Assembly: GCA_025965275.1 (NCBI GenBank)
Contig: JAOPXG010000117.1
Coordinates: 1 to 51,604, forward strand
Source: Nocardioides sp.
Lineage (GTDB): Bacteria > Actinomycetota > Actinomycetes > Propionibacteriales > Nocardioidaceae
Direction: 5' to 3'
DNA length: 51,604 nt
Part shown: one piece after another, positions 1-51,604 of the stretch
How positions within the stretch are numbered: the stretch's first letter is position 1
Layout of the letters: each line of letters begins with the position of its first letter
Notes under the pieces: model-generated
The model's database searches: none
The model's input: the letters and a program-made list of their open reading frames with translations, nothing else
Told to the model about the DNA's origin: nothing
Program-made: the position numbers and the translations under genes

Positions 1-410
1 AGAGCGCTCGTGACCATTTCGGGTCATCGATCCGCGCGATGCCACACGATAGGCCACGGCATCACCAGACGTCGCGGGAACGTTCACGTCCCCGCGTCCA
101 GCCGCTGGCTGGCCGCCGTAGCTCCACGCAACTCGAGATCGACGTGGGATCGGGCCGATTCGTCCGTACGAAACGAACGTGGCCCGAGATGACCGGTGAG
201 CGCCTGAACCGTGACTCCGTCGGGTCGGAGCGTGGGGTGGGCAGCGCGTCCGTCAACCCGTCGATCGCGTGCCAGCTCGGGCACAGGGTCACGGCGTCGC
301 GGGCACTCCCCCGGGACACCAGGACGTCCCTCGAGGTCTTCGTCGCTCATGCCCAGAAGAACAGCGTTCCGTACGGACGAACGGACGACACCGACAGTGC
401 AGGAGGTGTG
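1..410. other. Gene-free left edge
   Basis: I see no credible coding frame here: the open frames on both strands are arginine-rich and low in complexity, as expected of out-of-frame high-GC DNA. The only structure noticed is a pair of 17-bp inverted repeats, listed separately. The stretch sits where the 5' part of the membrane-protein remnant at 411-661 should be, so it may be replacement or decayed sequence. Confidence 0.5.
159..381. repeat. 17-bp inverted repeat pair
   Basis: Positions 159-175 and 365-381 are reverse complements of each other over 17 bp with one mismatch; both contain CGTACGGACGAA on one strand. They are about 190 bp apart. Each arm has a partly palindromic core (TCCGTACGGA in the right copy), so they could be two operators of a lost gene or the ends of a small non-coding element. 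No target-site duplication was recognised. Confidence 0.4.
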
Positions 411-661
411 TGGTCTGGTCGTCCTATGTCCTGACCCGCCCGCTCGGCGCGTCCGTGGCCGACTGGCTCGGCAAGCCGCCGAGCCAGGGTGGCCTGGACT
501 GGGGTGACGGCACCGTCACCGCTCTCGGGCTAGCGCTCTTCGCCGCTCTGGTCGCCTACCTGGCCGTGACGCACAGCGACGTCGAGGGAACGCACGCGCA
601 CCACGACCACGAGCCCCGACCAGCGGAACCGCTGGTCGAAGGTCCTGGTGTCACGACCTGA
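411..661 (+). pseudogene. 3' remnant of COG4705-like membrane protein
   Basis: The frame ending with TGA at 659-661 encodes a C-terminal segment with SYVLTRPLGAS, then ADWLGKPPSQGG, then a membrane helix (TVTALGLALFAALVAYLAV) and a histidine-rich tail. The YVLTRPLGAS motif followed by a final helix is typical of the end of COG4705-type multi-pass membrane proteins. No start codon or upstream helices are present in this or neighbouring frames, so most of the gene is missing. Family assignment is from memory of the motif. It is the first of several damaged membrane-protein genes in the left 11 kb. Confidence 0.5.
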
Positions 662-746
662 CCGCAACCTGCTCCGAGAGCCAGCTGGGTCGCGGCGACG
701 GATCGGCTCCGGGTCCTCGCACGGCAGACTACGTGGCCGTCACGAC

Positions 747-777
747 CAGGTTGTCGGCAGGAACTCCTGCCTAGCTT
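747..777 (+). promoter_or_regulatory. Promoter with CAGG-N7-CAGG box (site A)
   Basis: CAGG occurs at 747-750 and 758-761, an 11-bp direct repeat as bound by OmpR/PhoB-type regulators. A TAGCTT -10 hexamer at 772-777 follows and the ATG is at 785, so the transcript is probably leaderless. The same layout recurs at four other starts in this cluster, so the local response regulator is the likely binder (inference). Confidence 0.6.
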
Positions 778-784
778 CACACCC

Positions 785-2491
785 ATGTCCGTCGCGGTCG
801 GTTCGTCCCGTTGGTCACCGGTCGCCGTCGCCGTCACGGTCTCGGCCGCCCTGCAAGCGTTGTGGCTGCGGTTCCTGGCCAGTTCCGGCGGCGACTTGGC
901 CGCGCAGGACGCCTGGGCGGGGTTCGTCCGAGCGCACCCCGGCAGCGCCTACGACCTCGCGTGGTACGGCGGGATTCACCCCGTCTCCTACAGCGCCATC
1001 TCGCCGTTCGTGATGGCAGGGCTCGGCGTGCGGACAACGATGATGCTCACCAGCACGATCGCCGTCGGCCTGCTGGCGTGGCTGCTGACGTCACGGGTGT
1101 CGCGGGGCGGGTCGAGGTTCCTCCCGGTCCTCGTGGGCGCACTGGCGTTCCTCGGCAACGCTGTGTCCGGGCGCGCCACGTTCGCCCTCGGCACGACGGT
1201 CGCGCTGGCCGCCGTCTGCGTGGTCTTCGCCCGGCCCGGCGAGTGGTCCGGCGGAGGACGGGCACGCGTCGGGCGTGGGCTGCTGACGGCGGGGCTTTCG
1301 GCAGGAGCGACCGCCTGCAGCCCGGTGGCGGGTCTCTTCCTCGGCGTGGTCGCGGCGGCACTGTGGCTGCGTGGTCGGCGAACCGCAGCCTGTGCGCTCG
1401 GCGTGCCGGCCGTGGTCGTCGTGGCTGCCTCGGCATTGCTCTTCCCGTTCTCCGGCCAACAGCCGATGGGCTGGACCTCGGCGGTCCTGCCAGCCACGAT
1501 GGCCGCCGCCGTCGTCCTGTTGGCGCCCTACGCCTGGCTCGAGCTGCGGATCGGCGCGGGGGTCTACCTCGCAATGGTGGCCGTCGTCTGGCTCGCGCCG
1601 ACACCGATCGGGTCCAACGTGACCCGTCTGGGGCTGCTCTTCGGTGGCGTCATCCTGGTCGCGACCGCGCTCAGTGGAAGATGGCGGACATCGGTGGTCG
1701 CGCGGACCGTGGGCGCACCCGCGGCCGCCGCGCTGCTGGCGTTCGCCATCGTGACCTCGCTCGTGTGGCAGGTGACGATCGCCGGCCACGACGCTCTGCA
1801 CAGCAGGCCGCCGAGCTCGCTGAACTCCGACATCCCGCCGCTGGTCAGCCAGCTGCGGTCCGACGGTGCCGACATCGGACGGGTCGAGGTGGTGCCCACC
1901 CGCAGCCACCGCGAGGCCGCCGCGCTCGCGTCGTACGTCCCCCTGGCCCGCGGCTGGAACCGGCAGGCCGACGTCCAGCGGAACCCCGTGTTCTACGACC
2001 GCGGGGCCCTCACCGCGGACAGCTATCGCCGCTGGCTGCGTCACTGGGCCGTGCGGTACGTCGTCCTCACCACGACCGACGCACCTGACTTCGGGGCGAC
2101 CGGCGAGGCGCGGCTCGTCGAGACCGGGCTTCCCTACCTCGACGAGGTCTGGGCGGACTCGAGCTGGACGCTCTACGCCGTACGCCGCCCGGCACCGCTG
2201 GTGCACCCGGCCGCCACCGTCGTCTCCTTCGATGCCGACCAGCTCACGTTGATCGCGCCCGCCGCCGGCAGATACGTCGTCAAGGTCGCGGCCTCACCAT
2301 GGCTCAGCCTCGTGTCCGCTGACGGGCGCTCCACCGGAGCGGCCTGCCTGAGCGACCTCGACACCGAGCATCCGACCTCCGACGGCCGAGACCACAGCGA
2401 CAACTGGGTGGTCCTGCACGCACCGGCTCCGGGCACCTATCGGATCTCTGCGCCGTACAAGCTGCCACGCGGGACCCCGTGCGCGACCTGA
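785..2491 (+). CDS. Polytopic membrane protein, GT-C glycosyltransferase-like
   Basis: A 568-residue integral membrane protein. The N-terminal helix is followed by an acidic loop (GGDLAAQDAW), then about nine further hydrophobic segments up to residue ~340, then a soluble extracytoplasmic C-terminal domain of ~220 residues. That topology (acidic first loop, many helices, C-terminal outer domain) matches GT-C enzymes using polyprenyl-phosphate sugars and YfhO/GT39-like proteins. I see no diagnostic catalytic motif, so the sugar-transfer role is inferred. Neighbouring GtrA-like and GT2 genes support a role in moving lipid-linked sugars to the outer surface. The start is ATG 785, just 7 bp after a TAGCTT -10, so it is leaderless. 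It is intact, unlike the second GT-C-like gene at 5398-5936. Confidence 0.65.
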   Translation: MSVAVGSSRWSPVAVAVTVSAALQALWLRFLASSGGDLAAQDAWAGFVRAHPGSAYDLAWYGGIHPVSYSAISPFVMAGLGVRTTMMLTSTIAVGLLAWLLTSRVSRGGSRFLPVLVGALAFLGNAVSGRATFALGTTVALAAVCVVFARPGEWSGGGRARVGRGLLTAGLSAGATACSPVAGLFLGVVAAALWLRGRRTAACALGVPAVVVVAASALLFPFSGQQPMGWTSAVLPATMAAAVVLLAPYAWLELRIGAGVYLAMVAVVWLAPTPIGSNVTRLGLLFGGVILVATALSGRWRTSVVARTVGAPAAAALLAFAIVTSLVWQVTIAGHDALHSRPPSSLNSDIPPLVSQLRSDGADIGRVEVVPTRSHREAAALASYVPLARGWNRQADVQRNPVFYDRGALTADSYRRWLRHWAVRYVVLTTTDAPDFGATGEARLVETGLPYLDEVWADSSWTLYAVRRPAPLVHPAATVVSFDADQLTLIAPAAGRYVVKVAASPWLSLVSADGRSTGAACLSDLDTEHPTSDGRDHSDNWVVLHAPAPGTYRISAPYKLPRGTPCAT

Positions 2492-2504
2492 CGTCGCGAC
2501 CGGT

Positions 2505-2535
2505 CAGGTTGTCGACAGGTGGAACACCAGATGCT
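2505..2535 (+). promoter_or_regulatory. Promoter with CAGG-N7-CAGG box (site B)
   Basis: CAGG at 2505-2508 and 2516-2519 (11-bp period), GATGCT -10 at 2530-2535 and ATG at 2542. The arrangement is superimposable on site A within one base, although the intervening sequence differs. It lies in the gap between the GT-C-like gene and the GtrA gene. Confidence 0.6.
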
Positions 2536-2541
2536 TCCACC

Positions 2542-3016
2542 ATGTCGCCCTCCGCCCGTCGCCGCGAGGTGCTCACCTTCCTGGCGGTCGGCGGCACCGG
2601 GTGCCTCGTCGACGTCGCCGCCTTCACTGGCTCCGGTTACAGCCCGCCCTCGCCGCGGCTGATCCCACAGTTTCGAAGGTACTGGCCGTCGCCGTCGCGA
2701 TGGTCGTCACCTACCTCGGCAACCGGATGGTCACCTGGCGCGAGCGCTCGACCTCGACCGACAGCCGTCGTCAGATCACGCTCTTCATCGTCTTCAACCT
2801 GATCGGCCTGGGCATCTCGGTCGTCCTGCTGCTGCTCACCCACGACGTCCTCGGACTGACCAGTCGTCTCGCCGACAACCTGTCCGCAACGTGGTCGGTC
2901 TCGGGCTCGGGACGCTGTTCCGTTACTGGTCGTACCGACGGTTCGTGTTCGGCACCGCTGGTGGCGCGACTCTGCCGGCCGAGAGTTCGACGCCAGCCCG
3001 GCCGGTCTCCGTCTGA
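2542..3016 (+). pseudogene. GtrA-family flippase, two single-base frameshifts
   Basis: Joining three frames gives one complete GtrA-like protein of about 158 residues. It starts MSPSARRREVLTFLAVGGTG, has four hydrophobic segments (including ITLFIVFNLIGLGISVVLLL) and ends with the hallmark FRYWSYRRFVF. GtrA proteins are thought to flip polyprenyl-phosphate-linked sugars across the membrane. The frame breaks at about 2626 (TTCACTGG, expected TTCAACTGG for F-N-W) and again at about 2887 (TCCGCAACG, expected TCCGCCAACG for S-A-N). Both are one-base losses; the rest is well conserved. It is either a very young pseudogene or an assembly error. The ATG at 2542 fits promoter B. Confidence 0.75.
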
Positions 3017-3058
3017 CCGCTTTGCGCGGCCGGATGGGACGAGGTGACGCGGTCGCGT

Positions 3059-3907
3059 TCACACGTCCTTGTGCTTGAGGACCGCCGCCGCTGCGACCAT
3101 GCCGGCAACCACCCACGCGACCATCACCGCCAGCCCGGTCCACGGCGAGAGTGCGTGAGGCACCGGGAGGCTGGTCGAGAAGCTCTGGCCCGCGCCGGTC
3201 GGAAGGTACGCAGTGATGTAGGTGCCCCAGCTCGGGAAGACGAGCTCCAGCAGGATCGGTACGACAAGGATGATCGCGAGCGTGGCGACCAGGGCGCCGG
3301 GAGTGCTCCGGACGATCCAGGCCAGGGCGCTCCCGATGAGGCCTACGAGGGTCAGGTAGACACCAGTGCCGATCACGACCCGCAGGGTGCTTCCCTCGCC
3401 CAGGCTGTACGTCGGCCGGTGCCCGGAGAGGACCACCTGGGCAACGAGGAACGCCGCCAACGACGCCACGATCATCGAGATACCCACGACGACGGTGAAG
3501 ACGACGGCCTTGGCGATGAGGACCGGCAGCCGCGTCGGCACGGCGGCCAGGGTCGCGCGGATCATGCCGGAGCTGTACTCCCCGCTGACTACCAGGACGC
3601 CGAGGGCTGCCATCAGCAGCTGGCCGAGGTAGTAGCCCTGGAGTGGACCGGATGCCACGACGTCCTCGGGATCCAGCCCGGCCCTGTCGCGAGTGTTGAA
3701 GGCGATCACGGCTCCCAGGACGACCATGCCGATGATGGCGGCGGCGAGGACGAGAAGGGTCGAGCGCAGGCTGTGGAACTTCAGCGACTCCGATGCGATG
3801 ACGCCACGTTGGGTGACGGGGCCGTCAACCCGCCCGGCGACTGGTTCACCGGAGTCGACGCGTGCGGGAGCATCCCCCGAAAGTGCGGGATCCGTGGTCG
3901 TTGTCAT
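3059..3907 (-). CDS. ABC-2 type transporter permease
   Basis: 282 residues. After a ~55-residue cytosolic leader come six hydrophobic segments (e.g. LRSTLLVLAAAIIGMVVLGA and LVATLAIILVVPILLELVF), plus the characteristic EYSSGMIRATLAAVPTR segment of ABC-2 permeases. It would form the membrane channel for the ATPase encoded just upstream; its ATG overlaps that gene's stop by 4 bp (ATGA), so the two are translationally coupled. Substrate unknown: this BcrAB-like pairing is used for export of drugs, peptides or lipids. The gene converges on the GtrA pseudogene with a 42-bp gap. Confidence 0.88.
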   Translation of the reverse strand: MTTTTDPALSGDAPARVDSGEPVAGRVDGPVTQRGVIASESLKFHSLRSTLLVLAAAIIGMVVLGAVIAFNTRDRAGLDPEDVVASGPLQGYYLGQLLMAALGVLVVSGEYSSGMIRATLAAVPTRLPVLIAKAVVFTVVVGISMIVASLAAFLVAQVVLSGHRPTYSLGEGSTLRVVIGTGVYLTLVGLIGSALAWIVRSTPGALVATLAIILVVPILLELVFPSWGTYITAYLPTGAGQSFSTSLPVPHALSPWTGLAVMVAWVVAGMVAAAAVLKHKDV

Positions 3908-4863
3908 GAGGCGTGCTCCTCGGTCGAGTCTGGGTGCCGCGGGGAGAGGCCGGCGATGTCCTGGTAGTCCAGGGAGTCACGAGTGAGGGCCAGGTACGCG
4001 TCCTCGAGCGATCCGGACTGCGCCGCGAGCTCCCACAGCGTGATACCAGCCTGGGCGGCGAGAGTTCCGACGTCGCGGCCGGTGACCCCTTCGACGGTCA
4101 GCGTCCCGTCAGTGTCGGTCGCGTCGACGGTCACCGTGGCGCCGGCGTTCTTCAGCTGCTCGGCGAGCCGATCGCCCTCCGGGCTGAGGACGCGGACCGA
4201 CGACACGGCGGCTTCGCGGATGAAGTCCGCCATCGGTTGGTCACGCAGCAGGCGGCCCTTGCCGATGACGATCACGTGCTCGGCCGTCATGGCCATCTCG
4301 CTCATGAGGTGCGACGACAGGAACACGGTCCTGCCCTCTCCCGCCAGGCGGGTGAGCAGCGCGCGGATCCAGCGGATGCCGTCGAGGTCCAGACCGTTGA
4401 CCGGCTCGTCGAGGATGATTGTCCGCGGGTCACCGAGCAGCGCAGCGGCCACTCCAAGACGTTGCCCCATCCCGAGGGAGAACTCACCGACACGCTTGTG
4501 TGCCACCTCCGTCAGGCCCACCATGTCCAGGACCTGTTCGACGCGGCCGCGCTTGATCCCGCTGGTGAGTGCCAACGAGAGCAGGTGGTTGCGGGCGCTC
4601 CGACCCGGGTGGATGGCCCGGGCCTCCAGCAGTGCACCGACCTCATTGAGCGGGGCCGCGTGCTCGGCGTACCGCTTTCCGTTGATCAGCACTGAGCCGG
4701 ACGAAGGTCGGTCGAGACCGAGCATCATCCGCATGGTGGTGGACTTGCCGGCTCCGTTCGGACCGAGGAAACCGGTGACGATCCCCGGCTCGATCGTGAA
4801 CGACAATCCGTCGACGGCAACCTTGTCGTCGTACTTCTTCGTGAGCGTTCGAGCTTCGATCAT
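3904..4863 (-). CDS. ABC transporter ATP-binding protein (drug/lipid exporter type)
   Basis: 319-residue ATPase with Walker A GPNGAGKST (residues ~36-44), signature SLGMGQRLGVA, Walker B RTIILDEPVNGLDLDG and the H-loop FLSSHLMSEM. The ~100-residue C-terminal extension is typical of BcrA/DrrA-type exporter subunits. It pairs with the permease downstream (ATGA overlap). The start is ATG 4863. A small membrane-protein gene lies 16 bp upstream on the same strand, so the three may be one transcript; no obvious CAGG box stands directly in front of this gene. Confidence 0.9.
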   Translation of the reverse strand: MIEARTLTKKYDDKVAVDGLSFTIEPGIVTGFLGPNGAGKSTTMRMMLGLDRPSSGSVLINGKRYAEHAAPLNEVGALLEARAIHPGRSARNHLLSLALTSGIKRGRVEQVLDMVGLTEVAHKRVGEFSLGMGQRLGVAAALLGDPRTIILDEPVNGLDLDGIRWIRALLTRLAGEGRTVFLSSHLMSEMAMTAEHVIVIGKGRLLRDQPMADFIREAAVSSVRVLSPEGDRLAEQLKNAGATVTVDATDTDGTLTVEGVTGRDVGTLAAQAGITLWELAAQSGSLEDAYLALTRDSLDYQDIAGLSPRHPDSTEEHAS

Positions 4864-4879
4864 GTCGTGCCGCCTTCAT

Positions 4880-5314
4880 CTAGCGAGAGTTCCTGCGGTG
4901 GAGACGGCCCTGGCCCGACTTGCGCGACCACGCCCGCGCCCAGGTCCGACACATGTCATGTGGCTGCGGAGCGGCGCTATCGGCGGGAGTTGGGTCGGCT
5001 GGGCCGCTGCTGCTGAACCGAGACTCGGACGTGCCAACTGGCGTCGCGACGGCGAGCAGGATCAGCCCCAGGAGGATCCCGAGCACACCGAGCTGCCCGA
5101 CGCCGACGAGCACCAGCACCGCGACGGCGACCAGGCCCGGGGTCCGCAGCAGGTCGCGACTGTCCTTCATCTGAGTCGCCAGCAGGAGCCCGACGAGCGC
5201 ACCCATCAGCCCGAGGAGGCACAGTGGCAACAGGTGCGACCGCAGCACCCCGGCCGCGATGAGGACGCACACCAGGGCGATGGTCGTCAGTCGGCGCACG
5301 ACCGGCCAGCTCAC
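4880..5314 (-). CDS. Small membrane protein of unknown function
   Basis: 144 residues from a GTG start at 5314. Two hydrophobic blocks each long enough for one or two helices (LTTIALVCVLIAAGVL plus LLPLCLLGLMGALVGLLLA, and LVAVAVLVLVGVGQLG plus LGILLGLILLAVA) are followed by a polar Arg/Ser/Pro-rich tail. I do not recognise the family. The promoter upstream (site E) predicts translation from ATG 5340, but that frame reads MNHTSPAGP and stops at a TGA overlapping the GTG at 5314. Either this is a short leader peptide with reinitiation, or a one-base loss near 5318 split a single 153-residue protein; the second fits the other indels nearby. Confidence 0.55.
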   Translation of the reverse strand: MSWPVVRRLTTIALVCVLIAAGVLRSHLLPLCLLGLMGALVGLLLATQMKDSRDLLRTPGLVAVAVLVLVGVGQLGVLGILLGLILLAVATPVGTSESRFSSSGPADPTPADSAAPQPHDMCRTWARAWSRKSGQGRLHRRNSR

Positions 5315-5346
5315 GGTCCTGCTGGGCTGGTGTGGTTCATGACCAC

Positions 5347-5377
5347 ACGATGCCCCGACCTACCTGCACCCGACCTG
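5347..5377 (-). promoter_or_regulatory. Promoter with CAGG-N7-CAGG box (site E, minus strand)
   Basis: On the minus strand CAGG occurs at 5377-5374 and 5366-5363 (11-bp period), followed by CATCGT at 5352-5347 as -10 and ATG at 5340. Spacings equal those of sites A-D, although it is on the opposite strand and drives the small membrane protein. Confidence 0.55.
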
Positions 5378-5397
5378 ATTGGTCTCGGAGTCAGGTG

Positions 5398-5936
5398 GAG
5401 CAGGGTCTCGCGGTGACCGTCCTGCGAGCGGCGCCAGAGCTGGGTGGAAGCTACTGGTTGCACTACCTGCTGGCCGTCGCACCTGGGTTGGTGCTGCTCA
5501 CCACTGCCGCTCGGCCCACCAGTGCCGGGCAGTGGGGTTTGGGCGTCGCGGCAGCGGGCACGGCGGTCGCGCTCGGCGGATTCGCCCTCGCGCCCCCGGC
5601 ACCGGGAGATGACCAGGCGGTCTCGGCCTACCTGCACAGCCACGCGACGGCGACCGACACGGTCGTCGTCGCCTTCGGTCAATCCGAACATCCTCCACGA
5701 CGCTGGGCTGACGAGTCCCTACCCGCACCTGTGGAGCCTGCCGGTCCGCGTCCGCGATCCACGGCTGCAGGCGCTCGCCGACATCCTCGAGGACTCGAAC
5801 GCACCGCAATGGGTCGTGGTCGACGCGCGTCGTTGGCACCTGGGGCGCGGAGCCGATCGCGGCCCAGCACCAGCTGGACCAGCGCTACCGCGAGGTCGCC
5901 ACCGACGGCGACTGGCACATCTTCGGGCGGTCGTGA
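5398..5936 (+). pseudogene. C-terminal remnant of a GT-C-like membrane protein
   Basis: Three successive frames form the end of a GT39/GT87-like membrane protein: two helices (YWLHYLLAVAPGLVLLT and LGVAAAGTAVALGGFALA), then an outer-face domain with QAVSAYLHSHA, NPNILHDAGLTSPYPHLWSL, then TWGAEPIAAQHQLDQ, ending DWHIFGRS and TGA at 5934-5936. The frame changes near 5683 (apparent extra base in TTCGGTCAAT) and near 5835 (one or more bases lost). No start or N-terminal helices remain. It is paralogous in layout to the intact gene at 785-2491. Decay rather than a single sequencing slip is likely, because it is truncated as well as shifted. Confidence 0.65.
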
Positions 5937-5950
5937 CCCCGACCTTCTGT

Positions 5951-5981
5951 CAGGTTCCTTGCAGGTCCGAGGAACGACGCT
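5951..5981 (+). promoter_or_regulatory. Orphan CAGG-N7-CAGG promoter (site C)
   Basis: CAGG at 5951-5954 and 5962-5965, GACGCT -10 at 5976-5981 and an ATG at 5988: the same geometry as the other four sites, and 15 of 16 bases identical to site D over the box. The ATG opens onto only about ten plausible codons before a strong hairpin (6021-6047). The gene it once served appears to have been deleted. Confidence 0.5.
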
Positions 5982-6020
5982 GGGCCCATGCCTGCCGCGA
6001 GGGTCATCAAACGCGCCAAC

Positions 6021-6047
6021 GGCGGGTCCCCGGACCGGGGACCCGCC
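6021..6047 (-). terminator. Hairpin terminator after the acidic repeat gene
   Basis: A perfect 13-bp inverted repeat, 6021-6033 against 6035-6047 (GGCGGGTCCCCGG and its complement), with an effective loop of a few bases. It starts 18 bp beyond the stop codon of the minus-strand gene at 6065-6520. It could act in both directions; there is no long T-tract, as usual in high-GC genomes. Confidence 0.7.
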
Positions 6048-6064
6048 GCAGCGTTGTGCGGGGA

Positions 6065-6520
6065 CTACTCCTGCGAGTCCGGGACCTCGCCGTCGCCGTC
6101 GGAGGCTTCGCCGCCCTTGGCGTCGGAGGCATCCTGGTGGCCCGGGTCGTTCGGGTTCGCGTCGGGGCCGGTGTCGGTGGCGGCGTCGTTGGTCTCGCCG
6201 TCCGAACCCTTTTCCGCGTCCGCAGCCTCGCCGTCCCCGTCGGACGCCTCGCCGCCCTTGGCGTCGGAGGCGTCCTGGTGGCCCGGCTCGTTCGGATTCG
6301 CGTCGGGGCCGGTGTCGGTGGCGGCGTCGTTGGTCTCGCCGTCCGAACCCTCCTCCGCGTCCGAAACCTCGCCGTCCCCGTCGGAGGTCTCCTTCGAGAC
6401 CTTGCTGTGCTGCGGCGTGTTGCTGCCCGAGTCGGCCTGGGCGCCGACCACTCCGCCGATGCCGAGGGCGCCGACAGCGCCGGCAGCGATGAGGATCGCG
6501 GCGTTGCGCTTGATGTTCAC
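6065..6520 (-). CDS. Secreted acidic tandem-repeat protein
   Basis: 151 residues: a basic N-terminus and hydrophobic helix (AAILIAAGAVGALGIGGVVG) form a signal peptide or anchor, with possible cleavage after AQA. The mature part is extremely acidic and built of two 47-residue tandem repeats (residues 46-92 and 93-139) plus 12 residues of a third. Each unit runs from SDGDGE through GSDGETNDAATDTGPDANPN and GHQDASDAKGGEA. There are no Cys or aromatic residues, so it is probably disordered; the D/N/G-rich SDGDGE segments could bind calcium (inference). It is transcribed divergently from the two-component system and shares its promoter gap. Function unknown. Confidence 0.7.
   Translation of the reverse strand: MNIKRNAAILIAAGAVGALGIGGVVGAQADSGSNTPQHSKVSKETSDGDGEVSDAEEGSDGETNDAATDTGPDANPNEPGHQDASDAKGGEASDGDGEAADAEKGSDGETNDAATDTGPDANPNDPGHQDASDAKGGEASDGDGEVPDSQE
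6104..6385 (-). repeat. Two 141-bp tandem coding repeats
   Basis: 6385-6245 and 6244-6104 are in-frame 141-bp repeats (47 codons each) inside the acidic protein gene, with a partial third copy at 6103-6068. The copies differ at only a few codons (e.g. VSDAEE against AADAEK, NEPG against NDPG), which indicates recent duplication and copy-number instability. Confidence 0.85.
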
Positions 6521-6583
6521 GGGTGCTCCGTTCTCGTTGTCTGACTGGACTCCCCCACCGTCGCGCCAGCGCGCTGTGGGCTT

Positions 6584-6611
6584 GCTGAGATTGGCTGAGA
6601 GGACTCTCAGC
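6584..6611. promoter_or_regulatory. GCTGAGA repeat cluster in the divergent promoter
   Basis: GCTGAGA occurs directly at 6584-6590 and 6594-6600 (10-bp period) and inverted at 6605-6611 (TCTCAGC), midway between the divergent starts at 6520 and 6634. Repeated TCAG/CTGAG half-sites are the kind of element bound by OmpR-family regulators, so autoregulation of the two-component system and co-control of the acidic protein is plausible. The sequence differs from the CAGG-N7-CAGG box. Confidence 0.45.
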
Positions 6612-6633
6612 CGCCGCGTGGGAGGGTCCCCGC

Positions 6634-7320
6634 ATGCGCGTGCTGCTGGTTGAGGACGAACGTGCCCTGGCGCGTGCGATGCAGCGCGGGCTGACCGCCC
6701 AGGGCCTGCTCACCGACGTCGAGCACACCGGCACCGACGGACTCGACGCCGCGTTGACCGGGTCGTACGACGTCATCGTGCTCGACCTGATGCTGCCGGG
6801 GCTGAACGGCTACGACGTGTGCAAGCACCTGCGCGCCGCCGGAGTGTGGACCCCCGTGCTGGTCCTCAGCGCCAAGGACGGCGACTACGACCAGATCGAC
6901 GCGCTCGAGCTCGGTGCCGACGACTACCTGACCAAGCCGTTCTCCTTCCCCGTGCTCGTCGCCCGGCTCCGGTCCCTGATCCGGCGCCAGGGAGTCGACC
7001 GCGAGCCCGTGCTCACGGCCGGCGATCTCCGCCTCGACCCCGCCACCCGCCAGGTCACTCGCGGTGACGACATCCTCGAGCTGACTCCTCGCGAGTTCGG
7101 GCTGCTGCAGTTCCTGCTGCGCAACAAGGGCATCGTGGTCACCAAGCTCGACATCCTCCAGAACGTCTGGGACTCGGCTCACGACGGCGGGGAGAACGCC
7201 GAGAACCTGGTCGAGGTCTACGTCGGCTACCTGCGCCGCAAGGTCGACCAACCGTTCGACACCCACTCCATCCAGACGGTGCGCGGCGCCGGATACCGGA
7301 TCGTCGAGGACACCGGATGA
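6634..7320 (+). CDS. OmpR/PhoB-family response regulator
   Basis: 228 residues. The receiver domain has the acidic pair E7/D8, phosphoacceptor D51 (VLDLMLPG), S79 and K101 (DDYLTKPF). The C-terminal winged helix (about 125-228) has LTPREFGLLQFLLRNKG and the closing TVRGAGYRI. It is the DNA-binding partner of the histidine kinase that follows with a 4-bp overlap (ATGA at 7317). The start ATG 6634 has GGGAGG 8 bp upstream. It resembles MprA/TrcR-type actinobacterial regulators. The five CAGG-N7-CAGG promoters around it are the best candidates for its regulon, which would centre on envelope glycosylation. Confidence 0.93.
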   Translation: MRVLLVEDERALARAMQRGLTAQGLLTDVEHTGTDGLDAALTGSYDVIVLDLMLPGLNGYDVCKHLRAAGVWTPVLVLSAKDGDYDQIDALELGADDYLTKPFSFPVLVARLRSLIRRQGVDREPVLTAGDLRLDPATRQVTRGDDILELTPREFGLLQFLLRNKGIVVTKLDILQNVWDSAHDGGENAENLVEVYVGYLRRKVDQPFDTHSIQTVRGAGYRIVEDTG

Positions 7321-8645
7321 GACGACCACGGCTCTCGGTCCGCACCCGCACCGCTCTCGCCGCGGCGCTCGCGCTCACGCCCGTGCTGGCGGCGGCGTCG
7401 GTCGCAGGTGTCCTGGTGCAGCGCCACGACCTGACCGACTCGGTGACCCTGGTCGCCCGGGAGCATGCCGCGGCGATCGCCCAGCAGCTCGAGAACGACG
7501 ACACCGGTGAGGGCCACTCGATGGCGATCGGCGAGGAGGACCTGGTCCAGGTCGTGGAGAGTGGACAGGTCACCGACGCGAGCGACCAGCTCGCAGGCCA
7601 GGCACCGCTGGTGCCCCAGGGGTCTTCGGCCACCATGCTGCGCGGTCTGGCTGACGAGGAGCCCGACCGGTACGTGGTCGTCACGGCGCCGGTGGCCGGC
7701 ACCGACTCGTACGTCGTCTCGGCACGGAGCCTCGAGTCGGTCGACACCGCGACAGCATCCACGACCCGCCTCCTGACCGCCGGGTCGGTCCTGGTGATCG
7801 TCCTGGTCCTCGGCTTGACCTGGGTGCTCACCGGACGAGCGCTCCGACCGGTGGACGGCATGCGCCGTCAGGCGTCCCAGATCACTCAGGCCAACCTCTC
7901 CGCCCGCCTCCCGGTCCCGGAGACCGGCGACGAGATCGCCCGGCTCGCCGAGACGATGAACGCGATGCTGGAGCGCCTCGAACAGGCGGTCTCCACACAG
8001 CGTCAGTTCGTCGCGGATGCGTCCCACGAGCTCCGCAGCCCGATCGCGACGGTCCGCACCCTCCATGAAACCGCTCACTTCGGGGAGCATCCCGAAGGAC
8101 TCACCGGCCTCAGCACTGAGGTGCTCGCCGAGATCGGCCGACTCGAGGCACTCGTCGCCGATCTGCTGCTCCTGGCGCGCACCGAGGGGGCGCCCGCACA
8201 GGTCGAGCCGGTTGACCTCGCCGAGGAGGTAGCAGCGCTCACGACACGTCCGGGACGGGTTCCCGTCTCGCTCCGCGCCGCCGAGCCGGTCTGGGTGATG
8301 GGCGATCCCCGTGCTTTGTCCCGGACGGTGCGCAACCTGCTCGACAACGCAGATCGCCACGCGTCCCAATCCGTCCACGTCACCGTCGACCGGGACGGGC
8401 CGTGGGCACGGGTTGTCGTCGCCGACGACGGACCCGGCATCCCGCCGTCGGAGCGGGACCGCGTCTTCGAGCGCTTCGTCCGGTTGGACGAGGCGCGGGC
8501 GCGAGACGCGGGAGGCAGCGGCCTCGGCCTGGCCATCGTGCGCCAGGTCGCGCATCGGCACGGCGGCAGCGTGACCGTCAGCAGCAGCGACGAGATGCGC
8601 ACGGTCATGACGATCCTGCTGCCACGTCTCATCGAGGCTGAGTAG
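7317..8645 (+). CDS. Sensor histidine kinase
   Basis: 442-residue membrane kinase: TM1 at ~13-30, an extracytoplasmic sensor region of ~115 residues, TM2 (LLTAGSVLVIVLVLGLTWVL) and a HAMP domain (ALRPVDGMRRQASQI). The HisKA motif DASHELRSP has phosphoacceptor H237. The ATPase domain has an N box (RNLLDNADRHA), G1 (VADDGPGIPPSERD) and G2 (GGSGLGLAIVRQ). All catalytic elements are intact. It is translationally coupled to the response regulator. No known ligand-binding fold is evident in the sensor region, which is rich in acidic residues and may sense envelope state or cations (inference). Confidence 0.93.
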   Translation: MRRPRLSVRTRTALAAALALTPVLAAASVAGVLVQRHDLTDSVTLVAREHAAAIAQQLENDDTGEGHSMAIGEEDLVQVVESGQVTDASDQLAGQAPLVPQGSSATMLRGLADEEPDRYVVVTAPVAGTDSYVVSARSLESVDTATASTTRLLTAGSVLVIVLVLGLTWVLTGRALRPVDGMRRQASQITQANLSARLPVPETGDEIARLAETMNAMLERLEQAVSTQRQFVADASHELRSPIATVRTLHETAHFGEHPEGLTGLSTEVLAEIGRLEALVADLLLLARTEGAPAQVEPVDLAEEVAALTTRPGRVPVSLRAAEPVWVMGDPRALSRTVRNLLDNADRHASQSVHVTVDRDGPWARVVVADDGPGIPPSERDRVFERFVRLDEARARDAGGSGLGLAIVRQVAHRHGGSVTVSSSDEMRTVMTILLPRLIEAE

Positions 8646-8662
8646 CGGCGGCGGTCGACAAT

Positions 8663-8692
8663 CAGGTTGCTTGCAGGCTCTTCGACGACTGT
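8663..8692 (+). promoter_or_regulatory. Promoter with CAGG-N7-CAGG box (site D)
   Basis: CAGG at 8663-8666 and 8674-8677, GACTGT -10 at 8687-8692, ATG at 8699. It lies in the 53-bp gap between the kinase and the GT2 gene, giving the glycosyltransferase unit its own regulated promoter. Confidence 0.6.
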
Positions 8693-8698
8693 CAAGGC

Positions 8699-9454
8699 AT
8701 GGACCTGATCATCATCCCGACCTTCCAGGAGGCCCGGGCCATCACCGGCCTGGTGGAGCGGATCCTGGACATCCCCGAGCTCGACACGTTCCACGTCCTC
8801 GTGGTCGACGACGCGAGCCCGGACGGCACCGGTGCCGTCGTCCGGGAGCACCCGTCGTACGGCGACCGGGTCCAGCTCCTCGAGCGCGGCGGCAAGGACG
8901 GACTCGGCGCGGCGTACCGGGCCGGCTTCGTATGGGCCGAGCAGCACGGTTACGACGTGGTGGTGCAGATGGACGCCGACGGCTCGCACCCACCCGAGTC
9001 CGTCTTCGCGCTGGTCGACGCACTCGTGGGCGCCGACGTCGCGATCGGGTCCCGCTACGTCCCGGGCGGACGCACCGTGGACTGGTCCTGGCACCGCCGG
9101 CTCATCTCGCGGATCGGCAACGCCTATGTGCGCCTGATGCTCGGACTGCCGGTCCGTGACTGCACGGCGGGCTTCCGCGCCTACCGTCCCGGTGTCCTCG
9201 CCGCCATCGCAGCCGACGGCACCGAGGCGTCGGGCTACTCGTTCCAGGTCGAGACCACCTGGCGAGCCTCCGAGCTGGGGATGCGGATCGTCGAGGTTCC
9301 GATCACCTTCGTCGAACGCGAAGAGGGCGCCTCCAAGATGACGACCTCGATCGCATTCGAAGCACTCTGGCGGGTGTCCGCCTGGCGGTTCCTGGCCAGA
9401 CCCCCGGGCGTCGGCGATACGCCGCGTCACCTGGACGAGCAGATCCCGACATGA
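8699..9454 (+). CDS. GT2 polyprenol-phosphate sugar synthase (DPM1-like)
   Basis: 251-residue GT-A glycosyltransferase. It has VVDDASPDGTG (nucleotide site), the DXD motif in QMDADGSHPPE, and the family-typical IGSRYVPGG and FQVETTWRA segments. The length matches single-domain dolichol-phosphate-mannose synthases without a C-terminal membrane part. It would move a sugar from a nucleotide donor to polyprenyl phosphate on the inner face, supplying GtrA and GT-C partners. The donor sugar cannot be read from sequence. Its stop overlaps the next gene's ATG by 4 bp. Confidence 0.85.
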   Translation: MDLIIIPTFQEARAITGLVERILDIPELDTFHVLVVDDASPDGTGAVVREHPSYGDRVQLLERGGKDGLGAAYRAGFVWAEQHGYDVVVQMDADGSHPPESVFALVDALVGADVAIGSRYVPGGRTVDWSWHRRLISRIGNAYVRLMLGLPVRDCTAGFRAYRPGVLAAIAADGTEASGYSFQVETTWRASELGMRIVEVPITFVEREEGASKMTTSIAFEALWRVSAWRFLARPPGVGDTPRHLDEQIPT

Positions 9455-10867
9455 CGTCTGCGATCAACTCGCTCCTGACCTCGCTCGGCCCCCTCGCGAT
9501 CGTCATCGTGATGGGGGTCGTCTTCGCCGAGACCGGGCTGTTGGCAGGCTTCTTCCTCCCTGGAGACTCCTTGCTGTTCACCACGGGCATCCTGGTGGCA
9601 CACGGCACCATCGGCATGCCCATCGGTGCGGTGATCGTCGCGGTCTCCGTAGCCGCGTTCGCCGGCGACCAGATCGGCTACCTGATCGGCCGACGGGTCG
9701 GACCACGGCTGCTGAGCAGGCCGCAGTCCCGACTCCTCGATCCGGGCCATCTGCGGCGCGCGTCCCGCTTCTTCGACCGGCACGGTCCCCGCGCCGTGAT
9801 CCTGGCGCGATTCGTCCCGGTCGCACGTACCTTCACCCCGCCGGCCGCAGGGGCCGGCCAGATGCCGTACCGCCGATTCATCGCCTACAACGCCGTCGGC
9901 GCTGCCGCCTGGTGCGCCTCCATGCTGGGCGCTGGGTACCTCTTCGGCGGTGTCCCGTTCGTGAACGCCCACATCGAGCTGCTCACGATCGCGATCGTCC
10001 TGCTCTCCCTCGCACCTGCCGGTGTCGCGCTGCTTCGCTCCCGGCTCCGGACGAACCCCGCCCTGGCGACCTGGCTGGTAGCCGGCGGAGCGCTCGGCTG
10101 CGGCCTAGCCACTGCCGCGCTGGCCGATTCGGCGCTCGAGGGCGACGGCCTCGCCGCCTCAATCGTGTCCGCGGTGGTCGACCACCGCAGCGACGGGTTG
10201 ACGCCGTTCGCCCCGTGCAGCCAGCTGGGTCGGCAGTGAGGTCAGCATCACGGTCCTGACTGCCGCCGTCCTCCTGGGACTGCTCCTCGCCCGACGACAC
10301 CGGGATGCCGCGGTGGTAGCCGTCGCGATGGCCGGTTCCGCTGCCCTCGTCGTCGGCATCAAGCACGCGGTCATGCGGGCGCGACCGGGCCCGGCAGACC
10401 TCTTGGGGCCGATAGACCACGGCTACTCGTTCCCCTCCGGGCACACCCTGTTCTCCACGGTCTTCCTGGCGATGGCCCTGTGGCTTCTGCTGCCACGCCT
10501 CGCGTCTCAATGGCGACCGCTCGCGGTCGGCGCGACGGTCGTGCTCGCCGTGGCAGTCGGTGCGAGCCGGGTGTACCTGGGCTATCACTGGCCCACCGAC
10601 GTCCTGGCATCCTGGCTCATCGCTGCCAGCTGGCTCGGCGTGCTGTACCTCGGGCTCCGCACGTTTGACGAAGAGGTCGGGCCTCTCGTTGCCGGACTCC
10701 CGACGCAGGCTTCTGCCACGACCCTCGCGTCGGTGGGGTCGACCCTCACCGCTTGGGGATGTGGATGTCGTACTGGGCGATCTTGCGGTAGATCGTGGCG
10801 CGGCTCATGCCCAACTCGTCGGCTGCGTCTTTCATCGACGTCTCTGAGTGGGTCAGGACCCGAATGA
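9451..10867 (+). pseudogene. DedA-PAP2 bifunctional membrane protein, frameshifted
   Basis: The first frame (9451-10239) encodes a DedA/VTT domain: FFLPGDSLLF, FAGDQIGYLIGRRVG, and the FxRFVPxxRT-like ARFVPVARTFTP. It runs into VVDHRSDGLTPFA, where a run of four C at 10211-10214 shifts the frame. With three C the protein continues RAASWVGSEVSITVL into a PAP2 domain with KHAVMRARPG, PSGHTLFS and SRVYLGYHWPTDVLASW, the three PAP2 phosphatase motifs. DedA-PAP2 fusions are known and probably recycle undecaprenyl or other lipid phosphates. The PAP2 frame has no stop before 10867, running 120 bp antisense into the next gene, so its native end is also lost. Confidence 0.75.
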
Positions 10868-12206
10868 TCTCGTCTCGCTCGAAAGCCTCGATGCGGGAGA
10901 GCCGCCGCGACGAACCGGCGAGGACGTTGGGCGAGAGGTGCCGGACGTCGATGACGTCGGCGCGGTTGACGGCGTGGCGCACGACCTGGACCAGCTCCTC
11001 GACGTTGCCGCGCCAGGAGTGATCGCCCAGCGCGCGATCGGCAGCCGCCGTGAAGGCGACGTCCCGGCCTCGCAGTCGGCGGGCGATGTGGCGGGCGAGC
11101 GGCAGGATGTCCGACGGCCGGTCCCGCAGGGCGGGGACGGGGACCACCGACTCGACGAGCAGCGCGAGCGGGGCCGGGATGTCCTCGAACCGTTCGGCGG
11201 TCATCGACACGGGCACGCCGTGCGCCGCCTGGATGAGGTCACGGAGCCGCTCCGCGGCCCAGACGGGGAGGGCGTCGACGTCACGCACCACGATCCCCGT
11301 GTGGGGTTTGGTCAGCTCCGGTGTCCACAACGAGAGCCAGGCCTCGACGTCCTGCGGCGCAGGAGCGCTCGCGGCGAGGATGCGGTCGCGCGGGCGCACG
11401 CGACGCTCGGCCTGCGCGAGCAGGGTGGACCGGCCGCTGCCCGACTCACCGAGGGCGGCGACGACCCGGCCAGCGGCCAGTCCCTCCACCGCCAGGCCCA
11501 GCGCCTCGACCCAGGGAGCGGAGAGCTCGTCGTCGGTCCCGGCGCCCGGCTCGAGGCGGGGCGCCTCGACCCGGAACACCTCGCCCCGCGGGGCGGGCCG
11601 CGGCTGGTGCCCCTTGGCGCGGGCGAGCATCAGGCTGGCGGTCGACCTGGCTGCCGACTGGGCGAGGGCGAGCAGCAACTCGCTGGACGACTTCGACCAG
11701 GTCGTCAGGTTCACCGCGCCCTCGAGGTGACCCGTCACGGGGTCGATCACCGGGGCGGCTGCGCAGGTGTAGGTGCACAGGCTCAGCGCGTAGTGCTGCT
11801 CCGCCTTCACGACCGTCGGTGACCGGTCGGCGAGGGCCAGCCCGAGCCCGTTGGTCCCGGCCTCGCGCTCGGAGTACGAGAAGCCCGGCGCCAGGTGGAC
11901 CGCGTCGAGCGCCCGCAGGAGCGAGTGGTCACCGCTGAGCCGGTTGAGCAGGAGCCCGTCGGCGTCGGTCAGCATGAGGCTGACCGGCTCGGAGGCAAGG
12001 GTGCGGTGCAGGTCGGTGAGGACCTCGCGCCCGCACTGGAAGAAGAGCGACTCGTCGTCGAAGGTGCCGTTGAAGACGGGCTGGATCTCCTCGAGCGAGA
12101 CCCCGTAGTCCTCGCTGCGGCGCCAGGACGCCATCAGGCGACTGGGCACCGTTCCGAGCGGGGCGTCGTGGACGCGGGCCCGGGCCGGGGCGGCGTACTC
12201 GTCCAT
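10746..12206 (-). CDS. GAF-Fis transcriptional activator, MimR/AcoR-like
   Basis: 486 residues from ATG 12206, chosen because GGAGG lies 6 bp upstream; earlier in-frame starts lack a site. There is a GAF-type sensor region (~60-190, with EREAGTNGLGLAL and CTYTCAAAPVIDP) and a degenerate AAA+ domain with Walker A GESGSGRST and the arginine stretch HSWRGNVEELVQVV. The C-terminal Fis helix-turn-helix is ETSMKDAADELGMSRATIYRK. The GAFTGA loop for sigma-54 contact is absent, as expected in actinobacteria. MimR-like proteins activate propane/acetone monooxygenase clusters; here the divergent operon carries the accessory genes of such clusters. Paired dyads at 12274-12311 are its likely sites. Confidence 0.85.
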   Translation of the reverse strand: MDEYAAPARARVHDAPLGTVPSRLMASWRRSEDYGVSLEEIQPVFNGTFDDESLFFQCGREVLTDLHRTLASEPVSLMLTDADGLLLNRLSGDHSLLRALDAVHLAPGFSYSEREAGTNGLGLALADRSPTVVKAEQHYALSLCTYTCAAAPVIDPVTGHLEGAVNLTTWSKSSSELLLALAQSAARSTASLMLARAKGHQPRPAPRGEVFRVEAPRLEPGAGTDDELSAPWVEALGLAVEGLAAGRVVAALGESGSGRSTLLAQAERRVRPRDRILAASAPAPQDVEAWLSLWTPELTKPHTGIVVRDVDALPVWAAERLRDLIQAAHGVPVSMTAERFEDIPAPLALLVESVVPVPALRDRPSDILPLARHIARRLRGRDVAFTAAADRALGDHSWRGNVEELVQVVRHAVNRADVIDVRHLSPNVLAGSSRRLSRIEAFERDEIIRVLTHSETSMKDAADELGMSRATIYRKIAQYDIHIPKR

Positions 12207-12273
12207 GCGCACCTCCACCTGTGAACTGTGACCCACGTTACAACCGGGCGGTAGTGGCGGCGCCGGGGGCGGC

Positions 12274-12311
12274 GTCTCACATTGAGACAGCGGAGCGTCT
12301 CGCATTGAGAC
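12274..12311. promoter_or_regulatory. Tandem GTCTC-N5-GAGAC operators
   Basis: Two dyads 23 bp apart: GTCTCACATTGAGAC (12274-12288, perfect 6-bp arms around CAT) and GTCTCGCATTGAGAC (12297-12311, one arm base changed). They sit between the divergent regulator and amidohydrolase genes, about 45-85 bp upstream of the predicted start of transcription of the operon. That is the right place for an activator of the Fis-HTH type. Confidence 0.65.
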
Positions 12312-12317
12312 ACGACG

Positions 12318-12350
12318 GGGCCCTCCGAAGGGCCCGAGCGAGCCTACGTT
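12318..12350 (+). promoter_or_regulatory. Promoter of the amidohydrolase operon
   Basis: TACGTT at 12345-12350 is a plausible -10. No recognisable -35 exists; its place is taken by a perfect 7-bp hairpin (GGGCCCT/AGGGCCC, 12318-12335). A weak -35 next to upstream dyads fits activator dependence. The gene starts at 12397 behind GGAGG. Confidence 0.4.
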
Positions 12351-12396
12351 CACCGACGACCGGTGACGCCCGTCACGGTCGGACGGAGGATCAGAG

Positions 12397-13440
12397 ATGT
12401 ACACCAAGGACGGCGTGAGCTACTTCATCGTGGATGCCCACATCGCGCTCTGGGACGCGCGGCCGGAGAACCAGCGCAACCTCCACGGCAAGCAGTTCAT
12501 CGACTGCTTCTACGACTACCACGCCAACCTCTCGCCCGAGTCCGAGAAGTGGACTTACGAGGAGTACCTCTACCAGGGCGGCGAGCGGCTGATGAAGGAC
12601 CTGTTCGAGGACGGGTACGTCGACCACGCCATCTTCCAGCCGGCAAACCTCGGCGAGTTCTACGTGAACGGCTTCGGACAGACCGAGGAGGCGTTCGCGC
12701 TCACCCAGGCGAACCCGGGGAAGCTGACCTACAACCACAACTTCGACCCGCGCAACGGCGAGCAGGGCCTCGAGCAGCTGCGCGTCGACGCCGAGCGGTT
12801 CGGGCTCAAGGGCGTGAAGCTCTACACCGCCGAGTGGCACGGGGCCTCCCGCGGCTACAAGCTGACCGACCCGTGGGCCTACCGCTACCTCGAGGCGTGT
12901 CGCGACCTCGGCATCACCAACATCCACATCCACAAGGGCCCGACCATCCGTCCGCTCGACCGCGACGCCTTCGACGTCGCCGACGTCGACCACGTGGCGA
13001 CCGACTTCACCGACCTCAACTTCATCGTCGAGCACTGCGGCCTCCCCCGCCTGGAGGACTTCTGCTGGATCGCCACCCAGGAGCCCAACGTGCACGGCGG
13101 TCTGGCGGTCGCGATGCCGTTCATCCACACGCGCCCGCGCTACTTCGCGCAGATCATCGGCGAGCTCCTCTACTGGATCGGCGAGGACCGCATCCAGTTC
13201 TCCTCCGACTACGCGCTGTGGACCCCGCGCTGGCTGGTGGAGGCGTTCGTCGACTTCCAGATCCCCGAGGACCTGTCGGAGTACGCACCGCTGACCACGG
13301 ACCAGAAGAAGAAGATCCTCGGGCTCAACGCGGCCAAGATGTACGACATCGAGGTCCCCGAGGAGCTCCAGCTGCCCGATGCCGACGAGACGGCCACCGG
13401 GCCCCGCGAGCCCGAGCGGGCCGACCTGGCATCGGTGTGA
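12397..13440 (+). CDS. Amidohydrolase of the propane-monooxygenase accessory type
   Basis: 347-residue Amidohydrolase_2 protein: N-terminal DAHIALWD, NIHIHKGPTIRPL, IVEHCGLPR and FSSDYALWTPRW supply the metal-binding His/Asp positions of a TIM-barrel hydrolase. This subtype, followed by a DUF59 protein and a zinc ADH, is found downstream of mimABCD/prmABCD propane monooxygenases, where it is needed for activity although its substrate is unclear. Here no hydroxylase genes precede it. The start is ATG 12397 with GGAGG 9 bp upstream. It begins a tightly spaced five-gene operon. Confidence 0.85.
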   Translation: MYTKDGVSYFIVDAHIALWDARPENQRNLHGKQFIDCFYDYHANLSPESEKWTYEEYLYQGGERLMKDLFEDGYVDHAIFQPANLGEFYVNGFGQTEEAFALTQANPGKLTYNHNFDPRNGEQGLEQLRVDAERFGLKGVKLYTAEWHGASRGYKLTDPWAYRYLEACRDLGITNIHIHKGPTIRPLDRDAFDVADVDHVATDFTDLNFIVEHCGLPRLEDFCWIATQEPNVHGGLAVAMPFIHTRPRYFAQIIGELLYWIGEDRIQFSSDYALWTPRWLVEAFVDFQIPEDLSEYAPLTTDQKKKILGLNAAKMYDIEVPEELQLPDADETATGPREPERADLASV

Positions 13441-13441
13441 C

Positions 13442-14176
13442 ATGACCGCCGTACTCACGCACTTCCCACGCCAGCAGGAGGCGTACGACGCCCTCGGGGT
13501 CGTCATCGACCCGGAGCTCGACGAGCCCATCACCGACCTGGGCTTCGTCCGGTCCGTGGCCGTCTCCGGCTCCGACGTCGAGGTCCATCTGCGGCTGCCC
13601 ACGTCGTTCTGCGCACCCAACTTCGCCTACCTGATGGCCTCCGACGCCAAGGACGTGCTGGTCGCGCTGCCGTGGACCGGGCGCGTGGTGGTCGAGCTGG
13701 ACGACCACCACGACTCCGACATCATCAACCGGGGGCTGGCCGCGGACGCCGGCTACCGCGGCACCTTCCGTCACGAAGCGGAGGAGGACCTCGACGAGCT
13801 CCGACTCACCTTCCAGCGCAAGGCGCACACGGCGGCGATCGAGCGGTGCCTGACCGCGTTGCTGCGCGCCGACCCCGAGCTCGACGTCGAAGCGGTCGGG
13901 TCGGTCCGGCTGGGTGACCTGCCGTCCGACGAGCACGCCGAGGCACTGCGCCGGCGCCGTACGACGCTCGGGCTGCCGGACTCCGCCGACGCGCTCGTCC
14001 TGGTCGACCACGAGGGCCGAGCGCCCGCCGACGTGCCGATGGCGCTGCGTCGGGCCAGGTCCACCCGGATCTCGATCGACGGCAACGCCCACTTCTGCCG
14101 GGGCCTGCTCGGCACCCGCTACCCCGACGAGCCCACCTTCGTCCCCCTCAGCGAGATCAAGGAGCACACGTCATGA
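13442..14176 (+). CDS. DUF59/MIP18-family metal-sulfur cluster assembly protein
   Basis: 244 residues from ATG 13442, one base after the previous stop. The N-terminal DUF59 domain (~10-100) contains VVIDPELDEPITDLGFV and the conserved Cys of RLPTSFCAPNFAYLM; a ~140-residue C-terminal extension has a second cysteine near the end (AHFCRGLLGTR). MIP18-type proteins help mature Fe-S or diiron proteins. This extended form is the one seen beside propane-type monooxygenases. The stop overlaps the ADH start (ATGA), indicating coupling. Confidence 0.82.
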   Translation: MTAVLTHFPRQQEAYDALGVVIDPELDEPITDLGFVRSVAVSGSDVEVHLRLPTSFCAPNFAYLMASDAKDVLVALPWTGRVVVELDDHHDSDIINRGLAADAGYRGTFRHEAEEDLDELRLTFQRKAHTAAIERCLTALLRADPELDVEAVGSVRLGDLPSDEHAEALRRRRTTLGLPDSADALVLVDHEGRAPADVPMALRRARSTRISIDGNAHFCRGLLGTRYPDEPTFVPLSEIKEHTS

Positions 14177-15207
14177 GCACGATGCGAGCCGTCCAGGTCG
14201 TCGGCTACCACCAGAACCTCCAGATGACGGAGCTGCCGGTGCCCGAGGCGACCGGCCCGTGGGACGTCGTCGTCCGCATCGGCGGCGCTGGTGTCTGCCG
14301 CACCGACCTGCACATCCTCGAGGGGCAGTGGGCCGAGAAGTCCCAGGTCCAGCTGCCCTACACGATCGGCCATGAGAACGCCGGATGGGTGCACGCCGTC
14401 GGCAGCGCCGTCACGAACGTGCGCGAGGGCGACAAGGTGATCGTCCACCCTCTCATCACCTGCGGGCTCTGCCGCGCCTGTCGCTCGGGCGACGACGTGC
14501 ACTGCGAGTCGAGCCAGTTCCCGGGCATCGACACCGACGGCGGGTACGCCGACTACCTCAAGACCTCAGCACGCTCCGTCGTGCGGCTCGACGACTCGCT
14601 CGAGCCCGCCGACGTGGCGGCGCTCGCCGACGCCGGGCTCACGGCGTACCACGCGGCCGCGAAGGCGGCCCGCCGCCTGACCCCGCGCGACCGGTGCGTC
14701 GTCATCGGCGCCGGCGGCCTGGGCCACATCGGCATCCAGGTCCTGAAGGCGCTCAGCCCCGCGGAGCTGATCGTCGTCGACCGCAACCCCGACGCGCTCA
14801 AGCTCGCGCTCTCCATCGGCGCCGACCACGGCGTCGTGGCGGAGGGCAACCAGGTGGCGGAGGTGCTCGACCTGACGGACGGGTTCGGTGCCGAGGTGGT
14901 CGTCGACTTCGTCGGCGAGGGCGGCTCGACCTCGGAGGGCCTGGCGATGACGCGCCGGGCCGGCGACTACCACGTGGTCGGGTACGGCGAGAACCTCGAC
15001 GTCCCGACCATCGACCTCATCTCCGCCGAGAAGAACGTCATCGGCAACCTCGTCGGGTCCTACAACGACCTGTGCGACCTGATGGCCCTCGCCGCCCGTG
15101 GCGCCGTCACCCTGCACACCGTCAAGTACCAGCTCGACGACTTCCAGAGCGCCCTCGACGACCTCGGCCACGGACGCGTCCGCGGCCGGGCGATCCTCGT
15201 CCCCTGA
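14173..15207 (+). CDS. Zinc-dependent NAD(P) alcohol dehydrogenase
   Basis: 344 residues, medium-chain dehydrogenase. The catalytic zinc ligands lie in GVCRTDLH and IGHENAG; the structural zinc site is CGLCRACRSGDDVHC with four Cys. The Rossmann motif is GAGGLGHIG, followed by VVDRNP whose Asp suggests NAD preference. In related clusters this enzyme oxidises the alcohol produced by the monooxygenase (for example 2-propanol). Here it would act on an alcohol made or imported by other means. Co-transcribed with overlaps on both sides of the DUF59 gene. Confidence 0.9.
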   Translation: MSTMRAVQVVGYHQNLQMTELPVPEATGPWDVVVRIGGAGVCRTDLHILEGQWAEKSQVQLPYTIGHENAGWVHAVGSAVTNVREGDKVIVHPLITCGLCRACRSGDDVHCESSQFPGIDTDGGYADYLKTSARSVVRLDDSLEPADVAALADAGLTAYHAAAKAARRLTPRDRCVVIGAGGLGHIGIQVLKALSPAELIVVDRNPDALKLALSIGADHGVVAEGNQVAEVLDLTDGFGAEVVVDFVGEGGSTSEGLAMTRRAGDYHVVGYGENLDVPTIDLISAEKNVIGNLVGSYNDLCDLMALAARGAVTLHTVKYQLDDFQSALDDLGHGRVRGRAILVP

Positions 15208-15233
15208 TCGACCAACCCGAAAGGAGAAGACTC

Positions 15234-15935
15234 ATGATCGGACGCATCAAGTCGACGGCGCCGCTGGCCCTGGTGATCGGGGTCCTTGCTGTGGCGTGGA
15301 CTGACCTCGCGCTCAACTTCACGTTCCACTGGTTCACGAACGGCGACCTGGGCAACGGGCTGTCCCTGCCCGACAGTTTCCACCTCGTCGTACCGGCCGC
15401 CTTCGTCGCCTGGGGGTTCTTCTTCGCCGCCGGCGCCGACAACGCCGCGTTCGTGAAGGTGGTGATCGCGTCGGTGACGGGCGGTCTCGCCGCACTCGGT
15501 GCGATGGCGGCTGCCTCGGCGACCGCGGACCTGCCCGACTTCTGGGGGATCGCGCTCTGGGTCGGCATCTTCGCCACCGTGCTCGTGCTCTTCAGCGCAG
15601 CCGGGGACTGGCACTACGTGCCCGCCACGTTCGGTGCGTTCGCGTCCGTCTTCTTCTGGTGGACGGCGACCGGGCTGGACTACTGGGCCCCCGACGGCGG
15701 CGGGGTCGGCAACAGCCTGAAGGCCCTCGGGGACCCGGCGACCGCCGGGGCGGGCGCCTTCGGCGGCGTCATCTCGACACCGTTCGTCTACGTGTGGCTC
15801 AGCATCACGGTCAGCCTGCTCTGCGGCTGCCTGCTCGGGCTGCTCTCGGTCAAGCTCACCGCCCTTGTCACGCCGCGGTCCGCGACGGGCGCTGAGGCCG
15901 AGGTCGTCGACCAGCACCCATCCCACACGTCGTAA
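15234..15935 (+). CDS. DUF1097-like membrane protein
   Basis: 233 residues with about six hydrophobic segments (LALVIGVLAVAWTDLALNF, FHLVVPAAFVAWGFFFAAG, FVYVWLSITVSLLCGCLLGL and others) and short loops. It resembles DUF1097 (YcdZ-type) proteins, a family without a known function; I hold that assignment at moderate confidence. The start is ATG 15234 with AAGGAG 9 bp upstream. Its place inside the operon between ADH and a small monooxygenase suggests uptake, efflux or sensing of the pathway substrate. Confidence 0.65.
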   Translation: MIGRIKSTAPLALVIGVLAVAWTDLALNFTFHWFTNGDLGNGLSLPDSFHLVVPAAFVAWGFFFAAGADNAAFVKVVIASVTGGLAALGAMAAASATADLPDFWGIALWVGIFATVLVLFSAAGDWHYVPATFGAFASVFFWWTATGLDYWAPDGGGVGNSLKALGDPATAGAGAFGGVISTPFVYVWLSITVSLLCGCLLGLLSVKLTALVTPRSATGAEAEVVDQHPSHTS

Positions 15936-15946
15936 GGAGATCGCCC

Positions 15947-16276
15947 GTGTACTTCATCGTCGTCAAGTTCCAGACCAAGCCGGAGTGGACCGACCGCTGG
16001 CTCGACCTGGTCGCCGACTTCACCGCGGCCACCCGCGCCGAGCCCGGCAACCTCTGGTTCGAGTGGTCACGCAGCGTCGACGACCCGGCAGAGTACGTCC
16101 TCGTCGAGGGCTTCGCCGACGATGGCGCCGGGCCACACGTGCAGAGCGAGCACTTCAAGCGCGCGGTCGAGGCGATGCCCCAGGCACTGACACGCACACC
16201 ACAGATCATCAGCCGTCAGGTCGACGGAGACAGCTGGGAGCCCATGGGCGAGGTGACGGTCGCCGCCGGCAGCTGA
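15947..16276 (+). CDS. Antibiotic-biosynthesis-monooxygenase (ABM) fold protein
   Basis: 109-residue dimeric ferredoxin-like (ABM/YgiN) protein. It starts MYFIVVKFQTKPEW, has LWFEWSRSVDDPAEYVLVEGF and closes with HVQSEHFKRAVEAM, the usual strand-helix layout with the His-x3-F helix. Such proteins oxidise quinols or aromatic polyketides without cofactors, or bind heme or metabolites. The start is GTG 15947 behind AAGGAG, 11 bp after the membrane-protein stop, so it is the last gene of the operon. The substrate is unknown. Confidence 0.75.
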   Translation: MYFIVVKFQTKPEWTDRWLDLVADFTAATRAEPGNLWFEWSRSVDDPAEYVLVEGFADDGAGPHVQSEHFKRAVEAMPQALTRTPQIISRQVDGDSWEPMGEVTVAAGS

Positions 16277-16393
16277 CCCGCGGGCGGGCATATTTGACCG
16301 TGGGACGTCATTGGCGATTTCGGGCTGTTTCCGGACCTCGTGTTGCCCCAGTGTTGCCGACACACTCGGACTGGTCGGGTCGACGACGGCAGT

Positions 16394-17173
16394 TCAGTCG
16401 TGAGCTCCCACCACGTCCTGGTCCCAGTCGATGACGGAACCGGTGACGACCCCGCTGCGATCTGACAGGAGCAGGACGACCAGCGCGGCCGCATCGTCAG
16501 GCTGACCGAGCTTGCCCATCGGCAGACCGGCAGCAGCTTTCTCGAGCCAGTCGTCCCCCGCCCCGTGGAACTCGCGCTGGACGGCGTCCTCCCCCTCGGT
16601 CTCGGTCCACCCGATGTTGATGCCGTTGACGCGGATACGGTCCCACCGGTGAGCGTGGGCAGCGTTGCGGGTCAGACCGACCAGGCCGGCCTTGGCCGCG
16701 ACGTACGGCGCGAGATACGGCTGACCACCGTGTGCCGACATCGTGATGATGTTGACGATCGATCCCGGCTCTCGCCGGCCGACCATGTCCCGGACTGCGG
16801 CCTGCATCAGGAAGAAGGGTCCACGGAGATTCACCGCGACGTGCTGGTCGAACAGCTCGGGCGTGGTGTCGAGCAGGGTCCCTCGACTGGTGAGGCCGGC
16901 GGCGTTCACGAGTCCGTCGATCCGACCGAATCGTCGTACCACCTCGTCGACGCTCGCCGCGGCCTGATCCGTATCGCCGACGTCGGCCGGCACGAACAGC
17001 GCCTCGCGTTCTCCCTGCTTCTGCAGCTCAGCTGCGAATGCCTGTCCGACGTCCTCCCGACGGCCGGACACCGCCACCGTGGCGCCGGCGTCGACGGCTG
17101 CGCGAGCCACCGCTGCTCCCATGCCCTGGGTGCCGCCGCTGACCAGGACGACCTTGCCCTCCAGCAGGTTCAC
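16394..17173 (-). CDS. SDR-family oxidoreductase
   Basis: 259-residue classical short-chain dehydrogenase: SGGTQGMG cofactor motif (TGxxxGxG type), GLVNAAGL (NNAG equivalent), and the catalytic Ser in ITMSAHG with YVAAK (Tyr-x3-Lys). The basic SGRRED after strand 2 suggests NADP(H). It is translationally coupled to the PhyH dioxygenase gene upstream (4-bp overlap at 17170-17173), so it probably oxidises or reduces that enzyme's product. It ends 120 bp from the convergent ABM gene. Confidence 0.88.
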   Translation of the reverse strand: MNLLEGKVVLVSGGTQGMGAAVARAAVDAGATVAVSGRREDVGQAFAAELQKQGEREALFVPADVGDTDQAAASVDEVVRRFGRIDGLVNAAGLTSRGTLLDTTPELFDQHVAVNLRGPFFLMQAAVRDMVGRREPGSIVNIITMSAHGGQPYLAPYVAAKAGLVGLTRNAAHAHRWDRIRVNGINIGWTETEGEDAVQREFHGAGDDWLEKAAAGLPMGKLGQPDDAAALVVLLLSDRSGVVTGSVIDWDQDVVGAHD

Positions 17174-18369
17174 CGCGAGGTCGCCGTCGAGCGCCGGCGG
17201 CCGTACTCGCTCAACAGACCGGCCAGCTCCTCCGGCGATGAGCCAGCGGCGAGGGCGTCGCGGACGATCTCGGCCTGCGACCTCGGAGTCAGACCACCCA
17301 CGGGCTGGTCGAGGTCGAGGTTGGTGGGGAACGGATATCCCTCGGCGGATGCCGCGAGTGCGTTCTCGACCGCGGACTCCCCCGCGCCGGCCGCTGCCTT
17401 CGCCAGCAGCGAGGGATAGACGGCGCGCGTGACCCGGTCACGGTCCACGGTCTCCATGGCGCGGCCGAACGCAGACGAGACCTGGAGCAGGTTGGCGACG
17501 CGCTGGATGTCCGTGGAGACGTTGGTCCCGGCACCGTGGAACAGCGCCGGGTTGAAGAACACCGCGTCGCCCTTGCTCAGCGGGAGCTGTACGTAGTGCT
17601 CCAGGAAGTAGGAGCGGAACTGTGGCAGCCGCCACCCGAGGTAGCCGGGGACGAACTGGTGTGAGTACGGCAGGTACATCGTCGGGCCGCTCTCGACGGG
17701 CATGTCCGAGTGGGCGACCGCACCCTGCAGCGTCAGCACGGGCGAGAGCAGGTGGACGTGCGTCGGGTAGCGCTCGACGAGGTCGTTCTCCAGGAACCCG
17801 AGGTGGTAGTCACGGTGCGGGTCCTGAGCCTTGCCGCCGGGGCGTACGACGTTGACCTGCGACGTGACCTGGTAGCCGGGCCCCAGCCACGCCCGGGACA
17901 CCAGAGCGACGACGTCGTTGGCGTAGTAGTCCACGAACGTGTCGGGGTCGCGGACCGCCAACTTCTCCAAGGCGTTCCACACGCGGTCGTTGGCCCCCGC
18001 CTTGGCGAAGTGGTCTCCTACCGATCCGCCCGCAGCCTTCTCGTCCGCGATGACTGCGTCGAACGCCGCAGTCACCCGGTCGATGACTGCTGCGTCGGGG
18101 AACGCCCCGCGAATGGCCACGACCCCGGGCCCGTCGGTGAGCGCCCGCACCAGCTCGGCGGCCACGGCTTCCTCGCCCTGCGGGCTGCTCGCCTCGGCGT
18201 GGAGCCGAGCCGCGTCGTAGATCAGCACGTTGTCGACGACCTCGTCGGCGTACGGGAAGTCGGTCAGATCGGTGCGCTGCTCCACCAGGGCGACCAGGTC
18301 GTCGAGGTTGCAGTCGGCGGTACGAAGGCGCGCGGTGCCGTGGCTCACGCGGGTGGGAGAGGTGGTCAT
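17170..18369 (-). CDS. Phytanoyl-CoA dioxygenase (PhyH) family protein
   Basis: 399 residues from ATG 18369, selected because GGAGG is 8 bp upstream. The non-heme Fe(II)/2-oxoglutarate triad is visible: HxD in DPHRDYHLGF, a distal His in FFNPALFHGAGTNVS, and a 2-oxoglutarate-binding Arg in DIQRVANLL. PhyH enzymes hydroxylate or demethylate small molecules using O2. The neighbouring LacI regulator, SDR and inositol-type dehydrogenases suggest a polyol or methylated-polyol substrate (inference). Its promoter carries an 18-bp element shared with the promoter at 19564. Confidence 0.85.
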   Translation of the reverse strand: MTTSPTRVSHGTARLRTADCNLDDLVALVEQRTDLTDFPYADEVVDNVLIYDAARLHAEASSPQGEEAVAAELVRALTDGPGVVAIRGAFPDAAVIDRVTAAFDAVIADEKAAGGSVGDHFAKAGANDRVWNALEKLAVRDPDTFVDYYANDVVALVSRAWLGPGYQVTSQVNVVRPGGKAQDPHRDYHLGFLENDLVERYPTHVHLLSPVLTLQGAVAHSDMPVESGPTMYLPYSHQFVPGYLGWRLPQFRSYFLEHYVQLPLSKGDAVFFNPALFHGAGTNVSTDIQRVANLLQVSSAFGRAMETVDRDRVTRAVYPSLLAKAAAGAGESAVENALAASAEGYPFPTNLDLDQPVGGLTPRSQAEIVRDALAAGSSPEELAGLLSEYGRRRSTATSR

Positions 18370-18416
18370 CGGAGTGCCTCCGAGCGGGGTTGTCGGCATC
18401 TGGGGTGGTGCCTGTC

Positions 18417-18472
18417 ACACTAGGCCGGGCCAGAGACACGCCGATCGCGGCAATTGCCTCAAGAACGCCTCA
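18417..18472 (-). promoter_or_regulatory. phyH promoter with 18-bp TGAGGC element
   Basis: Read on the minus strand, TGAGGCGTTCTTGAGGCA (18472-18455) precedes a TAGTGT -10 (18422-18417) by 32 bp. The element is a direct repeat of TGAGGC with 11-bp period. An exact copy in the same orientation and at the same distance from a -10 occurs at 19564, so it is probably an activator site at about -45 to -62. It also lies 19 bp before the divergent LacI-type gene. Confidence 0.6.
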
Positions 18473-18490
18473 CCGCCGGGAGGTCTCGCC

Positions 18491-19543
18491 ATGGGGAAGG
18501 CCGCTACGGGCCACCGGGTGAGCGACATCGCGGCACAGGCCGGACTCAGCCGGGCAACCGTCGACCGCGTGCTGCACCGTCGCTCAGGGGTCCGTGACGC
18601 CACGGTCGCCCAGGTCGAGCAGGCGATCGCGGAGCTCGACCGCCAGCGAGCGCAGGTGCGACTGTCCGGCCGCACCTTCCTGATCGACCTGGTGATGCAG
18701 ACACCCCACCGCTTCGGGTCGGCCGTGCAGTCGGCGCTCGAGTCCGAGCTCCCGGCCCTGCGACCGGCGGTCTTCCGCGCCCGGTTCCACCTGGCAGAGG
18801 AGAGTCGTCCCGAACGAGCCGCGCAGGAGCTCGACGCGATCAGGCGGCGGGGTTCCAGCGGCGTCATCCTCAAGGCTCCGGACAACCCTCTCGTCGTCGA
18901 AGCCGTGCAGGACCTGGCGACAGCCGGGATCCCCGTCGTCACGTTCGTCACCGACGTGCCGTTCAGCCGTCGGGTCGCGTACGTCGGCGTCGACAACCGA
19001 GCGGCTGGTGCGACGGCGGCCTACCTGGTGACCCGGTGGACCGCTTCCAGTGCCGGCGGCGTGCTGGTGACGTTGAGCAGCTCGTCGTTCCGGGGCGAGG
19101 AGGAACGCGAGATCGGCTTCCGGGCGACGATGCGGGAGCTGGCCCCGGCGCGCCGGATCCACGAAGTGACCGACACCGACGGGCTCGACAGCTCGATGCT
19201 CGATGCCGTCAGCGCCGCCCTCGCGGTCGAGACCGGCATCGACGCTGTCTACTCGATCGGCGGTGGCAACAGTGCGACCCTCGCCGCGTTCCGCGCCGCC
19301 GGGCAGACCCCGGCAGTCTTCGTGGCGCACGACCTCGACGGTGACAACCGCGCTCTGCTGCGCACCGGGCAGATCTCCGCCGTCCTCCACCACGACCTGC
19401 GTGCGGACATGCGCCGCGCCTGCCGACTGCTGATGCAAGCGCAGGGAGCACTGCCCGGCAGTCCAGGGAGCATCCCCTCCCAGATGCAGGTGGTCACGCC
19501 GTACAACGAGCCGGCGGGCCTGGTGGCCACGGACGTGACCTGA
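18491..19543 (+). CDS. LacI-family transcriptional regulator
   Basis: 350 residues. LacI helix-turn-helix at ~10-30 (VSDIAAQAGLSRATVDRVLH), then a periplasmic-binding-protein-like sugar domain (GVILKAPDNPLVVEAVQDL, VDNRAAGATAAYLV, YSIGGGNSATLAAFR, VAHDLDGDNRALL). The effector is probably a sugar or cyclitol. The start is ATG 18491 with GGGAGG 9 bp upstream. Its gene is flanked on both sides by the identical 18-bp TGAGGC element, which makes it the leading candidate to control the phyH-SDR unit and the dehydrogenase at 19666. Confidence 0.87.
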   Translation: MGKAATGHRVSDIAAQAGLSRATVDRVLHRRSGVRDATVAQVEQAIAELDRQRAQVRLSGRTFLIDLVMQTPHRFGSAVQSALESELPALRPAVFRARFHLAEESRPERAAQELDAIRRRGSSGVILKAPDNPLVVEAVQDLATAGIPVVTFVTDVPFSRRVAYVGVDNRAAGATAAYLVTRWTASSAGGVLVTLSSSSFRGEEEREIGFRATMRELAPARRIHEVTDTDGLDSSMLDAVSAALAVETGIDAVYSIGGGNSATLAAFRAAGQTPAVFVAHDLDGDNRALLRTGQISAVLHHDLRADMRRACRLLMQAQGALPGSPGSIPSQMQVVTPYNEPAGLVATDVT

Positions 19544-19563
19544 CTCGTCGACCCGGTCTCCGC

Positions 19564-19618
19564 TGAGGCGTTCTTGAGGCACTGCCCGGCTTCCCCCGGC
19601 CTTCGAGCGCCCTAGCGT
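19564..19618 (+). promoter_or_regulatory. Promoter with 18-bp TGAGGC element
   Basis: TGAGGCGTTCTTGAGGCA at 19564-19581 is followed 31 bp later by TAGCGT (19613-19618) as -10. There is no good -35 in between. Position and orientation relative to the -10 equal those at phyH within one base. It drives the Gfo/Idh/MocA gene at 19666. Confidence 0.6.
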
Positions 19619-19665
19619 CGAGGTGTCGGGCGTCATGGCGAGGCTCGGGAGCGTCGGAGGACACC

Positions 19666-20637
19666 ATGCGCATCGGACTGATCGGTCTCGGCCGGATCGG
19701 CTCCCTCCACGCCCGCACGCTGGCCGGCCGGGACGTGGTCGAGGAGCTCCTGGTCACCGACGCTCTGCCGGAGGCAGCCGAGCGCGTCGGCGGAGAGCTC
19801 GGGGCCACCGTGGTCGCCTCCCCCGATGACCTGCTGTCCGCGGGCGTCGACGGCGTGGTCATCGCCTCCCCGACGGGCACCCACCCCGACCTCCTGGTGA
19901 CCTTCGTGGAGGCAGGGATCCCGACCTTCTGCGAGAAGCCGGTCGCTCTCCAGTACGCCGACGCCAGGACCGTCCTCGAGAGAACCGTCGGCCGGGACAC
20001 ACCCGTCCAGATCGGCTTCCCGCGGAGGTTCGACGCAGGCTTCGTGCGTGCTCGCGACGACCTCCGCTCGGGCGTGCTCGGACGACTGCACACCCTTCGT
20101 TCGACCACCCTGGACCCGGCCCCACCTCCACCGGAGTACGTCGCCGGTTCCGGCGGGATCTTCCGCGACAGCGCGATCCACGACTACGACGTGATCCGCT
20201 GGGTGACAGGTCACGAGGTCATCGAGGTCTACGCAGCCGGGTCAGCCCGGATCGTCGACCACATCGCCGCTGCTGCCGACGCCGACACGGCGGCCGCAGT
20301 GCTGACCCTCGAGAGCGGCGCGCTTGCGGTGGTCTCGAACACCCGGACGAACGGCCGCGGCCACGACGTACGGCTGGAGCTCCTGGGCACGCTCGACTCC
20401 GTGGCCGCGGGGCTCGACGACACCCTGCCGCTCCGATCCGCGGAGGCTGGCGTCAGCTTCCCTGCCGGCCCTCCGGCGGTGTTCTTCATGGACCGGTTCG
20501 CCGACGCGTTCCGTCGCGAGCTGACCACCTTCACCGAGGTCGTCGCCGGGGTCCGACCCTCGCCGTGCACGGTCGACGACGCCGTGGCGGCCAGCCTGAT
20601 CGCCGAAGCGTGCACCCGCTCGTGGCACGAGCGTTGA
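19666..20637 (+). CDS. Gfo/Idh/MocA oxidoreductase (inositol dehydrogenase-like)
   Basis: 323 residues. N-terminal Rossmann motif GLIGLGRIGSLHA, CEKPVAL with the catalytic-lysine EKP, and the C-terminal-domain motif DSAIHDYDVIRW whose His and Asp match IolG-type catalytic residues. It probably oxidises a cyclitol or sugar hydroxyl with NAD(P). It is the only gene behind the TGAGGC promoter and is followed by a separate LacI regulator. One of five members of this family in the window. Confidence 0.85.
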   Translation: MRIGLIGLGRIGSLHARTLAGRDVVEELLVTDALPEAAERVGGELGATVVASPDDLLSAGVDGVVIASPTGTHPDLLVTFVEAGIPTFCEKPVALQYADARTVLERTVGRDTPVQIGFPRRFDAGFVRARDDLRSGVLGRLHTLRSTTLDPAPPPPEYVAGSGGIFRDSAIHDYDVIRWVTGHEVIEVYAAGSARIVDHIAAAADADTAAAVLTLESGALAVVSNTRTNGRGHDVRLELLGTLDSVAAGLDDTLPLRSAEAGVSFPAGPPAVFFMDRFADAFRRELTTFTEVVAGVRPSPCTVDDAVAASLIAEACTRSWHER

Positions 20638-20654
20638 CCCGTCCGGCTCGACGA

Positions 20655-20673
20655 GATTGCCTGATCCGCAATC
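20655..20673. promoter_or_regulatory. GATTGC-N7-GCAATC dyad
   Basis: A perfect 6-bp inverted repeat 61 bp upstream of the second LacI gene and 18 bp after the preceding stop. It could be an operator for autoregulation or a weak terminator; no second copy was found. Confidence 0.3.
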
Positions 20674-20733
20674 ACGCCGTCCCGGTGACTACGATGTCTC
20701 GCGCACACGGGACTCACAGGCAAGGGGCGTCCG

Positions 20734-21747
20734 ATGGCAGATCACCCCGGCGCCCGCCAGCCGCGCCGCGTGACCCTCGCCGACGTCGCCCAGGAAGCGG
20801 GCGTGTCCCGCGCACTGGTGTCGATCGTGATGCGCGACGTCGCCGGCGCAAGCCCGGCGACACGGGAACGCGTCATGGTCGCGGCCAATGCTCTTGGCTA
20901 CCGACCCGACGCACGGGCACGCGCGCTGGCCGGGCAGGGCTCCAAGCTGATCGGGGTCATGTTCGGCGTCACCGGGACCTTCCACCTCGACCTCCTCGAT
21001 GGTCTGTACGCCGCGGCGGAGGACGCCGGCTACGGCCTGATCCTGAGCGCGTTGACTCCCGGCCGGGACGAGGCGCGAGCCGTGCAGTCCCTCCAGGACT
21101 TCGGGTTCGACGCCCTGGTGATGCTCGAGCCACCCACCCCGATGCCCCTCATGGCGGGCGAGCTCCCTCTGGTTGTCGTCGGCTGGCACGTCGACCACCC
21201 GGCCGTCGACTCGGTGCGCACGTCTGACCAGCACGGCATGAGCCTCGCGGTCGCACATCTCTCCGCCCTGGGTCACCGACGCATCGTGCACGTGGACGGC
21301 GGCGACACCCCCACCGGCGTCCACCGACGTGAGGCGTACGTGGCCGCCATGCGCGCCGCAGGACTCGAGGGCGACATCGCCGTCCTGTCGGGCGGCGTCT
21401 CCCAGCTCGAGGGCCAGCGCGCGGCTCGACGCCTGCTCGACGAGCGAGACCTCCCGACAGCCGTGATCGGCTACAACGACGACGTGGCCGTAGGCGCGCT
21501 CGGGGTCCTCGCCCTGCACGGTGTCGACATCCCTGGCCGGGTCTCCGTGCTGGGCTGGGACGACAATGCGATCGCCCGACTGTCCCCGACGCAGCTGACG
21601 ACGGTCGCCCAGCAACCGCGCGAGATGGCACGGCTCGGGGTGGAGCGTCTGATCGCTCGGATCAACGGCGAGGCGGTGTCCGACACTGACATCGTCCTCG
21701 AACCGGAGCTCCTGGTGCGATCCACCACCGCCGCGCCCGCGGAGTGA
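20734..21747 (+). CDS. LacI-family transcriptional regulator
   Basis: 337 residues: HTH at ~13-35 (VTLADVAQEAGVSRALVSIV), hinge ANALGYRPDARARALA, and a sugar-binding domain with GHRRIVHVDGG, AVIGYNDDVAVGAL, and the usual C-terminal SVLGWDDNAIARL and LTTVAQQPREMARLG. It is a typical repressor of a sugar operon. It lies 74 bp upstream of the operon at 21822-25866, whose promoter contains a perfect 16-bp LacI-style palindrome (21787-21802), the probable operator. Confidence 0.9.
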   Translation: MADHPGARQPRRVTLADVAQEAGVSRALVSIVMRDVAGASPATRERVMVAANALGYRPDARARALAGQGSKLIGVMFGVTGTFHLDLLDGLYAAAEDAGYGLILSALTPGRDEARAVQSLQDFGFDALVMLEPPTPMPLMAGELPLVVVGWHVDHPAVDSVRTSDQHGMSLAVAHLSALGHRRIVHVDGGDTPTGVHRREAYVAAMRAAGLEGDIAVLSGGVSQLEGQRAARRLLDERDLPTAVIGYNDDVAVGALGVLALHGVDIPGRVSVLGWDDNAIARLSPTQLTTVAQQPREMARLGVERLIARINGEAVSDTDIVLEPELLVRSTTAAPAE

Positions 21748-21750
21748 TGC

Positions 21751-21802
21751 TTGACATGTCCTGACATTCGCTCATACCGTCGTCACACTAGAGCGCTCTA
21801 GT
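21751..21802 (+). promoter_or_regulatory. Doubly regulated promoter of the P450 operon
   Basis: TTGACA (21751-21756) and TACCGT (21775-21780, 18-bp spacing) form the promoter. TGTCCTGACA (21757-21766) lies in the spacer and matches the TGTC-NN-GACA sites assigned to the GntR regulator. ACTAGAGCGCTCTAGT (21787-21802), a perfect palindrome with the central CG typical of LacI operators, covers the transcription start. Two repressors would thus gate the operon. Confidence 0.65.
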
Positions 21803-21821
21803 TGACGACAAGGACCCGCTG

Positions 21822-22847
21822 ATGAGCAGCACACCCGTCCGTATCGGACTGATCGGCGCCGGCCGGATCGGGGCGTCGCACGCGTCGGTCATCGTCCGGC
21901 GAGTCCCGGAGGCCACGCTGGTGGCTGTCGCCGACCCCCGGCCCGGCGCGGCGGCCGCCGTCGCTGATCCGCTCGGGGCGAGGGCCGAGACGAGCGTCGA
22001 CGCCGTCCTGGCTGCGACGGACGTCGATGCCGTGGTCATCGCCGCGTCCTCGACCGCGCACTCGGAGCTGATCGTGGCTGCCGCCGAGGCGGGGAAGCAC
22101 GTGTTCTGCGAGAAGCCCGCCGGCATGACGCTGGACGAGATCGCCCTGGCGCAGGCGGCGACAGAGAAGGCCTCCGTCCGCTTTCAAGTCGGCTTCAACC
22201 GCCGCTTCGCCGCGGACTTCACCGCTGCGCGCGACGCGGTCACCCAGGGCCGGATCGGCTCCGTGCAGCTGATGCGCTCCCTCACGCGTGACCCGGGCAC
22301 CGGCCCGACCGACCCGGCGTCCATCCCCGCCTGGACGATCTTCACCCAGACCCTGATCCACGACTTCGACACGCTCAACTGGCTCAACCCCGGAGCGCGC
22401 GCAATCGACGTGATCGCCACCGCCGACGCCCTGGTCAAGCCCGACTTCAAGGAGTCCGGCCTGCTGGACACCGCGGTCGTGGTGATCCGCTATGACAACG
22501 GGGCCCTCGCGATTGCCGAGGCCAGCTTCGCGGCGGCCTACGGCTACGACGTACGTGGCGAGGTGTTCGGCTCCGGCGGCATGGTCACCGCGGGTGACGG
22601 GTCGACCTCGTCGATGCGCCTGTACGACGAGACCGGACGCTCCGCGAGCACCGCCCGCGGAGACACCGAGCTGATGATCGACGCCTACACCGGCGAGTTC
22701 GCGGAGTTTGCCGTCGCGATCCAAGAATGCCGCCGGCCATCCGTCGGTGGGGACGACGCATGGGCGGCATTCGCGATCGCCCAGGCGTGCATCGAGTCGA
22801 TCCAGACCGGCACTCGCACGGCCGTGGCACAGGTGGACCGGCCATGA
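21822..22847 (+). CDS. Inositol 2-dehydrogenase-like Gfo/Idh/MocA protein
   Basis: 341 residues: GLIGAGRIGASHA Rossmann motif, CEKPAGM, VGFNRRFAADF, and TLIHDFDTLNW carrying the catalytic Asp/His pair of IolG enzymes. The C-terminal half has YGYDVRGEVFGSGG, as in inositol dehydrogenases. It probably oxidises a cyclitol with NAD. First gene of an operon with a TIM-barrel isomerase (4-bp overlap) and the P450 fusion; the start ATG 21822 is 20 bp after the LacI palindrome. Confidence 0.87.
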   Translation: MSSTPVRIGLIGAGRIGASHASVIVRRVPEATLVAVADPRPGAAAAVADPLGARAETSVDAVLAATDVDAVVIAASSTAHSELIVAAAEAGKHVFCEKPAGMTLDEIALAQAATEKASVRFQVGFNRRFAADFTAARDAVTQGRIGSVQLMRSLTRDPGTGPTDPASIPAWTIFTQTLIHDFDTLNWLNPGARAIDVIATADALVKPDFKESGLLDTAVVVIRYDNGALAIAEASFAAAYGYDVRGEVFGSGGMVTAGDGSTSSMRLYDETGRSASTARGDTELMIDAYTGEFAEFAVAIQECRRPSVGGDDAWAAFAIAQACIESIQTGTRTAVAQVDRP

Positions 22848-23623
22848 GCTTCACCCTGGCCGTCTGCTCGGAGATGGTGTTCACCGACCTGCCGCTGCTC
22901 GAGCGCATCCGCAGGATCCACGAAGCGGGCTTCGCGGTCGAGATCTGGGACTGGTCCAGCAAGGACGCCGATGCCCTGGTGGCGACCGGAGCACGGTTCA
23001 CGTCGATGACCGGCTACCTGTCCGGCGACCTGGTCACCGCTCCGGGTGCGGACAAGCTGCTCGAGACCGCCGAGGAGTCGATCGCGTTCGCGAAGGCCAT
23101 CGGCTGCCCGAGCCTCAACCTGCACGGCACCGGGCTCGGCGAGGGCGGCCTTCCCGTCGTCCCGGTCGACATCGTCACCGGCGAGATGTGGATGGCGGCG
23201 CAGCGCGCGCTGACGCGGGTCGCCGCGTTGGGTGACAGCTACGGCGTCACCTTCGTGCTGGAGAACCTCAACACGGAGGTCGACCATCCGGGCACGCCGT
23301 TCGCCCGCGCCGCGGACACGCTCGCCTTGATCCAGGCCGTGGGCAGCCCTCACCTGCGACTCAACCTGGACCTCTACCACGCCCAGATCGGCGAAGGGAA
23401 CCTCGTTGAGCTGATACGGCGCTGCGCGCCGTACCTCGGCGAGGTCCAGATCGCCGACGTCCCCGGCCGCTGCGAACCGGGGACCGGCGAGGTCAACTGG
23501 CCGTTCGTCGCACGCGCCCTGGCCGATGCCGGCTACGACGGCGTCGTCGCCATGGAGGCCTTCGCCAGTGGCGACTCCGACCTCGCGCTGGGCCGGTTTC
23601 GCACCGCCTTCACCCTCCCCTGA
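22844..23623 (+). CDS. Hydroxypyruvate-isomerase-like TIM-barrel protein
   Basis: 259 residues of the xylose-isomerase-like TIM-barrel superfamily. EIWDWSSKD near the N-terminus, metal ligands expected in FVLENLNTEVDHPG (Glu), LNLDLYHAQIGEGN (Asp, His) and VVAMEAFASGD (Glu), plus HIQ/QIAD-type QIADVPGR. The arrangement is that of Hyi/OtnI isomerases. It is translationally coupled to the dehydrogenase upstream, so it probably isomerises the keto-sugar or inosose product. Confidence 0.82.
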   Translation: MSFTLAVCSEMVFTDLPLLERIRRIHEAGFAVEIWDWSSKDADALVATGARFTSMTGYLSGDLVTAPGADKLLETAEESIAFAKAIGCPSLNLHGTGLGEGGLPVVPVDIVTGEMWMAAQRALTRVAALGDSYGVTFVLENLNTEVDHPGTPFARAADTLALIQAVGSPHLRLNLDLYHAQIGEGNLVELIRRCAPYLGEVQIADVPGRCEPGTGEVNWPFVARALADAGYDGVVAMEAFASGDSDLALGRFRTAFTLP

Positions 23624-23652
23624 CCCGCTCACCCCACCCCACCGGAGCACTC

Positions 23653-25866
23653 ATGTCCCTCAAGCCGCTCGTCGCGCCGGTCGTCTACGACCCGTTCTCC
23701 GACGCCTTCAAGGACGACCCGTTCCCCGTCTACCAGTGGCTGCGCGACGAGGCTCCGGTCTACCGCAGCGAGAAGTGGGGCTTCTACGCACTCTCGCGCT
23801 ACGAGGACTGCCATCAGGCGCTGCTCGATCCGGCGACCTTCATCAATCACCCCGGCATCGACCTCGACGCGACGAACGACCAGGGTGGCGAGGGCAACCT
23901 CCCCAACATCGATAACCCGCGCCACGACGAGCTGCGGGCGGTCGTGCAGCGGCAGTTCATGCCACGAAGCATCGCCAAGCTCGAGGACGACGTCCGCCGC
24001 ATCACTACTCACCTCGTGGACTCCTTCGCCGGTCGCGGCACCGCCGACATCGCCCAGGAGCTCTCCTGGCCGCTGCCGTACGAGGTCTTCTTCGACTTCC
24101 TCGGGCTTCCCCACGGCGAGGAGCGCACTCAGCTGATCCACTGGTCGCACGGGCTCAAGGACCGGGTGCCCGACGACGACCGACTCACCCCCCACGCGAT
24201 CGCCTGCACCGACAGCTCACGCGCCTACCTGGCCGAGCTGCTGGAGGAACGCCGTAGGCGGCCGCGCCGCGACCTGCTCACCCACATCGTGCAGTCCGAC
24301 ATCGCCGGCGTCCCGTTCGCTCGGGAGCACATCGAACCGGCCTCGGAGATCGTCGGCCTCGTCTTCGGCCTCTACCTGGCCGGGATCGAGACGACCGCCG
24401 CGCTGATCTCGACGCTCTTCCAGGAGCTCGCGGCACGCCCCGACCACCAGCGTGCCCTTCGCGACGACCCGGGCCTGATCCCGGGCGCCGTCGAGGAAGG
24501 GCTGCGATTCCGCACGCCGCTGCAGCTCACGGTGCGCACCGCCACCCGCGACGTCGACCTGCACGGAGTGACCATCCCCGAAGGCGCTCGGGTGGCGATG
24601 GTGATCGGCGCGGCGAACCACGACGAGCGTCAGTTCGACCGCCCGCAGGAGTACGACGCGCTGCGGCCCGCGGCCCGGCACCTCGGCTTCGGCGAGGGCC
24701 TCCACGGCTGCCTGGGCAACCCGTTGGCGCGTCTCGAGGCACGCGTCGCCCTCGAGGTCGCCCTCCCCCGGCTCGGCGAGTTCCGCCTCGCGGGGCTCCC
24801 CCAGCGCTACCCCTCGACCCCCAACATGGCCGTGCTCGACCACCTGCCGACCTCCTTCTCTCCGCAGGACCCCGGGACCGCCTCCCGCGCCCAGCGCGCG
24901 GCCACGGCACGACGAGTCGGCGACACCGAGATCGTCCCGCTCGTGGTGCGCGAGCGTCACGAAGCCGCTGACGGCGTCGTCCTGCTGACCCTCGGCGACC
25001 CGGACGGCGGGGACCTGCACCCGTGGGAGCCCGGTGCCCACGTCGACCTGCTGCTCGGCAACGGGCTGACGCGTCAGTACTCGCTGTGCGGCGACCCCGC
25101 CGACCGCACGAGCTACCGGATCGGGGTGCTGCGTGAGCCGGCCGGTCGAGGCGGATCGGCGTACGTCCACGACGAGCTGGCGGTCGGGAGCCCGGTGCAG
25201 CTCCGCGGTCCGCGGAACCACTTCCGGCTCGAGCCTTCACCGCGGTATGTCTTCATCGCGGGCGGCATCGGAGTGACACCGATCCGCGTCATGGTCGAAG
25301 CGGCGGAGCGAGCCGGCGCGGACTGGACGCTGCTGTACGGCGGCCGGACGGGATCGTCGATGGCGTTCCTGAACGACCTCGCGGCGTACGGCGAGAAGGT
25401 GACCGTCCACCCCCAGGACACGCACGGCCTGCTCGACCTCGACGGCCTGCTCAGGTCTCCGCAGGCCGACACGATCGTCTACGTGTGCGGGCCGGGTGCG
25501 CTCCTCGACGCCGTCGAGGAACGCTGCGCGGCGTGGCCCGCTGGCACGCTGCATCTCGAGCGCTTCTCGGCCAAGGATCTCGCATCGCCGGTGCTCGACG
25601 AGCCGTTCGAGGTCGAGCTCGCGCGGACCGGGCAGGTGCTGGTGGTGCCGACCGACCGAGCGGTCGTCCACGTCCTCGACGAGGCCGGCGTGCAGGTCCT
25701 GACGTCGTGCAGCGAAGGCAAGTGCGGCACCTGCGAGGTCGGCGTGCTCGGCGGACTGCCCGACCACCGCGACTCCGTACTCACCGGCGACGAGCGGGCC
25801 GCCAACGACCGGATGATGGTGTGCGTGTCCCGCTCGACCACGAAGCGGCTCGTCCTCGACCTGTGA
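23653..25866 (+). CDS. Self-sufficient cytochrome P450-reductase-ferredoxin fusion
   Basis: 737 residues in three parts. (1) P450, ~1-410: I-helix AGIETT (E246, T247, T248), K-helix EGLR, heme motif FGEGLHGCLG with Cys353. (2) FMN/NAD(P)H reductase, ~420-640: RQYSLCG flavin motif, GGIGVTPIRVM and VYVCGPGALLDA. (3) Plant-type 2Fe-2S ferredoxin, ~645-737: CSEGKCGTC (C686, C691, C694) and C724. This is the CYP116B/PFOR-type architecture, able to hydroxylate or O-demethylate without partner proteins. It is 29 bp behind a cyclitol dehydrogenase and isomerase and under the inositol GntR/LacI-type promoter, which suggests a methylated or otherwise substituted cyclitol as substrate (inference). Confidence 0.9.
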   Translation: MSLKPLVAPVVYDPFSDAFKDDPFPVYQWLRDEAPVYRSEKWGFYALSRYEDCHQALLDPATFINHPGIDLDATNDQGGEGNLPNIDNPRHDELRAVVQRQFMPRSIAKLEDDVRRITTHLVDSFAGRGTADIAQELSWPLPYEVFFDFLGLPHGEERTQLIHWSHGLKDRVPDDDRLTPHAIACTDSSRAYLAELLEERRRRPRRDLLTHIVQSDIAGVPFAREHIEPASEIVGLVFGLYLAGIETTAALISTLFQELAARPDHQRALRDDPGLIPGAVEEGLRFRTPLQLTVRTATRDVDLHGVTIPEGARVAMVIGAANHDERQFDRPQEYDALRPAARHLGFGEGLHGCLGNPLARLEARVALEVALPRLGEFRLAGLPQRYPSTPNMAVLDHLPTSFSPQDPGTASRAQRAATARRVGDTEIVPLVVRERHEAADGVVLLTLGDPDGGDLHPWEPGAHVDLLLGNGLTRQYSLCGDPADRTSYRIGVLREPAGRGGSAYVHDELAVGSPVQLRGPRNHFRLEPSPRYVFIAGGIGVTPIRVMVEAAERAGADWTLLYGGRTGSSMAFLNDLAAYGEKVTVHPQDTHGLLDLDGLLRSPQADTIVYVCGPGALLDAVEERCAAWPAGTLHLERFSAKDLASPVLDEPFEVELARTGQVLVVPTDRAVVHVLDEAGVQVLTSCSEGKCGTCEVGVLGGLPDHRDSVLTGDERAANDRMMVCVSRSTTKRLVLDL

Positions 25867-25888
25867 GGGCGGCCGCCGACCGGCTCCC

Positions 25889-26659
25889 TCAGGCGGTCAG
25901 CAGGTTGATCTCGAACGCGTAGCGGCTGGCGGCGTACACGTGGTCGCCCCACTCGACGACATCGCCACGGTCGTCGAAGCTGACCCGTTGCATCGTGAGC
26001 ACGGCGGACCCACGTGGCTCTCCGAGCAACCGTGCCTCCGCGACACTGGCGGAACGGGCGCCGACGGTCTGGACGGCCGAGTGCAGGTGCACGCCGCGCG
26101 AACGGAGCAGCTCGTACAAGCCCCCGCGCTCCAGGTCATCGGAACCGAAGGTCGCCAGGCTTTGGGGCAGGTAGTTGATCATCCGGGCGATCGGTCGGTC
26201 CTGTGCGCTCCGCAGACGCTCGATGCGGACGACCTCGTCACCGAAGCCGACCCCCAGCTTCTCGGCGACGGTGGCATCCGCCTCGACCGTGTCGAAGGAC
26301 AACAGCTCGGTGGTCGGTGACTGACCGGTACTGGCCAGGTCGTCGTACAGGCTGGTGAGCTCGAGTGGGCGACGAACCTTCGGCTGCACGACCCGGGTGC
26401 CGATGCCGCGCCTGCGGACGACCAGGCCCTTGTCGACCAGGTACTCCATGGCCCGCCGCATCGTGGGCCGTGACAGGCCGAGGCGCTTGGCCAAGACGAT
26501 CTCGTTCTCGAAGAGCGTGCCGGGAGGAATGCGTCCCGTGCTGATCGAGTCCTCGAGATGCTGAGCGACCTGGAAGTACAGCGGCACCGGGCTCGTCCGG
26601 TTGATCGCGAACCCCCGAAGCGACTCTTCGAGAGCGTCATCGATCTGGCGCGTAGTCAT
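25889..26659 (-). CDS. GntR-family (HutC/UTRA) regulator, probable inositol regulator
   Basis: 256 residues from ATG 26659. N-terminal winged helix ~20-90 (VPLYFQVAQHLEDSI, GTLFENEIVLAKRLGLSR, YLVDKGLVVRRRG) and a UTRA effector domain (~105-250) with VVRIERLRSAQDRPIARM, AEARLLGEP and ASRYAFEINLL. HutC members bind sugar phosphates or acids as inducers. Five copies of TGTC-NN-GACA, at 21757, 26671, 28536, 33344 and 33433, occur in front of this gene and the surrounding cyclitol operons, so it is the likely master repressor. It converges on the P450 gene with a 22-bp gap. Confidence 0.88.
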   Translation of the reverse strand: MTTRQIDDALEESLRGFAINRTSPVPLYFQVAQHLEDSISTGRIPPGTLFENEIVLAKRLGLSRPTMRRAMEYLVDKGLVVRRRGIGTRVVQPKVRRPLELTSLYDDLASTGQSPTTELLSFDTVEADATVAEKLGVGFGDEVVRIERLRSAQDRPIARMINYLPQSLATFGSDDLERGGLYELLRSRGVHLHSAVQTVGARSASVAEARLLGEPRGSAVLTMQRVSFDDRGDVVEWGDHVYAASRYAFEINLLTA

Positions 26660-26661
26660 GG

Positions 26662-26689
26662 TTGCTAGTATGTCAGGACTTCTTAGCAA
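26662..26689 (-). promoter_or_regulatory. Autoregulatory operator of the GntR gene
   Basis: TGTCAGGACT at 26671-26680 matches the TGTC-NN-GACA element (one base off), nested inside a wider dyad TTGCTA (26662-26667) and TAGCAA (26684-26689). It lies 3-30 bp before the ATG at 26659, so the transcript is short-leadered or leaderless and the site would block its own promoter. Confidence 0.5.
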
Positions 26690-26712
26690 GTGCGCCGGAA
26701 TCGCCGATGGAT

Positions 26713-27465
26713 TCACGTGTCGACCACCAGCAGCAGCGCCGTGACTAGTCCCAGTCCGAGCGCCGCCAGCTCGAAGGTGCGCTGCCCGATCCTCCGAACG
26801 GTCAGCACCCCGACCAGGCCGCCGAGCAGCATGGCCGGCACCAGGAGTGCGTCCATGGCGAGGCTGGACCAGGAGATCAGGCCGAGACCGGCGCTGAGCG
26901 GGACCTTGGCCAGGTTGACGGACAGGAAGAACCACGCGCCGGTCCCGAGCATCCCGAGCATCGGCAGGCCGGCGAGGATCAGGTAGAGCGTCATCACCGG
27001 ACCGCCCGCGTTGGCGGTCATCGTCGCGAAGCCAGCCAGCACGCCGACGCCGATGGACAGGAGCAGGTGGGGTTCCGGCGGCGGACCGGCGCCGCGGGTC
27101 CGGGCCCGCTGGACCAGCTGAACGCTGGTCATCACGACCAGGATGGCGCCGATCGAGAGTCGCATCGCCCGGTCGTCAACGATCGCCACGAACCACGCGC
27201 CGAGCAGCAGCCCGGGCAGGACTCCCGGGAGGATGCGCAGCAGTGTCGCCCTCGACCCGTGCCGTCGATAGAGGGCGACCGCGAGGACGTCACCGACGAT
27301 CAGCAGCGGCAGCAGGGCGCCGGTCGACTCTCGAGCAGGGAGGACCGCGGCGAAGAGCACCACGGCCACCGCGGCGGCGCCGCCGATCGCCGTCTTCGCG
27401 AACCCGACGATGCCGGCCGCCAGCGCCAGCGCCACCCATGCCGTCGCCGACAGCTGGGGCAGCAC
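26713..27465 (-). CDS. TSUP (TauE/SafE) family membrane exporter
   Basis: 250 residues with eight hydrophobic segments in two related halves; the family's G-x-x-K/T-x-x-GG type signature appears as GIVGFAKTAIGGAA at the N-terminus and FATMTANAGGPVMTLYL in the second half. TSUP proteins export small sulfonates, sulfite or organic acids. It starts (GTG 27465) 4 bp after the stop of the TIM-barrel gene in the same direction, so it is in the inositol regulon. The transported compound is unknown; an acidic breakdown product is plausible. Confidence 0.82.
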   Translation of the reverse strand: MLPQLSATAWVALALAAGIVGFAKTAIGGAAAVAVVLFAAVLPARESTGALLPLLIVGDVLAVALYRRHGSRATLLRILPGVLPGLLLGAWFVAIVDDRAMRLSIGAILVVMTSVQLVQRARTRGAGPPPEPHLLLSIGVGVLAGFATMTANAGGPVMTLYLILAGLPMLGMLGTGAWFFLSVNLAKVPLSAGLGLISWSSLAMDALLVPAMLLGGLVGVLTVRRIGQRTFELAALGLGLVTALLLVVDT

Positions 27466-27469
27466 CGGG

Positions 27470-28467
27470 CTAGACGGTCACGGCGGCGGCGGATTTGAGG
27501 ACGTCCGCTGCGATCGTGAGGCCCTCGACGGGGCCGAACGCGGTGTCCTCGTGCTCGATGTTGATCGCGATCTCGGGATCAACGGCGTGCAGGGCCTGCA
27601 CGAAACGGGTCCAGAAGGCGACATCGTGGCCCTGCCCGAGTGCGACGAAGTCCCATGCCGAGTCCTGCGGCCACTCGTTGACGTACTCGTGACCGCCGAG
27701 GTGAACCGGATCCTCGTCCGGCGACAGTCGGCGGAAGCGCTCGTCGAGGACACCGTAGATCCGCGCGTACTCATCGTTGATCCGCACGTCCTTGGCAGCC
27801 GCGTGGACGACCAAGGGACCGAGGTATTCGATCGCTGCGATCGGATCCATGCCCTGCCAGAAGAGGTGCGAGGGGTCCATCTCCGCCCCGACGTTGGTGG
27901 CACCGCACCGTTCGACGAGGCGCTTGAGGGTCGGCGGGTTGAAGACGACGTTCTGCGGGTGCATCTCGATGGCGACCGTGACGCCGTGGTCGGCAGCGAG
28001 GGCGTCGATCTCCTTCCAGAACGGGACCACGACTTGTTCCCACTGGTACTCCAGGACGTCGAGAGCGCCGGAGTTCCACGCGTTGACGATCCAGTTCGGC
28101 ACTGTGGAGCCGGGCTCCCCTCCGGGAAGTCCGGACATGGTGACCACTCGCGTCTGGCCCAGCGCACCCGCCGCGCGGATCGCGCGTCGCAGGTCTGACG
28201 CATGCTTCTCGCCGACCGCGGGATTGGGGTGCAGTGGGTTGCCGTTCGCGTTGAGGCCGGCGAGCGCCACTCCCTTGTCGGCGAAGACCGCGAGGTAGTC
28301 GTCGCGAGCGCTCTGGCTGGCGATGACGTCGTCGATCGGGATGTGGACGGGTGGAAGGAAGCCACCTGCGTTGATCTCTGCCGCGTTGAGGCCGAGGGAG
28401 GCGATCACGTCCAGCGCGTCGGGCAGCATCGGTCGTGGAGGATCGCGGTGTAGACGCCGAGCTTCAT
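27470..28467 (-). CDS. Sugar phosphate isomerase/epimerase (TIM barrel), N-terminal frameshift
   Basis: About 332 residues if repaired. ATG 28467 with GGAG 7 bp upstream encodes MKLGVYTAILHDR, the expected opening of this inosose isomerase/dehydratase-like family, but the frame then breaks: the remainder (MLPDALDVIASLGLNAAEIN onward) is in another frame from 28429. One missing base near 28430 explains it. As written, the intact frame could only start at ATG 28429 (319 residues) or without an RBS further out. Metal ligands are visible in AIEMHPQN (Glu), AEMDPSHLFW (Asp, His), HAAAKD and INIEHED. Sequencing error or recent mutation cannot be separated. Confidence 0.72.
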
Positions 28468-28504
28468 GACGAACTCCATGGATGACTGGACGGGCAGGTG
28501 GGGC

Positions 28505-28547
28505 TTGTGGCAAGTCTCACGTCCCGAATAGGATATGTAAAGACATA
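28505..28547. promoter_or_regulatory. Divergent promoter with GntR-type site
   Basis: TATGTAAAGACATA (28534-28547) is a dyad whose core TGTAAAGACA differs from TGTC-NN-GACA at one base. For the plus-strand gene, TTGTGG (28505-28510) and TAGGAT (28529-28534, 18-bp spacing) form a promoter whose start falls inside the dyad. The minus-strand isomerase gene begins at 28467, so both units could be repressed. Confidence 0.5.
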
Positions 28548-28576
28548 CGGACAGATTGACAAACGGGAGCGACGCG

Positions 28577-29725
28577 ATGCGGCAGATCGGTGTGGGAGTA
28601 GTCGGCGCTGGGTGGATGGGTCACGTGCACTCACGCGCCTACGCCCGGATCCCTCACCACTATCCGGACCTCGCGGTCCGGCCTGTCCTGGCAGCGATCG
28701 CCGATCCGATCGACGCGTTGCGCGAAGACGCCAGGGACCGCTACGGGTTCGCTGCGTCGTACGCCGGCTGGGAGGAGCTCGTCGCCGACCCCGCCGTTGC
28801 CGTCGTGAGTGTGGCGACCCCTCCCTTCCTGCACGCGGAGATCGGCGAGGCCGTCGCGCGAGCAGGCAAGCACCTGTGGATCGAGAAGCCGGTGGGCCTC
28901 TCACTGCCGGAGACCGAGCGCGTGGCTGACGCCGTCGTCGCGAACGGCGTCGTCGCTCGGGTCGGCTACAACTACCGACTCGTGCCCGCCGTGGTGAAGG
29001 CGCGAGCACTGATCATTGCCGGAGGGATCGGGCAGGTCACACATGCCCGATTCCGGATGCTCACCGACTACGCGGCCCACCCGATGGGTTCCCTGTCGTG
29101 GCGTTACGAGACGGTTCGAGGCGGTGACGGCGTCGTCGGCGACCTGCTCTCGCACGGCCTGGACCTGGTGAGGCACCTGCTCGGTGAGGTCGACCGGATC
29201 GTGGCTGACACCGCGGTTCTGATTCCTGAGCGTCCCCTGGCGACCGGTCCTGGCGGCCACTACGAGATCGCCGAAGGCGGACCGCACGGGACTGTGCAGA
29301 ACCCCGACTACGCGGCATGCATGCTGCGGACCGCGGCGGACGTCCCGGTGTTCGTGGAGGGCAGCCGTGCCGGAGTCGGCGACCAGAACAACTACGGCTT
29401 CGAGATCCACGGCACCACCGGCCTGGTTGCGTGGGACTTCCGGCGCCCCGGGGAGCTCGTCGTCTCCAGCGGAGGCACGTACGCGAACCAGCCGCTGACG
29501 ACCATGCTCGCCGGACCCGACGACGGTGACTACGGTCGCTTCCAGCCGGGTGCCGGGATCTCTCTCGGCTTCGACGACCTGAAGGTCATCGAGTGCGCCG
29601 GCCTGCTCGGCGCAATCGCGGGCGGCAAGGACGACGATGGCGCGACCATCGAGGACGGCGTGGCGGTCTCACGACTCATGGCTGCCCTGCGGGAGGCATC
29701 GCCACCGATGTGGTCGCGCATCTGA
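28577..29725 (+). CDS. Gfo/Idh/MocA oxidoreductase
   Basis: 382 residues from ATG 28577 (GGGAG 7 bp upstream). GVVGAGWMGHVHS Rossmann motif, IEKPVGL, VGYNYRLVPAV, and GDLLSHGLDLVRHL, where SHG/D takes the place of the catalytic HD motif. It is longer than the IolG-type members here and resembles sugar or scyllo-inositol dehydrogenases. Monocistronic, divergent from the isomerase-TSUP operon and ending at a strong terminator. Substrate not known. Confidence 0.83.
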   Translation: MRQIGVGVVGAGWMGHVHSRAYARIPHHYPDLAVRPVLAAIADPIDALREDARDRYGFAASYAGWEELVADPAVAVVSVATPPFLHAEIGEAVARAGKHLWIEKPVGLSLPETERVADAVVANGVVARVGYNYRLVPAVVKARALIIAGGIGQVTHARFRMLTDYAAHPMGSLSWRYETVRGGDGVVGDLLSHGLDLVRHLLGEVDRIVADTAVLIPERPLATGPGGHYEIAEGGPHGTVQNPDYAACMLRTAADVPVFVEGSRAGVGDQNNYGFEIHGTTGLVAWDFRRPGELVVSSGGTYANQPLTTMLAGPDDGDYGRFQPGAGISLGFDDLKVIECAGLLGAIAGGKDDDGATIEDGVAVSRLMAALREASPPMWSRI

Positions 29726-29735
29726 GCAGAGACGA

Positions 29736-29764
29736 CAGCGGCCCACTGTCGAGGTGGGCCGCTG
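29736..29764. terminator. Bidirectional hairpin terminator
   Basis: Perfect 11-bp stem CAGCGGCCCAC (29736-29746) and GTGGGCCGCTG (29754-29764) with a 7-base loop, 11 bp after the stop of the dehydrogenase and 36 bp from the end of the convergent UspA gene. It separates the two opposing operons. Confidence 0.75.
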
Positions 29765-29799
29765 GCGTGCGCGAGGCCGGTGCGGCCTTCCGCATGCTC

Positions 29800-30204
29800 T
29801 CAGGGCAGTGGCGCCTTGACCACGAGCACCGGCACGTTGGCCTCCAGGATCACCGTCTGCGTCACGCTGCCCAGGATCGCCTTGCCGACGGGGGACCGAC
29901 GACGGGCACCGATCACCAGCAGCTCCGCTCCCACCTGATCCGCCAGAGCCACCAGCTTGCCGCCGATGCTGGGCGTCGCAGAGGTGACCAGGTGGAGCTT
30001 CCATTCCAGGGTCAGCTCCTTGCCCAGAGCCCGCTCCATGTCGTCGGCGACACCGGCGCGATACGCCTCGGTGCGGTCGGCATCGACGGACTCGACCACG
30101 TGCAGCACGGCGAGGTCGGTGTCCCTGTTGCAGGCTTCGCGCACCGCCTCCCGCAGGGCGATTGCTGTCGTGGGCGAGACCTGGTGTGCAACCGCGACAG
30201 TCAT
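29800..30204 (-). CDS. Universal stress protein (UspA) coupled to ABC importer
   Basis: 134-residue single UspA domain: [30 protein letters not shown] (the G-2x-G-9x-G-S/T ATP-binding motif in slightly altered form) and [11 protein letters not shown] at the end. It is translated from ATG 30204, which overlaps the stop of the ABC ATPase by 4 bp, so it is made together with the importer. It may modulate the transporter or bind a nucleotide signal; this is inference from linkage only. Confidence 0.85.
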
Positions 30205-31016
30205 CGCTGCAGCTCGTGCGAGAGCTCGGCCAGCTCGTCACCGCCGGCCATCTGGCGAGTGAGCTCGTCCAGCGTGACGTCGCTGCGCCGCTTGTCCAGC
30301 ACGGCCCTGCCCAGCTTGAGGATGACGAAGTGGTCTCCGACGAGATAGGCGTGGTGCGGGTTGTGGGTGATGAAGACGACGCCCAGGCCGGCGTCCCTGG
30401 CTGCGGCGGTGTACTTGAGCACCACTCCGGACTGCTTGACACCCAGGGCTGCGGTGGGCTCGTCGAGGATCAGGACTCGAGCGCCGAAGTAGACGGCTCG
30501 CGCGATCGCCACGCACTGGCGCTGGCCGCCGGACAGCTCACCGATGGGCTGATCGATGTCCTTGACCACGATCCCCATCTTGCGCAGCTCCTCGTCGGCG
30601 ATCCGCTTCATCTCCTTGACCTTCATCCCGGAGAAGGGCAGTCGTCCCTTGGTCATCTCGGAGCCGAGGAAGAAGTTGCGCCACACCTCCATCAACCCGA
30701 CGACAGCGAGGTCCTGGTAGACCGTCGCGATGCCGTGGTCGAGCGCCTCGCGGGGCGAGGAGAAGTGCACCTCCTTCCCGTCCACCTTCAGGCTCCCCTC
30801 GTTGTGCGGGTGCAGACCCGAGATGATCTTGATCAAGGTCGACTTGCCGGCTCCGTTGTCGCCCAGCACGCCGGTGACCTCTCCGGCTCTCACGGTCAGG
30901 TTGATGCCCCGGAGCGCGCGGATGGCCCCGTAGCTCTTGCCGACGTCCGTCATCTCCACCAGGGCCTCGCCCTGGGAGAGGTCGGGGTCGGCGTGCTCGC
31001 TCAGGGTGTCGGTCAT
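30201..31016 (-). CDS. Sugar ABC transporter ATP-binding protein (CUT2 type)
   Basis: 271 residues from ATG 31016. Walker [11 protein letters not shown]-loop TVYQDLAVV, signature LSGGQRQ, Walker [13 protein letters not shown] and H-loop FITHNPHH. It has a single ATPase domain, like FrcA-type proteins, rather than the double RbsA type. It would power the permease encoded 2 bp upstream with the lipoprotein at 32165. In this context the cargo is probably myo-inositol or a related cyclitol. Confidence 0.9.
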
Positions 31017-31018
31017 GA

Positions 31019-32086
31019 CTAACCCACCTTCCTCAGGGTCGAGAGCTTCTTGACGTACAGGTTCACGAGGACGGCGAGCAGGAGCATGATCCCGAGGAAC
31101 GCACGGAACCAGTTCGGGTCCCAGCCGGCGTAGACGATGCACAGGTTGGTCATGCCGAAGATGAACGATCCGATCGCGACGCCGATCGCGTTGCCGTAAC
31201 CGCCCGTCAGCAGCGTGCCACCCACGACTGCCGCGATGATGTAGAGGAACTCGTTGCCCACGCCGTTGCCGGCCTGGAGCGTGTTGAAGCGGTACAGGGT
31301 GTGCATGCCCATGAACCAGCCGAGGAAGGAGACTGTCATGAACAGGCCGACCTTCACCTTCAGGACGGGGACACCGACAGCTCGCGCACTGTCCGCGCTG
31401 CCACCGACGGCGTAGATCCAGTTGCCGATCTTGGTGCGGGACAGCACCCAGGTCGCCAGGGCCACGAAGATGAACCACCACAGGACCGTGATCGAGATCC
31501 GCACCGAGCCGATCTCGAAGTTGTGCGCGAAGATCCAGCTCAGGCTGTCGTAGCCGTCCATCCGGTTGATGTTGGGCGTGGACACCGAGCCGGTGATGAT
31601 CTTGGTCAGACCCAGGTTGACGCCCTGGAGGACGAAGAAGCTGCCCAGAGTGATCAGGAAGCTAGCGATCCCCGTCTTCATCACCAGGTATCCATTGAGG
31701 AACCCGATGGCCAGGGCGCCCACCAAGGAGACCAAGGCACCGACCCACAGGTTCACGCCGAGCTCGTAGCTCAGCATCGCGTTGGCGAGTCCGGCGGAGG
31801 TGACCATGACGCCCGCGGAGAGGTCGAACTCTCCTCCGATCATCAGCATGCCGACGCCGACCGCGACGATGCCGATCGTGGAGCTCTGGTACAGCACGGT
31901 GAGCAGCGAGTCGGCGGATCGGAAGGATGGGGCGACGATCAGGAAGAAGATCCCGATCACGATCGCCGCCACCAGGGCGCCGATCTCGGGGCGACCCAGC
32001 AGCCGGTTCATCACACCGAGCTGGACGCGATTGTCGGCCTCGGCAGGTGCTCCCAGGCCTGGTCTCTGAGCGGACGTCGTACTCAT
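31019..32086 (-). CDS. Sugar ABC transporter permease (CUT2 type)
   Basis: 355 residues from ATG 32086 (AAGGAG 7 bp upstream). About ten hydrophobic segments, with the family signature [40 protein letters not shown], and [15 protein letters not shown] near the C-terminus. RbsC/FrcB-like. It lies downstream of a hairpin (32119-32155) that separates it from the binding-protein gene and probably lowers its expression relative to that gene. Confidence 0.92.
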
Positions 32087-32118
32087 TTGGTTCTCCTTGG
32101 TTGAGGGATAGGCCAAAG

Positions 32119-32155
32119 GGGGCCGTCCGGGACGCTCATCGGCCCGGACGGCCCC
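32119..32155 (-). terminator. Intercistronic attenuating hairpin
   Basis: Perfect 13-bp stem GGGGCCGTCCGGG (32119-32131) and CCCGGACGGCCCC (32143-32155) with an 11-base loop, in the 78-bp gap between the binding-protein stop and the permease start. Such hairpins stabilise or terminate the upstream message, giving excess binding protein. Confidence 0.7.
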
Positions 32156-32164
32156 GCAGGTTGC

Positions 32165-33157
32165 TCAGCGCGTGTTGTTCTGCGCGAAGGGCAGGATGGT
32201 GTCGATGTTGGAGGAGTCGACGAACGACGGACCGGTGAGCACCGGCCCACCACCGCCGAGGTCGTTGCCGTTCTTCAGGTTCAGGTAGAGCGCCGTCACC
32301 GCCATGTAGCCCTGGACGTAGGGCTGCTGGTCGATCGAGAACTCGATCTTCCCGTCGGCGATGTCCTGAGCCGCATCGGCGTTCAGGTCGAAGGTCACCA
32401 GCTTGGCGTCACTGCCGGCGGCATCCATCGCCTGGAGAGCGTCCAGGGCGATCGGGGCGCCCAGCGTCACGATGTAGTCGATGGACGGGTCCTCGGTCAG
32501 CTTGGCCTGGAGCGAGGAGACCACGGCCGAGTCGTCGGCACCGTTGACCTGGATGTTCGTCGTCCCGGGAACGGCGCTCTTCACACCGGCGCAGCGAGCC
32601 TCGAGGGCGACCGATCCGGCTGCCTGGATGACGCACAGCACGTTCTTGCCGCCGTCGTCCGCGATCCGCTTGCCGGCGGTACTGCCGGCGAGGTTCTCGT
32701 CCGACCCGAAGTACATCTGCGCGCCGGTCTCGAGGTACTGGTCGATGCCGGAGTTGAACGCGACGACCGGGATGCCGGCGTCCCGCGCGTCCTTGACCGA
32801 GGCGGCCAGGGCGTCCGGGGTGGCCAGGGTCGTGGCGATGCCGTCGACCTTGGAGTCGACCGCGTTCTGGATCAGCGTGGCCTGCTTGGCGGGGTCAGGG
32901 TCGTTCGAGTACTTCAGGTCGATCCCGTAGTTGGCGGCCGCCTGCTGAGCCCCCGCCTTGATCTTGTCCCAGAACGTGTCGCCGGGGGTCTCGTGGGTCA
33001 CCATGGCGATGGTGTAGCCGGAGTTGTCGCCGCTGCCACCACCACTGCTGGTGGAGGTGGTCTCCTCCTTGCCGCCGCCGCTGCAGGCGGTCACGCCGAT
33101 GGCGACAGCCGCAACGATCGCGAGGGCAGCCGCTTTTCGCACTCGGGTCTTCTTCAT
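32165..33157 (-). CDS. Sugar ABC transporter substrate-binding lipoprotein
   Basis: 330 residues from ATG 33157 (AAAGGAA upstream; an in-frame ATG at 33178 is an alternative). Signal peptide with lipobox GVTAC at ~27-31, then a Ser/Gly linker and a type-1 periplasmic-binding fold: IAMVTHETPGDTFWDKI, DGIATTLATPDALAASV, PVVAFNSGIDQY, LVTFDLNADAAQDI and FSIDQQPYVQGYMAV. Members with this pattern bind inositol, ribose or fructose. It is the first gene of the importer operon, divergent from iolA, under the shared GntR-site region. Confidence 0.9.
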   Translation of the reverse strand: MKKTRVRKAAALAIVAAVAIGVTACSGGGKEETTSTSSGGGSGDNSGYTIAMVTHETPGDTFWDKIKAGAQQAAANYGIDLKYSNDPDPAKQATLIQNAVDSKVDGIATTLATPDALAASVKDARDAGIPVVAFNSGIDQYLETGAQMYFGSDENLAGSTAGKRIADDGGKNVLCVIQAAGSVALEARCAGVKSAVPGTTNIQVNGADDSAVVSSLQAKLTEDPSIDYIVTLGAPIALDALQAMDAAGSDAKLVTFDLNADAAQDIADGKIEFSIDQQPYVQGYMAVTALYLNLKNGNDLGGGGPVLTGPSFVDSSNIDTILPFAQNNTR

Positions 33158-33332
33158 GATCCGTGGTGTTCCTTTCATGGTGAACACGCGCCTCTGTCAC
33201 GGCCTGCCGTGGTGGCGGACGGGAAGTCTCGGCCGGGGTCTCGGACGAATTCGAATTCCATCCGTCGCGGCCCTGACGTTCCGGACCGCCGAATGTGTGG
33301 ACCGTCACAGCCTTGCCCTGGGTCGCACGTGA

Positions 33333-33353
33333 TGTCAATACTTTGTCCTGACA
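33333..33353 (-). promoter_or_regulatory. GntR-type site before the importer operon
   Basis: TGTCCTGACA at 33344-33353, with the flanking bases ATGTCAGGACAAA identical over 13 bp (on the opposite strand) to the site at 33432-33444. A minus-strand TTGACA (33338-33333) adjoins it as a possible -35 for the binding-protein gene, though I see no convincing -10. Confidence 0.6.
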
Positions 33354-33432
33354 TATTTAGTTCGGACGGTGCTCGGCGTCACATCGACGCTCGGCCACGT
33401 GCGGATTGACCCTGTATGTGCGTCGGTCAGAA

Positions 33433-33477
33433 TGTCAGGACAAATCATTGACAGCATGGCAGTTGACTGGGTTTGAT
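33433..33477 (+). promoter_or_regulatory. iolA operon promoter with GntR-type site
   Basis: TGTCAGGACA (33433-33442) lies 5 bp before TTGACA (33448-33453); TTTGAT (33472-33477) at 18-bp spacing serves as -10. The gene starts at 33549 behind GGAGG, leaving a ~65-base leader. The site would block polymerase at -35, as for a repressor released during growth on inositol. Confidence 0.65.
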
Positions 33478-33548
33478 GGTGACGCGGGCCACGTTGCGGC
33501 CGCCAGACCGGCGACGTCGCCATCCACTTCTCGACTCGGAGGAACCCC

Positions 33549-35045
33549 GTGAGAACTGTGCAGCACTGGATCGCCGGAAAGACCACGACCGGGAGCTCCG
33601 ACCGCACTGCGCCGGTCTTCAACCCAGCGACCGGTCAGCAGCAGGCCGAGGTCCTCCTCGGCTCCGTGGGCGACGTGGAGTCCGCCATCGCGGCGGCTCG
33701 AGACGCCTTCGGCTCGTGGTCGCAGACCTCGGTCAGCCGACGGGCGAAGATCCTCTTCACCTTCCGCGAGCTGGTCAACGCCCACGCCGCCGAGCTGGCC
33801 GAGCTGATCACCGACGAGCACGGCAAGGTGCTCTCGGACGCGATGGGCGAGGTCCAGCGTGGTCTCGAGGTCGTGGAGTTCGCGTGCGGGATCCCGTCCC
33901 TGCTCAAGGGCGACTTCTCCGACCAGGTCTCCACCGACGTCGACACCTTCTCCTTCCGGGAGCCGCTCGGCGTGGTCGCCGGCATCACGCCGTTCAACTT
34001 CCCGGCGATGGTGCCGATGTGGATGTTCCCGGTCGCCATCGCCTGCGGGAACACCTTCGTCCTCAAGCCCAGTGAGCGCGACCCCTCCGCGTCGATGAGG
34101 CTGGCGGAGCTGTGGCAGGAAGCCGGCCTGCCGGACGGCGTCTTCAACGTCGTGCACGGCGACAAGGTCGCCGTGGACACGATCCTCGACTCCCCCGACG
34201 TCGCCGCGGTGTCGTTCGTGGGCTCGACCCCCATCGCCCGCTACATCCACGAGCGGGCCACCGCCACGGGGAAGCGCGTCCAGGCCCTCGGCGGAGCCAA
34301 GAACCACGCGATCATCCTCCCGGACGCCGACGTCGACTTCGCCGCCGACCATCTCGCCGCTGCCGCCTTCGGCTCGGCTGGCGAGCGCTGCATGGCGATC
34401 TCGGCGGCGGTGGCGGTCGGCACCGCAGGTGACGCCATCGTCGCCGCCGTCAACCAACGCGCCCGGGACGTCAAGGTGGGCTCCGGTCGCGACAGCGACA
34501 GCGAGATGGGCCCCGTGGTGACCCGGCAGGCACAGGAGCGGATCGTCGAGCTGATCGGCACCGGCGAGTCCCAGGGCGCCGACGTCACGGTCGACGGTCG
34601 GACCCTCGAGGTGGCGGGACACGAGGAGGGGTTCTTCGTCGGGCCCACCGTGATCGACGGCGTCACCACCGAGATGGACGTCTACACCGAGGAGATCTTC
34701 GGTCCGGTCCTGTCGGTCCTGCGCGTCGACACCGTGGATGAGGCCATCGCGATGATCAACGCCAACCCCTACGGCAACGGCACCGCCATCTTCACGTCCA
34801 GCGGCGAGGCCGCCCGACGGTTCCAGCGCGGCGTGCACGTCGGCATGATCGGCATCAACGTGCCGGTGCCGGTGCCGATGGCCTACTACTCCTTCGGCGG
34901 GTGGAAGGACTCCCTCTTCGGCGACAAGCACGTCCACGGCCCCGAGGGCGTCGGCTTCTACACCCGCGCGAAGGTCGTCACCGCACGCTGGCCGCGCACG
35001 AGTGCCGACAGCGAGGCCAGCTTCCACTTCCCCACGTCCAAGTAG
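33549..35045 (+). CDS. iolA: Methylmalonate/malonate-semialdehyde dehydrogenase (CoA-acylating)
   Basis: 498 residues from GTG 33549 (GGAGG 7 bp upstream). ALDH fold of the MmsA type: HWIAGKTT at the start, TPFNFPAMVPMWMFPVAIA, VSFVGSTPIARYI, ALGGAKNHAIILPDAD, and catalytic Cys in FGSAGERCMA; it ends GWKDSLFGD-type. It converts malonate semialdehyde, the three-carbon end product of inositol degradation, to acetyl-CoA and CO2. First gene of the core iol operon. Synonym mmsA. Confidence 0.93.
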   Translation: MRTVQHWIAGKTTTGSSDRTAPVFNPATGQQQAEVLLGSVGDVESAIAAARDAFGSWSQTSVSRRAKILFTFRELVNAHAAELAELITDEHGKVLSDAMGEVQRGLEVVEFACGIPSLLKGDFSDQVSTDVDTFSFREPLGVVAGITPFNFPAMVPMWMFPVAIACGNTFVLKPSERDPSASMRLAELWQEAGLPDGVFNVVHGDKVAVDTILDSPDVAAVSFVGSTPIARYIHERATATGKRVQALGGAKNHAIILPDADVDFAADHLAAAAFGSAGERCMAISAAVAVGTAGDAIVAAVNQRARDVKVGSGRDSDSEMGPVVTRQAQERIVELIGTGESQGADVTVDGRTLEVAGHEEGFFVGPTVIDGVTTEMDVYTEEIFGPVLSVLRVDTVDEAIAMINANPYGNGTAIFTSSGEAARRFQRGVHVGMIGINVPVPVPMAYYSFGGWKDSLFGDKHVHGPEGVGFYTRAKVVTARWPRTSADSEASFHFPTSK

Positions 35046-35101
35046 GCCGCGGGCGCCCGCGCATCCACGACATCCCGACCTCACGACCGCAAGGACACCT
35101 C

Positions 35102-36025
35102 ATGACCGACCTCTCGCAGCTGCGTCTCGGCACCGCTCCCGACTCGTGGGGTGTGTGGTTCCCGAACGATCCCCACCAGGTGACGTGGGACGTCTACCTC
35201 GACGAGATCGCCCGGGTCGGGTACGTCTACACGGAGCTGGGTCCGCAGGGGTTCATGCCCCAGGACCCCGAACAGCTCAAGGACGAGCTCGCCAAGCGCA
35301 ACCTCACCGTCTGCGGGGGCACCGTCTTCGCCGGTCTCCACAAGGGCGCCGACGCCCTCGAGAAGGCCAAGCGCGAGTTCGGTCAGGAGGCCAAGCTGCT
35401 GGCCGCGGTCGGCGCGGAGTACCTCGTGCACCTGCCCGAGCAGTACACCGACCAGCACAGCGGGGAGGCCACCGAGGGGTCCGACCTCGACCTCGACCAG
35501 TGGAAGAACCTCGTCACCGGCACCGACGAGCTGGCGACGTACCTCTACGAGTCGTTCGGGGTCAAGCTCGTCTTCCACCCGCACGCCGACACGCACGTCG
35601 ACACCCAGGACCGCATCGAGCGGTTCCTCGCCGACACCGACCCCGAGGTCGTGAACCTGTGCCTCGACACCGGGCACGTGTCGTACTGCGACGGCGACAA
35701 CATCGACATCATCCGCCGCTTCCCGGAGCGGATCACCTACGTGCACCTGAAGTCCGTCGACCCCGTGGTGCGCAAGCGGGTGCTGGCGGAGAACATCTCC
35801 CTGGCCGAGGCCGTGCAGCTCGGCGTCATGTGCGAGCCGCCGTACGGCGAGCCGGACATGCCCCCGCTGCTGGACGCGCTCGGCGAGCTGGGGCGGCCGA
35901 TCTTCGCAGTCATCGAGCAGGACCTCTACCCGGTCGAGCCGCACATCCCGCTGCCGATCGGAGCGAGGACGGCCGGCTACTACGTCGGCTGCGGCCTCGG
36001 CCCGGTCCGTCGCTGGCCCTACTGA
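35102..36025 (+). CDS. iolE: Inosose dehydratase-like TIM-barrel protein
   Basis: 307 residues from ATG 35102. Opening LGTAPDSWGVWFP is the IolE/inosose-dehydratase pattern; metal ligands expected in LGPQGFMP region (Glu), LVFHPHADTHVD (His), LCLDTGHVSYCDGD (Asp, His) and AVIEQDLYP (Glu). It would dehydrate 2-keto-myo-inositol to the trione precursor that IolD hydrolyses. It sits between iolA and iolG in the core operon. The exact subfamily (dehydratase or isomerase) is inferred from position and the N-terminal motif. Confidence 0.82.
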   Translation: MTDLSQLRLGTAPDSWGVWFPNDPHQVTWDVYLDEIARVGYVYTELGPQGFMPQDPEQLKDELAKRNLTVCGGTVFAGLHKGADALEKAKREFGQEAKLLAAVGAEYLVHLPEQYTDQHSGEATEGSDLDLDQWKNLVTGTDELATYLYESFGVKLVFHPHADTHVDTQDRIERFLADTDPEVVNLCLDTGHVSYCDGDNIDIIRRFPERITYVHLKSVDPVVRKRVLAENISLAEAVQLGVMCEPPYGEPDMPPLLDALGELGRPIFAVIEQDLYPVEPHIPLPIGARTAGYYVGCGLGPVRRWPY

Positions 36026-36077
36026 CCCACCCGGATCCCCCACCAACCATCGAGAACTGCCAGGAACAGAGAGAGAA

Positions 36078-37115
36078 ATGACGCTGAGAGTCGGAGTCAT
36101 CGGGACCGGGATGATCGGTCAGGACCACATCCGTCGGCTCACCCACGTGGTGTCGGGCGCGGAGGTGGTCGCCGTCAACGACGCCGATGGCGACGTCGCC
36201 CGGCAGGTCGCCGCCGGCCTGAAGAACGCCACGGTGCACGCCACGGGCGAGAACCTGATCGCAGACCCGGCGGTCGACGCCGTGATCGTCTGCTCATGGG
36301 GACCCACCCACGAGGCCTTCGTGCTCGCCTCGATCGCGGCCGGGAAGCCGGTCTTCTGCGAGAAGCCGCTCGCGACCACCCCCGAGGCGTGCCGCAACAT
36401 CATCGATGCCGAGGTCGCGCACGGCAGCCGACTCGTGCAGGTCGGCTTCATGCGGCGCTACGACGCGGCGTACCGAGCCCTCAAGGCGGTCATCGACTCC
36501 GGGGAGATCGGTGCACCGCTGATGTACAGCTCGGGGCACCGCAACCCGTCGGTGCCGGCGCACTACACCAAGGACATGGCGATCGTCGACACCGCGGTCC
36601 ACGACTTCGACGTCACCCGGTGGCTGCTGGGCGAGGAGCTCGCCGCGATCCGCGTGATCGCGGCCAAGCCCAACAGCCTGGGCGGTGACCTGCAGGACCC
36701 GTTGCTGATGGTCGTGGAGACCGAGTCCGGCGTGCTCGTCAACGTCGAGACCTCGGTCAACATCCGCTACGGCTACGACATCCGCGGCGAGGTGATCGGC
36801 GAGACCGGCACTGCCGCCCTGGCCGACCGCGGCCCCGTCGTGGTGCGGAGCGGCAACCGGGTCAGCTCCTCGGTGCCCGAGGACTGGCGCCAGCGGTTCA
36901 TCGCGGCGTACGACGTGGAGTTCCAGGAGTGGATCGCAGCCGTCGCCGCCGGCGAGGGGGCCACGGGCCCCAGCGCGTGGGACGGATACGCGGCCCAGGT
37001 CGTCTGCGACGCCGGGGTGGCGGCGCTCTACTCAGGGGACCGGGTCGTGATCGAGCTGGTCGACAAGCCCGCTCTGTACGCCCGACCCTCCGAGCGACCG
37101 AAAGGCTCACGATGA
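36078..37115 (+). CDS. iolG: Inositol 2-dehydrogenase
   Basis: 345 residues. GVIGTGMIGQDHIRRL Rossmann motif, CEKPLATTPEACR with catalytic Lys, VGFMRRYDAAYRALK, and DTAVHDFDVTRWLLGEE carrying the catalytic Asp and His of myo-inositol dehydrogenases; YGYDIRGEVIGETG near the C-terminus. It oxidises myo-inositol to 2-keto-myo-inositol with NAD, the first step of the pathway. The gene overlaps the next one by 4 bp. This is the best candidate for the true IolG among five paralogues in the window. Confidence 0.92.
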   Translation: MTLRVGVIGTGMIGQDHIRRLTHVVSGAEVVAVNDADGDVARQVAAGLKNATVHATGENLIADPAVDAVIVCSWGPTHEAFVLASIAAGKPVFCEKPLATTPEACRNIIDAEVAHGSRLVQVGFMRRYDAAYRALKAVIDSGEIGAPLMYSSGHRNPSVPAHYTKDMAIVDTAVHDFDVTRWLLGEELAAIRVIAAKPNSLGGDLQDPLLMVVETESGVLVNVETSVNIRYGYDIRGEVIGETGTAALADRGPVVVRSGNRVSSSVPEDWRQRFIAAYDVEFQEWIAAVAAGEGATGPSAWDGYAAQVVCDAGVAALYSGDRVVIELVDKPALYARPSERPKGSR

Positions 37116-37978
37116 AGATCGCCCTCGACCCGTACATGTTCCGCTCCACCCAGCTGCTCGAGCTGCCCGGCGTCGTCGCTGATCTCGGCTTCGAGCACAT
37201 CGAGCTCTCCCCGCGCGAGGACTTCATGCCGTTCTTCCTCATGCCGCGGTGCGACGACGCGACCGTGAAGGCGTTCAAGAAGGCGCTCGACGGCGCGGGC
37301 GTGAGCGTTGCGGCGAACCTGCCGCTCTACCGCTGGTCGGGTCCCGACGAGGACGAACGACAGGCAGCGGTGCGCTACTGGAAGCGGGCGATCCAGATCA
37401 GCACCATGCTCGGCTGCGACGTCATGAACTCCGAGTTCAACGGGCGTCCCGAGCAGGCGTCGCTCAGCGAGGGGCAGTTCTGGCGATCCATGGAGGAGCT
37501 GCTCCCGGTCTTCGAGGCCGAGGGCGTCCACCTGCGTCTGGAGCCGCACCCCGACGACTTCGTCGAGGACGGCAAGGTCGCCGTGGACATGATCCGAGGG
37601 ATCAACTCGCCGCTCGTCTCCTTCCTCTACTGCGCGCCGCACACCTTCCACATGGGCGGCAACATGGTCGAGATCATGGAGTACGCCGGCGACCTGATGA
37701 CCCATCTGCACCTGGCCGACTCCTTCGACCACACCGGGTCGTCGGGGCTGCGGTACATCACCAACCCCCCGGGCAACACCGTCCGCGTCCACCAGCACCT
37801 CGACATCGGTCAGGGCGAGGTGCAGTGGGACTCGTTCTTCGAGACCCTGCGCAAGCTCGGCTTCGGCGACCGCGACGAGACGATCATGACCTCCTGCGTG
37901 TTCGCGTGGGAGGACCGTGCGCGGGAGTCGACCCTCTCCATGCGCCAGACCATCGACAGGTACGTGTCCGCATGGTGA
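37112..37978 (+). CDS. iolH: IolH-like sugar phosphate isomerase/epimerase
   Basis: 288 residues. The opening MKIALDPYMFRST and the following HIELSPREDFMPFFLMPR resemble IolH-type TIM-barrel proteins of actinobacterial iol operons. Metal ligands are likely in MNSEFNGRPE, LRLEPHPDDF (Glu, His), THLHLADSFDH (His) and the final strand. Its precise reaction is unsettled in the family; interconversion of inososes is proposed for relatives. Overlaps both neighbours: 4 bp with iolG and 7 bp with iolC. Confidence 0.75.
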   Translation: MKIALDPYMFRSTQLLELPGVVADLGFEHIELSPREDFMPFFLMPRCDDATVKAFKKALDGAGVSVAANLPLYRWSGPDEDERQAAVRYWKRAIQISTMLGCDVMNSEFNGRPEQASLSEGQFWRSMEELLPVFEAEGVHLRLEPHPDDFVEDGKVAVDMIRGINSPLVSFLYCAPHTFHMGGNMVEIMEYAGDLMTHLHLADSFDHTGSSGLRYITNPPGNTVRVHQHLDIGQGEVQWDSFFETLRKLGFGDRDETIMTSCVFAWEDRARESTLSMRQTIDRYVSAW

Positions 37979-38952
37979 CGTCCGACCCGCACCGCCTCGA
38001 CCTCCTGACCGTGGGCCGCGTGGGCGTCGACCTCTACCCGCAGCAGAGCGGGCCGCTCCACGAGGTCACGTCCTTCGCCAGGTCCCTCGGCGGCACGGCC
38101 ACCAACGTCGCGGTCGGCGCCGCCCGACTGGGTCGCCGCAGCGCCGTCCTGACCAAGGTGGGACCGGACGGGTTCGGCACCTACGTGCGCCGCGCCCTCA
38201 CCGACTTCGGCGTCGACGCGTCGTACGTCGGGACGGCGGAGTCGCTGCTGACCCCGGTGGTGTTCTGCGAGCTCGACCCCCCGGAGGACCCGCCGCTGCT
38301 GTTCTACCGCCTTCCGGTCGCCCCCGACCTGACCCTGACGGAGGACGACGTCCCGTGGGACGTCGTGGAGACCGTCCCGGTCCTGTGGGTCACCGGCACC
38401 GGAGTCAGCCTCGAGCCGGCGCGCAGCACCCAGCTCGCCATGCTCGCCCGTCGCGGACGTCCGCAGCCCGGCTCGGGCCGCCACACCGTGCTGGACCTCG
38501 ACTGGCGCGCGATGTTCTGGCCGTCGCCCGAGGATGCCCGCACGGAGTACGACCTGATGCTGGACCAGGTCACGGTCGTGGTCGGCAACCGGGACGAGGT
38601 CGAGGTCGCCGTCGGCACCCGCGACCCCGACGAGGCGGCGGACCGCCTGCTCGCGCGCGGCGTCGAGCTGGCGCTGGTGAAGATGGGCGCAGAAGGCGTC
38701 CTGGTCGCCACGAGCGCCAACCGAACGGTCGTCCCCCCGCACCTCGTCGAGGTCGTCTGCGGTCTCGGCGCGGGCGACGCCTTCGGCGGAGCCCTCGTGC
38801 ACGGCCTGCTCGCCGGGTGGGAGCCCGTCCGGATCGCTGAGTACGCCAACGCGGCCGGTGCGGTCGTCGCCTCACGTCTGGCCTGTGCCGACGCCATGCC
38901 CACCGTGGCGGAGCTCGACGCTCTCGTCACCTCTCGAGGAGCCCACGCATGA
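37972..38952 (+). CDS. iolC: 5-dehydro-2-deoxygluconokinase (PfkB family)
   Basis: 326 residues from ATG 37972. PfkB motif 1 SFARSLGGTATNVAVGAARLG and the C-terminal catalytic motif GLGAGDAFGGALVHGLLAGW with the base Asp. TVGRVGVDLYP at the start is typical of IolC. It phosphorylates 5-dehydro-2-deoxy-D-gluconate after IolB has acted. Tightly packed in the core operon. Confidence 0.92.
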   Translation: MVTSDPHRLDLLTVGRVGVDLYPQQSGPLHEVTSFARSLGGTATNVAVGAARLGRRSAVLTKVGPDGFGTYVRRALTDFGVDASYVGTAESLLTPVVFCELDPPEDPPLLFYRLPVAPDLTLTEDDVPWDVVETVPVLWVTGTGVSLEPARSTQLAMLARRGRPQPGSGRHTVLDLDWRAMFWPSPEDARTEYDLMLDQVTVVVGNRDEVEVAVGTRDPDEAADRLLARGVELALVKMGAEGVLVATSANRTVVPPHLVEVVCGLGAGDAFGGALVHGLLAGWEPVRIAEYANAAGAVVASRLACADAMPTVAELDALVTSRGAHA

Positions 38953-39929
38953 CCGCCTCCCCCGCTTCCGACATCATCACCGGCGAGTCCCTGACGGGCG
39001 AGCCCACCCTGAGTGACGCCCAGTGGCACGGGCTCCTCACCAACCGGGCGAAGGCCCCGCACCTGGTCAAGCAGGCCTACGCCGCCCGGACCCGGCCTCC
39101 CGCTGTGCTGTCGCGCAAGGAGACGCTCTTCCTCGTGGCCGCCGACCACCCGGCCCGCGGCGCCCTCAGCTCGGGGGGCAACGCGATGGCGATGGCCGAC
39201 CGGCGCTCGTTGCTGGCCCGTCTGTGCGCCGCGCTCGAGCACCCCGACGTCGACGGCGTCCTCGGCACGCCCGACGTCGTCGAGGAGCTCCTCCTCCTCG
39301 GTGCACTCGAGGGCAAGGTCGTCATCGGGTCGATGAACCGCGGCGGCCTCGACGGCGCCAGCTGGACGATGGACGACCGGTTCACCGGCTACGACGCCGC
39401 GAGCATCACCGCTTGCCGGCTCGAGGGCGGCAAGATGCTGCTGCGTATCGATGACCAGGATCCCTCGACGGCTGGCACCATCGAGGGCTGCGCCACTGCC
39501 GTGAGCGAGCTTGCCGCGCAGGGCCTCATCGCGATGGTCGAGCCGCTGCCCTACCACCGCGAGGACGACGGGCGGCACACGCTGCTCAAGGACACCCGAT
39601 CCCTCGCACGGGCGATCGCGATCGCCAGCGGTCTGGGCACGACCAGCGCGTACACATGGCTGAAGATGCCGTCGTGCGACGAGCCCGAGGCAGTCTTCGC
39701 GGCCACCACGCTCCCGTGCGTCGTCCTCGGCGGCGTACCCGGTCCCAACCCTGCCAAGGACCTGGTGTCGTGGGGTCGGGCGCTCACCCAGCCGACCGTC
39801 CGCGGTCTCGTCGTCGGTCGGTCCCTGCTGTACCCGCCTGACGGCGACGTCCGCGCCGCCGTCGGCGCTGCGGCGACCGTGCTGCAGACCGCCCAGTCCC
39901 AGGCACCGGTGCAGGCAGGCGCGCAATGA
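38949..39929 (+). CDS. Cgl0159-family (beta/alpha)8 aldolase-like protein, probable IolJ role
   Basis: 326 residues. Class I aldolase-like barrel: LFLVAADHPARGALS, GVLGTPDVVEELL, IGSMNRGGLDG, AYTWLKMPSCDEPE (candidate Schiff-base Lys) and VLGGVPGPNP; the family is found in corynebacterial and other actinobacterial iol operons (Cgl0159-type). It sits between iolC and iolB, where the aldolase splitting 2-deoxy-5-keto-gluconate 6-phosphate is needed and no other aldolase is present. The IolJ function is therefore inferred by position and fold. Confidence 0.78.
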   Translation: MTASPASDIITGESLTGEPTLSDAQWHGLLTNRAKAPHLVKQAYAARTRPPAVLSRKETLFLVAADHPARGALSSGGNAMAMADRRSLLARLCAALEHPDVDGVLGTPDVVEELLLLGALEGKVVIGSMNRGGLDGASWTMDDRFTGYDAASITACRLEGGKMLLRIDDQDPSTAGTIEGCATAVSELAAQGLIAMVEPLPYHREDDGRHTLLKDTRSLARAIAIASGLGTTSAYTWLKMPSCDEPEAVFAATTLPCVVLGGVPGPNPAKDLVSWGRALTQPTVRGLVVGRSLLYPPDGDVRAAVGAAATVLQTAQSQAPVQAGAQ

Positions 39930-40894
39930 GGTTGCACCGCCCGATGGGCACGGCATCGGGAGGCGAAGGGCGGATCGTCGAGCTGTGCCCGAGGGACGCC
40001 GACTGGAACTGGACCGGGATCACCGTGCTCGAGGTACCCGCCGGCGGTCAGACGACCGTGCGGACCGGTTTGTTCGAGGCGTTCGTCCTGCCGTTGAGCG
40101 GATCGCTCAGCGTGTCCGTCAGCAACGAGGCAGGCGACCTGCTCGCGACGTACGACCTCACGGGCCGAGACAGCGTGTTCTCTGCGGTCACCGACTTCGC
40201 CTACGTCGGGCGCGAGTGTGTCGTGGTGCTGTCGGCCGCCGGTCCGCGCGGCGCTGAGGTAGCCCTGCCGTCGGCGCGCTGCTCGAAGGCGCTGGCGCCG
40301 GCGTACTGCCCGGCCGAGAACGTTCCGGTCGAGGTGCGCGGCGCCGGCAACGCCACCCGCCAGGTCACGAACTTCGGCGTCCCCGGAGTCTGGGACCACG
40401 CGGAGAAGCTGGTCTGCTGCGAGCTGATCACGCCGCCCGGGAACTGGTCGAGCTACCCGCCGCACAAGCACGACGCCAGCGAACCGTGCTCGGTGGTCAA
40501 CGAGGAGATCTACTACTACCGAATCGCCGGACCCGACCAGGTGACTCCGTCGCGCGTGGGCTCCGGCTACCACCACACCTACACCGGTCCCGAGCACGAG
40601 AAGGCTGGACTGGAGGCGATCGACGATGTCGTCGAGGTGCGCGACCACGACGTCGTACTGGTCCCGCACGGCTACCACGGACCGTGCATCGCCGCCCCGG
40701 GCTACCCGATGTACTACCTGAACGTCATGGCCGGCCCCGCGGACGACCGCGCCCTCACGTTCTGCGACGACCCCGCCCACAGCTGGGTCCGCGACTCGTG
40801 GAACGACATGGAGACCGACCCCCGATGCCCGGTGACGACGGCGGCCGGTCGCACCGATCGTCGTACTGTCGCTGGTGAAGGAGACCCGAGATGA
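39926..40894 (+). CDS. iolB: 5-deoxy-glucuronate isomerase
   Basis: 322 residues, double cupin of the IolB/KduI family. The metal site is in SSYPPHKHDASEP (two His) with EEIYYYRI (Glu) and LVPHGYHGPC (His) later, all intact, and the end has YYLNVMAGP. It isomerises 5-deoxy-glucuronate to 5-dehydro-2-deoxygluconate, the IolC substrate. ATGA overlaps join it to the aldolase upstream and to iolD downstream. Confidence 0.93.
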   Translation: MRLHRPMGTASGGEGRIVELCPRDADWNWTGITVLEVPAGGQTTVRTGLFEAFVLPLSGSLSVSVSNEAGDLLATYDLTGRDSVFSAVTDFAYVGRECVVVLSAAGPRGAEVALPSARCSKALAPAYCPAENVPVEVRGAGNATRQVTNFGVPGVWDHAEKLVCCELITPPGNWSSYPPHKHDASEPCSVVNEEIYYYRIAGPDQVTPSRVGSGYHHTYTGPEHEKAGLEAIDDVVEVRDHDVVLVPHGYHGPCIAAPGYPMYYLNVMAGPADDRALTFCDDPAHSWVRDSWNDMETDPRCPVTTAAGRTDRRTVAGEGDPR

Positions 40895-42807
40895 CCGCCA
40901 CTGCTGGGGACACGACCCGCCTGACGACGGCGCAGGCGCTGGTCCGCTGGATGCTGGCCCAGCGGTCGGAACTGATCGACGGCACCGAGGTCCCGCTGTT
41001 CCCGGGCGTCTTCGGCATCTTCGGTCACGGCAACGTGCTCGGGCTCGGCGTCGCCCTGCACGAGGTCCGCGACGAGCTCCCGACCTGGCGCGGGCAGAAC
41101 GAGCAAGGCATGGCCCTCGCTGCAGTGGCCTACGCCCGCGCGACCGATCGTCGCCAGGTCATGGTCGCGACGAGCTCGGTCGGCCCAGGCGCCCTGAACA
41201 TGATCACGGCCGCTGGTGTCGCCCACGCCAACCGACTTCCGATCTTCTTGCTGCCCGGCGACACGTTCACCAGCCGCGCCCCCGACCCGGTGCTCCAGCA
41301 GGTCGAGCACTTCGGGGACCCCACGACCTCGGTCAACGACGCATTCCGGCCGGTGTCGCGCTACTTCGACCGGATCGTGCGGCCAGAGCAGCTCGTCAGC
41401 ACGCTTCCCCAAGTCGCCCGCGTTCTCACGGACCCGGCCGATGCCGGTCCCGTGGTGCTCGCGCTCCCGCAGGACGTGCAGGCAGAGGAGTACGACTTCC
41501 CCACCGCGATGTTCACGAAGCGCGTGCACCGCGTCCCGCGCCCGCGTCCGGATCTGAAGGCGCTGGCAGAGGCAGCCGACATCCTCGGACAGGCCGAACG
41601 GCCCCTGCTCGTCGTGGGCGGCGGCGTTCGCTACTCCGGAGCGGCGACCGAGGCCCTGTCCTTCGCCGAGAAGCACGGCATTCCGGTCGTCGAGACGGTC
41701 GCCGGACGCACGCTGGTCCCCCACGACCACCCGCTCCACGGCGGGCCACTCGGCATCATTGGAGCGACATCGGCCAACACCCTGGCAGCGGAGGCCGACG
41801 TCGTCCTGGCGGTCGGCACCCGGCTGCAGGACTTCACAACCGCATCCTGGACCGTCTTCGACGCCGGGGTCCGGATCGTGACCGTCAACGCGGCGCGGTT
41901 CGACGCGGTCAAGCACGCCGCCCACGCCGTGGTCGGCGATGCACGCGAGACCCTCACCGAGCTGAGCGGGTTGCTGCGCGACTGGAGCATCGGCGGCCAG
42001 TGGGCCGCCCGCGCGCTGACCGTCCGGAACGACTGGGACGCCCACGTAGACGAGCTTCGTCGCGGGACGGCTCCGGACGGAGCGCTCACCTATGCGCAGG
42101 TGGTCGGCGTGGTCAACGACGCGAGCACGCCCGACGACTACGTACTGACTGCTTCGGGCGGCATGCCCGGTGAGCTGCACGGCGGCTGGCGCACCGGGGA
42201 CGTCAAGCCCGACGCCGGTCCGACGTCGGGCGCGACGATGGACCTGGAGTACGGGTTCTCCTGCATGGGCTACGAGGTCGTAGCCCCGTGGGGCGCCGCG
42301 ATGGCCCGACAGGTCACCCACCCCGACGGCCTGGTCACCGGCCTCTTCGGCGACGGCTCGTACCTGATGCTCAACTCCGAGCTCTACTCGGCCGCCTTCG
42401 CCGCGCATCCCTACGTGGCCGTGCTGTGCGACAACGGCGGCTTCGCGGTCATCAACCGGCTCCAGACCAACCAAGGCGCCGCCGGGTTCAACAACCTGCT
42501 GCAGGACTCGCGCGGTCCGGGCGCCGACGGCAGCGTGCACGTGGACTTCGCGGCTCACGCGCGCTCGCTCGGCTGCAGCGTCGAGGACGTCGCCGACGGC
42601 GGCTCGGTGGAGGACCTGCGCGCGGCGTACCTGCGGGCACGGCAGACCGCCAAGGAGACCCGCCGTCCCGCCGTGGTCGTGTGCCGGACGCATCCGACCA
42701 CCTGGACAGAGGCGGGCGCCTGGTGGGAGACCGGAGTGCCCGAGTCGCTCTCGGGCCGAGCGGCGTACGACGAGGCGAAGCCCGGCCAGCTCCGGTGGCT
42801 GGGTTGA
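40891..42807 (+). CDS. iolD: 3D-(3,5/4)-trihydroxycyclohexane-1,2-dione hydrolase
   Basis: 638-residue ThDP enzyme. PYR domain with RGQNEQGMALAAVAYARA (catalytic Glu), central domain with VVGGGVRYSG and PLGIIGATSANTLA, and PP domain with GDGSYLMLNSEL and the Mg-binding Asn in CDNGGFAVINRLQTNQG. It opens the cyclohexane-dione ring to 5-deoxy-glucuronate. Full length, with no missing residues seen. The start ATG 40891 overlaps the iolB stop; GAAGGAG lies upstream. Confidence 0.94.
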   Translation: MTATAGDTTRLTTAQALVRWMLAQRSELIDGTEVPLFPGVFGIFGHGNVLGLGVALHEVRDELPTWRGQNEQGMALAAVAYARATDRRQVMVATSSVGPGALNMITAAGVAHANRLPIFLLPGDTFTSRAPDPVLQQVEHFGDPTTSVNDAFRPVSRYFDRIVRPEQLVSTLPQVARVLTDPADAGPVVLALPQDVQAEEYDFPTAMFTKRVHRVPRPRPDLKALAEAADILGQAERPLLVVGGGVRYSGAATEALSFAEKHGIPVVETVAGRTLVPHDHPLHGGPLGIIGATSANTLAAEADVVLAVGTRLQDFTTASWTVFDAGVRIVTVNAARFDAVKHAAHAVVGDARETLTELSGLLRDWSIGGQWAARALTVRNDWDAHVDELRRGTAPDGALTYAQVVGVVNDASTPDDYVLTASGGMPGELHGGWRTGDVKPDAGPTSGATMDLEYGFSCMGYEVVAPWGAAMARQVTHPDGLVTGLFGDGSYLMLNSELYSAAFAAHPYVAVLCDNGGFAVINRLQTNQGAAGFNNLLQDSRGPGADGSVHVDFAAHARSLGCSVEDVADGGSVEDLRAAYLRARQTAKETRRPAVVVCRTHPTTWTEAGAWWETGVPESLSGRAAYDEAKPGQLRWLG

Positions 42808-43847
42808 GCGAGTCCGGGGACCCGGTCCGGCTCGGTCTGGTCGGCTACGGCACCGGCGGTCAGCACTTCCACGCGCCGTTCATCGACGCCGCTGACGGCA
42901 TCGAGCTGGTCGGCGTCGTCACGCGATCCGCCGAGCGACGTGCGCTGGTCGCTGAGGACTGGCCCGGTGTGCCGACGTACGAGTCCCTCACCGAGATACT
43001 GGCTGCCGGTGTCGACGCCGTCACCATCACGACCCCGCCGGCGACCCGCCGGGACCTGGTGCTCGAGGCGATCGCGGCCGGTGTCCACGTGGTTGCCGAC
43101 AAGCCATTCGCGCCCACGGCGGCGGTCGGCTCCGAGATGGCGGTCGCGGCCGAGTCGGCAGGCGTGCTGCTGAGTGTCTTCCACAACCGCCGCTGGGACT
43201 CCGACGTGCGGACGCTGGCGGGTGTCCTGGAGTCCGGGGAGCTGGGCGACCTGTGGCGGGTGCACTCCCGTTTCGACCTCGACGATCCTGCGACGCTGGA
43301 GGCCGGCCCGACCGGCGGCCTCCTGCGCGATATCGGCAGTCACGTCGTTGATCAGATGGTCTGGCTGCTCGGCCCGGTGCGGGCGGTGACCGCCCACCTG
43401 GACTACGTCAAGCTCCCGGAGGGCCACACCGACGCGGGCTTCGTCCTCGATCTCCACCACACCAGCGGCGTGCTGTCGGTGGTGGAGTCCAGCAAGCTCA
43501 ACCGGCTCGCGGTGCGTGAGCTGCGTGCCTACGGCAGCGGCGGCAGCTATCGGTGGGTGGGCTCCGACGTGCAGGCGCAGGCCATCTTCGCGGGCCGCCG
43601 CCCTGCCGACGACCTCGAGGGTTGGGGGTACGACGACCACCGCGGTCTGTTGGCGACAGATCAAGGCGAGCGTGCTGTCGTGTCGGCGCAGGGTCGGTAC
43701 CACGATTTCTACACACAGTTCGTCGCCGCCGTGAGAGGCGACGGCCCCCAACCTGTCCGGGCATCAGAGGGAATCGCGACACTCGCTGTCCTTGACGCTG
43801 CCCGCGCTAGCGCTGAGATGGGACGCACCGTCGACGTGACCGTCTGA
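42795..43847 (+). CDS. Gfo/Idh/MocA oxidoreductase, last gene of the iol operon
   Basis: 350 residues from GTG 42795, overlapping iolD by 13 bp; TTG 42804, overlapping the stop codon, is an alternative, and neither has a clear RBS. Motifs: GLVGYGTGGQHFHAPFI, ADKPFAP, VFHNRRWDSDVRTL and GGLLRDIGSHVVDQMVWLLG. Asp/His placement differs from IolG, and the FHNRRWD subtype is that of YhhX/scyllo-inositol dehydrogenase-like proteins. It may feed another inositol isomer into the pathway. Confidence 0.83.
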   Translation: MAGLSESGDPVRLGLVGYGTGGQHFHAPFIDAADGIELVGVVTRSAERRALVAEDWPGVPTYESLTEILAAGVDAVTITTPPATRRDLVLEAIAAGVHVVADKPFAPTAAVGSEMAVAAESAGVLLSVFHNRRWDSDVRTLAGVLESGELGDLWRVHSRFDLDDPATLEAGPTGGLLRDIGSHVVDQMVWLLGPVRAVTAHLDYVKLPEGHTDAGFVLDLHHTSGVLSVVESSKLNRLAVRELRAYGSGGSYRWVGSDVQAQAIFAGRRPADDLEGWGYDDHRGLLATDQGERAVVSAQGRYHDFYTQFVAAVRGDGPQPVRASEGIATLAVLDAARASAEMGRTVDVTV

Positions 43848-44216
43848 GCCGCCGCGCGCCAGCGCGAGCGTCTACAGGTGCCCCGCCAGGCGTGTCGTCG
43901 GGTGTCGAGACAGGCAGTCGTACCGCGATGGAAGCGGCGTCGGCCTCGCTCGGCGGTTGGGTCTGCACAAGCGGGCCTTCCGCGTCCGCGGGACGACGGC
44001 GGCGCAGGCAAAGCGGCTCAGAGGGGAATGAGGGCGCTCCAGACGCGGAATCGACGCTGCGGTCAGCACGCATCCCTTCCGCCTGCTAACACGCTGCTGC
44101 TGTCTTACCGAGTTTCTCCTTCATCGGGAATCGTTGACTCTCCACGGTCCTCAGAATCTTCCCCGATCAAGGCATTCTCGCCCCGTTCCACCCCTCCTCT
44201 TCCAGCGGCACGCATG

Positions 44217-44232
44217 CTACGAAGGTTCGTAG
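44217..44232. promoter_or_regulatory. Orphan palindrome CTACGAAGGTTCGTAG
   Basis: Perfect 7-bp arms around GG, of the size bound by TetR-type repressors. No gene starts within 300 bp on either strand, so it may be a relic of a lost regulator/target pair. Confidence 0.35.
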
Positions 44233-44502
44233 ATGGGCCGCCTCGTGGTCGGGCGGCCCACGCGGCATCCCTAGGGGTCCGTTGGTGGTCGACGGACGTC
44301 GGGGAGGCGGTGGTCGGGTGCATGGCGGGGGGAAGTTCTACCGCGGCGCGGCGAAGGCGGCCAGGGCTTACGTCGAGCGCGATCGTTCCCCCGCGCGCGG
44401 ACGACTACTACCTCGGCGAAGGCAGGGGGGCGCTACGCGGCTCGCCGCGACCATGGTGGACCGAGCTCGCGGGGCCGCACAGGCCCGCCGTTCCGTTGCG
44501 CT

Positions 44503-44532
44503 GTGTTGCCCCGTGTTGCCCCCGTGTTGCCC
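44503..44532. repeat. Three GTGTTGCC short repeats
   Basis: GTGTTGCC at 44503, 44513 and 44524, each followed by a C run. Two further copies occur at 16340 and 16351 between convergent genes. Whether the copies are related, or chance in GC-rich DNA, cannot be decided here. Confidence 0.3.
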
Positions 44533-44561
44533 GAGAGCGTTTCGCGCCGAAATGCAGAAGA

Positions 44562-44594
44562 GGCCCCTCCCAGCGTTTCCGCTGGTCAGGGCCC
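44562..44594. terminator. Hairpin after tRNA-Glu
   Basis: Outer stem GGCCC/GGGCC and inner stem CAGCG/CGCTG with a four-base loop (GAAA on the minus strand), interrupted by a 4x4 internal loop, 14 bases beyond the tRNA-Glu 3' end. On the plus side CCTTTTC follows, so it may stop transcription both ways. Confidence 0.6.
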
Positions 44595-44607
44595 CTTTTC
44601 TGACCTG

Positions 44608-44680
44608 TACCCCCGACCGGATTCGAACCGGCGCTACCGCCTTGAGAGGGCGGCGTGCTAGGCCGCTACACAACGGGGGC
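44608..44680 (-). tRNA. tRNA-Glu (anticodon CTC)
   Basis: 73 nt on the minus strand. The acceptor 5' GCCCCCG pairs with 3' CGGGGGT, the discriminator is A and CCA is not encoded. Anticodon stem CCGCC/GGCGG encloses loop CTCTCAA, giving anticodon CTC; the T-loop is GGTTCGAATCC. The 3' end faces the gene-free stretch and the accessory region. Confidence 0.95.
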
Positions 44681-44784
44681 GTGTGCTCTGGAGAGCCCTT
44701 GCGGACCGCTCCCGAACAACCTGCGAAACTCTAGCCGTAGCCGTCGTGACGCACAAAATCGCCGCCTGCTGACGGCGATCTTCG

Positions 44785-44856
44785 CTGGGATACTAGGACT
44801 CGAACCTAGAATAACTGGACCAGAACCAGTCGTGTTGCCAATTACACCATATCCCA
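44785..44856 (-). tRNA. tRNA-Gln (anticodon CTG)
   Basis: 72 nt on the minus strand, beginning TGGGATA and ending TATCCCA plus discriminator G; CCA is not encoded. Anticodon stem ACTGG/CCAGT encloses TTCTGGT, giving anticodon CTG. The T-loop is GGTTCGAGTCC. It lies 104 bp upstream of tRNA-Glu and downstream of the gltX operon, the usual actinobacterial order. Confidence 0.95.
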
Positions 44857-44909
44857 ATGGCCCCCGACTGCGGGGCCAGTTTGGCTCGTCTCCGAGCCGA
44901 GAAGAAACC

Positions 44910-45878
44910 TTACACGCGAGGTCCGGAGGCCACCAAAACGCCTGGTCCCGACGGGGTTTCGGTCGTCGTACGCAGCCGTCGGCGGCGGGCCACCCAGAGC
45001 ACCAGGCCGAGGTAGACCAACGACTGGGTGAGCGTCACCGGGATGGTCCACCAGGTGCCGCCGGAGGGGTTCAGGGTGGACGCGATGTCGGTGTAGGCGA
45101 GGGCCAGGCCGAAGGCCAGCCAGTTGTTGAGCACGTGCATCGCGATGCCCGCCTCGAGACCGCCGGTGAACACGACGAGCAGCCCCGCGACGATGCCGAA
45201 CGCCAACCGGTCGAAGAACACCGGGGCGCTCTGGGCGCCGTGCGCGAGGGCGAAGAGCACGGCCGGGAGCAGGATGGCGGCGCCCCGGGACAGCCGCGGC
45301 CAACGGTCGAAGAGACCGCCGAACGCCTGGGTCAGGTAGCCGCGGAATGCGTACTCCTCCCCCGCTGCCTGCAACGGCGTGAGCAGCACGACGACGATCA
45401 GGAAGTCGCGGATCGTCGACGTGAAGTCGTTGAGGTGCCCGCTCGTCTCGATGCCCTCGCCCTGCGCCGGCACGAGCGCGGAGACGAACAGCGTCGCGAC
45501 CAGGGCCACCATGGACAGCCCGAAGCAGGTCAGCAGCCAGCCCCACCGGATCCTCGGGAACACCGACGCGAGCCAGCGAGGCTTGAGCCCGTGGAAGAGC
45601 CGCGTCACCAGCCACGCGACCGGGATCGCGCTCGCGAGCGCGAGGTTCAGGTAGGCGAGCCCGAGCGGGGTCGGGTCGTCGAGGTCGATCAGCCGCGCCA
45701 TGCTGTCGCCGACCGGTCGCCCGGCGATCGCGAACCCGAGCGCGAACGGCAGCTGGATGAGCACCGGGACGATCACGAGGAAGGCCGCCGCGAGCGCGAC
45801 GATGCCGACCAGCGGCCGCCAGGCACCGGGCCGGCCGCCGCGGTGGATCAGGTGGTACGGCAGCCCCTCCGGCGCCAT
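44910..45878 (-). CDS. CPBP-family intramembrane metalloprotease
   Basis: 322 residues with about eight hydrophobic segments. The Abi/CPBP motif EEYAFRGYLTQAF (EExxxR) is followed by FALAHGAQSAP (metal-binding His) and a third motif MHVLNNWLAFG (HxxxN). Rce1-like proteases act within the membrane on prenylated or peptide substrates. It starts 2 bp from the gltX stop, so it belongs to that operon. Substrate unknown. Confidence 0.87.
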   Translation of the reverse strand: MAPEGLPYHLIHRGGRPGAWRPLVGIVALAAAFLVIVPVLIQLPFALGFAIAGRPVGDSMARLIDLDDPTPLGLAYLNLALASAIPVAWLVTRLFHGLKPRWLASVFPRIRWGWLLTCFGLSMVALVATLFVSALVPAQGEGIETSGHLNDFTSTIRDFLIVVVLLTPLQAAGEEYAFRGYLTQAFGGLFDRWPRLSRGAAILLPAVLFALAHGAQSAPVFFDRLAFGIVAGLLVVFTGGLEAGIAMHVLNNWLAFGLALAYTDIASTLNPSGGTWWTIPVTLTQSLVYLGLVLWVARRRRLRTTTETPSGPGVLVASGPRV

Positions 45879-45879
45879 C

Positions 45880-47358
45880 TCAGCCCAGCGCGCTCTCGAG
45901 CCGGGCGATCGACCGCTCCCGACCGAGCAGCTCCATCGACTCGAACAGCGGCGGCGAGATCCGGCGACCGGTCACGGCCACGCGGACCGGACCGAACGCG
46001 GTGCGCGGCTTGAGGCCCATCCCGTCGACCAGCTCGGCCTGGAGGGCGTCCTGGATCGCGGCCGCCGACCACTGACCGAGCTTGCGGAGCGCGTCGAGAG
46101 CGCGGCCGACGACGGCCCTGCCGTCGTCGTTCAGCAGCTTCTCCGCGTCGGTCGGGTCGACGGCGAACGACGCCTCGTCCACGAAGAGGAAGCCGAGCAT
46201 GTCGACGGACTCGGTGAGCTTGTTGATCCGCTCGGCGACCAGCGGCATCGCCAGCTCGAGCAGCTCGGCGTCGGCGTCGTTCACCGGGTCGGAGACGACC
46301 CCGGCGTCCTTCAGGAAGGGCAGCGCGCGGTGGGTGATCTCCTCCACGGACAGCAGTCGCATGTGGGCCGCGTTGATCGCCTCGGCCTTCTTGATGTCGA
46401 AGCGCGCCGGGTTGGGGTTCACGTCGCCGATCTCGAACGCCTCGACCATCTCCTCCATCGAGAAGACGTCGCGGTCGGCCGCGATCGCCCAGCCGAGCAG
46501 CGCCAGGTAGTTGAGCAGCCCCTCGGGCAGGAAGCCCTGGTCGCGGTAGGCCAGCGCGTGCGCCTCCGGGTCGCGCTTCGAGAGCTTCTTGTTGCCCTCG
46601 CCCATGACGAACGGCAGGTGCCCGAACTCGGGCATGACCTTGCCGATGCCGAGCTCGATCAGCGCGGCGTGCAGCGGGATCTGGCGCGGGGTGCTGGAGA
46701 GGAGGTCCTCGCCGCGCAGCACGTGGGTGATCTCCATCAGCGCGTCGTCGACCGGGTTGACCAGGGTGTAGAGCGGGTCGCCGTTGGCCCGGCACAGCGC
46801 GAAGTCGGGGACGAACCGGGTCTCGAAGGTCACCTCGCCGCGCACCAGGTCCTGCCAGGTGATCGACCCGTCGGGCATCCGGAACCGCACGACCGGCCTG
46901 CGGCCCTCGGCCTCGAAGGCGGCGCGCTGCTCGGCCGAGAGGTCGCGGCAGAACCCGTCGTACCCCATGACCTTGGAGCCGGCGGCCTTGCGGCGCGCGT
47001 CGACCTCCTCGGTGGTGCAGAAGCAGTCATAGGTGTACGACGACGCGGCCAGCTTGGCGAGCGCGTCGGCGTAGAGGTCGCTGCGCTCGCTCTGCTTGTA
47101 CGGCGGGTGGGGGCCGCCGACCTCCGGGCCCTCGTCCCAGTCGAGGCGGAGCCAGCGCATCAGGTCGAGGATCGCCTCGTACGACTCCTGGGTGCTGCGC
47201 TCCTTGTCGGTGTCCTCGATGCGGAAGACGAACGTGCCACCGTGATGGCGGGCGAACGCCCAGTTGAAGAGCGCCGTGCGGACCAGGCCGACGTGCGGGC
47301 TCCCGGTCGGGCTGGGAGCCATGCGTACGCGGACGGGGCCCTCGATCGGCTGGGTCAT
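45880..47358 (-). CDS. gltX: Glutamyl-tRNA synthetase
   Basis: 492 residues, class I synthetase. The HIGH-like motif sits in [50 protein letters not shown] and the KMSKS equivalent KLSKRD are all present. Charges tRNA-Glu (and tRNA-Gln before amidation in actinobacteria), both encoded just downstream. The start ATG 47358 overlaps the FAH gene stop by 4 bp. Confidence 0.96.
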
Positions 47359-48164
47359 CGTCGTGCCACCTTGTTCGTCAGAGTGCCGAGGCCGGCGATC
47401 GAGATCTCGACCTCGTCACCGACCTCCATGGGACCGACACCCTCGGGGGTACCGGTGAGGATCACGTCGCCGGGCAGCAGGGTCATCACGCTGCTGACGT
47501 AGGAGATCAGGGTCGGGATGTCGAAGATCAGGTCCTTGGTGGACCCGTCCTGCTTGAGGTCGCCGTTGAGGTGCGTCTGGACGCTGCGACCCAGCGCGAA
47601 GTCGTGCGGGTCGAGGTCCGTCTCGATCCACGGGCCGAGCGGGCAGAACGAGTCGAAGCCCTTCGCGCGCGTGAACTGGACGTCGCTCTTCTGCAGGTCG
47701 CGGGCAGTGACGTCGTTGGCGATCGTGTAGCCGTGGATGACGTCGGTGGCCTGCTCGACGGGTACGTCGCGGCAGATCCGGCCGATCACGACAGCCAGCT
47801 CGCCCTCGAAGTGGAGGTTCTGCGTCTGCGGGGGGTAGTAGATCGGGTCGCCCGGGCCGACCACGCTGGTGTTGGGCTTGAGGAACATCAGCGGCTCGGT
47901 CGGCAGGTCGTGGCCCAGCTCGGCGGCGTGCGCCGCGTAGTTGCGCCCGATGCCGACCACCTTGCTGCGCGGCAGGACCGGCGCGAGCAGGCGCACGTCG
48001 GCGAGCTTGTGCTCCTGTTCGAGCACCTTCACGCCGACGTAGAGCGGGTCGCCGGCCAGGGCCACGACCACGCTCTCCGGGTCGGGCTGCCCGAACTCGT
48101 CGAGCTCTCCGGTGACCACGCCGTAGAGCGGGTCCTCGCCTGTGGTGAACCTTGCGATGCGCAC
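47355..48164 (-). CDS. Fumarylacetoacetate hydrolase (FAH) family protein
   Basis: 269 residues. [40 protein letters not shown] (two metal-binding Glu) and [14 protein letters not shown] (metal-binding Asp) define the FAH C-terminal domain; a ~60-residue N-terminal cap precedes it. Relatives hydrate or decarboxylate 2-oxo acids in aromatic degradation or act on oxaloacetate. Its place directly before gltX is common in actinobacteria and says little about substrate. Confidence 0.9.
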
Positions 48165-48286
48165 CGTGCGAGCCTATCGACCCGTGCGGAGTGGCCGCCT
48201 CCCGGTCACGACCCGGGGTAGTCGCCACCCCGGACGCCGAAGAACTCCTGGAGGGTGGTCACCCCGACGTAGCGGCACGGGCACGG

Positions 48287-48302
48287 GGTGACCTTCGGCC
48301 CT
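48287..48302 (+). promoter_or_regulatory. GGTGACCTTCGGCCCT element
   Basis: An imperfect dyad 35 bp upstream of the small Cys-rich gene; a near copy (GCGTGACCCTCGGCCCT) precedes the deleted copy of that gene at 51406. It resembles the GGGAC-N4-GTCCC type sites of DevR/DosR-like hypoxia or redox regulators, but that link is inference. Confidence 0.35.
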
Positions 48303-48337
48303 CCTGCGGCCGGGGCCCCCGGCCTAGCGTCGGCCTC

Positions 48338-48502
48338 ATGGGGAGCCCGGTGCCGAAGTGCCCGATCCGGCTCGGCGAGCCGTGCTCGCTGTGCGAGCCC
48401 GGCGCGACCGGCCCGGAGGACTGCGCCCTCGTCTGGCTGGTGATGACCGACCCCGAGCTGCGCACCCGGCTCGATGAGTTGCGCCGGACCGGCCGCCGTT
48501 AG
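48338..48502 (+). CDS. Small cysteine-rich protein
   Basis: 54 residues from ATG 48338. Four Cys: KCPIRLGEPCSLCEPG and GPEDCALVWLVMTDPELR, followed by a basic tail. It resembles small actinobacterial proteins of the DUF6767 type, as far as I recall; function unknown. The C-x6-C-x2-C spacing suggests a metal or redox site. It has no good RBS and may be leaderless: CCTAGCGT at 48323-48330 could hold the -10. An internally deleted copy lies at 51433-51498. Confidence 0.65.
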   Translation: MGSPVPKCPIRLGEPCSLCEPGATGPEDCALVWLVMTDPELRTRLDELRRTGRR

Positions 48503-48511
48503 CCTTGGCGG

Positions 48512-49387
48512 ATGGCGTCGACGGTCCTGGCTGAGCCGACCTGGCGGGCCCGGGCGACCGCCCACGAGGCCCGCGTCGACGCGTTCGTCGCGCCCCACCT
48601 GGCCCGTCGCGCCGAGAGCGTGAAGCACCCGGTCCACGACTTCCTCTTCACCTACTACTCCCAGCGGCCCGCCCAGCTGCGGCGCTGGCACCCGGGGTAC
48701 GGCGTCGCGCTCGCCGACGCTCCCGAGTACGACGGCCTCAAGGGCTACGCCGACGGCACGGTCACCGCGTCGTACGTCGAGTCGCAGCGGCAGCTGCTCT
48801 CCGGCCTGCGCAACCTGCTGCGCGCGACGGCGTCGCGGCCGGCGAACTTCGGCTGCTTCGGCCTGCACGAGTGGGCGATGGTCTACAGGCTCTCCGAGGC
48901 CCAGACCCGGCACGCCGACTGGCCGCTGCGGCTCGGGCCGTCGGGCACCGACACCGTCGTCGAGTCGCACCGCATCGCCTGCTCGCACTTCGACGCCTAC
49001 CGCTTCTTCACGCCAGCGGCCGCGCCCCTCAACACGCTCTCCCCCACCAGCGCCGATCGCCCGTCGTACGAGCAGCCGGCCTGTCTCCACGCCGGCATGG
49101 ACCTCTACAAGCACGCCTTCCGGCTGACGCCGATGATCTCCTCAGACCTGGTCGCGGACTGCTTCGAGCTGGCCCGCGACATCCGCGAACTCGACATGCG
49201 CGCCGCGCCGTACGACCTGGCGGACCTGGGCTTCGAGCCGGTCCTGATCGAGACCGCGGCCGGCAAGGCGGAGTACGCCGAGGCGCAGCGGGTCTTCGCC
49301 GAGCGGGGCGCACCCCTGCGGGCCCGCCTGGTCGCGGAGTGCGAGCGGTTGCTCGCGGTGACCGCGACCAGACAGGCCGTGTCCTAG
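48512..49387 (+). CDS. Putative 3-methyladenine DNA glycosylase
   Basis: 291 residues. HPVHDFLFTYYSQRPAQLRRWHPGYG near the N-terminus, FGLHEWAMVYR, FDAYRFFTPAAAPLN and YKHAFRLTPMISSDL match an actinobacterial family usually annotated as 3-methyladenine DNA glycosylase; I know of no direct biochemical proof for it. The protein is rich in His, Trp and Tyr. Starts 9 bp after the small Cys-rich gene, so the two may share a transcript; ends by overlapping the convergent channel gene by 4 bp. Confidence 0.65.
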   Translation: MASTVLAEPTWRARATAHEARVDAFVAPHLARRAESVKHPVHDFLFTYYSQRPAQLRRWHPGYGVALADAPEYDGLKGYADGTVTASYVESQRQLLSGLRNLLRATASRPANFGCFGLHEWAMVYRLSEAQTRHADWPLRLGPSGTDTVVESHRIACSHFDAYRFFTPAAAPLNTLSPTSADRPSYEQPACLHAGMDLYKHAFRLTPMISSDLVADCFELARDIRELDMRAAPYDLADLGFEPVLIETAAGKAEYAEAQRVFAERGAPLRARLVAECERLLAVTATRQAVS

Positions 49388-50001
49388 GCGGCCTGCAGGT
49401 TGGCGCCGGCCGGGGCCGGGCTGGCGGTGCGCAGCGCGACCGGGACCAGCACGACCGCGGTCGCCACGATCGAGGCCAGCACCGCCCAGGTCGGGACGTT
49501 GCCCCACTCGCCCAGGAGGAGCAGGAAGCCCGGGATCGTGCAGGTGGTGAACGACAGGATCAGGGTCAGCCAGCCGGCCACCGCGGTGAACCGGGTCTGC
49601 CCCAGGGCGAGCACGATCCAGAACAGTCCCCACAGCACCGCCCACTGCAGCCAGAGCAGGCCGGTCGGCGCGTCGTCGAAGCGGACGATGTTGGTCACGC
49701 CGAACCCGACGGCCATGATCGCGACCCAGGCGGAGTACCAACCGAGGCCGACGCCCTCGTAGCCGGCGAGGTTGCAGATCCCGACGTACAGGTAGGTGAA
49801 GCCGAACAGGAAGATGCCGGCGGCGCCCAGGATCTCGTCGGGCGTGTCCGCGGTGGCGATCAGGTAGAACGGGATCGCGGTCTGCAGCGCGCCGACGAAC
49901 AGGTTGAAGACGCCCGCGCTCTTGGCGTCGATCTTGCCGAGGAAGAGCAGGCCGTTCACGAACAGCACCGCGCCCACGAAGGTCAGTCCGACCGATGACA
50001 T
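49384..50001 (-). CDS. AmiS/UreI-family channel protein
   Basis: 205 residues with six to seven hydrophobic segments. The opening VGLTFVGAVLFVNGLLFLG, LGAAGIFLFGFTYLYVGICN and GLGWYSAWVAIM match AmiS/UreI proton-gated urea or short-chain amide channels. No amidase or urease is adjacent. It is 33 bp downstream of the flavin monooxygenase gene on the same strand, so the cargo may relate to that enzyme. Confidence 0.87.
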   Translation of the reverse strand: MSSVGLTFVGAVLFVNGLLFLGKIDAKSAGVFNLFVGALQTAIPFYLIATADTPDEILGAAGIFLFGFTYLYVGICNLAGYEGVGLGWYSAWVAIMAVGFGVTNIVRFDDAPTGLLWLQWAVLWGLFWIVLALGQTRFTAVAGWLTLILSFTTCTIPGFLLLLGEWGNVPTWAVLASIVATAVVLVPVALRTASPAPAGANLQAA

Positions 50002-50034
50002 GAGATGTCCTTTCTCTCCGGGATGAGTGCCGGG

Positions 50035-51276
50035 TCAGAAGTAGGCGTTGGCGGGGAACTCGGTGCCGTTGACCTCGAAGTCGCCGACCGCGGTCGCCTT
50101 GAGGAACGTCGGGTTGTGCGTCGAGATGGTCCGCACGTTGCGCCAGTGCCGGTCGAGGTTGTGCACCGACTGGGTCGCGGACGCGCCGCCGACGTCGAAG
50201 AGGCGCGCGGCGGTGGCGTAGGAGAAGCGGTCGACCGCGATCTTGGCCTGCGCGGCGGCGAGCTGTGCCGCAGCGGCGGCCTCCGCGGTCGGCAGGCCGT
50301 CGCGCACCGAGTCGACGGCGTCCTGGATCCGGTCGGCGGCGGCGAGCACGATCGCCTCGGCGGCGAAGGCGTCGGCCGAGATCTCGCCGACCACCTGCAG
50401 CACCTGCGCGTCCTGGGTGGGCGTCTGCGGCGCGCCCGCGTGGCTGAAGTTCCGGTTGCGCCGCTGGACGAGCGCGATCGCGTCGTTGCGGACGCTCCGC
50501 AGGATGCCTGCGGTGACGGCCTGGAGGAAGAGCTGGAGGAAGGCGCCCTGATAGCTCGGGTCCGCCGGCTCGTCGAGCGAACCGAGGTCGAAGAACTCCT
50601 CGTCCGTGACGTGCACGTCGTCCAGCTGGGTCGTCCCGGTGCCGGTGAGGCGCTGGCCGAACCCGTCCCAGTCGTCGTCCAGGGTCACCCCGGGCCGGTT
50701 GACCGGCACGACGGCGCCGGCGATGCGGTTGCCGGGCGCGGCGGCCCAGATCTGGGTGTAGTCGGAGTAGATGGTGCCGGTGGAGTAGAACTTCGTGCCG
50801 TTGATCCGGTAGCCGTCACCCTGCGGGTCGGGCGTGATCGTCGTGTCGAAGTGCAGCCCGACGGGGTGCTTGCTCTTCTCGCTGAACCCGTTGCCGACCA
50901 GGGCGCCGGAGGTGAGGATCGCGATGCCGCGAGCGCGCGCGTCGGGATCGGCGGCCTGCAGCTGCTGCTCCACGAACCAGAAGTGGGTGCGCAGGATGTG
51001 GGCGACGTTCGAGTCGGCCTCGGCGAGGGCGATGAGGACCTCGAAGAGCTCGCGGACGCTCACCCCGGCACCGCCCTCCTCGACGGGGACCCGCAGCAGG
51101 CCGAGCCCGGCGTCCTTGACCCAGCCGATCTGCTCGTGGGGGGCCAGGCGCTGCTGCTCGCGCTCGCCGGCGCCGACGGCGAGCCGCTCGAGCAACGCCT
51201 TCAGCTCGGGCGACCCGGGGCGCACCACGGTGCCACTCGTGCCGGTTGACGGGCCTGCGATGGTGTCGGCGCTCAT
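50035..51276 (-). CDS. Acyl-CoA dehydrogenase-fold flavin monooxygenase (DszC/SfnB-like)
   Basis: 413 residues. Acyl-CoA-dehydrogenase fold: LLRVPVEEGGAG, NVAHILRTHFWFVEQ, GFSEKSKHPVG, INGTKFYSTGTIYSDY, and the C-terminal FDVGGASATQSVHNLDRHWRNVRTISTHNP with the RHWRNxRTxxxHxP pattern of DszC/SfnB-type two-component monooxygenases rather than true dehydrogenases. These use reduced flavin and O2 on organosulfur or related substrates. The start is ATG 51276 with AAGGAG 7 bp upstream. First gene of an operon with the AmiS/UreI channel. Confidence 0.85.
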   Translation of the reverse strand: MSADTIAGPSTGTSGTVVRPGSPELKALLERLAVGAGEREQQRLAPHEQIGWVKDAGLGLLRVPVEEGGAGVSVRELFEVLIALAEADSNVAHILRTHFWFVEQQLQAADPDARARGIAILTSGALVGNGFSEKSKHPVGLHFDTTITPDPQGDGYRINGTKFYSTGTIYSDYTQIWAAAPGNRIAGAVVPVNRPGVTLDDDWDGFGQRLTGTGTTQLDDVHVTDEEFFDLGSLDEPADPSYQGAFLQLFLQAVTAGILRSVRNDAIALVQRRNRNFSHAGAPQTPTQDAQVLQVVGEISADAFAAEAIVLAAADRIQDAVDSVRDGLPTAEAAAAAQLAAAQAKIAVDRFSYATAARLFDVGGASATQSVHNLDRHWRNVRTISTHNPTFLKATAVGDFEVNGTEFPANAYF

Positions 51277-51405
51277 ATCGTTGCTCCTTGGATTCGATCT
51301 TTATCACTGTTTCTCGACTTACTTTGTTGACTTAAGCACGACCGGACGCCCCTGCGGCCCGTCCGGCTGAACGGTTCTGCCGATCGGGGCATCGGGGCAT
51401 CGGGG

Positions 51406-51498
51406 CGTGACCCTCGGCCCTGGGGGGCCGACCCGAAGTGCCCGATCCGGCTGGGTGAACGCCTCGCCGAGCTGAGACGCGACGTCGCCGCGCGCTGA
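51406..51498 (+). pseudogene. Internally deleted copy of the small Cys-rich gene
   Basis: 51433-51498 reads PKCPIRLGERLAELRRDVAAR and stops. It equals the beginning (PKCPIRLGE) and end (RLDELRR) of the protein at 48338-48502 with the whole Cys core missing. The upstream GTGACC-TCGGCCCT element is also retained (51406-51422). No start codon lies in this frame. It is probably a dead duplicate, or possibly a regulatory decoy. Confidence 0.5.
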
Positions 51499-51573
51499 CG
51501 TCGGTACCTCAGGGCGCCGGGTCGGCACCTGAGAAGGAGGGCCGTGCCCGGTCGCCCGACCAGACTCGAGGGC

Positions 51574-51604
51574 ATGACGATGAACGCCGTCCACCTGCCG
51601 CCCG
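51574..51604 (+). CDS. Start of an unidentified gene, cut by the window end
   Basis: ATG at 51574 opens MTMNAVHLPP and continues past the window edge. CAGACT at 51561-51566 could be a -10 giving a leaderless message; GTG 51544 behind GGAGG is an in-frame alternative. Too short to assign. Confidence 0.3.
   Translation, partial: MTMNAVHLPP

Follow-up and report, generated by a model that had tools for sequence, protein, structure and literature searches.

What does a self-sufficient cytochrome P450 do within an operon of inositol-type genes? The question is raised by the 51,604-nucleotide stretch of Nocardioides DNA analyzed here (the window), which comes from a soil-type actinobacterium and spans an entire contig; the assembly is fragmented, totaling 4.38 Mb in 416 contigs, and is 87% complete. 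A single ORF on the forward strand (23653 to 25866), beginning with ATG, encodes a 737-amino-acid fusion of a P450 heme domain (residues ~1 to 405), an FMN/NADH phthalate-dioxygenase-reductase domain (~425 to 640), and a C-terminal [2Fe-2S] ferredoxin (~655 to 737), which match the Pfam domains p450, NAD_binding_1, and Fer2. The heme-binding motif is FGEGLHGC, with Cys353; ExxR lies at residues 282 to 285, AGIETT at 243 to 248, and the ferredoxin cysteines at 686, 691, 694, and 724. The initial annotation had described a complete P450-reductase-2Fe-2S fusion with these same cysteines, and that description held. A P450, an FMN/NAD reductase, and a C-terminal [2Fe-2S] ferredoxin in one chain make up the class VII (P450-PFOR) arrangement, and the class VII residues (heme Cys, ExxR, I-helix acid/alcohol pair, and four FeS cysteines) were all present, as read from the sequence. 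With phmmer, residues 10 to 737 aligned to the intact fused P450 structures 6kbh and 6laa, which were also the top structural matches of an AlphaFold2 model (pLDDT, 82; pTM, 0.58); the predicted model confirmed the domains, and its interdomain placement is not reliable at that pTM.

Searches for the P450 at an E value of ≤1e-180 found it in 7 of 341 genomes of the same family (the window's genome counted) and in 5 of 249 genomes of the family of a Pseudonocardia metagenome-assembled genome (MAG; itself counted, with locus L009 belonging to G698); a class-wide search found it in 2 of 394 genomes, the window's own and G063, and gave no additional member. In all, 12 loci were available, those of the window, G698, G005, G063, G116, G007, G087, G568, G773, G796, G849, and G837, with L010 treated as the same locus as that of G005. 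The fusion occupied one ORF of 725 to 757 amino acids in all 12, and the 11 full-length relatives were 48.8 to 80.4% identical to the window protein in the heme domain and 57.1 to 69.5% identical in the reductase. Cys353, E282/R285, E246, T248, and the four FeS cysteines were invariant throughout, and position 247 was T or S. The polar heme-domain residues D70, D72, N88, H166, K169, R171, Q291, and N391 were also invariant in the clade and, if they line the pocket, may hint at a polyol substrate.

The heme domain was only 28.7% identical to that of the fused P450 of Cupriavidus metallidurans CH34, which we take to be CYP116B1. By the nomenclature rule, P450s of the same family share at least 40% heme-domain identity; the window protein falls short of this for CYP116, and in the heme tree the eight members then known formed one clade (support, 100/100) apart from CYP116B1 and the other fusions, so that membership in CYP116B was rejected on both counts. 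Outgroup branches in this tree were flagged as long, so that it does not identify the closest relatives of the clade. The reductase domain was 45% identical to that of CYP116B1 and 45 to 58% identical to the reductases of other fusions, and the eight members lay on one side of a branch in the reductase tree (89/84); four members found later are not included in this analysis. The highest heme-only structural-alignment identity was 35% (TbtJ1), among the best 50 matches listed, and the best solved heme-domain matches, among those listed (the best 60 of 205 in the sequence search), were steroid, fatty-acid, macrolide, and aromatic P450s and included no sugar P450s. The simplest reading would be a known class VII reductase chassis carrying a heme domain of another, new family. 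The protein could instead be a conventional class VII enzyme for aromatic or xenobiotic compounds that neighbors inositol genes by chance, since its reductase domain and layout are as in CYP116B and characterized CYP116B enzymes act on 2-hydroxyphenylacetate (PMC11889516, accessible text); we consider this highly improbable given the heme divergence and the linkage and operators described below, which are conserved and on which a chance neighborhood was rejected.

The P450 gene is the last of three on the forward strand. It follows iolG-B (21822 to 22847), which encodes a Gfo/Idh/MocA inositol-dehydrogenase-like protein (TIGR04380, 300 bits, under the cutoff of 355), and TIM-B (22844 to 23623), which encodes a xylose-isomerase-like TIM barrel resembling hydroxypyruvate and 2-oxo-tetronate isomerases, under the curated cutoffs; TIM-B may act as an inosose isomerase or epimerase. 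The first two genes overlap by 4 bp and a 29-base gap precedes the P450, a tight arrangement in agreement with the operon that the initial annotation had proposed, with the P450 as third gene. Upstream stands the regulator gene lacI-B (20734 to 21747, forward strand), whose product grouped with the P450-adjacent LacI proteins of G087 and G568 (100/100), and downstream on the reverse strand lies a GntR/UTRA regulator gene (25889 to 26659). A second TIM barrel (27470 to 28429, reverse strand) has a homolog that adjoins LacI-B and the P450 in G568.

The operon is part of an inositol supercluster. The core iol genes (33558 to 42807, forward strand) encode MmsA, an IolE-like protein, IolG, a TIM barrel, IolC, a Cgl0159-like protein, IolB, and IolD. 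IolB, the IolC N-domain, and IolD exceeded curated cutoffs, so that the three proteins taken to mark the iol pathway are all in the window cluster; the IolE and IolG models were under theirs, with core IolG reaching 428 bits against the model for bifunctional inositol/D-chiro-inositol dehydrogenases (cutoff, 540). A sugar ABC importer of ATPase, permease, and binding protein (30201 to 33187, reverse strand) lies beside them. Its binding protein scored 177 bits on the rhizopine binding-protein model NF052284 (cutoff, 420) and had 4ru1 as its best solved match, which is a verified myo-inositol transporter protein according to the accessible text of PMC10747050. A second IolG-like dehydrogenase, IolG-A (19666 to 20637, forward strand), is linked in other genomes to a short-chain dehydrogenase (SDR) and a PhyH-family Fe(II)/2-oxoglutarate oxygenase, which in the window lie at 16394 to 18369 on the reverse strand and form a second oxygenase module of the supercluster.

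Conservation of the linkage was assessed by searching within 15 kb of each P450 for homologs (at least 40% identity) of a set of 21 window inositol proteins, comprising the importer, the iol enzymes, IolG-A and IolG-B, TIM barrels, Gfo, SDR, PhyH, and four regulators. At least five members of this set were present in 7 of the 11 relatives (20 in G796, 20 in G849, 18 in G773, 14 in G698, 12 in G837, 6 in G568, and 5 in G116). Three relatives had a single inositol-type gene, encoding a binding protein in G005 and G063 and the iol TIM barrel in G007, where the contig is 9 kb long; the one set member in G087 was LacI-B only. The five linked homologs of G116 were accessory genes and included no core iol enzyme at 40% identity, its IolD-like and MmsA-like neighbors being 39% and 31% identical, respectively. 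Inositol-set or inositol-type binding-protein genes thus accompany the P450 in 10 of the 11 relatives, the point on which the initial annotation had proposed to judge its own reading, versus 0 of 7 distant fused P450s (27 to 33% heme identity) that served as the control; because these lie on stretches of 8 to 22 kb, shorter than most of the P450 loci, the comparison is less strong than the bare numbers suggest.

The genomes as a whole gave a similar picture. iolD was present in all seven other P450 genomes searched, in 67 of 198 family genomes, and in neither of two genomes with distant fused P450s, and in the remaining four carriers IolD lies within the P450 locus itself. Within the family draw, iolD occurred in 6 of 6 P450 carriers versus 61 of 192 other genomes (Fisher P = 0.0013, with kinship ignored). 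The distance from the P450 to iolD was ~300 kb in G087 and ~650 kb in G063. IolG-B and TIM-B were also considered as partners dependent on the P450, an idea weakened by the occurrence of the pair without the P450 on 20-kb stretches of G048, G019, and G038, as well as at the G063 iol locus; because both occur in several such stretches, they do not need it.

Several layouts recurred among the loci. The order IolG-B, TIM-B, P450 was found in the window and G698, and the order PhyH, SDR, IolG-A, IolE-like, TIM-B, P450, LacI was found in G773, G796, and G849, so that TIM-B stands directly upstream of the P450 in these five of the 12 loci. In G005 and G063, the P450 lies beside a LacI gene and a lone binding protein. 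Identities among these two P450-adjacent binding proteins and those encoded at the iol loci of G063 and G048 were 63 to 71%, with the P450-adjacent proteins 63 to 69% identical to the iol-locus proteins and 45 to 50% identical to the window binding protein; the P450-adjacent protein of G063 had 4ru1 as its best solved match. Pairing of an oxygenase with a lone binding protein would be expected if the substrate needs trimming ahead of a common pathway.

Two kinds of putative regulatory site precede the operon. The 10-base GntR-type box TGTCCTGACA occurs exactly at 21757 to 21766 (forward strand), identical to the iol-promoter box, of which two exact copies lie between the binding-protein gene and mmsA (33344 to 33353 and, on the reverse strand, 33433 to 33442). 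These three exact copies in the window, one 5′ of iolG-B and two 5′ of the iol genes, compare with a chance mean of 0.14, and none of 100 shuffles reached three. A one-mismatch copy at 26671 lies 5′ of the GntR gene itself, and the GntR/UTRA protein is the likely reader of the box. Between the GntR box and iolG-B lies a putative LacI-type operator, the perfect palindrome ACTAGAGCGCTCTAGT (21787 to 21802). The initial annotation had reported a GntR-type site shared by the operon and iol promoters; the exact box is indeed in both, and the account was incomplete in that the LacI-type operator and LacI-B were missed. Within the window alone, the operator motif at up to two mismatches was not above chance (two matches versus a mean of 0.68, with 15 of 100 shuffles reaching two).

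Across loci, the perfect palindrome TRRANCGNTYYA occurred in 21 of 893 distinct upstream regions, counted before the G773, G796, G849, and G837 loci were found and with those four outside the count; 20 of the 21 stand 5′ of P450 units, IolG-B/TIM-B units, or the adjoining LacI gene, the exception being L073:8325. In 9 of the 12 loci, it lies 5′ of the P450 itself or of the unit from which the P450 is transcribed (the window, G005, G063, G116, G087, G568, G773, G796, and G849). The G698 locus has a different palindrome, GATTAGCACGTGCTAATC, the G837 locus has only imperfect look-alikes, judged by eye, and the G007 locus has none. Because some perfect palindrome of at least 12 bases was present in 60 of 300 upstream regions, palindromy by itself is weak evidence, and it is the specific motif that counts. 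The 12-mer TAGAGCGCTCTA had seven copies in 1,205,262 bases of P450 and related loci (expected, 0.0 in 10 resamplings), of which five precede the P450 or its operon (in the window, G087, G773, G796, and G849) and two precede iolE operons (G773 and G849). Because the same 12-mer stands before both P450 units and iolE operons, the P450 and inositol genes are probably under the joint control of one regulator. GntR and LacI proteins would be the candidates for binding these sites. A single clade of P450-associated LacI proteins was rejected, as the tree needs two changes, with the regulators of G698, G005, and G063 apart and that of G116 not placed. On the linkage and the common operators, which are strong support, we are highly confident that the P450 belongs to a cyclitol regulon.

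Its reaction can be proposed with less assurance. We think it somewhat more probable than its opposite that the P450 would act as an O-demethylase of a methyl-cyclitol, at the entry to methyl-cyclitol catabolism, and feed the IolG, isomerase, and iol enzymes. Two considerations favor O-demethylation: a P450 that supplies an inositol pathway has to end at free inositol, and the common block in plant cyclitols is a methyl ether. The methyl-inositol would be imported by the inositol-type ABC importer; the heme, receiving electrons from NAD(P)H by way of FMN and then [2Fe-2S], would hydroxylate the O-methyl group, and the hemiacetal would decay, releasing formaldehyde and leaving free inositol. 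The inositol isomer would then be converted to 2-keto-myo-inositol for the iol pathway by IolG-type dehydrogenases together with the TIM-barrel isomerase, a mycothiol-dependent formaldehyde dehydrogenase would clear the formaldehyde, and the operon would respond to both the iol GntR-type regulator and LacI-B. The domain makeup, conserved linkage, common operator sequences, and iolD co-occurrence are direct observations; we infer the demethylation itself, its substrate, the sequence of steps, and the pairing of proteins with boxes. D-Pinitol, giving D-chiro-inositol, appears the single most plausible substrate, because core IolG scores on the inositol/D-chiro-inositol model and TIM-B is an isomerase-type barrel, both of which would fit D-chiro-inositol.

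A mycothiol-dependent formaldehyde dehydrogenase was over the cutoff in seven of the eight P450 genomes searched, with none over the cutoff in G698; the genes lie on other contigs or far from the P450, unlinked, and the enzyme is likely common across the group anyway and is not diagnostic. No gene in the P450 neighborhoods was diagnostic of formaldehyde release. Further points against an O-demethylase are the absence of sugar P450s from the listed best solved heme matches, the distant iolD in G087 and G063, the lack of linked inositol enzymes in G087, the purely accessory linked homologs of G116, the occurrence of IolG-B and TIM-B without the P450, the second oxygenase (PhyH) in the supercluster, and the LacI regulators not forming one clade.

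The linkage and operator evidence fits another oxidation of cyclitols equally well, namely, hydroxylation of a deoxy-cyclitol (quercitol or viburnitol) or N-demethylation of an amino-cyclitol, yielding inositol or inosamine for the same pathway. The match of the window binding protein to the rhizopine model, under its cutoff as noted, leans the same way; the three-gene operon, however, has no aminotransferase or deaminase, and plants contain methyl-cyclitols in larger amounts than deoxy-cyclitols. We consider this reading rather unlikely. The P450 might also remove an aryl or alkyl group from an inositol conjugate or act on a non-cyclitol methylated monosaccharide, with coregulation arising through a shared transporter. 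Binding proteins of this family are of the sugar type, and in G087 the P450 and LacI-B stand beside a different sugar-type ABC system, but the operator ties the P450 directly to iolE operons in two genomes and the inositol-set genes cluster around it in most relatives, which makes such a role distinctly unlikely.

The second oxygenase module offers a further candidate: the PhyH protein, in which HxD and a later H were found (HRD at 185 to 187 and His278), could be the methyl-cyclitol demethylase, and the P450 could catalyze a different, later or parallel step. PhyH, SDR, and IolG-A accompany iol genes with or without the P450, as this would have it; against it, a separate operator precedes the P450 even at loci where a different one stands at the PhyH operon, and in G005 and G063 the P450 is accompanied by LacI and a lone binding protein while PhyH is absent from the vicinity, as would be expected for an independent entry enzyme. 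We judge it unlikely; it overlaps the two preceding alternatives, so that the probabilities are not additive. The main reading, methyl-cyclitol O-demethylation, stands in its fullest form at about even chances: a previously undescribed heme family on a class VII reductase would form a dedicated actinobacterial methyl-cyclitol O-demethylase, the missing first step from pinitol to inositol, and a second, PhyH-type oxygenase would serve another cyclitol.

Among the matches listed from the open-access PMC literature, read at the level of titles and abstract openings and with most subscription papers outside it, there was no P450 demethylating inositol, no bacterial pinitol demethylation, and no described bacterial enzyme demethylating an inositol. 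As far as this literature reaches, the P450 locus is real, conserved, and undescribed. Novosphingobium HR1a has a fused P450 flanked by glycoside hydrolases, and a pinitol role for it was considered and rejected, as its heme domain is only 33% identical and exudate pinitol appears not to be consumed. In the clover exudate table of PMC8386446, the four columns give pinitol values of 12.55, 13.40, 15.07, and 13.99, and fructose falls from 5.58 to 0.21 and from 4.68 to 0.09; columns 2 and 4 are read here as “with the strain,” hence no pinitol use by HR1a. In one column of that table, D-pinitol (12.55) is about as abundant as myo-inositol (10.66), and methylated cyclitols are a major carbohydrate fraction in many plants (PMC5889025, accessible text). 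With one gene that supplies its own redox partners and a regulatory circuit that can be read, the candidate opens inositol demethylation to direct testing. If the proposal is true, it would widen the substrates of class VII P450s beyond aromatics and alkanes to include polyols, provide a candidate enzyme for making rare inositols from pinitol, and fill in the first step, missing until now, in the conversion of pinitol and its kin to inositol by soil bacteria.

Among known systems, the protein is closest in architecture to class VII CYP116B enzymes (P450 RhF and CYP116B46), which likewise join P450, FMN/NADH phthalate-dioxygenase reductase, and C-terminal [2Fe-2S] domains in one chain and whose structures 6kbh and 6laa head its matches; it differs from them in its heme domain and clade, and in lying in an inositol cluster rather than an aromatic pathway. 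CYP199A4 and GcoA/B are P450 systems for O-demethylation with formaldehyde release, acting on aromatic substrates with separate or different redox partners, and CYP199A structures were among the matches listed for the window P450, at 31 to 32% structural-alignment identity. The rhizopine (3-O-methyl-scyllo-inosamine) system mocCABRDEF likewise handles a methyl-cyclitol-type substrate, and the window binding protein is of the same broad family as its own, with a score under the cutoff of the rhizopine model. The moc system has Gfo/Idh and TIM-barrel proteins, its mocDEF genes encode a different oxygenase set, and MocR combines a GntR helix-turn-helix with an aminotransferase domain; unlike MocR, the window GntR protein carries UTRA, and it matched the MocR model only at positions 6 to 88 of 479. 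Rhizopine catabolism requires mocDEF as extra genes (PMC10107442 and PMC6668481, accessible text). The initial annotation had drawn its analogy from the marine P450 that converts 6-O-methyl-D-galactose to galactose and formaldehyde in porphyran degradation. As far as the accessible text of PMC10033563 describes that system, the precedent for demethylation is real, a sugar-like methyl ether giving a free hydroxyl and formaldehyde as proposed here; the marine enzyme works with a separate ferredoxin and ferredoxin reductase, a feature absent from the window P450, which carries its redox partners fused in a single chain.

The PhyH-family Fe(II)/2-oxoglutarate oxygenase of the window proved to be a recurrent member of actinobacterial inositol clusters, where it was found mostly alongside an SDR gene, the second IolG-like dehydrogenase gene (IolG-A), or both, and where it occurred in clusters with and without the fused P450. 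This recurrence was seen in the window and in nine fetched loci, L067, L068, L070, L071, L076, L078, L080, L098, and L100. In the window, the PhyH and SDR genes occupy 16394-18369 on the reverse strand, and IolG-A occupies 19666-20637 on the forward strand. Upstream of PhyH, the three genomes G773, G796, and G849 carry the palindrome TAAAGCGCTTTA.

Genome G005 carries, at L036:6702-6723, a sequence nearly identical to the GntR-type box, CGTCCTGACA, which directly abuts the LacI operator TGGAGCGCTCCA, and the joined sites lie at the called 5' end of a binding-protein gene, upstream of LacI. These putative sites are arranged as if the two regulators compete.

A second TIM-barrel protein, encoded at 27470-28429 close to the P450 gene in the window, shares 66% identity with its homologue in genome G568 (L043:14387-15391), whose gene adjoins those for the P450 and the LacI-B regulator; the protein may be an additional pathway isomerase.

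Among the distant fused P450s, those of G053 and Tsukamurella (L040:7820-11232 and L090:3704-7236, respectively) are directly adjoined by an aromatic ring-hydroxylating (Rieske-type) oxygenase gene, called from annotation in L090 and by eye from the sequence in L040; the fused reductase may serve both oxygenases. The fused P450 of Novosphingobium resinovorum HR1a (L092:3989-6154; 33% heme-domain identity) is flanked by two glycoside hydrolase genes, and a methyl-sugar role is possible; pinitol as its substrate found no support in this analysis.

Shortly past the inositol cluster, the window contains tRNA-Glu and tRNA-Gln genes (44607-44856, reverse strand), followed by what we take from its sequence to be a glutamyl-tRNA-synthetase-like gene (45880-47358) and, close to the contig end, an AmiS/UreI family transporter gene (49384-50001, reverse strand). 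In the region 10746-15207, a regulator containing an AAA+ lid domain is encoded alongside an amidohydrolase, an FeS-assembly-type protein, and a zinc alcohol dehydrogenase, in a gene order familiar from propane monooxygenase clusters; those of the adjoining genes that were searched included no recognised monooxygenase gene.
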